Assembly (NCBI GenBank): GCA_947476295.1
Contig: CANJQC010000025.1
Span: 1-51,475 of the forward strand
DNA length: 51,475 bases
DNA from: Planctomycetaceae bacterium
GTDB lineage: Bacteria > Planctomycetota > Planctomycetia > Planctomycetales > Planctomycetaceae
Direction: 5' to 3'
The notes below the pieces were generated by a model. That model had not been told where the DNA came from. It saw only the letters and a list, made by a program, of their open reading frames with translations, and made no database searches. Positions 1 to 51,475 of this stretch are shown here, piece by piece. The translations under genes were made by a program, and so were the position numbers. Numbering within the stretch: the first letter of the stretch is position 1; each line of letters opens with the position of its first letter.

Positions 1-1650
1 GGCCAGATTGTCCGCGAAATCGATGCGCTCGGCGGCGAAATGGGCCGCGTGATTGATGCCACCGGGATTCATTTCCGGATGCTCAACAGTGGCAAAGGTC
101 CTGCCATGCACAGTCCGCGGGCTCAGGCGGACAAAAAAGCGTATCAGTTTGAGATGAAAAACCGGGTTGAGCTGCAGGACAATCTGACGCTCTGCCAGGA
201 AACCGTCGAAGCGATTGAAACCGACAACGGCAAAGTCACCGGCATCCGAGTCACCGGTGATGCGTTCTATCAAGCCCGCGCGGTGATCCTGACCACCGGC
301 ACGTTTCTCAAAGCCATCATGCATACCGGTGAATCGAAAGCCGAAGGCGGACGAGCGGGTGACAAGGCATCGCATGGGGTTTCAGGAGCCCTGACTTCAC
401 TGGGCTTTGAGCTCCGCCGATTCAAGACCGGCACGCCCGCACGTTTGAATGGTCGTACGATCGATTTTTCTCGTTGCGAACCGCAACCCGGCGACGAAAA
501 TCCCGAGCCGTTTTCGTACATGAATGACCGGATCGAGCAGTCTCAGATTCATTGTTATCTTACAAGTACAACTCACGAGATCCACGAAATCATCCGCGCC
601 AACCTGCACCGCGCGCCGATGTACTCCGGCCAGATCCAGTCGACAGGACCACGCTACTGTCCATCCATCGAAGACAAAGTTGTGAGGTTTGCTGACAAGA
701 CCTCGCACCAGATTTTTCTGGAACCCGAAGGCCGCAACACGCAGGAAGTTTACGTCAACGGGATTTCCACCAGCCTGCCGCGCGATGTGCAGGACGAAAT
801 CGTGCGACGTATTCCCGGATGCGAAAACGCCCAGATCATGCGCTACGGGTACGCCGTCGAATACGACTTCGCGCCGCCCACACAGTTGTATCCGACACTC
901 GAAACTCGACTTGTCGAAGGGCTGTACTTCGCCGGCCAGATTAATGGCACGACGGGTTATGAAGAAGCCGGTGGACAAGGTCTGCTCGCAGGACTTAATG
1001 CCGCCTTAAAGGTACAAGGCAAGGGACCATTTGTGCTTGACCGCAGCCAGGCGTATCTCGGTGTGCTGATCGATGATCTTGTGACCAAAGGCGTTGACGA
1101 ACCTTATCGCATGTTTACATCGCGGGCTGAATACCGTCTGCTTTTGCGACAAGACAATGCGGACCGCCGACTCACACCGCTGGGAATCAAAATCGGCAGC
1201 GTCTGCTCCGCGCGAGCAGAACGGTTTCGACTTTACGACCAAGAATTACAGCGTGGATTTGCAGCGATGGGCAAACTGCGATCCCTGGGAGCAACACTCG
1301 AAGAACATCTGCGTCGCAACACGATCACATGGGATGAAGTCTACCAGCAGTTTCCTCAACTTGCGGAAATGAACCTGTCCGCCAACACGCGGCGGCAGAT
1401 GATCATTGAGGCTCAATATGCTGGTTATGTTCGACGGCAGGAAACGGATATCGCTCGACTGCAAAAAGTGGACGCAGTGAACATCCCGCCGGTTTTCGAC
1501 TTTCTGGCCGTCCCGCAACTCCGCCACGAGGCGAAAGAAAAACTCAACCGCCTGCGTCCCACCACGGTGGGCCAGGCCAGCCGCGTGAGCGGTATCACGC
1601 CGGCGGATATCGCGATCCTGATGTTCTATCTGAAGCCAGCGAGTAGTTGA
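1..1650 (+). CDS. mnmG: tRNA uridine-5-carboxymethylaminomethyl modification enzyme MnmG (GidA), 5' partial
   Basis: The reading frame is already open at base 1, so the N-terminal FAD-binding stretch (roughly 60 residues in the family) lies outside the window; 549 residues are visible. MnmG is an FAD/NADH enzyme that, with MnmE, adds the carboxymethylaminomethyl group to the wobble uridine of certain tRNAs. Family hallmarks seen: 'GPAMHSPRAQADK' near the start, 'RFKTGTPARLNGRTID', 'GRYCPSIEDK'-like 'GPRYCPSIEDKVVRF', 'FLEPEGRNTQEVYVNG', 'QINGTTGYEEAGGQGLLAG' and 'MFTSRAEYRLLLRQDNAD'. The C-terminal helical domain is complete and ends 'GITPADIAILMFYLK', the usual MnmE/tRNA-contacting tail. No mnmE or rsmG lies directly downstream; a 479-base repeat-rich gap follows. 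Confidence 0.97.
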   Translation, partial: GQIVREIDALGGEMGRVIDATGIHFRMLNSGKGPAMHSPRAQADKKAYQFEMKNRVELQDNLTLCQETVEAIETDNGKVTGIRVTGDAFYQARAVILTTGTFLKAIMHTGESKAEGGRAGDKASHGVSGALTSLGFELRRFKTGTPARLNGRTIDFSRCEPQPGDENPEPFSYMNDRIEQSQIHCYLTSTTHEIHEIIRANLHRAPMYSGQIQSTGPRYCPSIEDKVVRFADKTSHQIFLEPEGRNTQEVYVNGISTSLPRDVQDEIVRRIPGCENAQIMRYGYAVEYDFAPPTQLYPTLETRLVEGLYFAGQINGTTGYEEAGGQGLLAGLNAALKVQGKGPFVLDRSQAYLGVLIDDLVTKGVDEPYRMFTSRAEYRLLLRQDNADRRLTPLGIKIGSVCSARAERFRLYDQELQRGFAAMGKLRSLGATLEEHLRRNTITWDEVYQQFPQLAEMNLSANTRRQMIIEAQYAGYVRRQETDIARLQKVDAVNIPPVFDFLAVPQLRHEAKEKLNRLRPTTVGQASRVSGITPADIAILMFYLKPASS

Positions 1651-2129
1651 GCCATCCTGCTTGCATTCTGCCGATTTAATTCCCCGATTTCTTATTCATA
1701 AAGCTGCACACGTCATAACAGCCTGCGGCGCAAGATTTGACGTTCTTCGGTTTCAGGTCCGGAGGACCGACACATCCAATGCCGGTGGCGCGAGCCACCG
1801 GAATGTGAGATTAAAGGAATTTAAGGCCTGACAGGCCGACACACGGGGGATTATATCGATCCTCCCGGCCTGAATTGCTGTATTTTCCATTTTCCGGTGG
1901 CTCGCACCACCGGCTGACGAGGTGTCGGGCTTTCAGCCCTGAAGCAATGCGCAACTCCAAATCCCTTGGCTCACGGTTAACGAGGTCGCTTTTGTACCGG
2001 CAAGCTGACGCATGCCGCTCGCCAATTCGCTCAAATCGCGGAAGAAATCACGTTTCAGCAGACAAAACACGCGGCGAGCCTCTCTTTCGATTTCATAAAC
2101 CCTGACTTCAGCGAATCGCGCTTACCACT
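1651..2129. repeat. Intergenic mosaic of short hairpins, interspersed repeat copy 1
   Basis: This 479-base gap holds no convincing gene. Its core (about 1751-1980) is a chain of perfect small palindromes: GGTCC-GGA-GGACC (1756-1768), CCGGTGGC-GCGA-GCCACCGG (1782-1801), GGCCT-GAC-AGGCC (1825-1837), CCGGTGG-CTCGCA-CCACCGG (1894-1913) and GGGCT-TTC-AGCCC (1927-1939). Bases 1751-1790 match 4031-4070 at all but two positions, and 1923-1942 match 4074-4093, so this is a dispersed repeat with a shorter second copy about 2.3 kb away. The hairpins lack U-tracts, so a simple terminator role is not evident. Confidence 0.8.
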
Positions 2130-3368
2130 GTGAAAAGAAATAACATGAACTCCAACGCAGAATTCGCACTCGTCCGTACGATGTCGCAGGTACTTGCGAT
2201 GACCGCTGTCCTGGCAACGAAGTTACTCGCGAGTCCATTGTCGAACGACGAAGCAAAACCCGCAGCCGCAGAACGGAACCCGGCAGTCATTGTGGAATCT
2301 GTCTCGCCTGCCGATTCGAACGATGCTGCCTCAAACTATCTTTTCGCCGCGCTTGATCTGGGCATAAGGGTTCCTGACTACGTTGACTCAGCAACCACGG
2401 ACGATCCGAATAACGGTTTCTCGGTTTTGCTGTCTGATCAACAAAAATCCTACCTCAAACTTCGATCATCCACATCTGCGCTGAGCCGATTTGACGCAGC
2501 CACGTCCTGCCATGAATGTGTTTGGTCGCGCTATTCCGGAGCCAGTTGGTCTGATGCGCACCTCAACGATTGTCTCCACAGACTGGCCAGAGTTGCGTCG
2601 CTTCGGGCGCGCCTCCACTACGAAGCCGGGCAATGGATTGAAGGAAATCGTTGTGTGGAGCGAGTAAGAATCATGGCCCGACACATGGCTTTGCAAGCCC
2701 GACCTTATGAGCACCAATGCTTTATGGTCGAAAACATCGGAATGGGAACGGCTGCGGCATACGTACTGCAGTTTCCCAAAGAAGCACTTACGGACTTCCA
2801 TGAACGCCATCAACGACTGGGTCCTTTCTCTCCAAAGGCAAGCATGCTGGCGGCTGAAGCCAAACGCCTGAAAGCCCTCGCGGAAAGCATTGAGGCAGAA
2901 TCGGTGACGACGAACAAATCACTCGACTTTATCTACCCATACTTCGCAAACGAAGAGGACGAACAAAGGTTTAGTGCGATGCCGAGCAAAAACGCCGCCG
3001 ATCAACTACGAGGCCTGGCCTCATTCTTAAGTGATCTTGCAGCATTGATCGAAGGCGATCACAACGGTGTGGAAAAACGCTTTACCGAACTTTATCATCA
3101 GCATTCCAGCATGTGCCCGCTGGTTGCCGGTTTAAGTGATCCGATATCCGACTATCGAGAGCATGCGCAGGGCATGTGTCGTGCAGCAATGGTCGGAGCG
3201 GTGATCGAACAACTTCTGTCTGACCGACCGGATTTCGCTACGATTAAAGATCCGTACGGAACAAGGTCGTTTGAATTTCGGAAGCAGTCTAACGGCTTTA
3301 TCCTGGTCTCCGAATTAAAGAATCACTCCCGTATAGATTTTACTTTCGGCCTGGCGGCTTCCAGATAG
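2130..3368 (+). CDS. Unrecognised exported alpha-helical protein
   Basis: I do not recognise a named family. The frame opens with a GTG at 2130; an ATG at 2145 (giving 407 residues) is an equally good start and sits behind an AAAAG stretch. The N-terminus has a weak signal-peptide-like hydrophobic segment ('VLAMTAVLATKLLASPLS'). The rest is mostly alpha-helical and polar, with helical-repeat-like segments around residues 150-320, and contains a 'CHEC' pair near residue 129. The end ('IKDPYGTRSFEFRKQSNGF') resembles the 'DPF-G-pF-Y-R-dGF-LYS' tail that I recall on large planctomycete lipoproteins and secreted helical proteins of unknown function; here the usual final 'YSVG' is degenerate. It stands alone between repeat copies and probably shares a transcript with the next gene, 74 bases downstream. 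Confidence 0.75.
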   Translation: MKRNNMNSNAEFALVRTMSQVLAMTAVLATKLLASPLSNDEAKPAAAERNPAVIVESVSPADSNDAASNYLFAALDLGIRVPDYVDSATTDDPNNGFSVLLSDQQKSYLKLRSSTSALSRFDAATSCHECVWSRYSGASWSDAHLNDCLHRLARVASLRARLHYEAGQWIEGNRCVERVRIMARHMALQARPYEHQCFMVENIGMGTAAAYVLQFPKEALTDFHERHQRLGPFSPKASMLAAEAKRLKALAESIEAESVTTNKSLDFIYPYFANEEDEQRFSAMPSKNAADQLRGLASFLSDLAALIEGDHNGVEKRFTELYHQHSSMCPLVAGLSDPISDYREHAQGMCRAAMVGAVIEQLLSDRPDFATIKDPYGTRSFEFRKQSNGFILVSELKNHSRIDFTFGLAASR

Positions 3369-3442
3369 TTGGCGATGAAGAACCCGGATCGGCTCGGATC
3401 AATCCGAGTTGGTTGGCTGTATTCCGAACGCAATGACTGACC

Positions 3443-3961
3443 ATGACGATCAATCCCAATCTGCAGACAACGCATGACGAGCTTTCCTTGGCCAGTCAGG
3501 GAAAGCGCAGTCCGACCGTTGTTTGTCTTCCGGCCGGCGAAGTGATTTTTCGCTTTGCCAGCACCAAGCGACAAACGACCGGCGAGAGCATTCCGTCCGA
3601 CCAGTGGGCGCGGGGGGCATGGTGGATTCGTGAAGCGGATTACAAGGTTATCATCGAACGTTTTAAGACCGGTCATTTGTCGCTCGGGACAGTCGCCCGC
3701 AGCGCTGCTGCCGTACAGCCTTCGTGGAGCAACATGGATGTGTCAATCAAAGCGTATTTGCTCGACGATATCAACGTGTATGTGGGAAGGGGGTCAACTC
3801 AGTACCGGGATGTACTGCCAAACGGGATGTGTATGACGCTGCCCGGCTGGCCAGACATTGAACAGATCTATATCCCCGGGATGGGCCGCAATGGTTCGAC
3901 ATTCCGGAGCATCAAAGTGCAGCGCCAAAAAGTCATCTCGACGGATAACTTCGGCTTCTGA
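3443..3961 (+). CDS. Hypothetical protein, 172 residues
   Basis: The family is not recognised. The protein has no signal peptide and no membrane segment, so it is probably cytoplasmic. Its composition is that of a small mixed alpha/beta domain with many aromatic residues ('WARGAWWIREADYKVI', 'IKAYLLDDINVYVGRG', 'LPGWPDIEQIYIPGMG'). The later glycine/proline-rich strands look like a compact beta-rich fold. The ATG at 3443 is the only good start; the preceding bases are not strongly purine-rich. It follows the 2130-3368 gene by 74 bases in the same direction, and codon use is like that of the neighbours, so it is likely a real gene, but nothing here supports a function. Confidence 0.7.
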   Translation: MTINPNLQTTHDELSLASQGKRSPTVVCLPAGEVIFRFASTKRQTTGESIPSDQWARGAWWIREADYKVIIERFKTGHLSLGTVARSAAAVQPSWSNMDVSIKAYLLDDINVYVGRGSTQYRDVLPNGMCMTLPGWPDIEQIYIPGMGRNGSTFRSIKVQRQKVISTDNFGF

Positions 3962-4030
3962 GTGCCTGGCAGCGACAAAGTTGCCACAACAGCGACTTCG
4001 GTTGAGTCCCGCAACCTTTGAAGTTGCGTG

Positions 4031-4130
4031 TTTCAGGTCCGGAGGACCGACGTATCCAATGCCGGTGGCGATCTGTCGGGCTTCCAGCCCTGACGAAATG
4101 CGGCACTTCAGAACCTTCGGGTCGGGTTAC
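4031..4130. repeat. Interspersed hairpin repeat copy 2 (internally deleted)
   Basis: Bases 4031-4070 repeat 1751-1790 almost exactly and 4074-4093 repeat 1923-1942. The roughly 130 bases between these blocks in copy 1 are missing here, which removes the right arm of the CCGGTGGC hairpin. The surviving palindromes are GGTCC-GGA-GGACC (4036-4048) and GGGCT-TCC-AGCCC (4078-4090). Similarity fades into the leader of the giant gene at 4246. The rest of the 284-base gap 3962-4245 shows no gene. Confidence 0.8.
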
Positions 4131-4245
4131 AGAATTGCACAGATTGAACATCAGCATGGCCCTGCGGAGCACATACCGCAAGGTTTTCAAAACCGGGTCA
4201 GGCTGCGACAATCTCAATGGTTGATACGCAGTCTAAGTTCGGGAT

Positions 4246-7200
4246 GTGAGCCGCGATATGGGTGCATTGAAGTGTCGTCATTTGCTTGTCGTTACGTTTC
4301 TATTCGCTGTCTGGTGTTCAGCGGCCTTTGGCGACAGAGAGACAGCTCTGCGCCAGCTGGAACAGTCGCGACAGAAATATACAACGTCTGAGACATGGGC
4401 GGCGCGGCAAAGCATGCTGCGGGAAACGTTCCTGAAAGGTGTAAGACTTTGGCCCCTTCCTGTTCGTCCCGCCGTCAAGGCAATTGTCAATGAGCGGCGC
4501 GTGTATGACGACTACTCAGTCGAAAACGTGGCGCTCGAAACTCTGCCCGGGTTTTATTGCACGGGTAATCTGTATCGTCCGGTTGGTCGCAAGGATCTGA
4601 GTCCGATCGTGCTGTGTCCGCATGGTCACTTTCGTCCGCTCGGGCGCTTTCGCGAAGACCAGCAGATTCGTTGCGCCCATTTTGCGCGGATGGGTGCGAC
4701 TGTTTTTTCTTACAGCCTCGTGGGCTGGCAGGATTCGACTCAGACAACGCATGACGATCCGCTGGTTCTTGCACTGCAGACATGGAATAGCCTGCGTGCG
4801 GTCGATTTCCTGACCACCCTGCCCCGGATCGATACCGCGCGCATCGGCGTGACTGGCGCTTCCGGCGGCGGGACGCAGTCGATGTATCTGAGTCTGATTG
4901 ATGACCGCATCACGGCTCTCGCCCCACTCGTCATCATTTATCCCTGGACTGAAGAGCAGGCGTGTCTGTGCGAAGGCGGCTTACCAATTATGAAGCCCGC
5001 CGATACGAATGCGATTGAACTGGCTGCCGCATGCGCTCCCAAACCACAGTTGCTGATTTCTGTCGGAGCCGACTCAACCAAAGATTTTCCAGTCGTTGGG
5101 TTTCCGTTTATGCAGCATATGTACGAGTTGGCCGGAGCGAAAGACGCCGTTGAAAACATTCACCTTCCGGATGAAGAACATGACTTCGGTATCACAAAGC
5201 GCAAAGCGGTTTACGAATTCTTCGCGCGACATTTGCAACTGACTCCGAACGAATTCAATGCGCCTGAAAAGCTGCCCGCCGGAAAGTTTCAGGCCATGCC
5301 TGAAGATCTCGAATGCATCACGATTGAACCGCCCGAACGCATGACCGTGTTTACTGCGGACCACCCGATTCCGGCTGACTCGCTCAAGGGATCGGACGCC
5401 GTTGGTAAAAGTTTTCGAAGTCATCTGGCGGAACTTCGCAATTCCAAATCCAACGCCGTTTCAAAATCAGCCCGGCCACCCGTGGTTGAGTATTCGTTCA
5501 AGGAAGCCGGCACGCAGGACGAATCTCTGATCTTTACGCCACCAGGGTTCGACAAGGTTGGAGTCCCTAAAGTCGCTCAAGGCCCCGACACGGCGACGCT
5601 GAACATTTCCGTTCGCGATTTGGCCACGGGACAACCCACCCATTGCCGAATCAACGTTGTCGGATCAGACGGCAACTATTACGAACCGGAAAAAAACGAA
5701 TTCAAGCTCTATAGTTTTACCGGGGTCTGGCCGACATCCGGCTGGGGAAATCGTACGGGCAAAGCGCCTGTGCGGTATCTTGGCCGATTCTTTTATTCCA
5801 ACGGAACAGCGTCCGTTGTCGTGCCCGCCGGGACCGCACGCGTTGAAGTCTGGAAAGGTTTTGAGTTTGCGCCTGTCACACGGACGACGCACGTAACACC
5901 CGGCGATACGCGCGACGTGACGGTGCCGATCTCACAAACGATCCCGATGGCAAAGGAAGGTTACTGGTCGGGCGATCCGCATATCCACATTCAGCGACTG
6001 GACGAAGTCGATGACGATCGCATTTTCGGGCTGATGCAGGCCGAAGATATTCATTATGGTTCGATTCTCGCTTATAACGAACCGGCCGGACCGTATTCCG
6101 GTTTTATGAAGCGAATGGATGCCCCGCAGAACAAAGGGACAGGACTACCTTCCACTGCTTCGCGCGGTAGTTACGTCATCCAGTCGGGACAGGAATACCG
6201 CAGTTCCAGTTACGGGCACATCAACTTTTATCTGCTCGATCAACTGGTCATGAACGGACGTGACAACAACGCCGACAACTGGCCTCCGTTTGGCCATGTG
6301 TCGCAGCGTGTTCGTGAAGGTGGCGGCGTTTCGTTTTACGCTCACGGGGGCTACGCGAAGGAAATCTACGCCGACGTCGTACAGGGAAATGTAGACGGCG
6401 TTGAGCTGCTGCAGTTCGGCGTTTATCGCGGCATCGGTCTCACACACTGGTACCACATGCTCAATACTGGTTTCCGTGTTCCAGCCATGGGAGCGTGCGA
6501 TTATCCCGCCTGCCGCAAACTGGGCGACTGCAAAACGTACGTGTATTGCGGCGACGAGCAACCTGATACGCCGCCGACTTTCGAACACTGGACTCGCCAG
6601 ATGGCGGCGGGACAAAGCTTCTTCACGAACGGTCCGATGGTGCTTTTTTCAGTCAACGAAAAAAGACCCGGCGAGCAGATCGAAGCAACCGGTACTGATT
6701 CAACGTCCGTGATGGCACGAGTTCGCGTCCGGTCCGACGTGGCACCTGTGACAAATGTCCAACTGATCGGCAACGGTCGAATTCTGCACGAAATTGTCGT
6801 GCCGAAGGATCAGGGTAAAAGCAACTGGCTGGACTTTGAGATACCTCTGGAGCTCACCGAATCCGCTTGGATTGCCGCGCGAGCATTTTCGTTGTCTGCG
6901 CTGGAAACTCCGGACGCCGAAGCGCACACAAATCCTGTTTACGTCTACCTCAACGAAAAGGCCCCGTACGAACGTGAGTCGCTGGACGTGCTGGTCACGG
7001 CGATCGACACGCAGATCGACTTTCACAAGAAACGCGAGTTTGCTGAACGGGCACAGGTGATTGCGTATTTCGAGAAGTCGCGCGATATCCTGATGCAGAT
7101 TCGCGAAAATGGCAGCGCGAGCTCGCACGGCCATCCGTCAGACCTCAGCGTGACTCAGGCAATGCTCGACGATCCCGGAAAACGCGAGCATACGGACGAA

Positions 7201-10200
7201 GAACTTCGTGAATTCCTCAAACCATTGCCCGCAAAACCGATCGCTGAAGTGTTGCGATCTTTTGAAACGGATAATGGTTTCGAGATGCAGCTTGTGGCCC
7301 GTGAACCGCTGGTCAATGACCCGGTCGCGGCCTGTTTTGACGAAGACGGAAACCTCTATGTCTGCGAAATGCGAGACTATCCTTACAAGCCGGCAGAGGG
7401 CAAAGAACCCATTGGCACTCTGCGGCTGTTGAAAGACACAGACGGCGATGGCAACTTTGACGAAAGCCACATCTTCGCCGAGCACTTGTTGTGGGCGGGT
7501 GGTGTCGCACCGTGGAAGGGTGGCGTGTATGTCGCTGCGGCACCGGATATTTGGTATCTGAAAGATACCGATGGTGATAACAAAGCTGACGTCCGACGTA
7601 AAGTATACACGGGTTTCGGCACCGGAAACCAACAGGCGATGCTGAACAATCTGACGTGGTGGCTGGATCATCGGATCTACGGTTCTTCCGCAGGCAACGG
7701 CGGTGATGTGCATTACGCTGATTCGCCATTGGCAGGCTCTGCCCCGGTCTCTGTGAGTGGACGGGATTTTCGATTCAGTCCTGCAGATGACCGCTTCGAA
7801 TCCATCACCGGCACGGTGCAGTTTGGTACTACATTCGACGACTGGGGCAATCGTTTTCTGTGCAGTGAATCACGACCACTGCTGCACGCCGTGCTGCCTC
7901 AGCAATACCTGGAAAGAAACCCCTGGCTGCCGGTGACGAACGCCATCCATGACTTAACAGGAGGACCCGTGCCGTGTTTTCGCATCAGTCCGCTCGAACG
8001 CTGGCGGATGATTCGATCCAGTCGCCGTATTGCGCATGGGGCCCGGTCGCCCGACGCTGCTGGAGCCAGCCATCACGTGATCGATGCGGCGGCCGGCGTC
8101 ACCGTGTATCGAGGTGGCGCGTATCCGGTAGAATACTATGGCAATGTCTTCGTCGGCGGAGCTCAGGAAAATCTCATTCATCGTCGCAAACTTGTCCCGG
8201 ATGGTGCCAGCTTTTCGTCGCATCGCGCGGATGCCGCGACCGAATTCGTGAGATCATCCGACAATTGGTTTCGTCCCGTCAATTTCATAAATGCTCCGGA
8301 TGGGACGTTGTATGTACTCGACATGAGCCGCGAAATTCTTGAAACGATTCATGTACCGCTGGACGTGACCCGATTCATCGATTTCAAGAGCGGACGAGAG
8401 CAGGGCCGAATCTATCGCATCGCCCCAGCGGGATTCCAATACCCCGGTTCTCCTTCGCTGAGCAAAGCATCCACGGAAGAACTTGTGCAACATCTGACAA
8501 GTTCTCACGGCTGGTATCGTGACACGGCTCATCGATTATTGTTCGAACGTCAGGACCCGGCGGCAGTCGAACCACTGCGAAATCTGCTGCGGAGTGAAAC
8601 CACTCCGCAGGCAAAAGTCTATGCACTGTGGGCACTCGACGGCCTGAGTGTCCCGATCGCAGAGAAGTCCTCGTCGGCAGTCCACCGCAGATCGCTCGCC
8701 GATGCCGATTTAATTGAAGCCATTAAATTGACTGATCCCCGCGTTCGCGAACAGGCCATTCGGCTGGCTGAGTCCAGACTCGATTCAGTGCCCGAACTCC
8801 TTGCGAACGTCGCGGATGCAACGACGTCTGACGATGCTCGGTTGCGTCTCCAGGCCGCATTCTCACTCGGCGAATCTGGATCGGAAATCGCTGCGCGAAC
8901 GTTGTCACGATTGGCTCGACAGCCCGACAATGATCCGTGGCTGCGGACCGCCGTCCTGAGTTCTTCGAATCGCGTCGCTGTCTCTATGTTTTCCGAATTG
9001 CTGCAGGACAAAGAGTTCGCGACGTCGCCCGCCGGCAATGTCGTGCTGGGTCAACTTGTCAGTTTGATCGGGTCACGCAATGATCCGGATGAAATTGACT
9101 CAACGCTGCTGCGAATTGACGAAAGTCAGACGGACGCATCATCGGCTGGTGAACCTTTACTGGCAACACTGGGACATGCGTTCCAGTCGAGCGGTGCACG
9201 GTTTCGCGAGAACGCAGTCTCTGAGAAAGCCGCTGCTCTGTTGCGAAGAACTCGCATCAGAAGTGTTTCCACTGCACAAAACCGCTCGGCAGCGGATGCG
9301 AAGCGTGCCACTGCAATCGACCTGCTAAGTTGCTGGCCGTACTCGCAGACAGGCGACACCTTTCTGCCGTTAACGTCGCCTGAGCAACCAGAAACCGTAC
9401 AGCTTGCCGCGATTGATGCACTGGCAACATTTCCCGAACAGGCCATTAGTGAGTCATTGATCGCGGAATGGAGCCGGTATACTCCAGCCGCTCGCGAGCG
9501 CGTGGTCGAGGTCACTTTATCCCGAGCAAACTGGATTCCAACGTTGCTCGCCGCGATCAGGGCTGAGACAATCAGCCCTGCAGTCATCACTCCGGGACAG
9601 CGTGATCGTTTGTTAAACCATGCGGCGCCATCGATTCGCAGCGCTGCCGCAATGATTTTCGGCGCGTCTCAGAATGCAGCGCGGTCGGACGTTATTCAAG
9701 CGTACTCCGCCGCGATCAATTCAACAGCGGACACAGATGCGACCAGCGGTGCAAAGATATTCGCGCGCGACTGCGCGACATGCCATCGAATAGGAAATGT
9801 CGGCCATGTCATTGGACCAGATCTTGCCTCATCACCAGCGCGAGACCCTTTGGCACTGCTGACGCACATTCTCGACCCGAACAAGTATCTGCTGCCAAAG
9901 TATGAAACATATATTCTGATCGACACCAACGGCCGCACTCACAACGGCCTGATCAGCGCCCAAACCGCCAACAGCATCACGCTCAGCCAACAGGAAGGCA
10001 AGACCGAGACCATTCTTCGCGCGAACATTGACGAACAGATCTCCACCGGAAAATCGTTGATGCCGGAGGGATTCGAAAAGAAAATAACGACGTCAGAGAT
10101 GACTCAATTGATCGCGTTTCTGCAGTCCGTTGCCGCCACTCCGTCAGCAGATTCACAGCCACTTGATATCGGAACTCTCCCGGGGCTGATTGAGCCGGAA

Positions 10201-10206
10201 AGTTGA
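4246..10206 (+). CDS. Giant exported fusion: esterase + CehA/McbA-like metallohydrolase + PVC-type dehydrogenase/HEAT/cytochrome c
   Basis: This 1986-residue protein starts at GTG 4246; ATG 4258 fits the signal peptide ('LLVVTFLFAVWCSAAFG') better. Domains in order: (1) residues about 30-350, an acetyl-xylan-esterase-like alpha/beta hydrolase with nucleophile Ser206 in 'GASGGG', a likely acid at Asp276 and His312 in 'EEHDFG'; (2) about 455-900, a CehA/McbA-like metallohydrolase with 'GDPHIHIQ' (His579, His581), 'YAHGG' (His700) and 'GACDYP' (Asp752); (3) about 1000-1390, a PVC-type membrane-bound dehydrogenase beta-propeller with 'EMRDYPY', 'SPLERWRMIRSSRRIA' and 'VTVYRGGAYP'; (4) HEAT repeats to about 1810; (5) a planctomycete cytochrome c with heme motif CATCH (1843-1847) and candidate axial ligand Met1939. 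The reading frame is unbroken. The substrate is probably an esterified sugar or aryl compound, oxidised in the periplasm; this is inference. It appears monocistronic. Confidence 0.9.
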   Translation: MSRDMGALKCRHLLVVTFLFAVWCSAAFGDRETALRQLEQSRQKYTTSETWAARQSMLRETFLKGVRLWPLPVRPAVKAIVNERRVYDDYSVENVALETLPGFYCTGNLYRPVGRKDLSPIVLCPHGHFRPLGRFREDQQIRCAHFARMGATVFSYSLVGWQDSTQTTHDDPLVLALQTWNSLRAVDFLTTLPRIDTARIGVTGASGGGTQSMYLSLIDDRITALAPLVIIYPWTEEQACLCEGGLPIMKPADTNAIELAAACAPKPQLLISVGADSTKDFPVVGFPFMQHMYELAGAKDAVENIHLPDEEHDFGITKRKAVYEFFARHLQLTPNEFNAPEKLPAGKFQAMPEDLECITIEPPERMTVFTADHPIPADSLKGSDAVGKSFRSHLAELRNSKSNAVSKSARPPVVEYSFKEAGTQDESLIFTPPGFDKVGVPKVAQGPDTATLNISVRDLATGQPTHCRINVVGSDGNYYEPEKNEFKLYSFTGVWPTSGWGNRTGKAPVRYLGRFFYSNGTASVVVPAGTARVEVWKGFEFAPVTRTTHVTPGDTRDVTVPISQTIPMAKEGYWSGDPHIHIQRLDEVDDDRIFGLMQAEDIHYGSILAYNEPAGPYSGFMKRMDAPQNKGTGLPSTASRGSYVIQSGQEYRSSSYGHINFYLLDQLVMNGRDNNADNWPPFGHVSQRVREGGGVSFYAHGGYAKEIYADVVQGNVDGVELLQFGVYRGIGLTHWYHMLNTGFRVPAMGACDYPACRKLGDCKTYVYCGDEQPDTPPTFEHWTRQMAAGQSFFTNGPMVLFSVNEKRPGEQIEATGTDSTSVMARVRVRSDVAPVTNVQLIGNGRILHEIVVPKDQGKSNWLDFEIPLELTESAWIAARAFSLSALETPDAEAHTNPVYVYLNEKAPYERESLDVLVTAIDTQIDFHKKREFAERAQVIAYFEKSRDILMQIRENGSASSHGHPSDLSVTQAMLDDPGKREHTDEELREFLKPLPAKPIAEVLRSFETDNGFEMQLVAREPLVNDPVAACFDEDGNLYVCEMRDYPYKPAEGKEPIGTLRLLKDTDGDGNFDESHIFAEHLLWAGGVAPWKGGVYVAAAPDIWYLKDTDGDNKADVRRKVYTGFGTGNQQAMLNNLTWWLDHRIYGSSAGNGGDVHYADSPLAGSAPVSVSGRDFRFSPADDRFESITGTVQFGTTFDDWGNRFLCSESRPLLHAVLPQQYLERNPWLPVTNAIHDLTGGPVPCFRISPLERWRMIRSSRRIAHGARSPDAAGASHHVIDAAAGVTVYRGGAYPVEYYGNVFVGGAQENLIHRRKLVPDGASFSSHRADAATEFVRSSDNWFRPVNFINAPDGTLYVLDMSREILETIHVPLDVTRFIDFKSGREQGRIYRIAPAGFQYPGSPSLSKASTEELVQHLTSSHGWYRDTAHRLLFERQDPAAVEPLRNLLRSETTPQAKVYALWALDGLSVPIAEKSSSAVHRRSLADADLIEAIKLTDPRVREQAIRLAESRLDSVPELLANVADATTSDDARLRLQAAFSLGESGSEIAARTLSRLARQPDNDPWLRTAVLSSSNRVAVSMFSELLQDKEFATSPAGNVVLGQLVSLIGSRNDPDEIDSTLLRIDESQTDASSAGEPLLATLGHAFQSSGARFRENAVSEKAAALLRRTRIRSVSTAQNRSAADAKRATAIDLLSCWPYSQTGDTFLPLTSPEQPETVQLAAIDALATFPEQAISESLIAEWSRYTPAARERVVEVTLSRANWIPTLLAAIRAETISPAVITPGQRDRLLNHAAPSIRSAAAMIFGASQNAARSDVIQAYSAAINSTADTDATSGAKIFARDCATCHRIGNVGHVIGPDLASSPARDPLALLTHILDPNKYLLPKYETYILIDTNGRTHNGLISAQTANSITLSQQEGKTETILRANIDEQISTGKSLMPEGFEKKITTSEMTQLIAFLQSVAATPSADSQPLDIGTLPGLIEPES
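9558..9580. repeat. Palindromic element inside coding sequence
   Basis: This is a perfect inverted repeat with 9-base arms (CAGGGCTGA / TCAGCCCTG) and a 5-base loop (GACAA), lying in frame in the HEAT-repeat part of the giant protein (codons about 1771-1778, encoding 'IRAETISP'). The GGGCT/AGCCC core is the same word as in the intergenic hairpins at 1927-1939 and 4078-4090, which suggests the same element family. Confidence 0.6.
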
Positions 10207-10228
10207 GACGAAGCTGCATCAACTCGCA

Positions 10229-13051
10229 TCAACGGCGGCCCCGGCGTTCCCGCAGATGCGTGAGCGCTCGGAAAATCGTGTCCAGCACGTGATCCAGTTT
10301 GACGCCAATATCCTGAACCAAAAATCGAAGCACGAAGTAGTCATGTTCCTGAAGCAAGGCGTCCTTGCGACGGTCGCGGCGGTAAGCGTCTTCGTTTGCG
10401 AAATGCTGGCCGCCGTCCAGTTCGATTACCAGTAGAGTCTCCGCGTCCAGAAAATCCACTTCCATCTTCCCCCAGCCATCAAATGCGATGGGCAGCTCGG
10501 CGTTCATGCGAAACCGCCCGACTGTTTCTGCCAGCGTCTCAAGTCGTCGAAACAAAAATGCTTCGCTGGTACTGCGGGCTCGTTGCACGCCGTCGGCCTC
10601 CGGCTCGACATTGCGAGCTGTATGCACGAAGAGTTTGGCCAGTGGTTCGTCCACGCCATCTCGCACCAGTCGCCGAATACTCGCCGCGTAGTCGTTCTTC
10701 CATTGAGGATCGACGGGCAACGGAACTTCCGACGGCCAGCCGGGGACCGCACTTCCGGGCAAGAGCACGGTGTAACCGACAGCTTCGTAGCCGTGACAAC
10801 GGCGATCAAACATGCGGGACAGCATGGGCACGTTCAGATCGGCGTAGTCGTAGACTCGCACTTCTGTTTTGCCGTCGTGTAACCGATGCAAACGTCCGAC
10901 GTATTGGGCGATGGTGCCGCGCCAGGAAACGGGCAGCGTCAGGAACAGCGTGTCCAGTCGCGAATCGTCGAAACCTTCACCGATGTAGCGTCCCGTCGCC
11001 AGCAACACACGCGGTTCGCCGTCCGGGATGGCGACCAGTTGTTCCTGAGTTGCCCGGGACTCTCTGACACTCGTTCCACCGTGCAGAACAACGATGTGCG
11101 ACAGATGTGGCTTCAACAAGGCTTCCAGTACGATCAAATGCTCTTTTCGTTCCGTCAGCACGAGCGGCGAACGACCATCTCTGATGCACTGCACAACGTC
11201 GTCACAGATGATGCGGTTACGGTCGTCGGCGGCGATGAGTTCTCGATAGAGATCCTGAAACTGCAATCGCATATCCGGGTCGGCTTCGGTGATCGGTCGA
11301 AACGAAGTAGGCCGCACAAAGACCGAATGCCGAAAGGGCCGAGCCACTGCTTCGGACTTTGCATCGACCGTATGTCGCACCGGACCACACTGCATAAAAA
11401 TGATGGGATGATGTCCGTCTTTGCGAGTCACGGTCGCAGACAACCCCGTCACGAATCTTGCCTTTGCCCGCCGGGCCACTAGTTCGAAGCTGTGCGCCGA
11501 CAGATGGTGGCATTCGTCCACGATCAAGTGTCCGTAGTCCGCGACACAATCATTGACCACGTCCTTCCGCACGAGGCTCTGAATGATGGCCACGTCGATT
11601 CGGCCTGTCGGCTTTTTCCGTCCTCCACCGATGCGGCCGATGTCTTTAGCCGACAAATCTAGAAACGCGGCCAGACGTTCGACCCATTGATCCAGCAATT
11701 GCCGCCGATGCACCAGCACTAATGAATTGACTCCGCGTGCGGCGATCAACCACGCCGCGATGACCGTCTTGCCGAAGGCCGTGGTCGCCGACAAAACACC
11801 GGTTTCGTGCCGCATTAATTCATCAACGGCCTTTTGTTGTCCCGGCCGCAGTTCGCCGCGAAACGTCACGTTCAGCGGCTCTCCCGTGACACGTTCATCC
11901 TGAATGTCTATCTCGATCTTCAGGTTACTGAGCAGCGTCTGAACATCGTCGAAGCAGCCGCGCGGCAGAGAAATATGCTGCGCATGTTCTTCCGCGCAGG
12001 CAATGATCCGAGGCTTGTCGTATGTCGGCAACCGCATCGACTGAGCCTTATAGAACTCCGGATTCTGAAACGCCGCTGTGCGTACCAACCGATTCCGCAG
12101 TTCCGGGGGAAGTGATGCTTTCGCGATGTAGATCTGATCGCCCAGGGTCAACGTCACACGTTTCGGCAATGTTCCTTGGATCGCCGGTTCGCGCGGTTGC
12201 CGGGAAGGAGCAGCCACCCAGGGTTCTCCCTCGTCGTCATCAGGCATCGCGATACGCACGTTGACAATTCGCCCTCGCCGACCGGCGTCCTGCACGATTT
12301 CCTCTACCGCTGATCGCGACATGCGTCGGATGGATGACAGGAATCGCCATTGATCCGGATACGGCACTCCCTGTTCATCCAGGAACTCGCTATTGCCGCG
12401 AGATCGCGGTTGCTTCTGCAGCGGCAGCGCAATCAGATTGCCGAATCCACCGCGTGGCAGCGTGTCCTGATTGGGAAAGAAGCGATCGTATGAATCCAGT
12501 CCGATATCCGGCCGCCGTTCCATCGTTTCCGTCAGCACATGAGATCCCAGTCGACGGGCGATTGTCGCCGGAACAGCGACATCAAAGAAGATCCAGACAT
12601 GTCCGCCGTTTCCTGATCGTGATCGCTCCAACACTGCCGGCACGTCCAGGCGGCGGCATGTTTCAAGCACGGCCGCTGTGTCCTGCTCCCAGTGCGTTTT
12701 GTCGAAATCCATCGTCAGAAAGAAGCACGTTTCATCAAGCAGCATCGGATACACGCCCGCCGTAAAGTCGGCTCCGCCAGCATCCTTCCCGGAAAGATGC
12801 CAGCGAATGACGTCGTCTGTCACCGGCAGAAACTGGCGATGCTGACATGTCGCGCACTTCACGCGAGGCTTCTCGCAAATGCCTCGCACCCATTCGTTGC
12901 CACACGCAGGGGAGTAACCCGCCTTTCCGGATGTCCGACTTTCAAAGCGCCGAGGATAAACATCCTCGCGACCACGGAACAGAGAGCGAAACAGCGCAAT
13001 CTTGCCTTCCGGCGAAGAGTAATGATGAACTTCTCTGCTGGTAGGATTCAC
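10229..13051 (-). CDS. TOTE-type conflict protein: AEP primase + superfamily 2 helicase + DUF559/Vsr-like nuclease
   Basis: A 940-residue single-chain defence-type protein. Residues 1-90 carry 'FRSLFRGREDVYPRRF' and a four-cysteine cluster (Cys50, 59, 66, 69) that could bind zinc. Residues about 95-255 form an archaeo-eukaryotic primase-like domain with the metal-binding DFD (Asp115, Asp117) and 'SGNGGHVW' (His151). Residues about 395-830 are a DEAD/DEAH-type helicase with Walker A 'TTAFGKT' (Lys428), 'VDECHH' (Asp512-Glu513), 'GLSAT' and 'QYVGRLHR'. The last 90 residues are a DUF559 PD-(D/E)xK nuclease ('EVDFLD...VIELDGGQH'). This order matches proteins grouped as TOTE conflict systems, thought to act against foreign nucleic acid. 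The ATG at 13051 fits the conserved family N-terminus. It ends 22 bases from the convergent giant gene. The neighbours upstream on the same strand are a JetD fragment and a C5 methyltransferase. Confidence 0.88.
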   Translation of the reverse strand: MNPTSREVHHYSSPEGKIALFRSLFRGREDVYPRRFESRTSGKAGYSPACGNEWVRGICEKPRVKCATCQHRQFLPVTDDVIRWHLSGKDAGGADFTAGVYPMLLDETCFFLTMDFDKTHWEQDTAAVLETCRRLDVPAVLERSRSGNGGHVWIFFDVAVPATIARRLGSHVLTETMERRPDIGLDSYDRFFPNQDTLPRGGFGNLIALPLQKQPRSRGNSEFLDEQGVPYPDQWRFLSSIRRMSRSAVEEIVQDAGRRGRIVNVRIAMPDDDEGEPWVAAPSRQPREPAIQGTLPKRVTLTLGDQIYIAKASLPPELRNRLVRTAAFQNPEFYKAQSMRLPTYDKPRIIACAEEHAQHISLPRGCFDDVQTLLSNLKIEIDIQDERVTGEPLNVTFRGELRPGQQKAVDELMRHETGVLSATTAFGKTVIAAWLIAARGVNSLVLVHRRQLLDQWVERLAAFLDLSAKDIGRIGGGRKKPTGRIDVAIIQSLVRKDVVNDCVADYGHLIVDECHHLSAHSFELVARRAKARFVTGLSATVTRKDGHHPIIFMQCGPVRHTVDAKSEAVARPFRHSVFVRPTSFRPITEADPDMRLQFQDLYRELIAADDRNRIICDDVVQCIRDGRSPLVLTERKEHLIVLEALLKPHLSHIVVLHGGTSVRESRATQEQLVAIPDGEPRVLLATGRYIGEGFDDSRLDTLFLTLPVSWRGTIAQYVGRLHRLHDGKTEVRVYDYADLNVPMLSRMFDRRCHGYEAVGYTVLLPGSAVPGWPSEVPLPVDPQWKNDYAASIRRLVRDGVDEPLAKLFVHTARNVEPEADGVQRARSTSEAFLFRRLETLAETVGRFRMNAELPIAFDGWGKMEVDFLDAETLLVIELDGGQHFANEDAYRRDRRKDALLQEHDYFVLRFLVQDIGVKLDHVLDTIFRALTHLRERRGRR

Positions 13052-13437
13052 GATGAGACTCCGCCAGTCTGAATGGTCGGGGCTGTTGATTCAGAATTGC
13101 GACTCCTATCATACCGACCAGTGTCGATCAACTGAGACAAGAATCTGGCATCTACGCGGAAAATGCGGCCCAAAGCAGCCATCACGCTCCGCCGTGATGA
13201 GCCCACACGCTGGCCCGCACCACTGACAGCCTCACGCTCCACGTTCAAAAAACGACGTCCTGAAAGCCACGTCAATACAGTTCAATACAATGCAACCGGT
13301 CTCCGGACATCACGTCGGCACAAAGAGGCTCGTCACGGCGGAGCGTGACGGCTACGTTAGAAATGGGGTCAGGCGGACTTGTTTGCCAAATCGAATCTCG
13401 ATACAGCATCAATCACGGCTGCCTGTGGAATTCGCTC
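13052..13437. repeat. Gap carrying one hairpin module in both orientations
   Basis: No gene is visible in these 386 bases between two minus-strand genes. CATCACG-CTCCGC-CGTGATG (13181-13200) and GTCACG-GCGGAG-CGTGAC (13334-13351) are the same palindromic module in opposite orientation: the loops CTCCGC and GCGGAG are reverse complements. A third degenerate piece (CCTCACGCTCCACG) lies near 13230. The pair flanks about 130 bases with no coding potential. It may be a site of past rearrangement next to the truncated JetD gene. Confidence 0.65.
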
Positions 13438-14250
13438 CTATTCAATCCGCAGGTTGTCGGCAACACACAGACTGAAAGCAGCCATTTCGACATCGGTCAG
13501 CAGTGGCGGAACAGAGGGTTGACGCTTTGAGCCCGGAACAGTGAGACTGTCTTTCCAGCGCTCCAGCGTGGCGGCGTCCATCAGAAAGCTGCGGGTCTGA
13601 GGAAACCGAATTCGCAGACGCGACAGGATCTCGAAACCTTCAACGTCCAGATCGCCACAGTACCACACTGCGCAGTTGGCCAACCACGGGACGTATGTCA
13701 GATCAACGATACCGTTGCCCAGTCCGCCGATGGCAATCGCCACAGGCATGGGCGGTAACGTCAACAGGTTGACTTTGTTTTCGACGATGATTACGGTCAC
13801 TGCTTCGATCGGCGATTCCGCCAGTGAATGCAGAGGCACACTGCATTCACGCCACGGACTGCCGGCAGATCGTTGCAACGCCGGGCCCAGAAATCGCAGC
13901 AGTACTTGAGGTTCTGCGTAACGCAGGCCGAAGCGGCGCTCGAAATGGCGTTCGTCGGCGCGAATCGTTTCCGGAGGCAACACGATGTTCAGCCACGGCT
14001 CCAGAATACCGGCATTCTGTTCGATAAACTTCGTATCGACTGATAACGGGATCTCGCGTGCAAACACACCGGGCCGCGGATGCAGTTTCTGATATTCGAC
14101 AACATTCAACAGGCCATCGACCGCTTTCAAGTTCGCGATCAGCAGCACGCGATTCGACTGCAGCCATGATTCGTGCTGTGGCAGGCGATGTCGGATGCGT
14201 TCGACTGCGGTTGCAAAAGAGATTTTTTTACATGGCTGGCGAATTCCTGC
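13438..14250 (-). pseudogene. jetD: Wadjet JetD nuclease (DUF2220 Toprim), 5'-truncated remnant
   Basis: JetD is the Toprim endonuclease of the Wadjet (JetABCD) anti-plasmid SMC system. The first start codon is GTG 14148 (236 residues), but JetD-like sequence continues upstream in frame ('FATAVERIRHRLPQ') right up to the dcm stop codon at 14251-14253, with no ATG, GTG or TTG in between. Seen: the DUF3322-like 'FAREIPLSVDTKFIE', then the Toprim domain with Glu123 ('IIVENKVN') and Asp166/Asp168 ('GDLDVEGFEIL'), and 'SFLMDAATLERW'. Family members are about 390 residues, so roughly the first 120-150 codons are gone, while the catalytic half looks intact. jetA, jetB and jetC are absent. It could still make a short Toprim protein from GTG 14148 by translational coupling to dcm; I judge a decaying fragment likelier. 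Confidence 0.75.
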
Positions 14251-15345
14251 TCACTCCGACATTGAGCCTCGCTGCCATTGCATTGTCAGCACGATTTGCT
14301 CTGCGATCACATGAGCAACGAGGGGCACAACCGCATTCCCGAATTGTTTGTAAGCGCGTGTGTCGGAGACGACCTGGTTGCGGATCAGTTCCTCGGGAAA
14401 TCCCATCAGCCGCCCGGCTTCCAGCGGCATGAGGCGGCGGGGGTTCTTGCCGTCGTGTTGTGGAATCAGAATTTCCGCACCGTCCTTGTAATATCGGGCG
14501 CTCAACGTGCGGCTGATACCATCCAGCGGCGCAAGTCCATATCCAAAACCATTTCCCTTCGCTTCGTGCTTGGCGCGATAGTCCTGCAGGTATTGCCACA
14601 ATAGATCCGAAAGTGTGTAACGTGGCGGAATCGAGTTATCTGGTTCTAGCACGTCACGAAACTTCGGCCCGGGCTTAGGCGGCGACTGCGGGAATTCAAA
14701 CGGCGGTTCATCGCCATAGAGATCGCGGCGGAATCCGACGATGAAGATTCGCTCCCGATGCTGCGGCACATAATGCTGCGCATCAATGGTCTGCGCAAAG
14801 ACCGTATAGTCCAGCTCCTCCAGTGTCTGCAAAATGGTCTTCCACGTATTGCCGCGATCATGGGATCGCAGATTCTTGACGTTTTCGAGCAGCAGGACGG
14901 CAGGACGTCGGGCTTCGATCAGCGTCGCCAACTTAAAAAACAGTGTGCCTTGCGTCTTGTCTTTGAAACCATGTTCACGCCCTAGGCTCTTTTTCTTGGA
15001 AACGCCGGCGATGGAAAATGGCTGACAAGGAAATCCAGCAGCGAGCACTTCATGTTCCGGAACATGCTGACCATCCACAAAATCATTGATGTCGCCCACC
15101 GGCGCTTCACCGAACCAAGCTGCGTACGTCTTCTGAGCATAGGGGTCAATCTCGCAGGAGAAAACACAGCGACCGCCAGCTTTCTCGAGGCCAATCCGCA
15201 ACCCGCCGATGCCGGCAAACAGGTCGATAAAACGAAAATCTAGCACTCCAACGCCCCTCTTGTCAGCGTTGGATACGTCGGAATGTTTTGGCGGCTTTGA
15301 AACCGAAGCGAAAAAAGGCAGTGTCTGTTGTTTACGGCTTTGCAT
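14251..15345 (-). CDS. dcm: DNA (cytosine-5-)-methyltransferase
   Basis: A complete C5 cytosine methyltransferase of 364 residues that transfers a methyl group from S-adenosylmethionine to cytosine in a target DNA sequence. Motif I 'DLFAGIGGLRIGLEKAG' is near residue 41, motif IV 'GFPCQPFS' has the catalytic Cys107, motif VI is 'LLLENVKN', motif VIII is 'QHRERIFIVGF', and motifs IX/X are 'RTLSARYYKDG' and 'QFGNAVVPLVAHVIAEQI'. The target-recognition region lies at about 225-290; specificity cannot be read. I chose ATG 15345 ('MQSRKQQTLPFFAS'); a GTG at 15363 would add six residues. No restriction enzyme of matching type is next to it, so it is either an orphan or the self-marking part of the defence island with the downstream TOTE protein. 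Its stop codon is in the same frame as the JetD remnant. Confidence 0.95.
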   Translation of the reverse strand: MQSRKQQTLPFFASVSKPPKHSDVSNADKRGVGVLDFRFIDLFAGIGGLRIGLEKAGGRCVFSCEIDPYAQKTYAAWFGEAPVGDINDFVDGQHVPEHEVLAAGFPCQPFSIAGVSKKKSLGREHGFKDKTQGTLFFKLATLIEARRPAVLLLENVKNLRSHDRGNTWKTILQTLEELDYTVFAQTIDAQHYVPQHRERIFIVGFRRDLYGDEPPFEFPQSPPKPGPKFRDVLEPDNSIPPRYTLSDLLWQYLQDYRAKHEAKGNGFGYGLAPLDGISRTLSARYYKDGAEILIPQHDGKNPRRLMPLEAGRLMGFPEELIRNQVVSDTRAYKQFGNAVVPLVAHVIAEQIVLTMQWQRGSMSE

Positions 15346-15363
15346 ATTTGGTCTCAGCGCCAC

Positions 15364-15687
15364 GGCGCGGTCGGAATGCTACGGTCCAAGGACATGAACG
15401 GCAAACGAGTGGCCCGCCCGGGAATCCCACGAGCTCATTCCCTGTGACGACAATTGTCATAGACGCGGCTTTGAATTTGCTCCACACTCTGTGCTTCGAC
15501 GGACGCGCGCTCGTGGTGCGCTGTGTGAAAGAGGCATGAATGAGCGGTTTGACTCGCGTGCATTGTTACATGCGTTTTGGCTGGTAGCCGGATTCGTGAG
15601 AATTTGGGCCCGAAGTCTCACGACTTCTACGACCTCCATTGATCCGCGACTGAAAGTCGCCGCTGGCAACCAGGAATTGTAAACAAT
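15364..15687. repeat. Divergent intergenic gap with two small perfect hairpins
   Basis: There is no gene in this 324-base gap between dcm (minus) and the flavoprotein (plus). Two hairpins sit just before the plus-strand gene: GAAGTC-TCAC-GACTTC (15612-15627) and GCGACT-GAA-AGTCGC (15646-15660). Their TGAAA/TCAC loops resemble those of the other intergenic modules in the window. They could form in the leader of the flavoprotein mRNA, but no switch-like structure is apparent. Both promoters must lie here; I cannot place them confidently. Confidence 0.5.
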
Positions 15688-17361
15688 ATGGCGAAACAAA
15701 AATTGATAATCGTGATCGTCGGTGGCGTTGCAGGTGGCGCGTCTGCGGCGACGAGGGCTCGGCGGTGCAACGAACAGGCAGACATCATTCTGCTAGAGAA
15801 GGACGAGTATGTTTCATTCGCGAACTGTGGCATGCCGTATCACATCGGCGGTGAGATTCCAGATCGCAGTAAATTGCTGGTGGCGACGAAAGAACTTCTG
15901 GAACGCCGATTTCGACTCGACGTACGTACGCAAAGTGAAGCCGTGCGAATTGATCGCCAGGCAAAAAACGTGATTGTACGTCGAGTCAAAGATGGTAGTG
16001 AATACGCGCAACCGTACGACAAACTCATTCTTTCCCCGGGTGCCGCACCGTTTGTGCCAAAGATGGATAGCACTGACGCCAAAGGTGTGTTCACACTTCG
16101 CAATATCGCCGACATGGATCGCATTCGCGCGGCGGTGGATCAGGCTCCGCCGGCCGAACGCAGAGCTGTGGTGATCGGGGCGGGGTTTATCGGGCTGGAA
16201 ATGGTTGAACAACTTGTGGGGCGCGGGTTCGCTGTCGCAGTGGCGGAATTGCTGGACCAGGTGTTGCCGCCGATGGATCCGGAAATGGTCGTACCGCTGC
16301 AGGATGACATGCGAAGTCGCGGTGTTACTCTGGAACTCGGCAGCGGCATTCGTTGTATCACGAAAGATGCTGCCGGAAATGCCACAGGCGTCGAATTGCT
16401 GAATGGTAAGACACTGTCGGGCTCACTCATCATCCTTGGCATGGGCGTGCGTCCAAACACGCGGCTGGCGATTGAATCGGGTCTGGAGATTGGCAAGACA
16501 GGTGGTATCGCAGCCAATTCCTATTGTCAGTCATCTGATCCGGATATTTACGCGGTCGGTGATGCGGCGGAATATCTGACAGCACCGCTCGGCCAATCGA
16601 TGCGAGTTGCTCTCGCTGGCCCCGCCAATCGTGCGGGACGTCTGGCAGGTCAACATGCAGCGACAGGCACATCGGCAAAGATGGCGGCCGTTCTGGGCAC
16701 CGCGATCGTGCGCGTGTTCGAGTATGCTGTCGGAATGACAGGGTTATCGGCCAAGGCCGCGACGCGGGCGGGACTCCGGTTTCGCTGCGTGACGGTCGTG
16801 GCAGGCCAACACGCGGGTTACTTTCCCGGCGCTACACCTATCACGCTGAAGCTGATCTATGCTGCCGACGATGGTCGTGTGCTGGGGGCTCAGGCGATTG
16901 GCAAGGACGGGGTCGATAAGCGCATCGACGTGATTGCGACGGCCATGGCGTTCAACGCGACAGTCCGCGAGCTTGCTGGCTTGGATCTGTCCTACGCACC
17001 GCCGTACGGATCGGCGAAAGATCCAGTCCATCAAGCAGCCTTTGCTGCGTGCAATCAACTGGACGGACTGGGGGATCTACTGGACCCGGACGCGGACTTG
17101 TCAGGATATCAGGTGGTCGATGTTCGCACGGCGGCGGAAATTACCAAAGCCCCTTTGACCGGATGCACCGCCGTGATCGCCATTCCCGTGGATGAACTGC
17201 GTGAGCGATTGCACGAACTCGATGCGTCGCAGCCGACTGTCGTCAGTTGCGGCGTCGGACTGCGCGGTCATGTGGCGCAAAGAATTTTGAAGCAACATGG
17301 CTTTGCTTCAGTCGCAAATCTCTCCGGAGGTGCCACACTGCGACGCCGGGCTGTGCAGTGA
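15688..17361 (+). CDS. CoA-disulfide-reductase-like FAD/NAD(P) flavoprotein with C-terminal rhodanese domain
   Basis: A 557-residue cytoplasmic flavoenzyme. It has an N-terminal FAD site ('VIVGGVAGGASAATRARR', residues 9-26), the single redox cysteine of the CoADR/NADH-oxidase branch (Cys47 in 'SFANCGMPYHIGG'), an NAD(P) site ('AVVIGAGFIGLEMVEQL'), a second FAD motif ('DIYAVGDAAE') and a dimerisation domain ('VLGTAIVRVFEYAVGMTGL', 'DKRIDVIATAM', 'SYAPPYGSAKDP'). The C-terminal about 95 residues are a rhodanese domain with Cys521 in 'VVSCGVGLRGHVA'. Such fusions (CoADR-RHD) reduce CoA disulfide, persulfide or polysulfide with NAD(P)H and pass sulfane sulfur to the rhodanese cysteine. The usual Arg-Ser of the rhodanese loop is Arg-Gly here. 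ATG 15688 follows an AT-rich leader; the stop is 8 bases from the convergent phosphatase gene. Confidence 0.92.
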   Translation: MAKQKLIIVIVGGVAGGASAATRARRCNEQADIILLEKDEYVSFANCGMPYHIGGEIPDRSKLLVATKELLERRFRLDVRTQSEAVRIDRQAKNVIVRRVKDGSEYAQPYDKLILSPGAAPFVPKMDSTDAKGVFTLRNIADMDRIRAAVDQAPPAERRAVVIGAGFIGLEMVEQLVGRGFAVAVAELLDQVLPPMDPEMVVPLQDDMRSRGVTLELGSGIRCITKDAAGNATGVELLNGKTLSGSLIILGMGVRPNTRLAIESGLEIGKTGGIAANSYCQSSDPDIYAVGDAAEYLTAPLGQSMRVALAGPANRAGRLAGQHAATGTSAKMAAVLGTAIVRVFEYAVGMTGLSAKAATRAGLRFRCVTVVAGQHAGYFPGATPITLKLIYAADDGRVLGAQAIGKDGVDKRIDVIATAMAFNATVRELAGLDLSYAPPYGSAKDPVHQAAFAACNQLDGLGDLLDPDADLSGYQVVDVRTAAEITKAPLTGCTAVIAIPVDELRERLHELDASQPTVVSCGVGLRGHVAQRILKQHGFASVANLSGGATLRRRAVQ

Positions 17362-17369
17362 ACGCTGCA

Positions 17370-18560
17370 TCAAACCCTCAAATCCATGATCGTAAAGTCA
17401 TCATCCAGCACCGTGCCTCCTTTGAGATTGCGCACGTAGTGAATCAGGCGGTCCAGGATATAGTCGGCTGTGTCGTCAGACTGTGAGATGAATTGCATGA
17501 ATTCGCGGAACGTCCACATTCCACCGTCCTGCTTGTGGATTTCGAATGCGCCGTCACTGAACAGGAAGAGCCGCGAGTTTGGTGGAATCACCATTTCCTG
17601 CTGCTCAAATTCGTCCAGCTCAAACATTCCGACGCCGGGGTTTTGTGATTCCAATTCAATCGGAGCACCCGCACCGCCACGAAACAACAACACCGATGGA
17701 TGCCCGCCGCCACTCCATGTCAGCTTGCGCGTTTCGTGTTCAAACACGCCGTACCACATCGTGAACGTTCGGCCTTCCTGCTCCTCCATCGGAAAACTTC
17801 GATTCAGAGCTGCGAGCACCTGAGCGGGATTCGCGAGGTCTGCTCCCGCCACAGCTCGGCTACGCAGGACGTTGCAGACCGACACGCCCAGAAGGGCAGA
17901 CGCAAGGCCGTGGCCCGTCACATCCAGCATGAAGAAAGCAAACCGTTTTTCGTCGAGCGGAAAGTAACCCATTGAGTCACCGCCAAGCTCGGCGCTGGGG
18001 ATGAACCGCCAGTCGATCTTGATCGGTGTTTCAATCGGCGCAGGAATCAGCGATGCGACATAGCGGGCACCTGTTTCCATTTCGTGTGCCATGCGATTTT
18101 CGCTGACCTCCAACGCGGCAAATGCCGCATTGCGTTCCAGTAGATTGACAAAAGCCTGCGAGTGATAACGAACACGAGCGATCAATTCGAGTTTGTCCGG
18201 CAACTTGACGACGTAATCATTCGCACCCAAGCTAAAGGCGTTTGCTTTGACAACCGGATCTTCAGTCGCAGAAAGCACGACAATCGGAGTATTTCGCGTG
18301 GCGTGGCACGCCCGGTAGAAGCGAACCAGTGACAGCCCGTCGATGTCGGGCATGACAAGGTCCTGCAGGATAACAGTCGGATTCAGGGCAATCGCTTTAT
18401 CCAGAGCCTCAAATGGATCTGCGCAGAAATGAAACTCAATATCGGACTGCTCGGCCAGCATTTCGCGCACAGCCGCCCCGACGATCAATTGGTCATCGAC
18501 AAGTAGCACAACCGCTTTCCGCGACACAGTTTTTGACACTAACCCAGAAGATGCTTGCAT
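17370..18560 (-). CDS. Response regulator with PP2C/SpoIIE (RsbU-type) phosphatase output
   Basis: A 396-residue cytoplasmic regulator. Residues 16-135 are a receiver domain: acidic pair Asp22/Asp23 ('LLVDDQ'), phosphorylatable Asp67 ('ILQDLVMPD'), the Ser/Thr position in 'VVLSATED' and Lys in 'YVVKLPD'. A helical linker (about 140-185) leads to a PP2C-family SpoIIE phosphatase with 'GGDSMGYFPL', 'DVTGHGLASAL', 'GGGHPSVLLF' and 'DDDFTIMDLRV', the aspartate/glycine set that binds two manganese ions. In partner-switching systems such enzymes dephosphorylate a STAS-domain antagonist. The divergent operon encodes an Hpt-STAS protein and a CheA kinase, so the natural reading is that CheA or Hpt phosphorylates this receiver and the phosphatase acts on the STAS partner; this is inference. 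It starts at ATG 18560. Confidence 0.92.
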   Translation of the reverse strand: MQASSGLVSKTVSRKAVVLLVDDQLIVGAAVREMLAEQSDIEFHFCADPFEALDKAIALNPTVILQDLVMPDIDGLSLVRFYRACHATRNTPIVVLSATEDPVVKANAFSLGANDYVVKLPDKLELIARVRYHSQAFVNLLERNAAFAALEVSENRMAHEMETGARYVASLIPAPIETPIKIDWRFIPSAELGGDSMGYFPLDEKRFAFFMLDVTGHGLASALLGVSVCNVLRSRAVAGADLANPAQVLAALNRSFPMEEQEGRTFTMWYGVFEHETRKLTWSGGGHPSVLLFRGGAGAPIELESQNPGVGMFELDEFEQQEMVIPPNSRLFLFSDGAFEIHKQDGGMWTFREFMQFISQSDDTADYILDRLIHYVRNLKGGTVLDDDFTIMDLRV

Positions 18561-18780
18561 GGCTTGCTCAATATTGTGAAAAAAAATGTGGACGCAGCAG
18601 ATTAAGTTCTACGCGGGATAATTGGTATAATCGGGTGATGTTCAAATGAAACGTCGACTTATTGGACCCACAGGGGGGAAATAACGAGTGTTACGATTAT
18701 TGTGAGTTAGATTAGGCAACACAAGAGACTTGTAACGGCGACATTCAGGATTCGATCAACCTAGAACTTCAGAATGAGCA
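18561..18780. promoter_or_regulatory. Divergent control region with extended -10 promoter for the chemosensory operon
   Basis: A good extended -10 element, TGGTATAAT, lies at 18623-18631 on the plus strand, with a weak -35-like TTAAGT 18 bases upstream (18602-18607). Transcription would begin near 18638, leaving a leader of about 140 bases before ATG 18781. The leader contains a G-rich block (18672-18678) and no obvious terminator. A weak minus-strand pair (TTGAAC / AATTAT, 16-base spacing) overlaps it and could serve the phosphatase gene, so the two directions may compete. The calls rest on consensus matching alone. Confidence 0.45.
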
Positions 18781-19560
18781 ATGAGCTCAGTGGGAAATGA
18801 TTTAATGCTGGATCTGTTTCGCTCGGAAGTGGAATCACATTCTGAACTTCTTTCAAATTCGCTGCTGCGTTTGGAACGTGATCCGTCGGACACCAGTGTC
18901 TATGATTCAATGATGCGATCCGCTCATTCGATCAAAGGTGCGGCTCGAATTGTGCGTGTGAAAGCAGCCGTTGAAGTGGCCCATGTTATGGAAGACTGCT
19001 TCGTTGCTGCGCAAAGGGGCGAGTTACAGATCAAGCCGTCGGATTTCGATCTGCTCCTCCGGAGTGTCGACTTGCTCAGTCGCATCTCCGAGGCAACGAA
19101 GGAAGGGGAATCGCAGCTTCGCGAACTGTCCGACGACGTTCATAACTGTGTTGCGCAACTCACAGGCTTGCGCGAGGGTCGGCCGCATGCGGCCCCGATC
19201 TCGCCGCCGGTCATTGCTGTCGCAGAAAGAATCGACTCGCCACTTCACCCTAGCGCGTCAGAGTTGTCAAAAGCTGTGGCAAAGCATCAGACGCCGTGTC
19301 TCGTGATCGAGTGCGGCAGTTTGCTGGGTGAGAAAGATGCAGAGCGACTCCGTCAACTTCTGCTTCGTGAATTGAATCCAACTATCTCAGAGGTACGGTT
19401 TGATCTTTCAAAAACGCTCGACATCGATGCGGTTGGCTTAGCATTTCTTGCTGCGGCTAGGTTGCATGTGAAGCAAAATTCTTCTGCACAACTGAGTTTT
19501 CTGCCGGTTTCTGACACGATGCAATTTGTCCTGCGAGTTTCCGGGATTACGCAACCATGA
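18781..19560 (+). CDS. Hpt-STAS fusion protein, first gene of the chemosensory operon
   Basis: A 259-residue protein with two recognisable parts. Residues 5-115 are a histidine phosphotransfer domain with the phosphorylatable His49 in 'RSAHSIKGAARIV', the same motif as the P1 domain of CheA. Residues about 172-258 are a STAS domain ('LVIECGSLLGEKDAERL', 'RFDLSKTLDIDAVGLAFL', 'FLPVSDTMQFVLRVSG'), the fold of anti-sigma-factor antagonists. The usual phosphorylatable Ser of an antagonist ('DSSG'-like) reads 'DIDAVG' here, so switching may depend on the Hpt histidine rather than on serine phosphorylation. The linker (about 118-170) includes a 14-base palindrome. The stop overlaps the cheA start by 4 bases (ATGA), so the products are translationally coupled. 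Confidence 0.88.
   Translation: MSSVGNDLMLDLFRSEVESHSELLSNSLLRLERDPSDTSVYDSMMRSAHSIKGAARIVRVKAAVEVAHVMEDCFVAAQRGELQIKPSDFDLLLRSVDLLSRISEATKEGESQLRELSDDVHNCVAQLTGLREGRPHAAPISPPVIAVAERIDSPLHPSASELSKAVAKHQTPCLVIECGSLLGEKDAERLRQLLLRELNPTISEVRFDLSKTLDIDAVGLAFLAAARLHVKQNSSAQLSFLPVSDTMQFVLRVSGITQP
19181..19194. repeat. 14-base perfect palindrome in an interdomain linker
   Basis: GGCCGCATGCGGCC lies in the linker of the Hpt-STAS gene (codons about 134-138, 'GRPHAA'). It is short and could be chance in GC-rich DNA. It is listed because other genes in this window also carry palindromes in loops or linkers. Confidence 0.35.
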
Positions 19561-22500
19561 ACGACACTCACTCGGAGTTCATCGTTGTCTCACGAGAACA
19601 CCTCACCGTGTTCGAGCAATCGCTGCTGTCTCTGGAAAAAGCCGCGAGTGGCAATGAATCACGCTCCCTGATTGAGCATGGATTGCGCGCGGTGCATTCG
19701 ATGAAAGGTGATTCCGGATTTCTGGGTTTCACCACGATTCGCCAATTGGCGCATGCCATGGAAAGCCTGCTAGAAGATTATCGCGACGGCGCTCGATTGC
19801 CATCGACGGAAATCGTCGAAGCGCTGCTGGCAGCTCGTGATCAACTCGCCGCCTTGGTGGAAGATTTAGATCAGAATCAGCAGGCAGCGGTCGATGATCT
19901 GACTCGCCGACTGCTCAGCCTCGAAGGAACAATGTCGCACGCCATTCCGTTGAACATCAATCTGCGGGACTGGCAGACTCAGCACAGCGGAAGTCCGCTG
20001 GCTGATCTGTTCGCACGCTTGGACGCCTTTGGAATTGTTGAGGACCCGCAGATCATCGGCCTGCCTGATCCGTCCGCGTTTGGTTCAGAAACCTGGACTA
20101 AAAATTGCAACGTCAACTTTTCGGGCGTGTTGATTACGAAGGCCTCTCCGAATGAGATTGCCGTGTTAGTGGGCGTTCAGCAGCCCCCTCCTTTTCTCAC
20201 GCCAGATGGCTTCGAACGGCGTGTTGATCTTGGTGAATGGCAAACCGAGCATAAACTGTCACTCGTAGAATTGTTCCATGAGCTTACACAAGCCGGTGAG
20301 ATCTTCGATCAGCATTTGAAGTATTCCCCGACCGATTTGACCATGGGACTTCCGACGGAGCCAATCATTTGGCAGGGACGTTACCGTGCTGCTCAGCCCG
20401 TCGCGCCTCCTGAGACGACTGATGTGGTGACACTTCAAGACTCTGCTGGAACGCCGCAGCCACGACCGGAGTCACCCGTAGAGAATGCGCACATCAGCAA
20501 CGGTAGCACAGCCGATAAAGACCGTCCAGCCTCCCCCAAAACAGCTGCAACTCCAGACACCGAGAGACTGCGATCGCTGCGCATCAACGTCGAATTGCTC
20601 GATCGGTTGATGAATCTGATTGGTGAGTTGACCCTGATTCGTAATCAGACACAAGTTGCGTTTTCAGAGCAGGAGGGAGAATCTCGAAACCTGATTCAAC
20701 GTTTGAACAGTGTCACGTCGGAACTCCAAGGCACAGTGCTTCAGACGCGGATGCAGCCGGTTGGAAATCTCTTCGGTCGATTTCCGCGGATGGTGCGTGA
20801 TCTTGCACGGCAGCTGGGCAAGGAAGTGGAAGTCATTACGATTGGCCAAGATGTGGAACTCGACAAAACCGTGATTGAACGGCTGTCAGATCCCCTGACG
20901 CATCTCATTCGCAACAGCATTGATCACGGACTGGAGTCACCTGAGGCGCGGGAAGCCGTTGGTAAATCGCGGATCGGTCAGATCGTCTTGTCCGCCACGC
21001 CGACCGACGGGCAAGTCTGCATTGAAATTCGGGACGACGGGCGCGGAATTGATCCTGTGGCCGTAAAAGCGAAAGCCGCAGCCATGGGTCTGCGAACAGA
21101 GTCCGAACTAGAACGGATGAGCAATCGCGAATTGTTCTCGCTGATCCTGCTTCCCGGCTTTTCGACGGCCAAGCAGGTGACGGACGTTTCCGGCCGCGGA
21201 GTCGGCATGGATGTCGTAAAAACTAACATCGACGAACTGGAAGGGCATCTGACAATTGATTCCAAGCTGGGCCAAGGAACGTCGATGAATCTGCGCGTAC
21301 CGCTGACTCTGGCGATCGTACCCTGCCTTATTGTGACAGTTGGCAATGACCGTTTTGCGTTGGCTCAGCGTGAACTCGAGGAGATTGTTTGTCTGCATCC
21401 CGGCGGCAAACGGAAGCTGGAACACGCTTTTGACACGGAAGTCTTTCGCCTGCGAGATTCTCTGCTTCCCGTGATTCGGTTTTCCGAAATTCTTGCACGT
21501 TCGCAGCCGTTTTCTGCTGACGACAAAGCCGAGATCCTTGCCAAATATCCGCCTGCAGAACGAGATCCGGCAGAGATTGAATACATCCTCGTGCTGCGTT
21601 CCAACGGGAAGCGATTTGGACTGCTCGTTGATCAAGTTCAGGGCCGCGAGGAAATTGTGGTCAAGCCCATCCATGCGGCGATGAGAAAGGTAACCATTTT
21701 TTCGGGCGCTACCTTGATGGGCGACGGACGAGTTGCCTTGATTGCAAATGCCGTCGGCATCATCGAACACGCACGCTGCTTTGCGGCGATGGCCGATGAT
21801 GTGCCACAGTCGATCCCTCGCAATCCTCATGAAGTCCACCGCGTGCTGCTGTTTGAATACGGTGCCAATGAACAATACGCATTGCCGCTCGTGCAGGTGC
21901 GTCGCGTTGAATTACTCGACATGAACCGCGTCGAGCGAATTGGCGCACAAGAGTTTGTCACGCTCGACGGAGTTTCCACTCGAATCCTGCGGCTGAATGA
22001 GTTCATGGACGTGTCGCAGTGTGAAGAATCGCCGACTATGTTCCTCATCCTCCCGCGCTTTGTGCCTGAACCCATGGGAATTCTTGCTCAGCGTATTATC
22101 GACACAGAGTCGCTCGCGATTGACCTGCAGACGAGCGGTAACATCCGTGGGGTCCTCGGGACTGCTATCGTGCGCTCGCGACTGTCACTCTTTCTTGATG
22201 TGCAGCAAATTCGCGAGTCTGTAGTTGGAGTCACAGCGGACGCGAGTGGTGTCGGTGAGCCTTCTGGGATCACGGCGGCAAACGACAAATGGCGGAGCAC
22301 GTCCCCTCGATTCAAAGCAAAACAGCGAATTTTGCTAGTTGATGATACACCTTTCTTTCGCGAGATCGTCAAGCGATATCTTTCCGCTGAAAATGTGGAG
22401 ATCGTCACCGGCGTCGATGGTCGGGATGGGCTGGAATTACTGGCGAGCCAAGATTTTGATCTTGTCGTCTCCGACATCGAAATGCCAAACATGAACGGCT

Positions 22501-22700
22501 GGGAGTTCTGTAAGGCAGCTCGAGAAAAAGGCTATCGGATGCCGTTTGTCGCGCTGACGTCGCTGGCGAAAAACGAATATGAGCAGAAGGCCATGGCCTG
22601 TGGGTTCGACGACTTTGAAGAGAAACTTGATCACGATCGTCTGCAGCAAAAGGTACTTCATTGGCTGCAGCGGAGTCTAGAAATGCAGGTGCCGCAATGA
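19557..22700 (+). CDS. cheA: Hybrid chemotaxis-type histidine kinase CheA with two CheW domains and a C-terminal receiver
   Basis: A 1047-residue cytoplasmic kinase. Domains: Hpt/P1 at residues 1-125 (His47 in 'AVHSMKGDSGF'); a P2-position region at 130-275 that carries a duplicated motif ('LRDWQTQH' at about 136 and 'LGEWQTEH' at about 225); a Pro/Thr-rich linker 280-335; dimerisation P3 at 338-405 ('LLDRLMNLIGELTLIRNQ'); HATPase P4 at 405-585 ('HLIRNSIDHGLE', 'DDGRGID', 'GRGVGMDVV', 'GQGTSMNL'); then two CheW-like P5 domains (about 588-740 and 757-890); and a receiver at 922-1043 (Asp929/930, phospho-acceptor Asp973 in 'VVSDIEMPNMNGW'). The kinase phosphorylates its own His47 and passes phosphate to the CheB receiver and probably its own. 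It overlaps both neighbours by 4 bases, which argues for coupled translation and fixed stoichiometry. Confidence 0.96.
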   Translation: MNDTHSEFIVVSREHLTVFEQSLLSLEKAASGNESRSLIEHGLRAVHSMKGDSGFLGFTTIRQLAHAMESLLEDYRDGARLPSTEIVEALLAARDQLAALVEDLDQNQQAAVDDLTRRLLSLEGTMSHAIPLNINLRDWQTQHSGSPLADLFARLDAFGIVEDPQIIGLPDPSAFGSETWTKNCNVNFSGVLITKASPNEIAVLVGVQQPPPFLTPDGFERRVDLGEWQTEHKLSLVELFHELTQAGEIFDQHLKYSPTDLTMGLPTEPIIWQGRYRAAQPVAPPETTDVVTLQDSAGTPQPRPESPVENAHISNGSTADKDRPASPKTAATPDTERLRSLRINVELLDRLMNLIGELTLIRNQTQVAFSEQEGESRNLIQRLNSVTSELQGTVLQTRMQPVGNLFGRFPRMVRDLARQLGKEVEVITIGQDVELDKTVIERLSDPLTHLIRNSIDHGLESPEAREAVGKSRIGQIVLSATPTDGQVCIEIRDDGRGIDPVAVKAKAAAMGLRTESELERMSNRELFSLILLPGFSTAKQVTDVSGRGVGMDVVKTNIDELEGHLTIDSKLGQGTSMNLRVPLTLAIVPCLIVTVGNDRFALAQRELEEIVCLHPGGKRKLEHAFDTEVFRLRDSLLPVIRFSEILARSQPFSADDKAEILAKYPPAERDPAEIEYILVLRSNGKRFGLLVDQVQGREEIVVKPIHAAMRKVTIFSGATLMGDGRVALIANAVGIIEHARCFAAMADDVPQSIPRNPHEVHRVLLFEYGANEQYALPLVQVRRVELLDMNRVERIGAQEFVTLDGVSTRILRLNEFMDVSQCEESPTMFLILPRFVPEPMGILAQRIIDTESLAIDLQTSGNIRGVLGTAIVRSRLSLFLDVQQIRESVVGVTADASGVGEPSGITAANDKWRSTSPRFKAKQRILLVDDTPFFREIVKRYLSAENVEIVTGVDGRDGLELLASQDFDLVVSDIEMPNMNGWEFCKAAREKGYRMPFVALTSLAKNEYEQKAMACGFDDFEEKLDHDRLQQKVLHWLQRSLEMQVPQ

Positions 22701-23176
22701 GCGACAATGTCACCTTATATTGCACATTCCTGTCGGCCGGTCGTCTTTTCGGCGTGCCAGTCTTGGATGTCAAGGAAGTCACCGCAGAAAAGCGGTTCAC
22801 CGGCATTCCCCATGCGCCGCAGGAAGTCCTTGGCCTTGTCAACATTCGCGGTCACATCTTTCTGGCTCTGAATCTGGCAACACTGCTGGCCGTGCGGAAT
22901 CACCCTACGCCTGCGGATGCCCAGTTCGTCATTTTCAAATCATCAGTCGGCCCTGCGTTTGGAATCGTTGTCGATCAGGTCGGCGACATAGTGTCCGTGT
23001 CGGACAAGCAGACGGAAGCCTTGACGAATGGCGAACAGATGCAACTGCATTTCAGCGACCGATCTTCGCTGGTCGCATCCGTAGGCAAACTGGACGGCCA
23101 GATTTTGATTATCCTAGATCCACACAAGTTCTTGGCGTGTGTGGAGCATTCGCGTGGAGCCCTTGACAATGTGTGA
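22697..23176 (+). CDS. cheW: CheW-type coupling protein
   Basis: A 159-residue single CheW domain that bridges CheA and the chemoreceptor in the signalling array. Seen: 'CTFLSAGRLFGVPVLDVKEV' at the start, 'IPHAPQEVLGLVNIRGHIF' (the conserved NxRG loop near residue 50), 'LNLATLL', 'GIVVDQVGDIVSV' and 'GKLDGQILIILD'. I place the start at ATG 22697, which overlaps the cheA stop as ATGA, rather than at the upstream in-frame TTG 22661. A 134-base gap separates it from the receptor gene; that gap includes an imperfect dyad around 23247-23262 centred on ACACGTGT. Confidence 0.95.
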   Translation: MSDNVTLYCTFLSAGRLFGVPVLDVKEVTAEKRFTGIPHAPQEVLGLVNIRGHIFLALNLATLLAVRNHPTPADAQFVIFKSSVGPAFGIVVDQVGDIVSVSDKQTEALTNGEQMQLHFSDRSSLVASVGKLDGQILIILDPHKFLACVEHSRGALDNV

Positions 23177-23310
23177 TAGCTCAATGATCACGGATAGCGT
23201 TTGCCATGTTGGTGATGCATGCCCGTCGCTCCACTGACGTAATCCTTAACACGTGTGGTTAGCGTTTCCGTTTTCCCTCGTCATCAAAATAATTCCCCCT
23301 AAATCTGTCA

Positions 23311-25551
23311 ATGAAAAGTGTCACTATGAAAAATGCTAAACTGAGCAGCAAACTGATATGCCTAACTATCGTGTTGCTTTTACTTACGATACTGATCGCG
23401 TACGTCGGTGTGAATCAGCTCGGCACACTCGATGTTCAGGTTCAGCAGCTTGGAGGTCCGACGTTGCAGAGCGTGATCTCGGCAGGGGAAATCCGGTCGA
23501 AGTTCTTGATGGCTATTCGCGCGCAGAAAAATGCGGTTATCTCACCATCGGATGAGGAGTCCAGCGTGCAAGTAGAACTTTCTCGAAAATACATGACGGA
23601 GATCAGTCAGGAGCTTCGCACGCTGGCAGCCTTAATTAGTGACGCAAAGCAAAAGAGCATCCTTGATTCTTTCGGAGAGTCATTCGGAGATTTTCGTAAA
23701 GTTAACGAAGAGATATTGGGTTTGGCTCTGCAAAACAGCATTGTCAAGGCGACAAATGAGCTATTCGGAAAGACTTACGATGCGACACACAGGACACTAG
23801 AAACGCTCCACATGATAGAAGTCGCGTTCAGGGCCAAAGAGCCGCGCACGCCTGTGATCGAGGCAAATGCCGCTGCGACCAACGCATTCGCCAATCACGT
23901 ACACGAGTTGATGCAGACGGCCGCCCATCACATCGCGACCCCAGTCAGCGATAGCCGTTTCAGCGAAGTCGATTTGCTATTCAGCCAACTGATTGAACAG
24001 CTTCCCCAAAACGCGGAAAAAACTCTGGCGGCCTGCCAGACGGCAAGTATCCCAACTGGTGATCTGTCGAGTTCTGTCAATGCGATCCGATCAGGGTTTG
24101 CGGAAGTGCTGAGACTCTCCAGACTTGATACGAATAATAAAGGCGCAGAGCTCAGTTTGTCAACAGCGAAGACTACCTCTGACACAGCGATCGAAAGCAT
24201 CGATGGATTAATTGCCGTCTTCAGGACGGCAGCGAACAGCGATGTCGCTAACAGCACTGCGACATATAACCAGAGTCTGCGTTACATTATTGGCACGAGC
24301 ATTTTCGGAGTGATTCTAGGCTTCGCCACGGCGTGGTGGATTTCCCTCTCGATCACAACACCTATTTCCTTGGTGCGGGATGTGACACGGAAGATGTCGG
24401 CCGGAGATTTAGGATCAAGGATTGGGCTCACCCAAAAGGATGAAGTCGGCGAACTGGCAGTCGCGACTGACGCATTGGCAGATGCCCTCAGCAATATAAT
24501 TCAGCAGATCCAGAACACCTCGACAATTCTAGCCGAATCTTCATCCAACCTTGGCCATATCTCGGTTAGCCTAGCGAACCAAAGTCAGGAGACATCCATG
24601 CGATCGAGCGGGGTTGCTGCGGCCGCGGAAGAATTATCGACCAACATTAACACGATGAGTGCAGCAGCTGAGCAGATGAGTATGAATTTTTCATCGATCT
24701 CTTCGGCTACAGAAGAACTAAGTGCCAGTGTAGGCGGTATCTCGACGGCTGCCGAACAAACCTCGTCGAACGTGACAAACGTGGCCGGTGCGGTCACCAA
24801 CATCTCGAGTTCGTTTCGTGACGTATTGAATGATGTGAAGGAAGGCGCGCGGGTTGCTGGTGAGGCATCGCAAATGGCGGAGTCAGCCGGGCGCACGATG
24901 CGTGACTTGGATCAGTCAAGTACTGAGATTAGCAAATTCACCGAGACGATCAAGATGATCGCCCTGCAGACAAATCTGCTAGCGTTGAATGCGACGATCG
25001 AAGCGACCTCTGCTGGTGAAGCCGGCAAGGGGTTTGCCGTGGTTGCTCAGGAGATTAAGGAACTTGCTAGCCAGAGTGCGAAAGCAGCGGAGGACATCGC
25101 TAAGAAAATTTCCGGTGTCCAGAACGAGACACGCCAAGCGGTTGGCGTGATTCGCGAAATTGCCGATGTTATTAAAAGCATCAATCAGTCAGCCGATCGC
25201 ATCTCACTGTCGGTAGAAAACCAAGACCGGGCCGCTCAAACGATTTCACAAAATATTTTCGACGCGAATAAGGGCGTAGGCCATATCGCAAGGTCAATTT
25301 CAGAAGTCGCTTCCACTGCCAACATGATGGCCCGAAATATTGCCGAAGCCTCACGTGGGGCTGTGGATGTTTCAAGAAATGTGGGTGAAGCAGCACGGGC
25401 GTCCAGTGGAATTTCCCAAAGCATCACGCAAGTCAGCGCAGCTGCAAAAGACACAAACACTTCGGCCACTAGTGTCACAAATGCGGCAAAACAACTCGAT
25501 CAGATCGCCGGGGAGTTGCGAAATTTAATCGCAAAGTTCAAAATCACTTGA
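23311..25551 (+). CDS. Methyl-accepting chemotaxis protein (transmembrane chemoreceptor)
   Basis: A 746-residue inner-membrane receptor. TM1 is at about residues 14-33 ('LICLTIVLLLLTILIAYVGV') and TM2 at about 325-348 ('IIGTSIFGVILGFATAWWI'). The roughly 290-residue periplasmic part is all-helical, of the four-helix-bundle type, so its ligand cannot be guessed. A HAMP domain follows (about 349-402, 'ITTPISLVRDVTRKMSAGDL'), then a long coiled-coil signalling domain whose hairpin tip is at about 545-590 ('ALQTNLLALNATIEATSAGE', 'GKGFAVVAQEIKELA'). Possible methylation sites are Glu/Gln/Ala-rich heptads such as 'AAAEELSTNINTMSAAAEQ'. No CheR-docking pentapeptide is present at the C-terminus. Starts at 23311 and 23326 are both possible. 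The stop lies one base before cheB. Confidence 0.95.
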   Translation: MKSVTMKNAKLSSKLICLTIVLLLLTILIAYVGVNQLGTLDVQVQQLGGPTLQSVISAGEIRSKFLMAIRAQKNAVISPSDEESSVQVELSRKYMTEISQELRTLAALISDAKQKSILDSFGESFGDFRKVNEEILGLALQNSIVKATNELFGKTYDATHRTLETLHMIEVAFRAKEPRTPVIEANAAATNAFANHVHELMQTAAHHIATPVSDSRFSEVDLLFSQLIEQLPQNAEKTLAACQTASIPTGDLSSSVNAIRSGFAEVLRLSRLDTNNKGAELSLSTAKTTSDTAIESIDGLIAVFRTAANSDVANSTATYNQSLRYIIGTSIFGVILGFATAWWISLSITTPISLVRDVTRKMSAGDLGSRIGLTQKDEVGELAVATDALADALSNIIQQIQNTSTILAESSSNLGHISVSLANQSQETSMRSSGVAAAAEELSTNINTMSAAAEQMSMNFSSISSATEELSASVGGISTAAEQTSSNVTNVAGAVTNISSSFRDVLNDVKEGARVAGEASQMAESAGRTMRDLDQSSTEISKFTETIKMIALQTNLLALNATIEATSAGEAGKGFAVVAQEIKELASQSAKAAEDIAKKISGVQNETRQAVGVIREIADVIKSINQSADRISLSVENQDRAAQTISQNIFDANKGVGHIARSISEVASTANMMARNIAEASRGAVDVSRNVGEAARASSGISQSITQVSAAAKDTNTSATSVTNAAKQLDQIAGELRNLIAKFKIT

Positions 25552-25552
25552 A

Positions 25553-26668
25553 ATGAACACCCCTGAACCAATTCGCGTTTTGATCGTCGATGATTCCAGA
25601 ATTTTCCGGCGCATGATGCAATCTGTGCTGGAAGAAATACCCGGAGTGGAGGTCGTTGGTTCGGTTTTTAGTGGCGAGAGTGCCCTAGAATTTATTGCGA
25701 AGTCTCCGCCCGATCTTGTGACGCTCGACATTGCAATGCCGGGGATAAATGGGCTGGATACGCTCCGCGAAATTTCTAAACGGAATGTTCAGGCGAAGCC
25801 GCTACCCCCAGTCGATACGATCCTCGTGAGCGCGCTGACAAAGGCGGGATCTGTGATCGCAGTGGAAAGCCTGCAACTGGGGGCGCTGGATTTCGTCTGC
25901 AAGCCCAACGCATCCAGTGAAGCAGCTAACCGCGATGAGTTGCACAGGTCGATGGAGCAAAAACTCGCAGTGGTCAGGCAGCGGCGATTTGGCATGAGAA
26001 GGCACGGGAGGCCGGATGTCAATCCGCGTCCCACGGCCACGGCCACAGCCACAGCCACGGCCACCATGCCAAGACGGCACGAACATTGTCGCGCCATTGC
26101 CATCGGTACCTCAACAGGTGGCCCTGAGGCACTTGGACTTTTGTTGCCGTCCCTAGTGCCACGCTGCCACGCGCCAATCTTCATTGTGCAACACATTCTG
26201 GAGGGACTCAGTGGTTATCTGGCAGAGAGCCTGTCACGCAAGTGTGGTCGCCACGTCGTCGAAGCGGAACATGATCTGGTTGTCCAGCCTAGCGGTATTT
26301 ATTTGGCTAAGAGTGGCCATCACATGGTTGTACGAGTTGACGATGGTGTGGCGCGCATCGGCCTTCTGGACTCACCCCCTGAAATTGGCTGCCGACCTGC
26401 GGTGAATGTCTTTCTGCGGTCTGCTGCGATTGTTTATGGCAGCCGACTGGTGACGGCAATCCTCACCGGCATGGGCGAAGATGGCGCCGATGGTGCGCGA
26501 ATTGTGAAACGAGCAGGTGGCTATGTGATTGCTCAGGACGAAGCCAGTAGTGTCGTCTGGGGCATGCCTCGGGCCGCCACGAATTCCGGGGCCGTAGATC
26601 AAGTGTTACCTCTGTCCAAAATCTCCGACCGTCTTGTCGGACTCGTCACGGCAGGAGCCACGCTGTGA
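25553..26668 (+). CDS. cheB: Chemoreceptor methylesterase/deamidase CheB
   Basis: A 371-residue cytoplasmic enzyme that removes methyl groups from receptor glutamates and thereby resets the array. Receiver domain: residues 7-125, with Asp13/Asp14, phospho-acceptor Asp59 ('VTLDIAMPGING') and Lys118 ('FVCKPN'). Catalytic domain: residues about 180-368, with Ser187 ('GTSTGGPEAL'), His214 ('VQHILEG') and Asp310 ('GMGEDGADG'), the full triad. The linker between them (about 160-172) is a run of Thr-Ala dipeptides encoded by a hexanucleotide tandem repeat. The start lies one base after the receptor stop, and the end overlaps the cheR start by 4 bases (GTGA). Confidence 0.96.
   Translation: MNTPEPIRVLIVDDSRIFRRMMQSVLEEIPGVEVVGSVFSGESALEFIAKSPPDLVTLDIAMPGINGLDTLREISKRNVQAKPLPPVDTILVSALTKAGSVIAVESLQLGALDFVCKPNASSEAANRDELHRSMEQKLAVVRQRRFGMRRHGRPDVNPRPTATATATATATMPRRHEHCRAIAIGTSTGGPEALGLLLPSLVPRCHAPIFIVQHILEGLSGYLAESLSRKCGRHVVEAEHDLVVQPSGIYLAKSGHHMVVRVDDGVARIGLLDSPPEIGCRPAVNVFLRSAAIVYGSRLVTAILTGMGEDGADGARIVKRAGGYVIAQDEASSVVWGMPRAATNSGAVDQVLPLSKISDRLVGLVTAGATL
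26032..26064 (+). repeat. Hexanucleotide tandem repeat CAC(G/A)GC in the cheB linker
   Basis: About five and a half units of CACGGC/CACAGC encode a Thr-Ala repeat between the receiver and esterase domains of CheB. The length is a multiple of three per half unit, so slippage would lengthen or shorten the linker without a frameshift. Confidence 0.85.
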
Positions 26669-27549
26669 ATCCGACGGAGGAGGAGTTCAATCGGATCCGA
26701 GTGTTCTTGCTCGAGACCTCCGGGCTCTGTTTGTCTGCCGACAAACAGTATCTCGTGCAGACAAGGCTTGAACCTGTCGCGCGACGGCATAGTCTGCTCT
26801 CGCTGGCTGAAGTCATTCGACGACTTGAGGAACGGAACGATGGCAGTTTTCGTGATGAAGTCATTGACGCGATGACCACGAACGAGACATCATTCAACCG
26901 CGACAGCCATCCGTTTGACGAATTGCGCAGCACGATCCTGCCTCGGCTGATGCAGACGCTGCAAGATCGAAAGACCAGATCAGGTATCCCGTTTCCTAGA
27001 ATTCGAATCTGGTCCGTTGCGGCATCCACCGGACAGGAACCCTACAGCATCGCCATGGCGATTCTTGATTTTCTGGAAGCGAACCCCAGAACAGGATGGA
27101 CGGCCGATCACTTCTGGATTCTGGGCACTGATATTTCTGCACGAGCCCTCCAGGCTGCCCGCGCAGGCCAGTATTCCGATTGGGAAATTGATCGAGGACT
27201 CTCATGGGAACAAAAAAATAAATTTTTTACGCAGCATGAGGGTCAATGGCTGATCTCTCCACGCGTCCGAAACATGGTCGATTTGCGTCGCGTGAATGTG
27301 CTGCAAAACATCGTCGATCTGGCCGGATTTGACCTGATTTTCTGTAGAAATCTGTTGATCTATTTTGATGAATTGACCCGCTTCAATGTGTGCCAGAAAT
27401 TGGCCAAAAGCCTAAACCCCGATGGCCTGCTACTGCTGGGTGCCGCGGAGCACTTACCGGCATCCTCCGACACCACATTTCAGCAGATAAAATTCGGGCG
27501 AACAATCGCGTTCGTCAAATTGTCGGCGGAAAATCAGATGCGTGGATAA
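26665..27549 (+). CDS. cheR: Chemoreceptor glutamate methyltransferase CheR
   Basis: A 294-residue S-adenosylmethionine-dependent enzyme that methylates receptor glutamates and opposes CheB. An all-helical N-terminal domain (1-75) is followed by 'MTTNETSFNRDSHPFDEL', the SAM-binding motif 'IRIWSVAASTGQEPYSIAM', 'ILGTDISARALQAARAGQY', 'VNVLQNIVDLAGFDLIFCRN' and 'LLIYFDELTRFNVCQKLA', all typical. The start is GTG 26665, overlapping the cheB stop, with a good AGGAG ribosome-binding site 7 bases upstream (26653-26657) inside cheB. This is the last gene of the operon; the stop is 64 bases from a convergent gene. Confidence 0.95.
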   Translation: MNPTEEEFNRIRVFLLETSGLCLSADKQYLVQTRLEPVARRHSLLSLAEVIRRLEERNDGSFRDEVIDAMTTNETSFNRDSHPFDELRSTILPRLMQTLQDRKTRSGIPFPRIRIWSVAASTGQEPYSIAMAILDFLEANPRTGWTADHFWILGTDISARALQAARAGQYSDWEIDRGLSWEQKNKFFTQHEGQWLISPRVRNMVDLRRVNVLQNIVDLAGFDLIFCRNLLIYFDELTRFNVCQKLAKSLNPDGLLLLGAAEHLPASSDTTFQQIKFGRTIAFVKLSAENQMRG

Positions 27550-27613
27550 TCGCGCGGCGCCGCCAACTAGACGCGAACAAGAAAGGCAGATTTACCGACC
27601 AGCCCGTGGCCGC

Positions 27614-29443
27614 TTAATCCCGAATCGCACCAACCGCCAGTCGCTGGAAGTCAGCCCGGAGATCAGACGCGTCGCCGCCTGCAAAGTTCTGCCGCGCGAT
27701 CAGGAGGACAAAAATCATCTCCTGCTGCGGATCGATCCAGCCCTGTGTTCCAAACGCGCCGCCATGCCCGAACGCACCAGGAGCTAGCATGTCGGTCGCT
27801 CCCTGTGGTTTACGAACCAAGCAAAATCCGAGTCCCCAACCGTTCCCTGGTGTGAACCCAGTTTCCAGTTCTCCGGACTGCAGGGAGGTCATTTGCTGCA
27901 CCGCATCGTGCGAAAGAATACGCTTGCCATTCAGATCGCCGCCATGCAAAATCATTTGATAAAATCGCACCAGATCACTGGCAGTGGAATACAAGCCTCC
28001 CGAAGGATTTGGAGATGTTTCCGCATTCACTTCATACAGCCAGTGATTCCCGCGTTCGATGTCCTTTTTGTCCGCCGTGGGCTGATACAACAAAGCGAGT
28101 CGCTGGAGTTGCTCTGCGGTCGGATGAAATGATGTCTGATTCATCTCGAGCGGAGCAAAGATCCGTTCCGCCAGAAACTGATCGAACGGTTTGCCGGAAA
28201 CAATTTCGACAACACGACCAGCAACACTCAGCCCCGGACCGTACTGCCATTTGGAACCCGGCTCAAATGCCAGTTCTGATTTTGCCAACAGCTCAACCGT
28301 GTTCGCCAGCGTTCCCACATTGCGTTGATCACTCACGAGGCCATTCGTATGCATCAGACAGTCACGAATTGTGATTTCACGACTTGGTATCTTGCCGCCG
28401 GTGACCTTTGTATCCTTGAACGCCGGGATGTACTTTGAAATCGGATCATCCAGCTTTAGCTGACCTTCATCCTGAAGAATCATCACACTGGCAGCGGTGA
28501 TCGGTTTGGTCATCGACGCGATGGCAAAGACCGTATCGACCGCCACATCCCGTCCGCTAGCCACGTCCGCCTTGCCAACGGCTCCTAGGTGCACCACGCG
28601 CCCACGCCGGGCCACCAGCGTTACCGCACCAGAGATCTGTTTGGCCGCCACAAACTCCTGCATGCGCGTGTCTATCTGCTTGAGAGCCGCTTCATCGACA
28701 CCCGATTCGGCCGGTTTGCCAGCGACGATTAAACCGGCGTCGTAGCTTTCCGCTGTGACTAACTGATCCACGGGATTTTCAGTCAGAACCAGACCACGCC
28801 ACTGAACTTCCTGAGCAACCTTATTGGAATGCAGTTGCAGGCCGATCGGACCAGATTCGCAAAGTTCGGGCTGAGGATCTGCCCAGTCGGCGACAAGTCG
28901 CCCATTGACAACGTGCCGGATGCGGTTCCCGATGGCAAGGATTTCCATGCGATTCCAGTCGTGCTGTTTTCCGACACTCTGGGCAATTCCTAACGTGTCC
29001 TGCCGCACATTGTTGCGGCGAAACAGGTCGTGATATCCGTAGGCCGAAGGATACATCACGAGATGTCCCTGATACGTAAACGGACCTTCGTCTTTCTCGA
29101 TCGCTTTACCCCACAGCGAAATTCCGGAATGCATTTCACTGGTGACCAGTCGACTTTCGAGGATGAGTCGAAAATTGCGGAAGGACTTCTGCGTCATCAG
29201 ATAGGTGCTCGACTTCGGAGCGTTCTCGGCGGAATTGCGACCGACGATCATGCCGTCTTCCACCGCGTAGTATTTGCCGATGTAACCCACCCAGCCATCA
29301 AGATCTTGGCCATTGAACAGTTGCACGGGAGTTTCCCCCGCCGGCAATTTCGGAATCTGCTCCTGGCTCCAGTCTCCGGCAGTGGCACTCGATGGGCAGT
29401 ACAGAGCGAGCGTCATCAGCATTGGCAAAAGGCGAACAATCAC
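27614..29443 (-). CDS. Exported DUF1080 (laminin-G-like) + beta-lactamase-family serine hydrolase fusion
   Basis: A 609-residue secreted protein. The signal peptide is at 1-22 ('LLPMLMTLALYCPSSATAG'). Residues 35-220 are a DUF1080 domain, a concanavalin-like sugar-binding/3-keto-disaccharide hydrolase fold common in Planctomycetota ('VQLFNGQDLDGWVGYIGKY', 'NRMEILAIGNRIRHVVNG', 'IGLQLHSN'). Residues about 250-600 are a penicillin-binding-protein-like serine hydrolase with 'SMTKPITAA' (Ser-x-x-Lys nucleophile), 'YGPGLSVAGRVVE' at the Tyr-x-Asn position and 'HGGAFGTQGWIDP' (His-x-Gly). Such enzymes are usually esterases or peptidases of unknown substrate and are not resistance determinants by themselves. 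No operon partner; the preceding minus-strand sequence is the HsdR remnant. Confidence 0.88.
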   Translation of the reverse strand: MIVRLLPMLMTLALYCPSSATAGDWSQEQIPKLPAGETPVQLFNGQDLDGWVGYIGKYYAVEDGMIVGRNSAENAPKSSTYLMTQKSFRNFRLILESRLVTSEMHSGISLWGKAIEKDEGPFTYQGHLVMYPSAYGYHDLFRRNNVRQDTLGIAQSVGKQHDWNRMEILAIGNRIRHVVNGRLVADWADPQPELCESGPIGLQLHSNKVAQEVQWRGLVLTENPVDQLVTAESYDAGLIVAGKPAESGVDEAALKQIDTRMQEFVAAKQISGAVTLVARRGRVVHLGAVGKADVASGRDVAVDTVFAIASMTKPITAASVMILQDEGQLKLDDPISKYIPAFKDTKVTGGKIPSREITIRDCLMHTNGLVSDQRNVGTLANTVELLAKSELAFEPGSKWQYGPGLSVAGRVVEIVSGKPFDQFLAERIFAPLEMNQTSFHPTAEQLQRLALLYQPTADKKDIERGNHWLYEVNAETSPNPSGGLYSTASDLVRFYQMILHGGDLNGKRILSHDAVQQMTSLQSGELETGFTPGNGWGLGFCLVRKPQGATDMLAPGAFGHGGAFGTQGWIDPQQEMIFVLLIARQNFAGGDASDLRADFQRLAVGAIRD

Positions 29444-29544
29444 GAGTTCTCTCCGGGTGGGGTTTGGGAAGGCCGAGCGATTCGAAGCTCAACATCGTAT
29501 CGAGCCGCCGACAATGATGCGAGCCGACCGCCAAGCCGATATCA

Positions 29545-29985
29545 TCAAACCGCATTGTCTGAGTAAGTGATGCCAAACATCGTGTCCGTCAGCCAGCGTC
29601 GGAAGCCTTCGTTGTCACTGAACTGTTTGAACAGCTCAGTGTCATCCTTCATCATGCCGACGATTACGCGCCCGAGAGCCTTGTCGTGCTCAATATGAGC
29701 GTTCTGTTTGTCGCAGTTTTTCCTGGCGTTTTGGAACGCCGGATCAGCGGCAACTCTCGGCGGGATTTCCTCAATGATCTTTTTGTAGATGCGATCGGCA
29801 TCGGTCCACGGAATATTGCCGAACTGGTCATTGAACGACTTCAGAATATTCGACAGTTTTTCCAGCTGTGGCTCTGACTTGTGCCCTCCGCCTGTCGTTG
29901 GAACCGGTTCAATCTCCGCATTTTGATCCGGCAACAGAATCTGCATCGCCGCGTTCTTCTCGACGCGATAGCTGTCCATGTCGCG
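29545..29985 (-). pseudogene. hsdR: C-terminal fragment of a type I restriction enzyme R subunit
   Basis: The open frame (144 residues from 29979) corresponds to the last part of HsdR, whose full length is about 1000 residues. The stretch 'YRVEKNAAMQILLPDQNAE', 'EPVPTTGGG', 'KLSNILKSFNDQFGNI', 'DADRIYKKIIEEIPPRVAAD', 'QNAHIEHDKALGRVIVG' and 'TELFKQFSDNEGFRRWLTD' is the typical HsdR helical C-terminus, which binds the methyltransferase core. The motor and nuclease domains are absent, and no hsdM or hsdS is in the window. The fragment is joined directly to an ImmA/IrrE peptidase fragment in another frame, which marks a deletion junction near 29985. It could be translated as a small helical protein but is unlikely to be functional. 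Confidence 0.82.
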
Positions 29986-30419
29986 TCAGCGGTCAGTACA
30001 TCCGAAGCAAGCTGATCAGCCTCGCGTTCATACTTATCTTTGCCGACTTCAGTCAAATCATCAAAGAACACATCGATCTCGTTCTTGTCCAGATGCAGCG
30101 ACACGTGGGCCAGTTCGTGGAACAGTGTAAACCAGAAATGATCCAGACGATCGTAACGCAGCGTGAGAGCGACAACTGGTGAACCATCCGGCAGCTTGAT
30201 AGCGGCTCCGTCCAGATGAGTCTTCGGAAGATGTCGCTCAATGATGACGTGAATACCGCACTTATTCAGAAACTCTTTAGCCAATTGAGGCCCGGAATCC
30301 AGGTAACTGAGCGTCGCAATGTCTCGCAACAACTTCTCCGTCACGCTGCCGGGTTTGTACGTCGGCAACGACACTGGCACATTACCGACCTGCCGGAACG
30401 GCGCTCCGCTTGGTCCGGC
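29986..30419 (-). pseudogene. ImmA/IrrE-family metallopeptidase fragment (HigA-like antitoxin C-terminal domain)
   Basis: From GTG 30380 the frame reads 'VTEKLLRDIATLSYLDSGP', 'HLPKTHLDGAAIKLPDGSP' and the zinc-protease motif 'LFHELAHVSLHLD' (HExxH), then 'KYEREADQLASDVL'. This matches the peptidase half of XRE-family antitoxin/regulator proteins. Related sequence extends upstream in frame to a TAG at 30420-30422; no helix-turn-helix domain is found. The 3' end is also lost: after 'ASDVL' the sequence switches to HsdR at about 29985 and the frame runs on as nonsense to 29841. So both ends are truncated, although the active-site core remains. Its partner toxin is absent. Confidence 0.78.
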
Positions 30420-30460
30420 CTACAGATTCCACCGCTACGGCAGCAAGGTATCAAATTCCC

Positions 30461-30936
30461 ATGACCATTGACTATCAACTGGAACGCTCGCTGTCCGCCG
30501 TTGAGTTTCTCAGTGTGCTGCTGCGATCGACACTGGCGGAACGACGTCCTGTGGATGATCGTGAACGCATTGAGTGATGCTGCGTAATGCCGATGTGATT
30601 GTGACGGCTCGATCGGGAGAGTTACTGGTTGGCGTGAGTCGTGCAATTACGGATTTCAGTTTCTGCACGTATCTTTCGGATCTGGCAGTCGATGTCCAAT
30701 TTCAGAAGCAGGGGATTGGCCGTGAGCTGATTTCAAGGACTCACGCAGCAGCCGGTCGAGTGACTCGACTTGTGTTGCTCGCCGCACCGAAAGCTCGATC
30801 TTACTATCCGCACATTGGAATGCTGCCGCACGATTCGTGCTGGATGCTGGAGCCGGTCATCAGTCCGTCTGAGGTATCAAAAGCTGAAGAATCGTCTGGG
30901 CATACAGTCGATGGCCGAAGTCGTTGGGATGGTTGA
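30461..30936 (+). pseudogene. GNAT-family N-acetyltransferase with an internal frameshift
   Basis: Frame 1 begins at ATG 30461 and gives 38 residues ('SVLLRSTLAERRPVDDRERI') before a TGA at 30575-30577. The protein then continues in the next frame from ATG 30577 (or GTG 30574): '[20 protein letters not shown]', '[19 protein letters not shown]', the acetyl-CoA loop '[14 protein letters not shown]' and '[15 protein letters not shown]'. Together the halves make one ordinary GNAT domain of about 145 residues, so one base is missing or a -1/+1 shift occurs near 30574. The overlap form (GTGATG across the TGA) would also allow coupled translation of two pieces. The C-terminal tail overlaps the 3' end of the convergent SGNH gene by 77 bases. 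It may be a sequencing error rather than real decay. Confidence 0.75.
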
Positions 30937-33124
30937 GGCCGTTACCGGTGAGATCCAGATCGTGTTTGTGCTGACTTAAGTATTCCCAGACAGCAGTGAC
31001 GTCCGCAAGTGCAACTCCAGGGGCGACGAGAGCCTTCAATTTGTCCCGGTAAAGTGGAAACATGTCGCGCGGGGTGTGAATCCATTCCCGGTTACCCAAC
31101 ATCGTGGCAACGAGCAGAATTTCAGTTTCCGGACTTGCTGCCTGAACACGTTCAATGATCATGCGTGTCTGATCGGAATACCAATCCGGATCTTTACGTC
31201 CGACATCGTTCATGCCGTATGCGACAATGATCAAATCGGGCTTTTCCAACAACAGAGTGTCGAGATCCGCGACGCCATTCGCCACGCTCCAGCCCGCGAC
31301 CGCGCGGTTCCTGAGAGCGATCTCGCTGTCGTACAGGACTCGCAACTGAGCCGTCACAAGATCCGGGTATCCTGGCTGAAATGGCGGTGCAGCCGTCATC
31401 ACTGACGCATCCAGCCCCGTTGAGATACTGTCACCGCTGATCCCGATGGTGAGCGGAGATCCGGCGTGGAGTCTGGCCATTGTGTGCGGCAGGCTTCCAT
31501 AGCACGGTCCTTCAATTCCGATTTCCTCGTCAACGTGCTGTCGGCGGTAGGTGATTTCGACATCGCGATCATGAAACCAGCGGCCCGGTCGGTAGAGCAG
31601 ATTTTGTTCGGGATGGCCGACACGATGCTTGTAGCTGTTCGGTGAATTCGTCGGCGGAAACAGATCCGTTTCATGAATCACATCTACTGGTTCCGGATTT
31701 TCAAAGCGAATCTTGCGTGTCCATGTGGAACCGGATGAAATGGACGACGGAGCAAACTGATGTCGTCCATCAGCAGTTGTGATCTGGAGAATGTCCTTGT
31801 GGAAGAATGCCAGATTCGCTTCGATCGGTCCTCCGTCAGCAGGACGTCGAAGAATGCAGCTTTCGCGATACACAATGTCAGAGTTCCACACGAGTGACAG
31901 CAGATGCAGATCGTGAAGCAGGAAAGAAGCCGCATCAATGCCGGTCGGTGTTTCGTTAAGGCGGCTGGTGAGCACGTCATGCCACATCGCGGCAGCTCGA
32001 CGTTGTCCGATAGCGCTGAAGTGGCGGCGGGAATTCTGATCTCCGCGATTTTGGCCGGTAAGCGTATCAGTGTCCGGACCAGTTCCGAATCCCTGCAGTG
32101 CCCACAACTGTTCTGTCGCCTGGCGAATGCGGCCTTCACCTTCGGGGTCATTGTAAACGGTTGGATGATGTGTGGATTTCGCGGCCAGCCAGACAGGTTC
32201 GAACCCCCAGCTTCGAACGGCGGATCTGCGAATGGATTGCAGATTTGCGACGTACGTTTCAATCGATGTCTTCCCGATAACGTCTGACTCACCCTGTTGC
32301 CACAGCACCGCGCGGAATCGACCAAGCGACCTACCGGCTTCCTTCAGACGCTGATGCAGTATTCCGTCCGGCATCCATTGCTGAGACGAAGTTCCGCCGA
32401 CGGCGACGTTGGAAAAACCGATCGGCACTTGAAACTGTTGCAGCAGCGAATCACCCAGCGCGGGCCATATAGAGCCGCCATCGCTGCCGTCGGGTGCCGG
32501 CTGCGGATCGTGTGCTGTAGCCCAGGCAGAATTCGCAACGTTCAGAGCGGACACTCGCTGCTGCGGATCGCTGATGCGAAGACGTTCTTCGTTGGTATTG
32601 GTGGCATACGATTGCCCAGCGATGACGAACACCTCGCCGACCCCAAATGGCTCCACAGCACCAAAGGACCGGTGTGCGGCTGTGTCTTCAGTCGTTGCAA
32701 GCTCAAGGCGATACCAGCCACCCGCTGGGACGATGATCGGGAAGTGGAATGCACCGTCCTGCAGATTGAGTGCCGCTGAAGTGATCAATGTCCAGTCTAT
32801 TGGTTTGCCTGATTCGCCGACCATCAACGCCACGCGATATTGAAGCGTGGCTGTGGCGGGCGTTCCGGCGGGCAGAGTTCCCTGAACTTTAATCTGTGCG
32901 TAGCCGAAAGCCGCCCTGCCGGGTTCTGCACTCGCCATGCTCTTCGGATCAAAACCAACCCGCTGAATGACCTGGAACGGAGCAGGCGAAGTGATCGTGA
33001 TTGGTTTTTCTTCTGCGTTGGCGTGGTCACCGACGCTGGTGGCGACAACAGCGGTCAGAAGTGAGAGCAGGATCGTGTGCATGTTTCGTAAAAATTGATT
33101 TAGCCACGTAATTCTGCCAGTCAT
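30860..33124 (-). CDS. Exported protein with two SGNH-hydrolase domains (sialate O-acetylesterase-like + GDSL esterase)
   Basis: 754 residues from ATG 33124, which has an AGAGG ribosome-binding site about 10 bases upstream; the frame is open to a TTG at 33187, and ATG 33082 is a further option. The signal peptide is '[19 protein letters not shown]'. The first domain resembles sialate O-acetylesterases: '[12 protein letters not shown]' (Ser of block I), '[10 protein letters not shown]' and '[12 protein letters not shown]' (His block). The second is a classic GDSL esterase: '[10 protein letters not shown]' (Ser), '[11 protein letters not shown]' (Asn block) and '[14 protein letters not shown]' (His). 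Both active sites look complete, so the protein could deacetylate a polysaccharide at two positions. It is probably periplasmic or outer-surface. The 3' end overlaps the GNAT gene. Confidence 0.88.
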
Positions 33125-33247
33125 AACTGAACCGCCTCTGGTAACGACTCTGGCAGTCTGCATCAACGCCGTTGTGGACTTCAGCAAGACTCGCCAGCCA
33201 AGACTGAGGCAGAATACCGGGGTCAGGCCGGCATTGCCACGCAGTGA

Positions 33248-36055
33248 TCACTCCAACAGCGTATCGTCATCATCATCTAATGCACCGATAACGTGTTTTT
33301 CCGGTCGTGGCGTGAGCGTAGCTGAGGTCAGGCCTTTACGCTGTTTGCGAATGCTGTGGATCCGCAGACCCAGTTCGACTAATGCCAGCGCGACGATGGC
33401 AACCATAAACCAGTTGAGCATACTGAACTGAACCGCCTGCACCATATTGGCGAGAAAAACGACGATGGTCACGGCGATAAGTCCCGCGATCATCATCGTC
33501 CGAACGGCGACTTTCCCTTTGGCCAGCCGCAGGTCGTGTGAGAGGACGGCATTCTCAACGGACTGAATTGCCACGGCTCGGAACGAGTTCATCGATTCAC
33601 GAATGGATTGTACATCGACAGGCGTACGTGGCTTCGCAGGCCGCGATGGCACCTCGGATTCTTCTGCAGGCATCGCGGCAGCACGGTTTTCAGAAGGCTC
33701 TGCAAGATCTCCGCCGTGAGTTGACATGTAAGATTCCAGAAAAGATTTGACCGGTTTGCGGGTCGGTTCAGGAGAGGATGATCGTCGATCTGCGCCACGG
33801 TGCAGGTCGTCGGGCTTGGGGCGGTCGGCCACAATGGCGTCCGGTGATGTCGATTCCTTTGTGCGTTCAAGCAGTTGCGAAAGGTAACGCTTGACAGAAA
33901 CATGATGCGAATCTTCGTCTTCCTGAATAACTTCGTCAGCATTCGTTGTTGCTGAATCGACGGCTACCTCGGAAAGAGGTGCAGCAGATCCCGATCTTAT
34001 TACAGATTGCGATGCAAACAAATCGGCCAATTCCTGACGCAGGTCGTCAGGCTCACCAAGAATTGCTGTGGCGGATGCGGTTGACTCGCACGAGAAATCC
34101 GTTTCGGATTCATCGTTGTTGTGCGAGACTGGCAGCTTCTGCGTGTCGCGAACAAATTCCCGTTTCAATCGCTCACGAGCCGTCGTCAGACTGGAGCGCA
34201 CGTCCGTCTCAGATTCACCGCATTGTGACATCTGCGGCCGCAAAGTCGCACTGTGCGTCAATTGAGGATCGTTCGAGTTGTACGTACCGTGACTGGCCCA
34301 CGACTCATCATTGATTCCGGAGTCCGTATCGCGATCCGACATTGCCGATTTGCCAAGACCTCGACCCATCGCGAGGAGTTCTTTTCTCAGTTGAGTGATT
34401 AACTGATCGCGGGATGCCAGTTGGTCCTGAAGCTGACAGATCTCTTCTGAAGTTTGCGCCGAGTTCATCGCCGCTGGCAGGCGTTTCGTCGCTTCTGTAT
34501 CAATCACCTGAGTTTCTGAATTGCAGCCAGCGATTGCATCTTGAAGTGTTGCGGATTTCTCGATCAACCCGTTCTGTTCTGCTGCGGCATCGGAAACGGG
34601 GGATTGCATCGCTGCCTGTATTGACTCAGTTTCCTGTTCAGACTCCATATCAAACGGTCGCAAAGCTTCCTTTGCAGCCGACTCGGCGTTCATCGAGGCT
34701 GTTTTTCCGCGGACGCCTCGACGGGCAGACGCGGCACGCGAAAATGCGACAGCTGCGGTCACGCAGGAAAGTACGAAGAGAATCAATGCCACGACGGAAG
34801 TCAGAATTCCCTTCGATACATATTTCGCCTCTGCTGCTGGCAGAGATGGCTCCATCTTCGTGACTGCCGAAGTGGCGGCAGATGTTGAACCCGTCTGACC
34901 GGCGTGTTCAGTTGCAGCGACCCATTTCCTGACTTCAGCGGTGTCAATCGTATCAGTGTTCAGGATTGACTCTGCCGGTTGCTTGATGGCTGAATCGGTA
35001 TCGATGTTTGTGACTGTCGTGTGTTCAGTGATGCTTTCTGGAGGAGTCGATGCTCTGTCATCGCTCTCAACAACAATCAACGGCACACGGGATTCCGCTT
35101 CGTAGCGCAATTTGACACTCAGTCCGAAGGGCAGCGCAAATGGCAGTGTTGACGCAGTCGCTGACAAAGATTTGGCGTCTGAAGGGTCCTCGGAAGAATT
35201 CTGTTCCGATACCTGCGCCGTGGCGGTTTTAGACAGAGGGCTCAACTGAGGTGTTTCGTTAAAGACTGACACAACTACGTTTGCCGTCGCCGAAAGTCCC
35301 GCCGCGTTTTCAGCAAGTATCACCAGTTCGTGCGTTGACAACATGTCGAAGTGCAGGGCTTCACTGCCTCGCAGGCTCAGTGTGCCCGTGTCGGCATTGA
35401 TCTTGAAGACGTCGTCCTCATTGCCGCTCACGATAAAGTAATGCAGCTCTTCAAAGGACTGACGATTGCCTGTCGAGACCGTCCCGAATTCCGTGGAAGA
35501 ATCATTAAGCACCTGAACCAAGAGATTTGCATCGGAAAGTTCCGGTGGCTCCGGCACGTCTCTGAGTCGGACTGTGATGTCAAAGGTCACTGTCCCTGTC
35601 GAAAGCGACTTCAAGGCACCAGCCGTCAGTCCGTCTTCCAACAGGCCGGCAGAGAATTCTTCCAGAAACTGATCCTGTTCAGCCAGGTCTTCATCAGCCA
35701 TCACAAGGCACCGAATTTTCTGCTGCGACTCAAAATCCATTTGATCGTCACGATTGATGCGGACGGAACCATCGTGTGAGTCCACTGTGAACACAGCATC
35801 ATCCTGTGGCTCGGCAAGCCAAAAATTTCTCAGCGTCAGATTATGGTCCAGCAATCGTGTAATCCGAGTCCCTGCGGACAGATTTTCATTCAGGTCGTAC
35901 ATCACCAGAACACGGCGGCTTGACAGGACTGCGGCCTCTTCGGCCAGCACTGTCCCGGTCAGCGGTATCGTCAAAATGGACAATGATGAAGCAATGACCG
36001 CTGCGAGACGGATTCTGACACGAACGTCATGTTTAAAGGGTATCGACTGCGACAT
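33248..36055 (-). CDS. Large cadherin-like membrane protein with long polar middle region
   Basis: 935 residues. The signal segment is 'LAAVIASSLSILTIPLTGTV' (about 18-38). Two cadherin-like repeats follow: about 45-165 ('FTVDSHDGSVRINRDDQMDF') and about 170-270 ('FKINADTGTLSLRGSEALHF', 'HELVILAENAAG'). A transmembrane helix at about 414-437 ('GILTSVVALILFVLSCVTAA') separates them from a 400-residue acidic, Ser/Glu-rich region with a short coiled coil ('QLQDQLASRDQLITQLRKEL'). Two more transmembrane helices near the end (about 852-898) leave a tail ending in 'DDDDDTLLE'. This suggests an outside adhesion part and a large inside part. No enzymatic motif was seen. Planctomycetes carry many such proteins without assigned function. 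Confidence 0.82.
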   Translation of the reverse strand: MSQSIPFKHDVRVRIRLAAVIASSLSILTIPLTGTVLAEEAAVLSSRRVLVMYDLNENLSAGTRITRLLDHNLTLRNFWLAEPQDDAVFTVDSHDGSVRINRDDQMDFESQQKIRCLVMADEDLAEQDQFLEEFSAGLLEDGLTAGALKSLSTGTVTFDITVRLRDVPEPPELSDANLLVQVLNDSSTEFGTVSTGNRQSFEELHYFIVSGNEDDVFKINADTGTLSLRGSEALHFDMLSTHELVILAENAAGLSATANVVVSVFNETPQLSPLSKTATAQVSEQNSSEDPSDAKSLSATASTLPFALPFGLSVKLRYEAESRVPLIVVESDDRASTPPESITEHTTVTNIDTDSAIKQPAESILNTDTIDTAEVRKWVAATEHAGQTGSTSAATSAVTKMEPSLPAAEAKYVSKGILTSVVALILFVLSCVTAAVAFSRAASARRGVRGKTASMNAESAAKEALRPFDMESEQETESIQAAMQSPVSDAAAEQNGLIEKSATLQDAIAGCNSETQVIDTEATKRLPAAMNSAQTSEEICQLQDQLASRDQLITQLRKELLAMGRGLGKSAMSDRDTDSGINDESWASHGTYNSNDPQLTHSATLRPQMSQCGESETDVRSSLTTARERLKREFVRDTQKLPVSHNNDESETDFSCESTASATAILGEPDDLRQELADLFASQSVIRSGSAAPLSEVAVDSATTNADEVIQEDEDSHHVSVKRYLSQLLERTKESTSPDAIVADRPKPDDLHRGADRRSSSPEPTRKPVKSFLESYMSTHGGDLAEPSENRAAAMPAEESEVPSRPAKPRTPVDVQSIRESMNSFRAVAIQSVENAVLSHDLRLAKGKVAVRTMMIAGLIAVTIVVFLANMVQAVQFSMLNWFMVAIVALALVELGLRIHSIRKQRKGLTSATLTPRPEKHVIGALDDDDDTLLE

Positions 36056-36594
36056 TTTGATGCTTACCTGCCAACGTTAAATTCTGATCGTGTCACAGGA
36101 AAATTGTACGGTGCCGCGACTTAACAATCTCCGTACCACGGTTTGCAACACATCCTGCCAAAACCTAGGTCACTCGGTGCAAATGAACCTGAAGCGATAC
36201 CCCCTAGGCTGATGCCAAAACGCAACAAACTGTGAATTCCTTCCGGTTGCAGGGGTTGTGCTGCCAGCGACTGGTTGAAATGCACAAAACGGTCGATATC
36301 GATGCCGATGCATACTCGTGCCGCCAGTAGTCCTGCGCGTTCGTGCTGCCAGTAGTCCTGCGTAGTAGTGATCATTGTCATCGGTGCGAACTGCAGAATC
36401 GTTCTGTTGCAGGCAATACGTTTCCGTGGTTCATCTGGCTCTGCCATGCTGCCTTCGGCGACATTGCACGGTTCAGCCTTTTGCTGCTGACGGTTCTGGC
36501 CGATTCAAAGACTGGTCCTAGAGAAATATCAAGCTCACGTTTGGAAACGTGTAACGCTCGATTCACTTACGACGGATTACGCAAGGCGGCACGG
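36056..36594. other. 539-base divergent intergenic region
   Basis: No convincing gene was found. A 17-base unit (CTGCCAGTAGTCCTGCG-like) occurs twice, at about 36322-36338 and 36345-36361. The frame continuing upstream of the LRR gene to 36343 has no signal-like or conserved content, so the region is best read as the promoters of the two divergent genes. Confidence 0.5.
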
Positions 36595-37995
36595 ATGTCA
36601 GCAACTCACAATCGGCGCGCACGAACACTATTGGCCTGGCACCTTCTGGCTGCCGTCAGCGTTTTCACGATCATGGGATGCCAGGCTGCTGCGTATCGCA
36701 GAAATGCACAGCGTGTATCACGGCCTCAACCCCGTGCGGCGCACGACGCATCCCAATCTGGACCGACTCCATCTGCGTCAGACAGATCGGAAGATCAGAT
36801 TGCCGCGTCACAGGCGGCCGCTCCGGAAGTGCGTCCCGTCGTTTTGGCAGACACCGACGCAGCTGAAATGTTTCGTCGATTGCGAGGGAAACTGCGTACC
36901 AACGACAATGGCACAGTTGTGGAAGTCGATTTGTCATACAGCGATGTGACGGACGAAGCGTTGGCTTCGATTGAGATTTTTCAGGAGATCAGAGAGCTGG
37001 ACTTGACGGGAACCCATGTCCACGATGATTCGCTCGTCGTCTTGCAACAACTTCCGAAACTTCAGTCTCTGAAACTGAAGGGCACTCGAATTTCCAGTGT
37101 GGGAATGACGTCACTCTCTAAGATTCCTTCGCTTGTTCTCCTTGACGCTTCAAACACCGCTGTCACGGATGACGGCTTGGCACATGCGTCGCAGTGGACC
37201 AGTCTTAGATACCTCTCACTGAACAACACTGCGGTCACAGATGCCTCGATTCCATATCTGACGTCCATTAAGACACTGAAAGGGTTAAGTCTGCTGCATT
37301 CAAATGTGACGGCAGACGGCAGTCGGACGCTGAAGGAAGCGCTTCCGGACTGCTTGATCGTCACAGAAGCAGAAAATCAATTGAGTCCACCGGCGGCGGC
37401 TGTCCCGTTGCGACCAGTGCCGTCGCAGAGTGGAGTAGCGTTTCCGACTTTTCCAGCCACAGCCGATACGCAGTTGGAACAACTTGTTGAGCTGGCTGGA
37501 AAACAGCCTCAACTGGCTGTGCTCTTGGCGACTGTATATTCGAGCCGCGAACAGTGGCCACAGGCTGTGCGTATCCTCGGCACTGCCGCCGCCGTCGATC
37601 CTCAACTTCAAACAGTTCAACTTGCCCTCGGGGTTGCGCTCGCTCGCTCCGGGGACTCGCCTGCGGCAAAAACGCATTTGACTCAGGCTGTCGGCAAAGC
37701 GGCAGCCCACTACAATCTGGGCATGATTGAATATGAAGACAATCTGCGATCCTGTGCGGCTCATATGCGCCAGGCGGTCGCGGCTGATCCGTCACTGACT
37801 GACGCACAGACGCGGCTTCAGGAAGTACAGCAGGAACTGGCCACACTGAACCAGCAACGCACCCCGGTCCATGCCGTATCTTCAGGGACCGCAATCTCCA
37901 CAGACGCTCCCTTCGAAGTCATCCCGGCCCCAGCCGTCCGCACGGCCACATTTTCCAATAACGATCAGTTGCGACCAATACTGTTCATGAAGTAG
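36595..37995 (+). CDS. Leucine-rich-repeat / TPR lipoprotein
   Basis: 466 residues from ATG 36595; the frame is open to 36343, but this start gives a proper lipoprotein signal ('TLLAWHLLAAVSVFTIMGC', lipobox IMGC). After a Pro/Ser/Gln-rich linker, residues about 108-242 hold five planctomycete-type leucine-rich repeats ('VEVDLSYSDVTDEALASI', 'IRELDLTGTHVHDDSL', 'LQSLKLKGTRISSVGM', 'LVLLDASNTAVTDDGL', 'LRYLSLNNTAVTDASI'). Residues about 285-420 are TPR-like ('QWPQAVRILGTAAAVDPQL', 'GDSPAAKTHLTQAV', 'AAHYNLGMIEYEDNL'). The role is unknown; protein binding at the envelope is likely. Its 3' end overlaps the convergent polysaccharide export gene by 31 bases. Confidence 0.85.
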   Translation: MSATHNRRARTLLAWHLLAAVSVFTIMGCQAAAYRRNAQRVSRPQPRAAHDASQSGPTPSASDRSEDQIAASQAAAPEVRPVVLADTDAAEMFRRLRGKLRTNDNGTVVEVDLSYSDVTDEALASIEIFQEIRELDLTGTHVHDDSLVVLQQLPKLQSLKLKGTRISSVGMTSLSKIPSLVLLDASNTAVTDDGLAHASQWTSLRYLSLNNTAVTDASIPYLTSIKTLKGLSLLHSNVTADGSRTLKEALPDCLIVTEAENQLSPPAAAVPLRPVPSQSGVAFPTFPATADTQLEQLVELAGKQPQLAVLLATVYSSREQWPQAVRILGTAAAVDPQLQTVQLALGVALARSGDSPAAKTHLTQAVGKAAAHYNLGMIEYEDNLRSCAAHMRQAVAADPSLTDAQTRLQEVQQELATLNQQRTPVHAVSSGTAISTDAPFEVIPAPAVRTATFSNNDQLRPILFMK

Positions 37996-39296
37996 TTGAT
38001 CTGGATCATGTTGAGCAGTGCATTTCCAATCTCTTCGGTGATGGTATACCGCAGGATGACGACGTCCTTCGGCTTAATCAAAATCCGTTGCGATGTGTCC
38101 TGCAAGGCCTTGTTCAAATCGACTCGCATTGAGATTGAACTTCCACACGGCAGTTCTCGCACGACAATGGCTTCCGAAGGCTGGCAGCCTTGTTGGCGTC
38201 TGCCGCCACCACCACCACCGCCCATACCAATCGCACCGATTCCTGATCCGGTACTTCCCAGCGATCCTCCGGCAATGGCAATAGCACCGATGATGTCAAG
38301 ATCTTTGTCTCGTGGCAGCGGATGCTCACCACCACCGAGCATGCCCGCAGTGTAGAAGGTTTCCTGATCTCGACTGCGAATGATAACAATGTCACCTTCA
38401 TTCAGGATGATGTCTTCCTTCGTGAATGTCGGAGGATTCGCAGGACTGTATCGCAGCGGGATTCGAGTTACATACGGCGGATCCGGAATCGGACGTTCAT
38501 CACAAAAACAATGGTCCGCACACTGGTCCTGACATTGCGACTTGCTCAGCTCATCAAGGATCACGTCGGCGTCCATCCCTTTGTCATACATGCCCCGATA
38601 GATCATCACTTCGTTTTTTGCGTCGGTGCCCGGCATTCCGCCGGTTTCACTCAGAGCATGTAACAGGTCGTTTTCGTAAGCTGGCAAATCAACAACATGA
38701 CCAGTACCGCGTTTACTGACTCCATCTTTGCCGCCCGATTCTTCACGAATCACCTGCACTCGGATCTTACGCTGCTGAATGAGCGTTACGATGATCTGTT
38801 CTTCGTTTTCTTTGATAATCTGACGCGGATACGTGTAGGCATTGTGGACGGCCTTGGTGGCTTCGACCAGTGACATCCCTTCGACCTTGATCGGATCAAC
38901 GATCGGAAGTGCTAGAGTTCCGTCTTCACGGATCGGAACCGGGTATCCGATCGCCGGTGGTCGGTTTGAGTCTTCTGGATAATGGACCGGAGGCAGCTCC
39001 TGTTCGTTACCAAGGACACCTTTGATGTATACACCCAGCACGTCGCCAGGCCCCAGAAGGTAAACTTCCGGCGGGTCCTGTCGCAGTCTGAGCATGGAGA
39101 TGTCGATGAAATCGTCTTTCCGTTCCGCAGCAAGAATTTCTCCCGGAACACGCGAAACGGGGATCGAACTGATCGTTGAACATCCCGTGAGGAACGAACC
39201 GGCCATCGCCAGTGCGACGAACGGCATCGACACGCGAGCTGCTCCCGCAAAAAAGTTACGACCCTGAAGATCGGTGATCAACAAACACTTCGACAT
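37965..39296 (-). CDS. Polysaccharide export outer-membrane lipoprotein (Wza-like, SLBB domain)
   Basis: 443 residues. Lipoprotein signal with lipobox 'LTGC' (Cys39); ATG 39296 or 39227 may be the start. The Poly_export domain begins 'YLLGPGDVLGVYIKGVLG' (about 79-170, 'DGTLALPIVDPIKVEGMSL') and is followed by SLBB/soluble ligand-binding regions ('LHALSETGGMPGTDAKNEV', 'ILNEGDIVIIRSRDQETFY'). The C-terminus, 'RILIKPKDVVILRYTITEEI', should lead to the outer-membrane barrel helix. Two oddities are seen: a cysteine cluster at 255, 259, 263 and 265 in a loop, and a seven-glycine run at about 359-365. Such proteins form the outer-membrane channel through which exopolysaccharide leaves. It is the last of three lipoprotein genes on this strand and faces the polymerase and glycosyltransferase genes downstream in the window. 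Confidence 0.92.
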   Translation of the reverse strand: MSKCLLITDLQGRNFFAGAARVSMPFVALAMAGSFLTGCSTISSIPVSRVPGEILAAERKDDFIDISMLRLRQDPPEVYLLGPGDVLGVYIKGVLGNEQELPPVHYPEDSNRPPAIGYPVPIREDGTLALPIVDPIKVEGMSLVEATKAVHNAYTYPRQIIKENEEQIIVTLIQQRKIRVQVIREESGGKDGVSKRGTGHVVDLPAYENDLLHALSETGGMPGTDAKNEVMIYRGMYDKGMDADVILDELSKSQCQDQCADHCFCDERPIPDPPYVTRIPLRYSPANPPTFTKEDIILNEGDIVIIRSRDQETFYTAGMLGGGEHPLPRDKDLDIIGAIAIAGGSLGSTGSGIGAIGMGGGGGGGRRQQGCQPSEAIVVRELPCGSSISMRVDLNKALQDTSQRILIKPKDVVILRYTITEEIGNALLNMIQINYFMNSIGRN

Positions 39297-39434
39297 CTGA
39301 GCACCCTCCGTGAGCCCGAATCGGCTGCATCATCAGCCAGTCTGCATCAGGTTCGAACGAATGTTTTTAGAAAATGAGGACGATGGAATCTTCAGTTTTG
39401 CAGTCCACTCAGAGATTCGGGCTGAGCTGACTGG

Positions 39435-40043
39435 TTACCGTTCGTCGTAAGGAAGGGGGGCCAATTCTAGGTTACCAGGAATCTGGCCTTCAATGATTTC
39501 GCCGTCATGTACTTCCAGCGACAGATCACCGTCCATTCTCGGACCCGGCATTTCCAGCAACCCGTCCTGACCAGAAGCCGCTGGCTCGCCTGGTTCCGTA
39601 AAGCACGCATTCGACACCGGCATCTTCGACGTCAGGAAATTCTGTCGGGCGGTGGACGACATTGGAATCGTTTGCATGTTGCCGTAACCGTCCTGCTGGG
39701 CAGCAAGTGCTCCGTGGGAGTACCCATCGAACCACGACTGAATCTTGGACTGACCTTCAGGACACTGGTAACACGGCTTCCAGTACAGGCGCGGTGGCAA
39801 TGTCGGCTGACAGCCTTTTCCACCACTCAGGATATTTTCATATCCAGCTCGAAAGCCCTTGGCAAAGTGGTAGGGATGATTCAGCTCGTCGTAGCACCAC
39901 GACCATTCTCCCCAGGCTTTGCAGGAAAGGACATGGTTTCGGCAGGACATTTCTGTTTCAAGGCACATATCCGAGATCGAATTGCAGCCTGCTGTCGAGA
40001 ACAGCATCAATGCCAGGCCGACAAGTGGAAATTTCTTGATCAT
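39435..40043 (-). CDS. Cysteine-rich planctomycete-type lipoprotein of unknown function
   Basis: 202 residues from ATG 40043; the open frame upstream to 40184 overlaps the next gene and lacks a signal. The lipoprotein signal 'FPLVGLALMLFSTAGC' puts Cys20 at the lipobox. Many further cysteines follow ('MCLETEMSCRNHVLSCKAW', 'YWKPCYQCPEGQ'), which suggests disulfides. The block 'FAKGFRAGYENILSGGKGCQ' / 'PTLPPRLYWKPCYQCPEGQ' / 'IQSWFDGYSHGALAAQQDG' follows a pattern (F-GF-GY, G-GCxPxxPPRxYW, EGQ-I-WF-GY-GA-AA) that I recall from small planctomycete lipoproteins near polysaccharide export genes. It lies 138 bases upstream of the Wza-like gene, probably on one transcript. Confidence 0.82.
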   Translation of the reverse strand: MIKKFPLVGLALMLFSTAGCNSISDMCLETEMSCRNHVLSCKAWGEWSWCYDELNHPYHFAKGFRAGYENILSGGKGCQPTLPPRLYWKPCYQCPEGQSKIQSWFDGYSHGALAAQQDGYGNMQTIPMSSTARQNFLTSKMPVSNACFTEPGEPAASGQDGLLEMPGPRMDGDLSLEVHDGEIIEGQIPGNLELAPLPYDER

Positions 40044-40137
40044 TTCTGTCAGTCTCCGTGCGGTCGTCTTCTGATCCGGAAGCCTGTGTGCTGAGTCCAC
40101 AGTCTTTGAATTGATGTCTCGCTCAGACAGAGACCTG

Positions 40138-41340
40138 CTACCATTTTGATTTCGGAGTGAGTCTCGGAACGATCTGCAGTCCATCTGATCTCTGGCGAGT
40201 CAGAGCAGCCTGGGCGGCATCACGAACATTGGAACTGGCATCTGCGTCCGCCAGTTTCTGAAGTTGGGTAAGCGTGTTGGTTTCGAGCGGGCTGAAGTCG
40301 CCCAGGGTTGCCGCAGAGATCGCTCGCACGTCCGGTTCTGCATTGGTGAGCAGCTCATTCAAAGTAGTCAGGCAGGACGATTCGTGTTCTGTCCCTGCAA
40401 AATTTCTTAGCTGCGACGCTGCCTGAACCTGCGTTTCACTGGTGAACCGGGTACAAAGATGTACTAGGCAGTTCACAGTCTGTCGATCCGATTCTCCGCG
40501 TTCGATTTGTGAATCACAGATCGCAATCAGAACTTCAGGATCGGACTGGATGTTCTGATGTTCAATCAGTGTGTTTCGAACCAGTGTGTTCGACGGATCG
40601 CAGTCACCCAGCAGCGTCGCTGCAAGTGACTTCGTTTCGACGTTTTCTCCGCTGCTCAGCCCTTCCAACAGCATGTCGATATGGTCGTCAGGTCGTTCCA
40701 ATGCCGCAAGAAGATCGTCGCTTTTGACCAAATGATGCCGACTGCTTCGCCAGCCCTGACCTCCACCGGACGCCAACTCGATCTCTGGCGTGGCGTTCGG
40801 CTTAGGCAAATCGACAGGCGCTACAGGAAGTGCCTCATGTAATGACGTGACTGACTTGGTCTGCTGCTGCTGCTGCGGTACAAATGTTGCGGCGGCAATT
40901 GAAGTCACGTCGCGAGATTTCGACGATGGCGGCGTACTCGGCTTTGCACTCACCCGCAATTTCGCATTCACCGTTTCGTGAACCTGCAACACGCCAGACT
41001 TGGGTGGACTGACGTTGTCCGCTTTCGCAATCGCGTTTGCAGTTCCCGCAGGCCCAAATTTTTGTTCTTTTCGCCGCGCAGCAATCTGCTGCAACTGATT
41101 TCGAATCTGAAAATCCTGCGGGCGGTTTCTAAGCGCTTTGCGGTACATGACTTCCGCCTGGTCGTAGCGTCCCTGATTTTCAAAGACGCGGCCGATCGCT
41201 GTCAAACGATCCGCATCGCTGCGATTTGCCCGATTGACCGGGCGAGAATCGCTGATGATTGCAGTGACTGCCGAGCAGCCAATGCTGGACGCCGACATGA
41301 CGCTCCCCAGAAGCAGCACAAGCGGCTGTCTGAATCTCAT
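40138..41340 (-). CDS. TPR / HEAT-repeat lipoprotein
   Basis: 400 residues from ATG 41340, preceded by a strong purine block (AGGGGG, 6-7 bases upstream). The lipoprotein signal 'PLVLLLGSVMSASSIGC' is followed by a TPR pair at about 45-90 ('DRLTAIGRVFENQGRYDQAE', 'MYRKALRNRPQDFQIRNQL'). A variable, Gln-rich linker contains five CAG codons in a row at about 40862-40876. HEAT-like repeats fill about 200-395 ('LLAALERPDDHIDMLLEGL', 'LLTNAEPDVRAISAATLGDF', 'LADADASSNVRDAAQAAL'). The likely role is as an envelope scaffold. It is the first of three lipoprotein genes ending with the Wza-like exporter, which suggests involvement in polysaccharide assembly. Confidence 0.83.
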   Translation of the reverse strand: MRFRQPLVLLLGSVMSASSIGCSAVTAIISDSRPVNRANRSDADRLTAIGRVFENQGRYDQAEVMYRKALRNRPQDFQIRNQLQQIAARRKEQKFGPAGTANAIAKADNVSPPKSGVLQVHETVNAKLRVSAKPSTPPSSKSRDVTSIAAATFVPQQQQQTKSVTSLHEALPVAPVDLPKPNATPEIELASGGGQGWRSSRHHLVKSDDLLAALERPDDHIDMLLEGLSSGENVETKSLAATLLGDCDPSNTLVRNTLIEHQNIQSDPEVLIAICDSQIERGESDRQTVNCLVHLCTRFTSETQVQAASQLRNFAGTEHESSCLTTLNELLTNAEPDVRAISAATLGDFSPLETNTLTQLQKLADADASSNVRDAAQAALTRQRSDGLQIVPRLTPKSKW

Positions 41341-41738
41341 CTGAATCCCCCTTTTCGATCGCTGCTGGATCCTCCCGGAATCAGCCTCGGATCGACTTCC
41401 GCCCAACGGAATGAACCGTAATGAACAAGTTCGCTGTCAGCCACGACAGCAACCCCCCTGAAAAAACCGGATAACCGATCCATCCAGAACCATAGCCAAT
41501 CGCGTTGCAATGGTCTTTACCCCCTGCCATTCATCGGATCGTTATAGTCGGCAACATTGGCATTTTTCGGAGAATTTACCTAACCGCTACAATGGCACCA
41601 ACGTGCTCAAATACTGCGATCCAGGAAAAAAACGATTCAAGTCTCTTAGCCAGTCGAATTTCGATGCGTTCAAGCCCAGGATGTGAGCGCCGATTGAAGA
41701 TTCAATTGCCAGACATCTCATAATGCACCAGATTCAAG
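41341..41738. other. 398-base divergent promoter region
   Basis: No gene or clear repeat is visible. It separates the minus-strand lipoprotein operon from the plus-strand polysaccharide genes and must hold both promoters. Possible -10 boxes (TATAGT at 41543-41548, TACAAT at 41588-41593) lack a well-spaced -35, so none is called. Confidence 0.45.
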
Positions 41739-42668
41739 ATGATCACCATTATCGGACTCACATCTGTCGCCGCCGCTTTAGTCGCCATCTGGCTGGCAGT
41801 GTGCATCCGATCCATGGTGAGCGCATGGACCGTCGGGCAAGCATGGAACTGGATGATTGCGGCGTTGCTTACAGTGCTTTTGCACGCAGTTCTGACTATA
41901 CCTGCACTCCAGACGAGCGATGCCGTTACATCAGCCGCCGCCTATTTTGCCACGACCATGCTGCTCACGCCGCTGGTAACAACGCTTGGAGCGCGACGTC
42001 CGGGTATTGCCCCATGGCATTGGTTTGTCGTACTGCCAATGGTGATCGTTCTGCAATGGCCTGCCGCAAGTCAGCTGTTCGGAAGCCACTGGCGAGTACC
42101 CATAGAGCTCAACGCTCCGGCGACGATGGGCGTATTGGTGGTGCTGGTGATGAGCGCTGGAACATTGCTGGGTACTAATGCCACCGGCTTCGCGCTGGTG
42201 TATTCGTTTGGCATTGTGGTTCTTTTAACATCAGCCGCCCGGTTTACATCGGCACAGTCACCTGTAGCAGCGTGCGGTTACATCCTGATTCTTACAGCAA
42301 CCTGGATTGCCCGTCGAAACGTCAGATTCCGCCAGCATCAACTTCGAACCGCAGTGACGACATCCGCAAGGACGCACGCCGTCTGGAAATTATTCAGCAG
42401 TCTCTATGGCTTCGCATGGACTCGCCGCGTGCAGGATCGAGTCAATCAATTCGCCCGTCGCGAACAATGGACCGTGCGGCTGACCTCAACGGGCTTCGAA
42501 CGCCTCGACGGCAACACGCCGACGCATGACGAGCTTCAGAAACCGCTTGAGTCATTCATCTGGGTGTTGACACGCTTCGCGGACGAGAGTTGGCTGCGAC
42601 AGGTGCTGAACCCTCAAAATCCGGACGATCTGACGAATCCACATCGCTCTGCCGTTCCATTCAACTGA
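41739..42668 (+). CDS. Multi-pass membrane protein of the polysaccharide locus
   Basis: 309 residues. The first two thirds form about six or seven membrane helices ('LTSVAAALVAIWLAVCI', 'MIAALLTVLLHAVLTI', 'AAAYFATTMLLTPLV', 'WFVVLPMVIVLQWP', 'MGVLVVLVMSAGTLL', 'GFALVYSFGIVVLLTSA', 'ACGYILILTATWI'). A roughly 110-residue basic cytoplasmic tail follows ('QFARREQWTVRLTSTGFERL'). The family is not recognised. Its place directly ahead of the polymerase suggests a role in handling the polysaccharide precursor. ATG 41739 opens straight into the first helix, which supports the start. Confidence 0.8.
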   Translation: MITIIGLTSVAAALVAIWLAVCIRSMVSAWTVGQAWNWMIAALLTVLLHAVLTIPALQTSDAVTSAAAYFATTMLLTPLVTTLGARRPGIAPWHWFVVLPMVIVLQWPAASQLFGSHWRVPIELNAPATMGVLVVLVMSAGTLLGTNATGFALVYSFGIVVLLTSAARFTSAQSPVAACGYILILTATWIARRNVRFRQHQLRTAVTTSARTHAVWKLFSSLYGFAWTRRVQDRVNQFARREQWTVRLTSTGFERLDGNTPTHDELQKPLESFIWVLTRFADESWLRQVLNPQNPDDLTNPHRSAVPFN

Positions 42669-42988
42669 TTCCTGCGGCATTGAATGCAGGCTTTCCGGAA
42701 CGGGATGACCACATCGGTGCTGCCCGATCGATGCAGATGTTGCATCCTTACGACAACGGATAAGTTCTCGCGCACACTGACACTGCGTCCCCGCGTCTGT
42801 CATTCCGGTCTGGCATCGCATCCCATGATTCATTCCGCAGCAAACTTCAACATGCAGCAGCATGGACGCATTCATGACGCTGTACTCGGCTCTCACGCCG
42901 CAGGTCTGAAGCTGCGACGCTGGATATGGGGCCACCGTCAAATGCGGCGGTCCGTTCTGGCCGATGCGATCTGCGGGAGGAAATCCGC
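42669..42988. other. 320-base spacer before the polymerase gene
   Basis: No conserved reading frame was recognised; small frames here have no homologue I know. The end of the spacer carries the ribosome-binding site GGGAGGAAAT (42973-42982), which fixes the polymerase start at GTG 42989. Confidence 0.5.
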
Positions 42989-44476
42989 GTGAAGGGACTG
43001 ATCTTTACGTGGCTGCTCACGGCCATTGGCGTTTCGACGTCGTGCTTCAATCCGTACAATGGGTTTCTGGTCTACGTAGCCTTGGCAATCCTGCGCCCGG
43101 ACAGTCTGTGGAGCAGCCATATTGCAGAGGGTCGATTCAGCTTCTATGTCGCCAGTGCCATGCTGCTCAACTGGTTTGTGCGATGCTGCGGTAATTGGAA
43201 TCTGGGTCCGTCGCGAGGTATCACACTCTTATTTCTGGGCTATTGGCTGTGGAGCGTTCTACTTGCATTCCGCGCTGACAGTCCGCCTCATGCGTGGTAC
43301 TACGTTGAACAGCAGTCAAAGATTCTGCTTCCGTTTTTGGTTGGAATCACTACGGTTCGCACGCCTGCTGACCTGCGAAAGCTTGCATGGGTTATCGTCG
43401 TTTGTCAGGGATACGTCGCGTTCGAACTGAACGGCTGGTACTTCAGCGGATTCAATTATCTGTGGGAAATCGGATTCGGAAGTCTTGATAATAACTCAAT
43501 GGCAATCGGCCTTGTGACCGCACTCGGAGTTGCGTTCTTCCTGTTCTTTTACGAAACCAGTTACACCCGCCGTTTCGTCATCACAGCCAGCGCCGCATTC
43601 ATCGGTCACGCGATTCTGTTTTCATTTTCCCGAGGTGCGATGCTGGCAACTGTCATCTTTGCGGTGGTCTCGTTCTTCATTATTCGCAAGACCACGTTGC
43701 ACTACACGGTTTTCGGCGGCGGTCTGCTCATGGCTGTCCTGCTCGCTGGACCGCAGGTTCGGGATCGATTTTTCGACACTTTTGCACAGGAGAACGGCGT
43801 TCGCGAAGCTTCCGCCCAAAGCCGCCTCGACTTGTGGCGCGACTGTGCCATTCTGCTCGCCAAGGATCCGATCTTCGGCTGCGGGCCCGATCACTGGCCG
43901 CTTCATGCACACGAATTTGGCTGGCCGGAAGGCAAGGAAGCACATAGTCTGTGGGTTCAAACAGCGGTAGAACTTGGCATCCCAGGCATCCTGATGTACA
44001 TGAGCTTTTTCCTCACTGCAATTTGGCGATGCTGGCTCTTATTGCAACGCACAAAAAACGATCCCGATGCCTGGTTCGCAGACTCGGCACGCATGACCAT
44101 TGCCTCTCTGACTGCATACATGGTGGCCGCACAATTCGTGAGCCTCGAGGCATTGGAAATTCCCTACTACGTCGTGCTGCTTGGAGCTGGTTCTATCACC
44201 GTCCAGTATCGGCTTTCTCAAGCGACCACTCAACTGCCGGATCCTGAGCGGATGAGTGACTCTGATTCGCCGCAGGATTGTCCGCCAGAATTTGTCAGTT
44301 CGGCAGAATCCGTGAGAGATCCCAGCGACGCCTCTTATGAAATTCCTGAATCGTTCTCGAACGAACTTGCTGCCTGCTCCGCTGACATACAGTATCAATC
44401 AGCAGATTGGCGCGACTCGATCGGGCACAGGCCGCAGAAATGCGACCACACTGAGTGTCCGCTCGTCATGAATTGA
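42989..44476 (+). CDS. O-antigen ligase / polysaccharide polymerase family protein (exosortase-A-type)
   Basis: 495 residues from GTG 42989, chosen for the strong GGGAGG ribosome-binding site and because the protein then opens directly into its first membrane helix ('VKGLIFTWLLTAIGVSTSC'). About ten membrane segments. Seen: 'FNPYNGFLVYVALAILRPD', 'PHAWYYVEQQSKILLPFLVG', 'TVRTPADLRKLAWVIV', 'GSLDNNSMAIGLVTALGVAF', 'HAILFSFSRGAMLATVIFA', and the large-loop motif 'FGCGPDHWPLHAHEFGWPE' with 'EAHSLWVQTAVELGIPGIL', the His/Arg features of the Wzy/WaaL superfamily. The layout resembles the 'putative O-glycosylation ligase, exosortase A-associated' group. It would join repeat units or attach glycan at the outer face of the inner membrane. 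The polar C-terminal tail (about 430-495) looks disordered. Confidence 0.88.
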   Translation: MKGLIFTWLLTAIGVSTSCFNPYNGFLVYVALAILRPDSLWSSHIAEGRFSFYVASAMLLNWFVRCCGNWNLGPSRGITLLFLGYWLWSVLLAFRADSPPHAWYYVEQQSKILLPFLVGITTVRTPADLRKLAWVIVVCQGYVAFELNGWYFSGFNYLWEIGFGSLDNNSMAIGLVTALGVAFFLFFYETSYTRRFVITASAAFIGHAILFSFSRGAMLATVIFAVVSFFIIRKTTLHYTVFGGGLLMAVLLAGPQVRDRFFDTFAQENGVREASAQSRLDLWRDCAILLAKDPIFGCGPDHWPLHAHEFGWPEGKEAHSLWVQTAVELGIPGILMYMSFFLTAIWRCWLLLQRTKNDPDAWFADSARMTIASLTAYMVAAQFVSLEALEIPYYVVLLGAGSITVQYRLSQATTQLPDPERMSDSDSPQDCPPEFVSSAESVRDPSDASYEIPESFSNELAACSADIQYQSADWRDSIGHRPQKCDHTECPLVMN

Positions 44477-44645
44477 ACTAACCGACGGGTGCAAAAACAC
44501 AACAACGCATTTCGGGCCGCACATTTGTTTCCTTTTTGGCACAGTGATTCAACTATTCGCCCTGCGCTGCACCTGGATGTGACCTACCTTTTCCCCGGAT
44601 GAACCGTCCTGTTCGTCCAGAACAAAAAAGGGGCTACGACGTTCC

Positions 44646-46601
44646 ATGTGCGGCATTGCAGGTGTTCTTTACGCAGATTTCGGTCGATCGGTCAGCTCAT
44701 CACTGCTGACGGATATGGGAAATGCGATTGCGCACCGAGGCCCCGATGGGGAAGGCACTTTTCGATCCGGGCCCATCGGCCTTGTACATCGTCGTCTGGC
44801 CATCATCGACCTGGAAGGCGGGCGACAGCCTCTTTCCAACGAAGACGAATCGATTTACGTCGTATTCAACGGCGAGATTTACAACTATCCTGAGCTTCGA
44901 CGACAACTGGAAAAGCGAGGACACGTCTTCCGCACGAACTCAGACACGGAAGTTCTCGTCCATCTGTACGAGGACTACGGCCCGGAACTCTGCACGCACC
45001 TGCGAGGCATGTTTGCGTTTGCCATCTGGGACGCACGCCGACGCGAATTGTTACTGGCTCGCGATCATCTCGGCCAGAAACCGCTGTTCATCTATCGCGA
45101 CAACGAAAAACTGGTTTTCGGTTCCGAACTCAAAGCCGTGCTCGCTCATCCGAACATCGATCGGTCCATCGATCCGGCCGCTATCGAAGATTATCTCACG
45201 TTTGGCTTTATCCCCGGACAAAGGAGTATCTTCGGACGTGTCTCAAAACTTCCCGCCGCGCATCGGCTGCGAATATCACTCACTGAGTTTCAAACATCGC
45301 CGAAGCGATACTGGCAACTGTCGTTTGATCACGAAGCCCGTTTGTCTGTCGATGAATGGAAGCAGCGCATCGATGCGGCCCTTCGCGAAAGCGTGAATGC
45401 GCATCTGATCTCGGATGTTCCTGTCGGTGCATTCCTGAGCGGAGGACTGGACAGTAGCGCGATTCTCGCGTTGATGGCGGAACAACGGAGCGATCCCGTG
45501 CGCACATTCTCCATCGGTTTCAATGAAGAAGAATTCAGCGAGCTACCATTCGCACGCGAAGTCGCACAACACTTCGGATGCCATCACACGGAAGAAATCG
45601 TGACTCCGGAAGCCGCCCGCGATCTGGATGATCTGGTTTATCTGTATGACGAACCCTTTGCCGATGCTTCTGCGCTGCCGACGATGGCCGTGTCGCGACT
45701 GGCGGCAAAGCAGGTGAAAGTCGTGCTTTCCGGCGACGGTGGCGACGAATTGTTCGGCGGTTATTCACGATACGCCCACGACCTGAAAGAAGCTCAGATT
45801 CGCGACCGCATCCCGGCGATGATTCGTTCGCTGGTGTTGAAACCCATGGCGGCCATCTGGCCAAAGGCTGACTGGCTGCCACGCCCGATGCGTCTGAAAA
45901 CATTGATTCAGAACTTATCCTGTAGCCCGGCAAGAGCGTACGCGAATACCGTGTCTGTCTGTCGGCAGACAATGCGACGACGTTTGCTCAACCGCGATTT
46001 TGCTTCATTGCTCGACGGCTACTGTCCCGAGCGCTCGATAATTGCTGCATTCGAACACGGTCATCGAGATGCGTTGAGCGGTATGTTGTCGGCGGATACG
46101 AACGTCCTGTTGCCAGATGATTTTCTGACCAAAGTCGATCGAGCCGGCATGGGGTTTGGTCTGGAAGTGCGTGCGCCGCTGATCGACTGGAAGTTGATGG
46201 AGCTTGCAGCTTCGATGCCGTCAGAATTCAAAATCCGCAACGGTTCGAAGAAGTGGATACTGAAGCAACTGTTTGAATCTCGTTTGCCGGACGGTCTCGT
46301 CAATCGTCGTAAACAGGGCTTCGAACTGCCAATCGATCAATGGCTCCGGGGCCCTCTGAGCGAGCAGGTACGAGTCCATGTACTCAATCCACACGGTGCC
46401 ATCGCGAACTTCATTAACGTCGCAAATGCTCGTGCGCTGTTTGAATCCCATTGCAAAGGCATCGGACGCCATGGTCAGCTGATCTGGAGTCTGCTGATCC
46501 TCGCCCGCTGGCTGGACGCATGGAGCAAACCGACAGGAATTCCGCGAACTGAATTCGCAGAACTGATCTCCTGCCCTGCCATGGCCGGTTCCTTGAATTG
46601 A
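44646..46601 (+). CDS. asnB: Asparagine synthase (glutamine-hydrolysing), polysaccharide-locus type
   Basis: 651 residues. N-terminal class II amidotransferase: nucleophile Cys2 ('MCGIAGVLY'), 'IAHRGPDGEGTF', 'LVHRRLAIIDLEGGRQPLSN' and 'VVFNGEIYNYPELR'. C-terminal ATP-pyrophosphatase domain with P-loop 'SGGLDSS' (residues 265-271), 'RTFSIGFNEEEFSELPFA', 'VVLSGDGGDELFGGYSRY' and 'LPDDFLTKVDRAGMGFGLE'. The enzyme takes ammonia from glutamine to amidate a carboxylate. In exosortase-A/EPS clusters such paralogues ('amidotransferase 1') are thought to modify a sugar carboxylate rather than to make asparagine; that is inferred from context. There are 169 bases before it and only 19 bases to the next gene, so those two are likely co-transcribed. 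Confidence 0.94.
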   Translation: MCGIAGVLYADFGRSVSSSLLTDMGNAIAHRGPDGEGTFRSGPIGLVHRRLAIIDLEGGRQPLSNEDESIYVVFNGEIYNYPELRRQLEKRGHVFRTNSDTEVLVHLYEDYGPELCTHLRGMFAFAIWDARRRELLLARDHLGQKPLFIYRDNEKLVFGSELKAVLAHPNIDRSIDPAAIEDYLTFGFIPGQRSIFGRVSKLPAAHRLRISLTEFQTSPKRYWQLSFDHEARLSVDEWKQRIDAALRESVNAHLISDVPVGAFLSGGLDSSAILALMAEQRSDPVRTFSIGFNEEEFSELPFAREVAQHFGCHHTEEIVTPEAARDLDDLVYLYDEPFADASALPTMAVSRLAAKQVKVVLSGDGGDELFGGYSRYAHDLKEAQIRDRIPAMIRSLVLKPMAAIWPKADWLPRPMRLKTLIQNLSCSPARAYANTVSVCRQTMRRRLLNRDFASLLDGYCPERSIIAAFEHGHRDALSGMLSADTNVLLPDDFLTKVDRAGMGFGLEVRAPLIDWKLMELAASMPSEFKIRNGSKKWILKQLFESRLPDGLVNRRKQGFELPIDQWLRGPLSEQVRVHVLNPHGAIANFINVANARALFESHCKGIGRHGQLIWSLLILARWLDAWSKPTGIPRTEFAELISCPAMAGSLN

Positions 46602-46620
46602 AAGCAGGAAGTCCGATCTG

Positions 46621-49281
46621 ATGACTCTAAAGCTCTCAACCACAACCTTTCACAGGACCCAGACATCGGTCACGATCCCGGCTGTGTTGCGGTCACGATC
46701 GATCGCTGCGCGCAACGTGCCGGTCGTTGCTAGTTTGTGCCTGCCAAAAGGCCGTCTGACCACCGCAGCCATCGGCCATGTCGCAGGATTTGAAGCCAAC
46801 ATCGCCGCGCAGTTTGAAGTGCTCAATCGCTGGCACGACGGCAGTGTTCGCTGGTTGCTGACCAGTTTAATCGCTCCGGAAGTCAGCAGTCACGGTTGCG
46901 AGTTGAGTGTTGTCGCCTTATGTGAAAAACAATCACAGAAAAGCCCTGCTTCCAACTGCGTTACAACCATGAAGTCTATTCCAAGTGAGATCCAAGTCAT
47001 CACTCGCGATACAATTAACGATTCGCCGGTTGAGAGAACTCTGCGTCTTACGCCATGTCTTCGCGACATCAGCGGCGCGGAACTGCCGTTGCAGATCGAC
47101 CGAATCCGCGAAGAGGTCAATGGCGCGATCCGGCAAGTCTGCGTTGTCGCAGTGCGAATTCCGTCGGTACCGTTCGTCACACTCCAGCTACGTCTCACGC
47201 ACTGGGCGTCAGCCGGACTGTTACATGTTGAAACTCGCCTCCGCAATACGCGACGCGCCAAACATGTCGGAGGACTGTGGGATCTTGGCGATGCCGGATC
47301 ATTTTTGTTTTGCAGCCTAGAAATTGCCGTCGCGAGCGATGAGATTTCGGCCAACGCTGCGACGCACTGGAAGGCCGAACCTGATCATTCACTCTGTTCA
47401 ACGTCGTCTGATATCCGGTTGCTGCAATTCGACAGCGGTGGTCCGTTCTGGAACAGCGCAAATCACGTCACTGCGTCCGGGCAAATTGATGTTCCGGGGC
47501 GAGGCTATGAAGTAACGACTGACAGTCATTCGACGCAGGGAAATCGCGCGGAACCCACATTTTTGGTCGAAGGTGATTCATCGTTCCTCGCAGCCGCCGT
47601 TCCGGAATTCTGGCAACAGTCCCCCGGCAGCATCGCAACCGCAACGGGTATTCTCGAAGTGGGCCTGTTCCCGGCATTGCCTCCCGTCACGTACGAACTT
47701 CAGGGCGGTGAACAAAAAACGTTATCATTCTGGCTGGCCACAGGTCCCGGCAAAGGAAACATCAATGGTCTTGATTGGGTGCATGACGCGCCGCGCTTGC
47801 TGCAATCCGCCCCATCGATCGCCGATGCAAAGGTCTTTCCGTGGTTTGGCGGTCATCGTAGGGTGGGACCAGCGGCAACGCCGCGCCGGCCCACCGATGG
47901 TGGCACCGTGATAGCCGACGCAACATCACGTCTTGCCGACTACCTGCACGACGCCACTTCCGGTGACTTCAGCCTGGAAGCACGGCGCGACTCAATCGAC
48001 GAATATGGCTGGAGAAATTTCGGTGACGTTCCTGCCGATCACGAACAGACTCATTACGCTGGTTCTAAGACGATTGTGTCTCACTACAACAATCAGTTCG
48101 ACATGATCTTCGGCAGTATTCTGCAACTGGCATCGACCTCCGACCTCAAGTGGTTCGACATGCTTGATCCGCTGGCTCGACATGTGATGGATATCGACAT
48201 CTATCACACGAATGAAGATCGAGCGGCCTTCAATGGCGGTTTGTTCTGGCACACCGATCATTACGTCGATGCACATTCGAGTACTCATCGCACATATTCC
48301 CGGAAAAATCAAAAGCCCGGCCAACCCTACGGCGGCGGGCCAGGCTGCGAACACAACTACACGACCGGGTTACTGCACTATTATTATCTGACCGGAAACC
48401 CGGAAGCACGGGAATCTGTGCTGTCGCTGGCCGATTGGGTAATCCAGATGGACGACGGCCGCAACACGGTTTTCGGACTGCTCGACAATGGGCCGACCGG
48501 CGCTGCTTCCGCAACCGTGTCTGAAAATTTCCACGGACCAGGCCGCGGCGCCGGCAATTCCATGAATGCCTTGCTTGATGCGTGGCTGCTTACAAACGCA
48601 GGCCACTATCTGCATAAGCTCGAAGAACTCATCCGTCGCTGCGTGCATCCACGCCAGGATCCCGACGACCTGCATTTACTCGACGCCGAAGATCATTGGT
48701 CGTACACCGTGTTCCTGAGTTCACTCGGACGATATCTGCTCGCCAAACGCGATGCCGAGATGTTCGATGCCATGTATTCGTACTCCCGCGATGTGATGAA
48801 AACCTACGGCCGCTGGATGGCCACCAACGAACGTCGCACGCTTGATCGCCCCGAAGAATTGCAGTATCCGACCGAAGCTTGGGCCGCTCAGGATTTTCGC
48901 AAAGCCAACGTACTGCGCATCGCCAGTTCGTGTGAAGATGATGTCTCGCATGCTGTCGCGATGCGAACTAGAGCCAATGCCATCAGCGAGGCCGCATGGA
49001 AGGACATGTCAGCGTTTGGGCCTGCTCGACTGAACGCTCGATGCCTGTCAATCCTGATGACTGAAGGCCATCGTGACATCTTTCACCGTACATGCGAACC
49101 GATGCTGATTCCGGCATGTCCGGCAACTTACGATGTCGGTCCATGGTCGATGTTCGTGCCGCAGAAGCAACGGATTAAGAAATTGATGCATTCACCGAGG
49201 CGATTAATTGAGGCCAGCATCGGGGTGTTTAGTCCAGATCGTTTAATCAGTGCATGGAGGGCACTGCGGAGGCAGATCTAG
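46621..49281 (+). CDS. PcRGLX/YetA-like polysaccharide-active protein (exo-rhamnogalacturonan-lyase-like)
   Basis: 886 residues, 19 bases after asnB. No signal peptide is evident. The N-terminal part ('VPVVASLCLPKGRLTTAAI', 'AAQFEVLNRWHDGSVRWLL') matches the beta-barrel start of PcRGLX/YetA-type proteins, which are exo-acting lyases on rhamnogalacturonan. The centre is an (alpha/alpha) barrel-like region with 'GWRNFGDVPADHEQ', 'SHYNNQFDMIFGSILQLA', 'HVMDIDIYHTNEDRAAFNG', 'HTDHYVDAHSSTHRTYSR' and 'GGGPGCEHNYTTGLLHYYY'. These His/Tyr/Asp-rich blocks are likely to line the active cleft. It plausibly trims or remodels the polysaccharide made by this locus; I cannot tell lyase from hydrolase. A palindromic element sits in frame at 47855-47898. 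Confidence 0.75.
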   Translation: MTLKLSTTTFHRTQTSVTIPAVLRSRSIAARNVPVVASLCLPKGRLTTAAIGHVAGFEANIAAQFEVLNRWHDGSVRWLLTSLIAPEVSSHGCELSVVALCEKQSQKSPASNCVTTMKSIPSEIQVITRDTINDSPVERTLRLTPCLRDISGAELPLQIDRIREEVNGAIRQVCVVAVRIPSVPFVTLQLRLTHWASAGLLHVETRLRNTRRAKHVGGLWDLGDAGSFLFCSLEIAVASDEISANAATHWKAEPDHSLCSTSSDIRLLQFDSGGPFWNSANHVTASGQIDVPGRGYEVTTDSHSTQGNRAEPTFLVEGDSSFLAAAVPEFWQQSPGSIATATGILEVGLFPALPPVTYELQGGEQKTLSFWLATGPGKGNINGLDWVHDAPRLLQSAPSIADAKVFPWFGGHRRVGPAATPRRPTDGGTVIADATSRLADYLHDATSGDFSLEARRDSIDEYGWRNFGDVPADHEQTHYAGSKTIVSHYNNQFDMIFGSILQLASTSDLKWFDMLDPLARHVMDIDIYHTNEDRAAFNGGLFWHTDHYVDAHSSTHRTYSRKNQKPGQPYGGGPGCEHNYTTGLLHYYYLTGNPEARESVLSLADWVIQMDDGRNTVFGLLDNGPTGAASATVSENFHGPGRGAGNSMNALLDAWLLTNAGHYLHKLEELIRRCVHPRQDPDDLHLLDAEDHWSYTVFLSSLGRYLLAKRDAEMFDAMYSYSRDVMKTYGRWMATNERRTLDRPEELQYPTEAWAAQDFRKANVLRIASSCEDDVSHAVAMRTRANAISEAAWKDMSAFGPARLNARCLSILMTEGHRDIFHRTCEPMLIPACPATYDVGPWSMFVPQKQRIKKLMHSPRRLIEASIGVFSPDRLISAWRALRRQI
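47855..47898. repeat. 44-base palindromic element inside coding sequence
   Basis: A nested inverted repeat: outer ATCG/CGAT, then GGTGGGACC against GGCCCACC (one bulge), and the inner hairpin GCGGC-AAC-GCCGC. It lies in frame in the 46621-49281 gene and encodes a basic, low-complexity stretch, residues 412-427 ('HRRVGPAATPRRPTDG'), unlike the flanking protein. REP-like hairpins with GGTGGG/CCCACC stems are common between genes in many bacteria; here one lies within a gene. Confidence 0.7.
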
Positions 49282-49412
49282 CGAAATGCCGCCTGGTCTT
49301 CGACTAAGGTTTTAATAGGCCAATTTGGATCACGCGCAGTATGACTGAACGCGACGGACATGAATGTCCATCCTGCATAAGAACATAAGAACTCAACCTC
49401 AAATTCATTACG
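49282..49412. repeat. Short gap with a GGACA-TGAA-TGTCC hairpin
   Basis: This 131-base gap upstream of the glycosyltransferase has a hairpin GGACAT-GA-ATGTCC at 49356-49369. It lacks a T-run, so it is not a clear terminator. Its TGAA loop resembles the other intergenic modules (for example GCGACT-GAA-AGTCGC at 15646). Confidence 0.45.
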
Positions 49413-50648
49413 ATGATTCAAGCCACACCCACAAATCTACGCATCACTTCGATCGACGATCGTCCTGCGATCTGCCACGTTATCCATGCGATGGGGGTCG
49501 GCGGGGCGGAAGTGCTGGTCGATCAGATGGTGCGATTACTGAGCAACGAATTTCACTGTGTCGTTGCCGTGCTGGATGAAATCGGTGATATCGGCGAACG
49601 CCTGAGACTCGATGGTTTTACTGTCGAACATCTGAATCGCCAGCCGGGTATCGATCGCGGTTGCGCGAAGCGACTGAAGGAGTTTGCCGATCGCGAAGGC
49701 GCGGAGATTCTGCACGCCCATCAATACACGCCTTTCTTTCAATCGATGCTCAGTCGCGGCCTGTTTGGACGCCGTCCGGTGGTTTTCACTGAACACGGAC
49801 GCCATTATCCGGACCTACCAAGTCGCAAACGATGGATCGTCAATCGTTTGATGCTCCGCAGTTGCGATCGACTGATCGGCTGCGGCGGTGCCGTGCGTCA
49901 GGCATTGATCGATAACGAGGGGTTGCCCGAATCCCGCGTCGAAGTCATCTACAATGGCATCGATCTTAAGTCGCTCGGTAAACCGTCCGACGATGCACGT
50001 GAAAGAATTCGTGCTGAGTTCGGTTATGCCTCGACGGATTTCGTCGCCGTGCTTGTCGCGAGATTGCATGAATTGAAAGATCATCAAACGGCGCTGCGAG
50101 CGATAGATGCTGCACGAAAGCAGATCCCCGGTCTGCGACTGTTGCTGGCGGGCAACGGTGATCAGCGCGCGGCGATTGAACAAACTATCGGAGAACGCGG
50201 GCTCCAACAAACTGTCACTTTGGCGGGGACTCGCAAAGACGTGGCCGATCTGCTGGCTGCGTCCGATGTGTTTCTGATGTCCAGCATCAGCGAAGGCATT
50301 CCGCTTACCGTGATCGAAGCGATGGCAGCGCGACGACCAGTGGTTTCGACCGCCGTCGGTGGAATTCCGGAACTCGTTGAACACGGCGTCACAGGTTTTC
50401 TGGCTCCGTCTCGCGACGATGTTTCACTCGCTGCGGCTTTGATCAAACTTTATCGTAATCCCGTTCTCTGCGAACGCATGGCCAACGTCGCTGCCCAACG
50501 CGCCTTCGATAATTTTTCCCTCGACGGCATGTTGAACGGCTACCGTGATGTGTACGGCGAAGTTCTGAACGGCAGCCGTCGTGGCACGTTCCGTGAACAA
50601 AACGGTCTGAGAACGACGTCTCCGTCACTCCCTGGAGGCCACTCATGA
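49413..50648 (+). CDS. Glycosyltransferase family 4 (GT-B fold)
   Basis: 411 residues, cytoplasmic. N-terminal Rossmann half: 'ICHVIHAMGVGGAEVLVDQ' (the GGAE-type loop), 'ILHAHQYTPFFQSML', 'VVFTEHGRHYPD', 'VIYNGIDLKSLGK'. C-terminal donor-binding half: 'VAVLVARLHELKDHQTAL', 'LLLAGNGDQRAAIEQ', 'VTLAGTRKDVADLLAASDVF' and the catalytic E-x7-E motif 'SEGIPLTVIEAMAARRPVV'. It transfers a sugar from a nucleotide donor to a growing lipid-linked glycan, retaining configuration. It resembles exosortase-A-associated GT4 enzymes. ATG 49413 is the best start. The stop overlaps the next glycosyltransferase start by 4 bases (ATGA), so the two are translationally coupled. Confidence 0.92.
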   Translation: MIQATPTNLRITSIDDRPAICHVIHAMGVGGAEVLVDQMVRLLSNEFHCVVAVLDEIGDIGERLRLDGFTVEHLNRQPGIDRGCAKRLKEFADREGAEILHAHQYTPFFQSMLSRGLFGRRPVVFTEHGRHYPDLPSRKRWIVNRLMLRSCDRLIGCGGAVRQALIDNEGLPESRVEVIYNGIDLKSLGKPSDDARERIRAEFGYASTDFVAVLVARLHELKDHQTALRAIDAARKQIPGLRLLLAGNGDQRAAIEQTIGERGLQQTVTLAGTRKDVADLLAASDVFLMSSISEGIPLTVIEAMAARRPVVSTAVGGIPELVEHGVTGFLAPSRDDVSLAAALIKLYRNPVLCERMANVAAQRAFDNFSLDGMLNGYRDVYGEVLNGSRRGTFREQNGLRTTSPSLPGGHS

Positions 50649-51475
50649 TTGCCGAGCGTCCTCAGTCACAAACCATTGGCTCACTCCTCGTCTTCTCTGA
50701 CGACTGGGGCCGTCATCCGTCGTCGTGCCAGTATCTGGTTCGAAATCTGCTGGATCAATACCCGGTTCTTTGGGTCAACACCATAGGCACCCGCGCGCCG
50801 CATCTTGATGTGCAGACGATGAAACGCATCACCGAAAAAATTTGTCAGTGGGGAAATTCCACGTTTTCAAAGAATCTAAAGCCTGACTCTTCAAGAGTAT
50901 CGCACGCCTCCAGCGTGGCACAGACTCATCCGAATCTCACTGTCATCAATCCCAAAATGTGGCCGTGGTTTGGCAGCGGACGTGACCGACGGCTCAATCG
51001 CTGGCTGCTGTCAATACAACTCAAATCACTGATTGCGCAAATGCCGCAACCTGTTGTGGGGCTGACGACGCTTCCCATTACAGCCGATCTCCCCGATGCG
51101 TTATCGGTCGATCGCTGGGTGTACTACTGCGTCGATGATTTCTCGCAGTGGCCGGGTCTTGACCACGACACGCTACGTCGGATGGATTGCGAGATGATTC
51201 AACAGGCGGACTCATTGGTCGCCGTCAGCGAAACATTGCAGACGATGATCGCCGATGAAGGGCGTTCAGCGTCATTGTTGACTCATGGTGTTGATTTGAA
51301 CTTTTGGAACTCGACTTCGGCACCATCCTGTGAATCGCCAAAGTCACAACGTCCGAGCGTCGTATTTTGGGGTGTGATCGATCGGCGCATGGATTCAGCA
51401 TCGCTGCGAAAATTGTCGCAGGATATGCTCCACGGCACGATCGTACTCATCGGGCCTCAGCAGAATCCCGATCCC
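50645..51475 (+). CDS. Glycosyltransferase, 3' partial (runs off the window)
   Basis: ATG 50645 overlaps the stop of the preceding GT4 gene, and the frame stays open for 277 codons to the end of the window. It begins 'IGSLLVFSDDWGRHPSSCQY' and 'LLDQYPVLWVNTIG', then 'VVGLTTLPITADLPD', 'DRWVYYCVDDFSQWPGLD', 'QADSLVAVSETLQTM' and 'SLLTHGVDLNFWN', which is the N-terminal acceptor half of a GT-B glycosyltransferase like those in sugar-polymer loci (TuaH-like layout: 'YY-VDD', 'AD-VVAVS', 'HGVD--F'). The donor half is outside the window. Residues 81-91 ('DSSRVSHASSV') come from a pair of DNA hairpins and interrupt an otherwise typical sequence. Confidence 0.85.
   Translation, partial: MIAERPQSQTIGSLLVFSDDWGRHPSSCQYLVRNLLDQYPVLWVNTIGTRAPHLDVQTMKRITEKICQWGNSTFSKNLKPDSSRVSHASSVAQTHPNLTVINPKMWPWFGSGRDRRLNRWLLSIQLKSLIAQMPQPVVGLTTLPITADLPDALSVDRWVYYCVDDFSQWPGLDHDTLRRMDCEMIQQADSLVAVSETLQTMIADEGRSASLLTHGVDLNFWNSTSAPSCESPKSQRPSVVFWGVIDRRMDSASLRKLSQDMLHGTIVLIGPQQNPDP
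50886..50917. repeat. Hairpin doublet inside coding sequence
   Basis: ACTCT-TCA-AGAGT (50886-50898) is followed four bases later by CACGC-CTCCA-GCGTG (50903-50917). Both are perfect small hairpins lying in frame in the last glycosyltransferase gene (residues 81-91). Their stem-loop design matches the intergenic modules. Confidence 0.55.

Follow-up and report, generated by a model that had tools for sequence, protein, structure and literature searches.

A single open reading frame in the DNA stretch analysed here (the window; 51,475 nucleotides of contig CANJQC010000025.1 from a Planctomycetaceae bacterium) raises the question of why an esterase, a metallohydrolase and a propeller carrying a cytochrome are joined in one polypeptide, and what such a polypeptide would do. 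DUF7133-cytochrome proteins form large planctomycete families whose chemistry is essentially unknown, and the window genome alone has 18 DUF7133 genes. Where such proteins are fused to enzymes of known type, the partner offers a natural clue to this chemistry; here it is related to a characterised methylesterase and occurs in two linear orders.

The frame at 4246-10206 (+) translates into 1986 residues with zero internal stops. The first-pass annotation had placed three module types in one unbroken exported frame, and this was borne out by the uninterrupted translation, by a leader judged by eye, and by matches to Pfam, NCBIfam and PDB 6goc. The NCBIfam matches all exceeded the curated cut-offs: NF038032 (CehA/McbA) at residues 572-900 (151.4 bits versus 80), TIGR02604 at residues 1011-1396 (281 versus 122) and TIGR02603 at residues 1831-1961 (105 versus 68). 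Pfam matched DUF7133 at residues 1001-1394 (383 bits versus a cut-off of 27) and also HEAT_2. The features are as follows.

4246-10206, +: whole gene, 1986 aa, GTG start (alternative ATG at 4258); from translation and nine complete same-order relatives
4246-4332, +: Sec-type leader, residues 1-29, likely cleaved after AFG; judged by eye
4336-5280, +: predicted BT1017/CE19-like alpha/beta-hydrolase esterase, residues 31-345; from sequence and model comparison with 6goc
4861-4863, 5071-5073 and 5179-5181, +: putative esterase triad S206, D276 and H312; roles from PMC7939467
5281-5535, +: linker 1, residues 346-430, the esterase tail and then the start of the CehA unit; from relatives and dN/dS
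5536-6960, +: CehA/McbA metallohydrolase unit, residues 431-905 (NF038032 at 5959-6945); from NCBIfam and alignment
5980-5988, 6193, 6217, 6343 and 6499, +: CehA residues HxH, E650, H658, H700 and D752
6961-7245, +: linker 2, residues 906-1000, a conserved helical segment; from relatives and dN/dS
7246-8433, +: DUF7133/TIGR02604 propeller, residues 1001-1396; from Pfam, NCBIfam and model comparison
8446-9720, +: HEAT-repeat solenoid, residues 1401-1825; from Pfam HEAT_2 and the model
9736-10128, +: TIGR02603 cytochrome c domain, residues 1831-1961; from NCBIfam
9772-9786 and 10060-10062, +: CxxCH and candidate axial Met, both in the cytochrome c domain

Complete fusions in the same order were found in 9 of 80 loci, all in other records (1966-2035 aa), and they are 58-75% identical over the first two modules. 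Two further fusions were cut by contig ends, and one (G142/L102) has stops and frame breaks. In the pairs measured, dN/dS of the catalytic modules was about 0.04-0.13, indicating purifying selection on each of them, and linker 1 was the fastest-evolving part. Locus L093 is labelled Verrucomicrobia, where mis-binning is possible.

The modules had been described as normally separate genes, a view that our results bear out only in part. Joining of CehA to a propeller-HEAT-cytochrome unit is already common in the family: 11 of the 20 same-family genomes that have this CehA without the esterase fusion carry it fused to a propeller-cytochrome unit. Proteins joining a hydrolase to such a unit also recur in the window genome, where at least 6 of the 18 DUF7133 genes have an enzyme grafted in front; partners include ceramidase-like, GDSL lipase, glucuronoyl-esterase-like and FG-GAP modules. 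A new finding is that a distant planctomycete (L096; JACQVW010000157.1) encodes this set of modules in a single frame whose final module is the esterase.

The esterase had zero Pfam matches above cut-off. It matched BT1017 (PDB 6goc) in a phmmer search with an E value of 2.6e-63, and its AlphaFold model superimposed on 6goc with Z 35.5 (336 aligned residues, rmsd 2.7, 38% identity) in VIA-align. S206, D276, H312 and the oxyanion histidine H128 were identical in 9/9 aligned sequences and aligned with BT1017, for which PMC7939467 assigns the triad roles. C240 and C242, candidate ligands for a CE19-type Zn site (two Cys and two His), were likewise identical in 9/9 and aligned with Cys residues of BT1017. 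According to the same paper, BT1017 is active on methyl-GalA and methyl-GlcA and inactive on acetylated RG-I or 4-nitrophenyl acetate. Judged by sequence and model, the window esterase is near the methylesterase BT1017 (CE19), so the combination is partly interpretable. Our best guess for its substrate is a methyl-esterified uronosugar.

In the CehA unit, the GDxHxH motif (H579, H581), E650, H658, H700 and D752, a putative metal-ligand set, were identical in 18/18 CehA sequences. The CehA alignment profile retrieved zero rows from PDB sequences, so no solved relative could guide ligand assignment. All three modules had been said to keep intact catalytic residues; for the esterase the predicted triad stood, and for CehA the statement holds as conservation of residues.

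In the cytochrome domain, CxxCH (C1843-H1847) and M1939 were kept in 12/12 aligned sequences. In the propeller model (pLDDT 71), likeness to PQQ sugar dehydrogenases reached Z 13.7 over 246 residues for 3a9g, Z 12.1 for 2g8s and Z 11.3 for 1qbi; the model was also near the non-enzymes HHIP (Z 12.2, almost as close as 3a9g) and teneurin (Z 10.2). This likeness came from a second structural comparison; among the matches listed by Foldseek for the propeller-HEAT-cytochrome model, HEAT/armadillo-type proteins predominated. The propeller alignment profile returned two chance kinase rows and nothing credible from PDB sequences, and Pfam GSDH matched 2/14 members (best E 0.02). The earlier name "PVC dehydrogenase" was not borne out as stated, and we use "dehydrogenase" as a label resting on the modelled fold.

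The esterase-last protein is present in one draft genome, 1 of 10 of its order. Separate trees favoured an independent fusion (AU p 0.030 for the esterase with its 15 nearest rows; AU p 0.041 for CehA), whereas the joined CehA-to-cytochrome tree, which has a long branch and odd composition, did not reject a single origin of both orders (AU p 0.20). The esterase-last fusion may therefore have arisen independently, as the separate trees favour, the joined tree being undecided. An earlier esterase test (p 0.004) was discarded because its poorly chosen group omitted nested unfused rows, and a companion test of fused rows without L087 (p 0.007) was set aside for the same omission. The esterase tree does not resolve the fused rows as a single clade (grouping them with L087 by constraint cost 4.2 log units, p 0.26), so L088 and L091 may reflect fission. 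The first-pass annotation had proposed a channelled reaction from esterase through hydrolase to oxidase, a conjecture in which the order is questionable: the position of the esterase in L096 argues against inferring reaction order from protein order. The occurrence of the three parts in two linear orders suggests that they act on one substrate.

An unfused close esterase occurs in 3 genomes of the family, and every one of them has the CehA unit, versus 20 of 161 non-triple genomes overall (hypergeometric 0.0017, calculated by hand; 2 of the 3 genomes belong to one genus). Locus L088 has, on one strand, an unfused esterase gene and, downstream of it, a Lactonase-family gene and then a gene for a propeller-HEAT-cytochrome protein. 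An Abhydrolase_7 gene lies 5' of the esterase in both L085 (fused) and L088 (unfused), the two copies being 79% identical, and a remnant is present in L091; no further close copy was found among the loci compared. In an all-against-all comparison of 40 neighbourhoods, no neighbouring family occurred in more than 6, and gene sets common to the flanks of fused genes were restricted to one genus. No glycan-degradation locus was found beside the gene in the window. The neighbourhood was dropped as a substrate clue, since its conservation is scarce outside one genus.

We tentatively read the protein as an exported single-chain carbohydrate-processing enzyme comprising an esterase, a metallohydrolase and a sugar-oxidising propeller-cytochrome, an assignment somewhat short of an even chance. 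The CE19-type (BT1017) esterase would strip a methyl (or similar) ester off an acidic sugar, and the metal-dependent CehA/McbA hydrolase would cleave another bond in that glycan or glycoconjugate. The propeller, with its predicted PQQ sugar dehydrogenase-like fold, would oxidise the exposed sugar, and electrons would pass via the HEAT frame to heme c in the same chain. This reading draws on the closeness of the esterase to BT1017, selection on every catalytic module, the two linear orders, the single-module trees that favour separate fusions, the co-occurrence of unfused esterase with CehA, the L088 gene cluster, the propeller model likeness and the conserved CxxCH and Met. Against it stand the likeness of the propeller to non-enzymes, the absence of PDB sequence relatives for the propeller, the poorly conserved neighbourhoods and the undecided joined tree. 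We infer the substrate class, the redox role of the propeller and a single common substrate. A bolder version, which we consider rather unlikely, is that these three enzyme types were joined on two occasions, each time in another order, because they form one previously undescribed extracytoplasmic pathway. There, a methyl-esterified uronosugar would be unmasked, cleaved and oxidised, its electrons passing directly to heme c. The protein would then be a hydrolysis-coupled respiratory megaenzyme within a wider class of planctomycete proteins in which different hydrolases are grafted on a propeller-cytochrome chassis. We found no description of this three-part combination among the papers listed in searches of mostly open-access literature.

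Alternatively, fusion may provide joint export and fixed stoichiometry only, with independent modules perhaps attacking different bonds of mixed cell-wall debris rather than a common substrate molecule. This is possible but doubtful. The many unrelated partners of the propeller-HEAT-cytochrome unit in the window genome and the fast evolution of linker 1 fit it, and the common substrate rests on inference; however, members of one esterase subfamily are joined to this CehA unit in both orders and also occur alongside it as unfused genes, which goes beyond random partner choice. We think it quite unlikely that the propeller-HEAT-cytochrome unit is a glycoside hydrolase or oxidation-elimination glycosidase, making the whole a de-esterifying glycosidase and not a respiratory oxidase. 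Lac161_ORF7 (TIGR02604-HEAT_2-cytochrome), which has the same architecture, is described in PMC5342196 as a beta-galactosidase: the protein purified from E. coli reportedly released glucose from lactose (Km 1.8 mM). Such activity should not need heme and counts against the oxidase explanation, but this is a single report using a glucose-oxidase kit, the likeness is by domain architecture, and the conserved CxxCH and Met point to electron transfer. Finally, an assembly merge or missed stops, for which a 252-contig draft genome and the broken G142/L102 relative might speak, was rejected as extremely improbable, because the nine collinear records and low dN/dS flanking both module borders leave no merge at 5500-5600 or 7150-7250, the positions where one had been suspected.

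The fusion narrows the candidate substrates to a short testable list (methyl-uronates, pectin or RG-II fragments, and algal uronans). A single purified protein, or its two halves, would also allow a direct test of electron transfer.

Compared with known systems, the window esterase shares with the pectin methylesterase BT1017 (6goc; the CE19 founder) the modelled fold, the Ser-Asp-His triad and the GxSxGG motif, and the H/F of the BT1017 oxyanion hole and methyl pocket match H128 and F129. Unlike the window protein, BT1017 has a DUF3826 module and lacks a metallohydrolase or cytochrome. The model may share its propeller fold with the PQQ sugar dehydrogenases, namely 3a9g, Asd of E. coli (2g8s) and sGDH (1qbi), but no firm sequence relationship was detected. 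PVC-type TIGR02604-HEAT-TIGR02603 proteins, including Lac161_ORF7, have propeller, HEAT and CxxCH in the window order; they are often about 1000 aa and lack the two extra enzymes. Named members of the CehA/McbA family (NF038032) are carbamate-pesticide hydrolases. The window unit scores above the family cut-off and has a conserved His/Asp/Glu set of candidate metal ligands, but its branch differs from them in its N-terminal extension and its fusion to a redox-type unit. The CehA-propeller-cytochrome two-unit fusions of the same family (about 1600 aa) are collinear with the window protein over about 1500 residues, with 48-59% CehA identity, and differ from it by the esterase that it carries in addition.

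The gene at 4246-10206 (+) was translated as 1986 codons with the reading frame open throughout. Together with the domain models, this bears out the claim of the first-pass annotation that three module types share a single unbroken frame. Its modules are:

Residues 1-345, + strand: alpha/beta-hydrolase (esterase), by phmmer against PDB and AlphaFold model
Residues 572-900, + strand: CehA/McbA metallohydrolase, curated model match
Residues 1001-1396, + strand: PVC-type propeller domain, curated model match
Residues 1488-1571, + strand: HEAT repeats, curated model match
Residues 1831-1961, + strand: CxxCH heme domain, curated model match

No Pfam model scored above its cut-off in the esterase region. 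By phmmer it matches PDB 6goc, the structure of BT1017 (E 2.6e-63). A 955-aa AlphaFold model with a mean pLDDT of 74 aligns with 6goc at Z 35.5 (336 residues, 38% identity). S206, D276, H312 and H128 are identical in 9/9 aligned rows. By the residues named for BT1017 (PMC7939467), the first three are the triad and H128 is the oxyanion histidine. In the CehA unit, GDxHxH, Glu, two His and Asp are kept in 18/18 sequences. The CxxCH and downstream Met of the heme domain, identical in 12/12 sequences, fit electron transfer.

Homologs were sought in 170 genomes of the same family (esterase E ≤1e-95, CehA unit ≤1e-100) and in a contig scan (80 of 102 loci kept); several scanned loci are contigs of the surveyed genomes, so the two surveys overlap. 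A close esterase was found in 11/170 genomes and the CehA unit in 29/170. Nine genomes carry the triple arrangement, which is complete in seven (the window genome, G077, G132, G015, G087, G105 and G116), interrupted by a contig end in G115, and disrupted by stops and frame breaks in G142, whose esterase falls below the survey cut-off. The contig scan returned complete same-order fusions of 1966-2035 aa at 9/80 loci (one, L093, in a record labelled Verrucomicrobia), plus a permuted fusion at one locus (L096). Two fusions were ended by the contig and one was broken; one locus (L087) encodes an esterase-CehA protein without propeller, and another (L088) an esterase that is not fused, close to a propeller-cytochrome gene. 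At 65 loci the esterase frame had no CehA or propeller match, some of these loci being too short to judge neighbours.

The dN/dS values from four pairs are rough because synonymous divergence approaches saturation (dS about 1.0-2.2). Esterase, CehA, propeller and cytochrome gave 0.04-0.13 in every pair that allowed the calculation (one esterase pair was saturated and one pair lacked HEAT and cytochrome). The values were 0.12-0.21 for HEAT, 0.12-0.41 for the esterase-CehA linker and 0.05-0.11 for the CehA-propeller linker. Judged from these sequences, the triple fusion is a real, selected gene.

The 29 CehA genomes comprise nine with the triple, 11 with CehA-propeller-HEAT-cytochrome (two ending at a contig edge once the propeller has begun), eight with CehA alone, and one (G062) with CehA at a contig cut and a close propeller half on a different contig. 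The modules had been described as usually separate genes. This is only partly right, since CehA and propeller-cytochrome are fused without esterase in 11/29. Given this distribution, CehA had most likely been fused to propeller-HEAT-cytochrome by the time the esterase was added. The esterase gene is unfused in three genomes (G037, G023 and G089). The left side of the esterase-CehA linker matches the tails of unfused esterases, and its right side the starts of unfused CehA units. A CehA unit lies elsewhere in 3/3 unfused-esterase genomes versus 20/161 non-triple genomes (chance 0.0017, calculated by hand and weakened by G023 and G089 sharing one genus). In the joined tree, ten complete triples form one clade (support 100/100).

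The permuted fusion (L096, JACQVW010000157.1) comes from G450, a distant planctomycete of groundwater source, and was seen in this one draft genome among 10 of its order. Its single 1969-aa frame runs CehA-propeller-HEAT-cytochrome-linker-esterase, with identities to the window protein of 48% (CehA), 59% (propeller), 34% (HEAT), 44% (cytochrome) and 59% (esterase). Long frames arise easily at high G+C, and one of about 2100 codons lies antisense to this gene, but homology to the window modules is continuous through one frame. Placement inside the same-order group was rejected by the esterase tree (p 0.030) and the CehA tree (p 0.041), and was not rejected by the joined tree (p 0.20). The simplest reading is that the two orders were probably fused independently.

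Other partners of the esterase type were also observed. It is fused to a C-terminal region judged by eye to resemble PhoD phosphatases (L124 of G474, 1949-4537) and to FG-GAP repeats by Pfam (L095, 9320-12163). L088:4732-11637 carries, on the same strand, Abhydrolase_7, the unfused esterase, a Lactonase-family propeller and DUF7133-HEAT-cytochrome, possibly an unfused sugar-oxidation operon.

DUF7133 was matched 22 times in the window genome, across 18 open frames. Among the 12 proteins taken into the Pfam scan (window, L160-L163, L191-L197; the other six frames are 887-1082 aa), six, including the window protein, have an enzyme N-terminal to DUF7133, and one has FG-GAP repeats. The other front enzymes are two neutral-ceramidase-like, one glucuronoyl-esterase-like alpha/beta hydrolase and two GDSL lipase-like domains, one just below cut-off (32.4 vs 32.9 bits). 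In G023 a polysaccharide deacetylase takes this position. Because the enzymes fused in front are so varied, the propeller-HEAT-cytochrome part appears, by domain composition, to behave as a chassis for different hydrolases. One 1771-aa protein of this genome (L191:4846-10161) has copper and heme electron carriers in a single chain: its domains are GDSL lipase, DUF7133, PA14, a plastocyanin-like copper protein domain and cytochrome c.

BT1017 takes methyl esters off GalA and GlcA and shows no activity towards acetylated RG-I or 4-nitrophenyl acetate (PMC7939467). Given this specificity, the most likely substrate of the window esterase is an esterified uronosugar; at 38% identity the acyl group could differ. 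The best propeller matches of the propeller model were PQQ sugar dehydrogenases (3a9g, Z 13.7; 2g8s, 12.1; 1qbi, 11.3). Since HHIP (Z 12.2) and teneurin (Z 10.2) score close, the modelled fold alone is no proof of redox chemistry. Lac161_ORF7, with the same TIGR02604-HEAT_2-cytochrome architecture, is reported to be a beta-galactosidase (PMC5342196), which counts against an electron-transfer reading. The window protein would carry out de-esterification and hydrolysis, in either order, and then oxidation on one glycan, a proposal we make tentatively and judge slightly less probable than its contrary.

Other genes of the window were also noted. A defence-like island at 10229-15363 (-), convergent with the fusion gene, contains a TOTE-type primase-helicase with DUF559 nuclease, a 236-aa JetD (Wadjet) piece and a C5 cytosine methylase; JetABC partners were absent among annotated window genes. 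A pyridine-nucleotide disulphide oxidoreductase with C-terminal rhodanese domain (15688-17361, +) is followed by a compact chemotaxis cluster (17370-27549: SpoIIE regulator, Hpt-STAS, CheA with two CheW stretches, CheW, MCP, CheB, CheR). A beta-lactamase-family domain is fused with a 3-keto-disaccharide hydrolase domain at 27614-29443 (-), and one protein at 30860-33187 (-) pairs a SASA (sialate O-acetylesterase-type) domain with a GDSL lipase domain. An 886-aa protein with zero Pfam matches (46621-49281, +) lies within an exopolysaccharide-type cluster including O-antigen-ligase-like, asparagine-synthase-like and glycosyltransferase genes.

Compared with known systems, the esterase is nearest to BT1017, whereas CE15 glucuronoyl esterases are well behind (Z about 20 versus 35.5). 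Every module belongs to a known family, and the two-module fusion of CehA and propeller-cytochrome is common. No description of the triple fusion, in either order, was found in the open-access literature searched. The triple is an addition to the known PVC multi-domain cytochrome proteins.

What the first reader, a model, noticed from the sequence alone, without database searches (positions are those of the whole stretch)
47855..47898. A REP-like palindromic element is embedded in frame in a polysaccharide-active enzyme
The 44-base element folds on itself (GGTGGGACC against GGCCCACC, with inner GCGGC-AAC-GCCGC) and is translated as a basic, Pro/Arg-rich segment (residues 412-427) between two ordinary protein blocks. 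Palindromic elements inserted into proteins are well known in Rickettsia (RPEs) but to my knowledge are not a described habit of Planctomycetota. Together with 9558, 50886 and possibly 19181, it suggests an element family that spreads through both genes and gaps.
Basis: partly seen in the sequence, partly recalled or inferred. Interest (0 to 1): 0.72.

Follow-up and report, generated by a model that had tools for sequence, protein, structure and literature searches.

The report
RAYT-type REP repeat inside an enzyme gene
A 38-base mobile palindromic repeat (a REP element of the kind spread by RAYT transposases) sits in frame in a loop of a planctomycete polysaccharide lyase-like gene, and the same repeat family sits in frame in at least six other genes of this genome, some of them shared with a sister species; in-gene REPs were already known elsewhere, so this is a new instance rather than a new kind.

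Summary
Window 47858-47895 is a GTAG-headed REP, GTAGGGTGGGACCAGCGGC-AAC-GCCGCGCCGGCCCACC, in frame (residues 413-425) in an 886-residue gene whose model resembles PL26 exo-rhamnogalacturonan lyase. The own genome holds 94 copies of its 16-base head, many as inverted pairs (REPINs). A RAYT transposase gene bracketed by the same REP occurs in this genome and in three relatives. Of 60 elements examined, seven lie in frame inside genes (window gene, UvrA, HypF, SNF2 helicase, ceramidase/LamG protein, glycosyltransferase, unknown exported protein); the rest are extragenic or not demonstrably coding. Relatives lack the segment or carry unrelated sequence in the same variable loop. Four insertions are shared, still open, with a sister species. 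There the inserted peptide shows relaxed protein constraint (dN/dS 0.54 against 0.10 in flanks), while REP DNA changes more slowly than flanking synonymous sites. Best reading: a RAYT-mobilised REP tolerated in a disordered loop, otherwise neutral. In-frame intragenic GTAG-REPs, including in uvrA and in the PVC group, were described in 2013, so this is a new member of a known kind.

The parts
47858..47895 (+). single REP element: GTAG head, outer stem GGTGGG/CCCACC, inner stem GCGGC-AAC-GCCGC; reads ...(R)RVGPAATPRRPT... in frame
   Evidence: 94 head copies in own genome, aligned copies, covariation
46621..49281 (+). host gene, 886 aa, PL26 exo-rhamnogalacturonan-lyase-like fold (beta domain 16-376, alpha/alpha domain 429-885)
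   Evidence: ORF and translation; homologues in planctomycete genomes; AF2 model pLDDT 81.9; Foldseek to 5xqg/5xq3 E 7.5e-17, TM 0.54
47830..47905 (+). loop between the two domains that holds the REP-encoded residues (404-428); pLDDT below 50 at 417-429; anchor-to-anchor length 59 aa against a family median of 41 (anchors lie outside this stretch)

Best explanation
The 44-base feature is one member of a GTAG-type REP family of this planctomycete genus. The family is most likely mobilised in trans by a RAYT (Y1/HUH tyrosine transposase) whose gene is itself bracketed by the same REP. REPs and REPINs land mostly between genes. Those that land in a variable surface loop, in one of the two stop-free frames and with a net length divisible by three, are tolerated and inherited as short basic, Pro/Gly/Ala-rich peptide inserts. 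In the window gene the insert lies in a disordered loop between the beta domain and the alpha/alpha domain of a PL26-like lyase, and it most likely has no function of its own. Shown here: family, copy number, RAYT-REP linkage, in-frame residence in several genes, absence from homologues, and survival in frame in two species. Inferred: RAYT-catalysed movement and neutrality for the enzyme.
For: Family and copies. The RAYT gene P0002 scores 173.5 bits to NCBIfam REP_Tyr_transpos (cut-off 80) and has REPs on both sides in G000 and in the orthologues of G015, G016 and G010. RAYT orthologues occur in 5 of 7 REP-bearing genomes and in 0 of 11 REP-poor ones, Fisher p 0.0025. In-frame copies in seven genes of G000 with codon signal or Pfam domains on both sides; orthologues without the insert. 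Four insertions shared in frame with G015 (UvrA, ceramidase/LamG, SNF2, GT). All 7 independent in-gene REPINs have length 1 mod 3 (88, 91, 100 b), against 16 of 68 other REPINs. Outside genes, long REPINs are open in two of three frames (15 and 16 of 19), so they are ready-made in-frame inserts. Insert dN/dS 0.54 against 0.10 in flanks. The window insert is in a pLDDT<50 loop, with the loop 59 aa against a family median of 41.
Against: The window copy is a lone REP, not a REPIN, and lone REPs are usually thought to be relics that no longer move (own knowledge). No exact empty site could be recovered, because the loop is variable in every close relative, so insertion boundaries and target rule are not shown. 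G006 and G017 have REPs but no RAYT match in their incomplete assemblies. Slow synonymous change inside the shared REPINs is not expected under plain neutrality.
Confidence: 0.87

Rival explanations
1. The REP-encoded peptide was kept because it helps the protein, that is, mobile DNA was recruited as new protein sequence (a functional linker or a basic patch).
For: Four inserts remained open and in frame in two species; UvrA-type genes were hit repeatedly in other phyla too (PMC3733652).
Against: Insert pN 0.068 exceeds flank pN 0.046 and insert dN/dS is 0.54; two different reading frames give unrelated peptides (VGWDQ... and RRVGPA...); relatives do without it; the loop is predicted disordered.
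Confidence: 0.07
2. The in-gene REP is maintained as DNA (RAYT or gyrase binding site, gene conversion with other REPs, or an mRNA hairpin that tunes expression) rather than as protein.
For: Synonymous sites inside the four shared REPINs differ at 12% against 35% in flanks, Fisher p 1.7e-7; REP arms differ 6%, spacer 17%.
Against: Only four loci and one species pair; GC-rich palindromes may mutate differently; orthologous intergenic REPINs were not compared as a control; no shared insertion was found for the window gene.
Confidence: 0.2
3. It is a chance GC-rich hairpin in a variable coding loop, not an inserted element.
For: Hairpin energy is ordinary for the composition; the loop is variable anyway.
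Against: 38 b match a 94-copy family including the unpaired GTAG head.
Confidence: 0.01
4. It is a Rickettsia-type RPE or an unrelated MITE with terminal inverted repeats.
For: Same in-frame habit as RPEs; the short REPIN subtype is often nested in a TIR element.
Against: GTAG head, not CGTC; RAYT gene flanked by the REP; in-gene copies have no TIR.
Confidence: 0.02

Closest known systems
Intragenic GTAG-REPs (Di Nocera, De Gregorio, Rocco 2013, PMC3733652; Opitutus terrae, Thioalkalivibrio, Thauera and others)
   Same: GTAG-headed REPs and head-to-head dimers inside ORFs, coding 20-30 aa, uvrA among the hosts; explained there by flexible linkers
   Different: Here a planctomycete genus with another stem sequence; orthologue comparison shows shared and species-specific insertions, length 1 mod 3, and rates of change, which I did not see in the parts of that paper I read (its supplements were not available)
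REP/RAYT and REPIN systems (Nunvar 2010, PMC2817692; REPIN population model PMC8049555)
   Same: GTAG head, imperfect palindrome, inverted pairs, RAYT gene bracketed by two inverted REPs; close in sequence to Enterobacter sakazakii GTAGGGtGGGTAAGCGcAGCGCACCCaCC and Haemophilus GTAGGGTGGGCTTcAGCCCACC
   Different: Two REPIN length classes; the short one (77-78 b) is often nested in a further inverted repeat
Rickettsia palindromic elements (RPE; Ogata 2000, reviewed in PMC2229807)
   Same: Palindromic element translated in frame within conserved proteins, with neutral or mild effect
   Different: RPEs are 105-146 bp, and RPE-4/6 carry a CGTC tag with no dedicated transposase known; here GTAG tag and RAYT

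Membership tests
GTAG-type REP | unpaired GTAG head next to an imperfect palindrome of 20-40 b | tested here: met
GTAG-type REP | dispersed in many copies, mostly extragenic | tested here: met
   94 heads; 53 of 60 elements not demonstrably in a CDS
GTAG-type REP | cognate RAYT gene flanked by the same REPs in inverted orientation | tested here: met
   L037/L202 REPs at 27- and 616+, RAYT 47-661-; L203, L204, L205 alike
GTAG-type REP | movement catalysed by RAYT | not testable with these tools
   needs experiment
REPIN | two REPs in inverted orientation with a spacer | tested here: not met
   the window copy is a lone REP; no second half downstream. Six of the seven in-gene copies of the genome are REPINs
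Intragenic REP (PMC3733652) | REP wholly inside a real ORF of >120 aa, open and in frame | tested here: met
   886-aa ORF, codon signal both sides, homologues cover both sides
Rickettsia RPE | RPE-4/6-type CGTC tag, or 105-146 bp palindrome with 12-bp TIR | tested here: not met
   38 b, GTAG tag
PL26 exo-rhamnogalacturonan lyase (host protein) | fold of PL26 | tested here: met
   Foldseek 5xqg E 7.5e-17, TM 0.54, 11% identity; model built from 25 sequences
PL26 exo-rhamnogalacturonan lyase (host protein) | catalytic residues and lyase activity | not tested
   no sequence hit to PDB, Pfam or NCBIfam above cut-off

The most novel reading that the evidence does not exclude
REPs inside genes are not dead relics but are kept as DNA, by gene conversion with, or selection as, RAYT target sites, so that coding sequence and a selfish hairpin evolve under joint constraint, with inserts entering genes directly in frame because REPINs of length 1 mod 3 add a multiple of three.
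Probability: 0.2. Interest if true: 0.62.

Novelty: new member of a known kind. Interest (0 to 1): 0.42.

Why it matters
It shows with orthologues, not only with a single genome, that RAYT-type REPs and REPINs enter conserved proteins (UvrA, HypF, a SNF2 helicase, a PL26-like lyase) in frame and, at four sites, stay there across speciation. That makes a planctomycete genus, with two REP-rich and several REP-poor sister species, a good place to test whether such inserts are neutral, and how RAYTs choose targets. The REPIN arms change more slowly than synonymous sites, which is a measurable hint of DNA-level maintenance.

Tried and rejected
Sites 9558, 50886 and 19181 as family members: no second copies. 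A decayed second REP behind the window copy: 65% of random window stretches score as well. Target-site duplication: flanking dinucleotides of in-gene REPINs do not match (sequences). Exact empty sites: UvrA and ceramidase/LamG of G002 lack the REPIN but differ in the flanks as well (script stopped before the last pairs); a chimeric search with flanks gave no clean empty site, and only part of the intended query (six of 18 loci or so, the last incomplete) was sent. Several ORF-spanning REPs near ORF starts (C237, C131, C170, C14, C37, C59, C80, C6) were left out of the in-gene count, as they may be upstream of the true start. An earlier Pfam call failed on coordinates and was repeated.

Full report
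What is there. The 886-residue ORF 46621-49281 contains, at 47858-47895, GTAGGGTGGGACCAGCGGCAACGCCGCGCCGGCCCACC. It reads in frame as part of ...GGHRRVGPAATPRRPTDGG... (residues 413-425). The hairpin on its own is not remarkable for its composition (z -0.94). A search of the own genome (5.99 Mb, 252 contigs; the window is contig 25) found 64 matches of the 86-b surrounding query. The 16-b head GTAGGGTGGGACNAGC occurs 94 times with at most one mismatch, against 2 for the reversed control. Aligned copies share the unpaired GTAG head and an imperfect two-part palindrome. In 18 copies 92.6% of stem cells pair, with 5 pairs showing double changes (shuffled 2.3; slid controls at most 55%). This is a REP family.

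Its transposase. Of eleven Y1_Tnp ORFs in the genome, one (P0002, contig 19) has the REP on both sides in inverted orientation and is a REP_Tyr_transpos equivalog (173.5 bits, cut-off 80). Orthologues in G015, G016 and G010 have the same bracket. In the genus, RAYT orthologues (three more of 82-84% identity, plus a 49% relative in G001) occur only in genomes that carry REPs: 5 of 7 against 0 of 11 (p 0.0025). Two REP-bearing genomes without a RAYT match are incomplete assemblies. The head pattern occurs in 73 of 170 genomes and 25 of 58 genera of the family, often at one or two copies that may be chance.

In-gene copies. I classified 60 elements of the own genome and 42 of the REP-rich sister G015 by codon signal on both sides; the glycosyltransferase case was added by reading frame and orthologues. 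Seven in G000 are in frame inside genes: the window gene (lone REP), UvrA of double length, HypF, an SNF2 helicase, a ceramidase/LamG/DUF7133 protein, a family-2 glycosyltransferase, and an exported protein without Pfam match. No clear frame-breaking insertion was seen, and the rest are extragenic or not demonstrably coding; in a coding-dense genome this means strong depletion from genes. Orthologues from the genus show that the insert is absent elsewhere, or replaced by other sequence, in the same variable loop. The UvrA, ceramidase/LamG, SNF2 and GT insertions are shared with G015, and G015 carries a second REPIN in the ceramidase/LamG gene that G000 lacks. In HypF, G010 carries a different lone REP of the GTGTG subtype in the same loop, so that loop was entered at least twice.

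The window gene. Thirty-one loci encode relatives of the protein, nearly all planctomycete MAGs. Between two conserved anchors the loop is 59 residues here, 39 in the nearest relative and 41 in the family median; four other homologues also reach 58-60 with unrelated sequence. None of these relatives carries the REP. An AlphaFold2 model (mean pLDDT 81.9) puts the REP-encoded residues in a loop with pLDDT below 50 between a beta domain and an alpha/alpha domain. The fold matches PL26 exo-rhamnogalacturonan lyase (E 7.5e-17, TM 0.54). The low pLDDT may partly reflect the lack of homologues at the insert.

How it probably works. REPINs here lack stops in two of three frames (15 and 16 of 19 long non-coding ones; the third reads TAG in the head). 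All seven independent in-gene REPINs (six in G000, one more in G015) have a length of 1 mod 3, against 16 of 68 others (0.24^7, about 4e-5; against the long class alone 9 of 18, p 0.008). This test was devised after seeing the data. It suggests that the net insertion is length minus 4, minus 1 or plus 2, but the exact event is not resolved; no target-site duplication is visible. Between G000 and G015 the shared inserts have dN/dS 0.54 (flanks 0.10) and pN 0.068 (flanks 0.046), so the peptide is not guarded as protein. Yet synonymous sites inside the inserts differ by only 12% against 35% in the flanks (p 1.7e-7), and REP arms (6%) less than the spacer (17%). The mechanism I favour is RAYT-driven insertion, purifying loss of harmful cases, and neutral retention in disordered loops. 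The slow arms leave room for gene conversion or DNA-level selection.

Against the literature. Di Nocera and colleagues (PMC3733652) described GTAG- and CGTC-tagged REPs, GTAG-REPs in Planctomycetes (R. baltica among them), and in-gene REPs and dimers coding 20-30 residues, most numerous in Opitutus terrae and including uvrA. They also proposed flexible linkers as the reason for tolerance. RPEs of Rickettsia (reviewed in PMC2229807) share the habit but not the tag or the transposase. The present case is therefore a new member of a known kind, with better comparative evidence. Additional file 3 of PMC3733652 could not be read here, so I cannot say whether in-gene REPs of R. baltica were already listed.

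Noticed in passing
e.g. L066 1468-1625, L069 1463-1621, L092 1982-2139: The short (77-78 b) REPIN subtype is often nested inside a larger inverted repeat, CACGGCTGGCCA[AG]TTTGTGAAT...ATTCACAAA[TC]TGGCCAGCCGTG: 28 of 41 short REPINs have it on at least one side, 0 of 8 long in-gene REPINs.
   Followed up: partly
L191 (reverse strand, offset 706-750), L184 723-810, L185 766-785: The HypF (YrdC-domain) loop that holds a REPIN in the own genome holds a lone REP of another subtype in G010 and a CCCTCACCCC...CCCTCTCCC repeat-like segment in G015: one loop, several repeat families.
   Followed up: partly
L159, L170 (C179 orthologues): Where the own genome has a REPIN in the exported protein, G015 and G002 have a peptide SEISNLKSQIA/SEISNPKSPIA; the G015 DNA is an AATCTCA-type minisatellite.
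   Followed up: no
L044-L046, loop of the P0001 homologues: The same loop of the PL26-like protein holds SSELNSQGTLNSELS in three relatives, itself repeat-like.
   Followed up: no
L208 1-265 (G000 C165): The last 34 residues of the RAYT at a contig edge, followed directly by a REPIN: a second RAYT copy or the other end of a broken contig.
   Followed up: no
L071 and L065, around the REPs, upstream of the genes: A second repeat-like segment (GGLTPLRSP/GGLTPYRSP in translation) near REPs of contigs 237 and 131.
   Followed up: no
L062, L135: UvrA is of double length (about 2,490-2,550 aa open frame) and its REPIN lies in a linker between ABC-type and UvrA-interaction parts; uvrA is also a reported REP host in Opitutus terrae and Thioalkalivibrio (PMC3733652).
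   Followed up: partly
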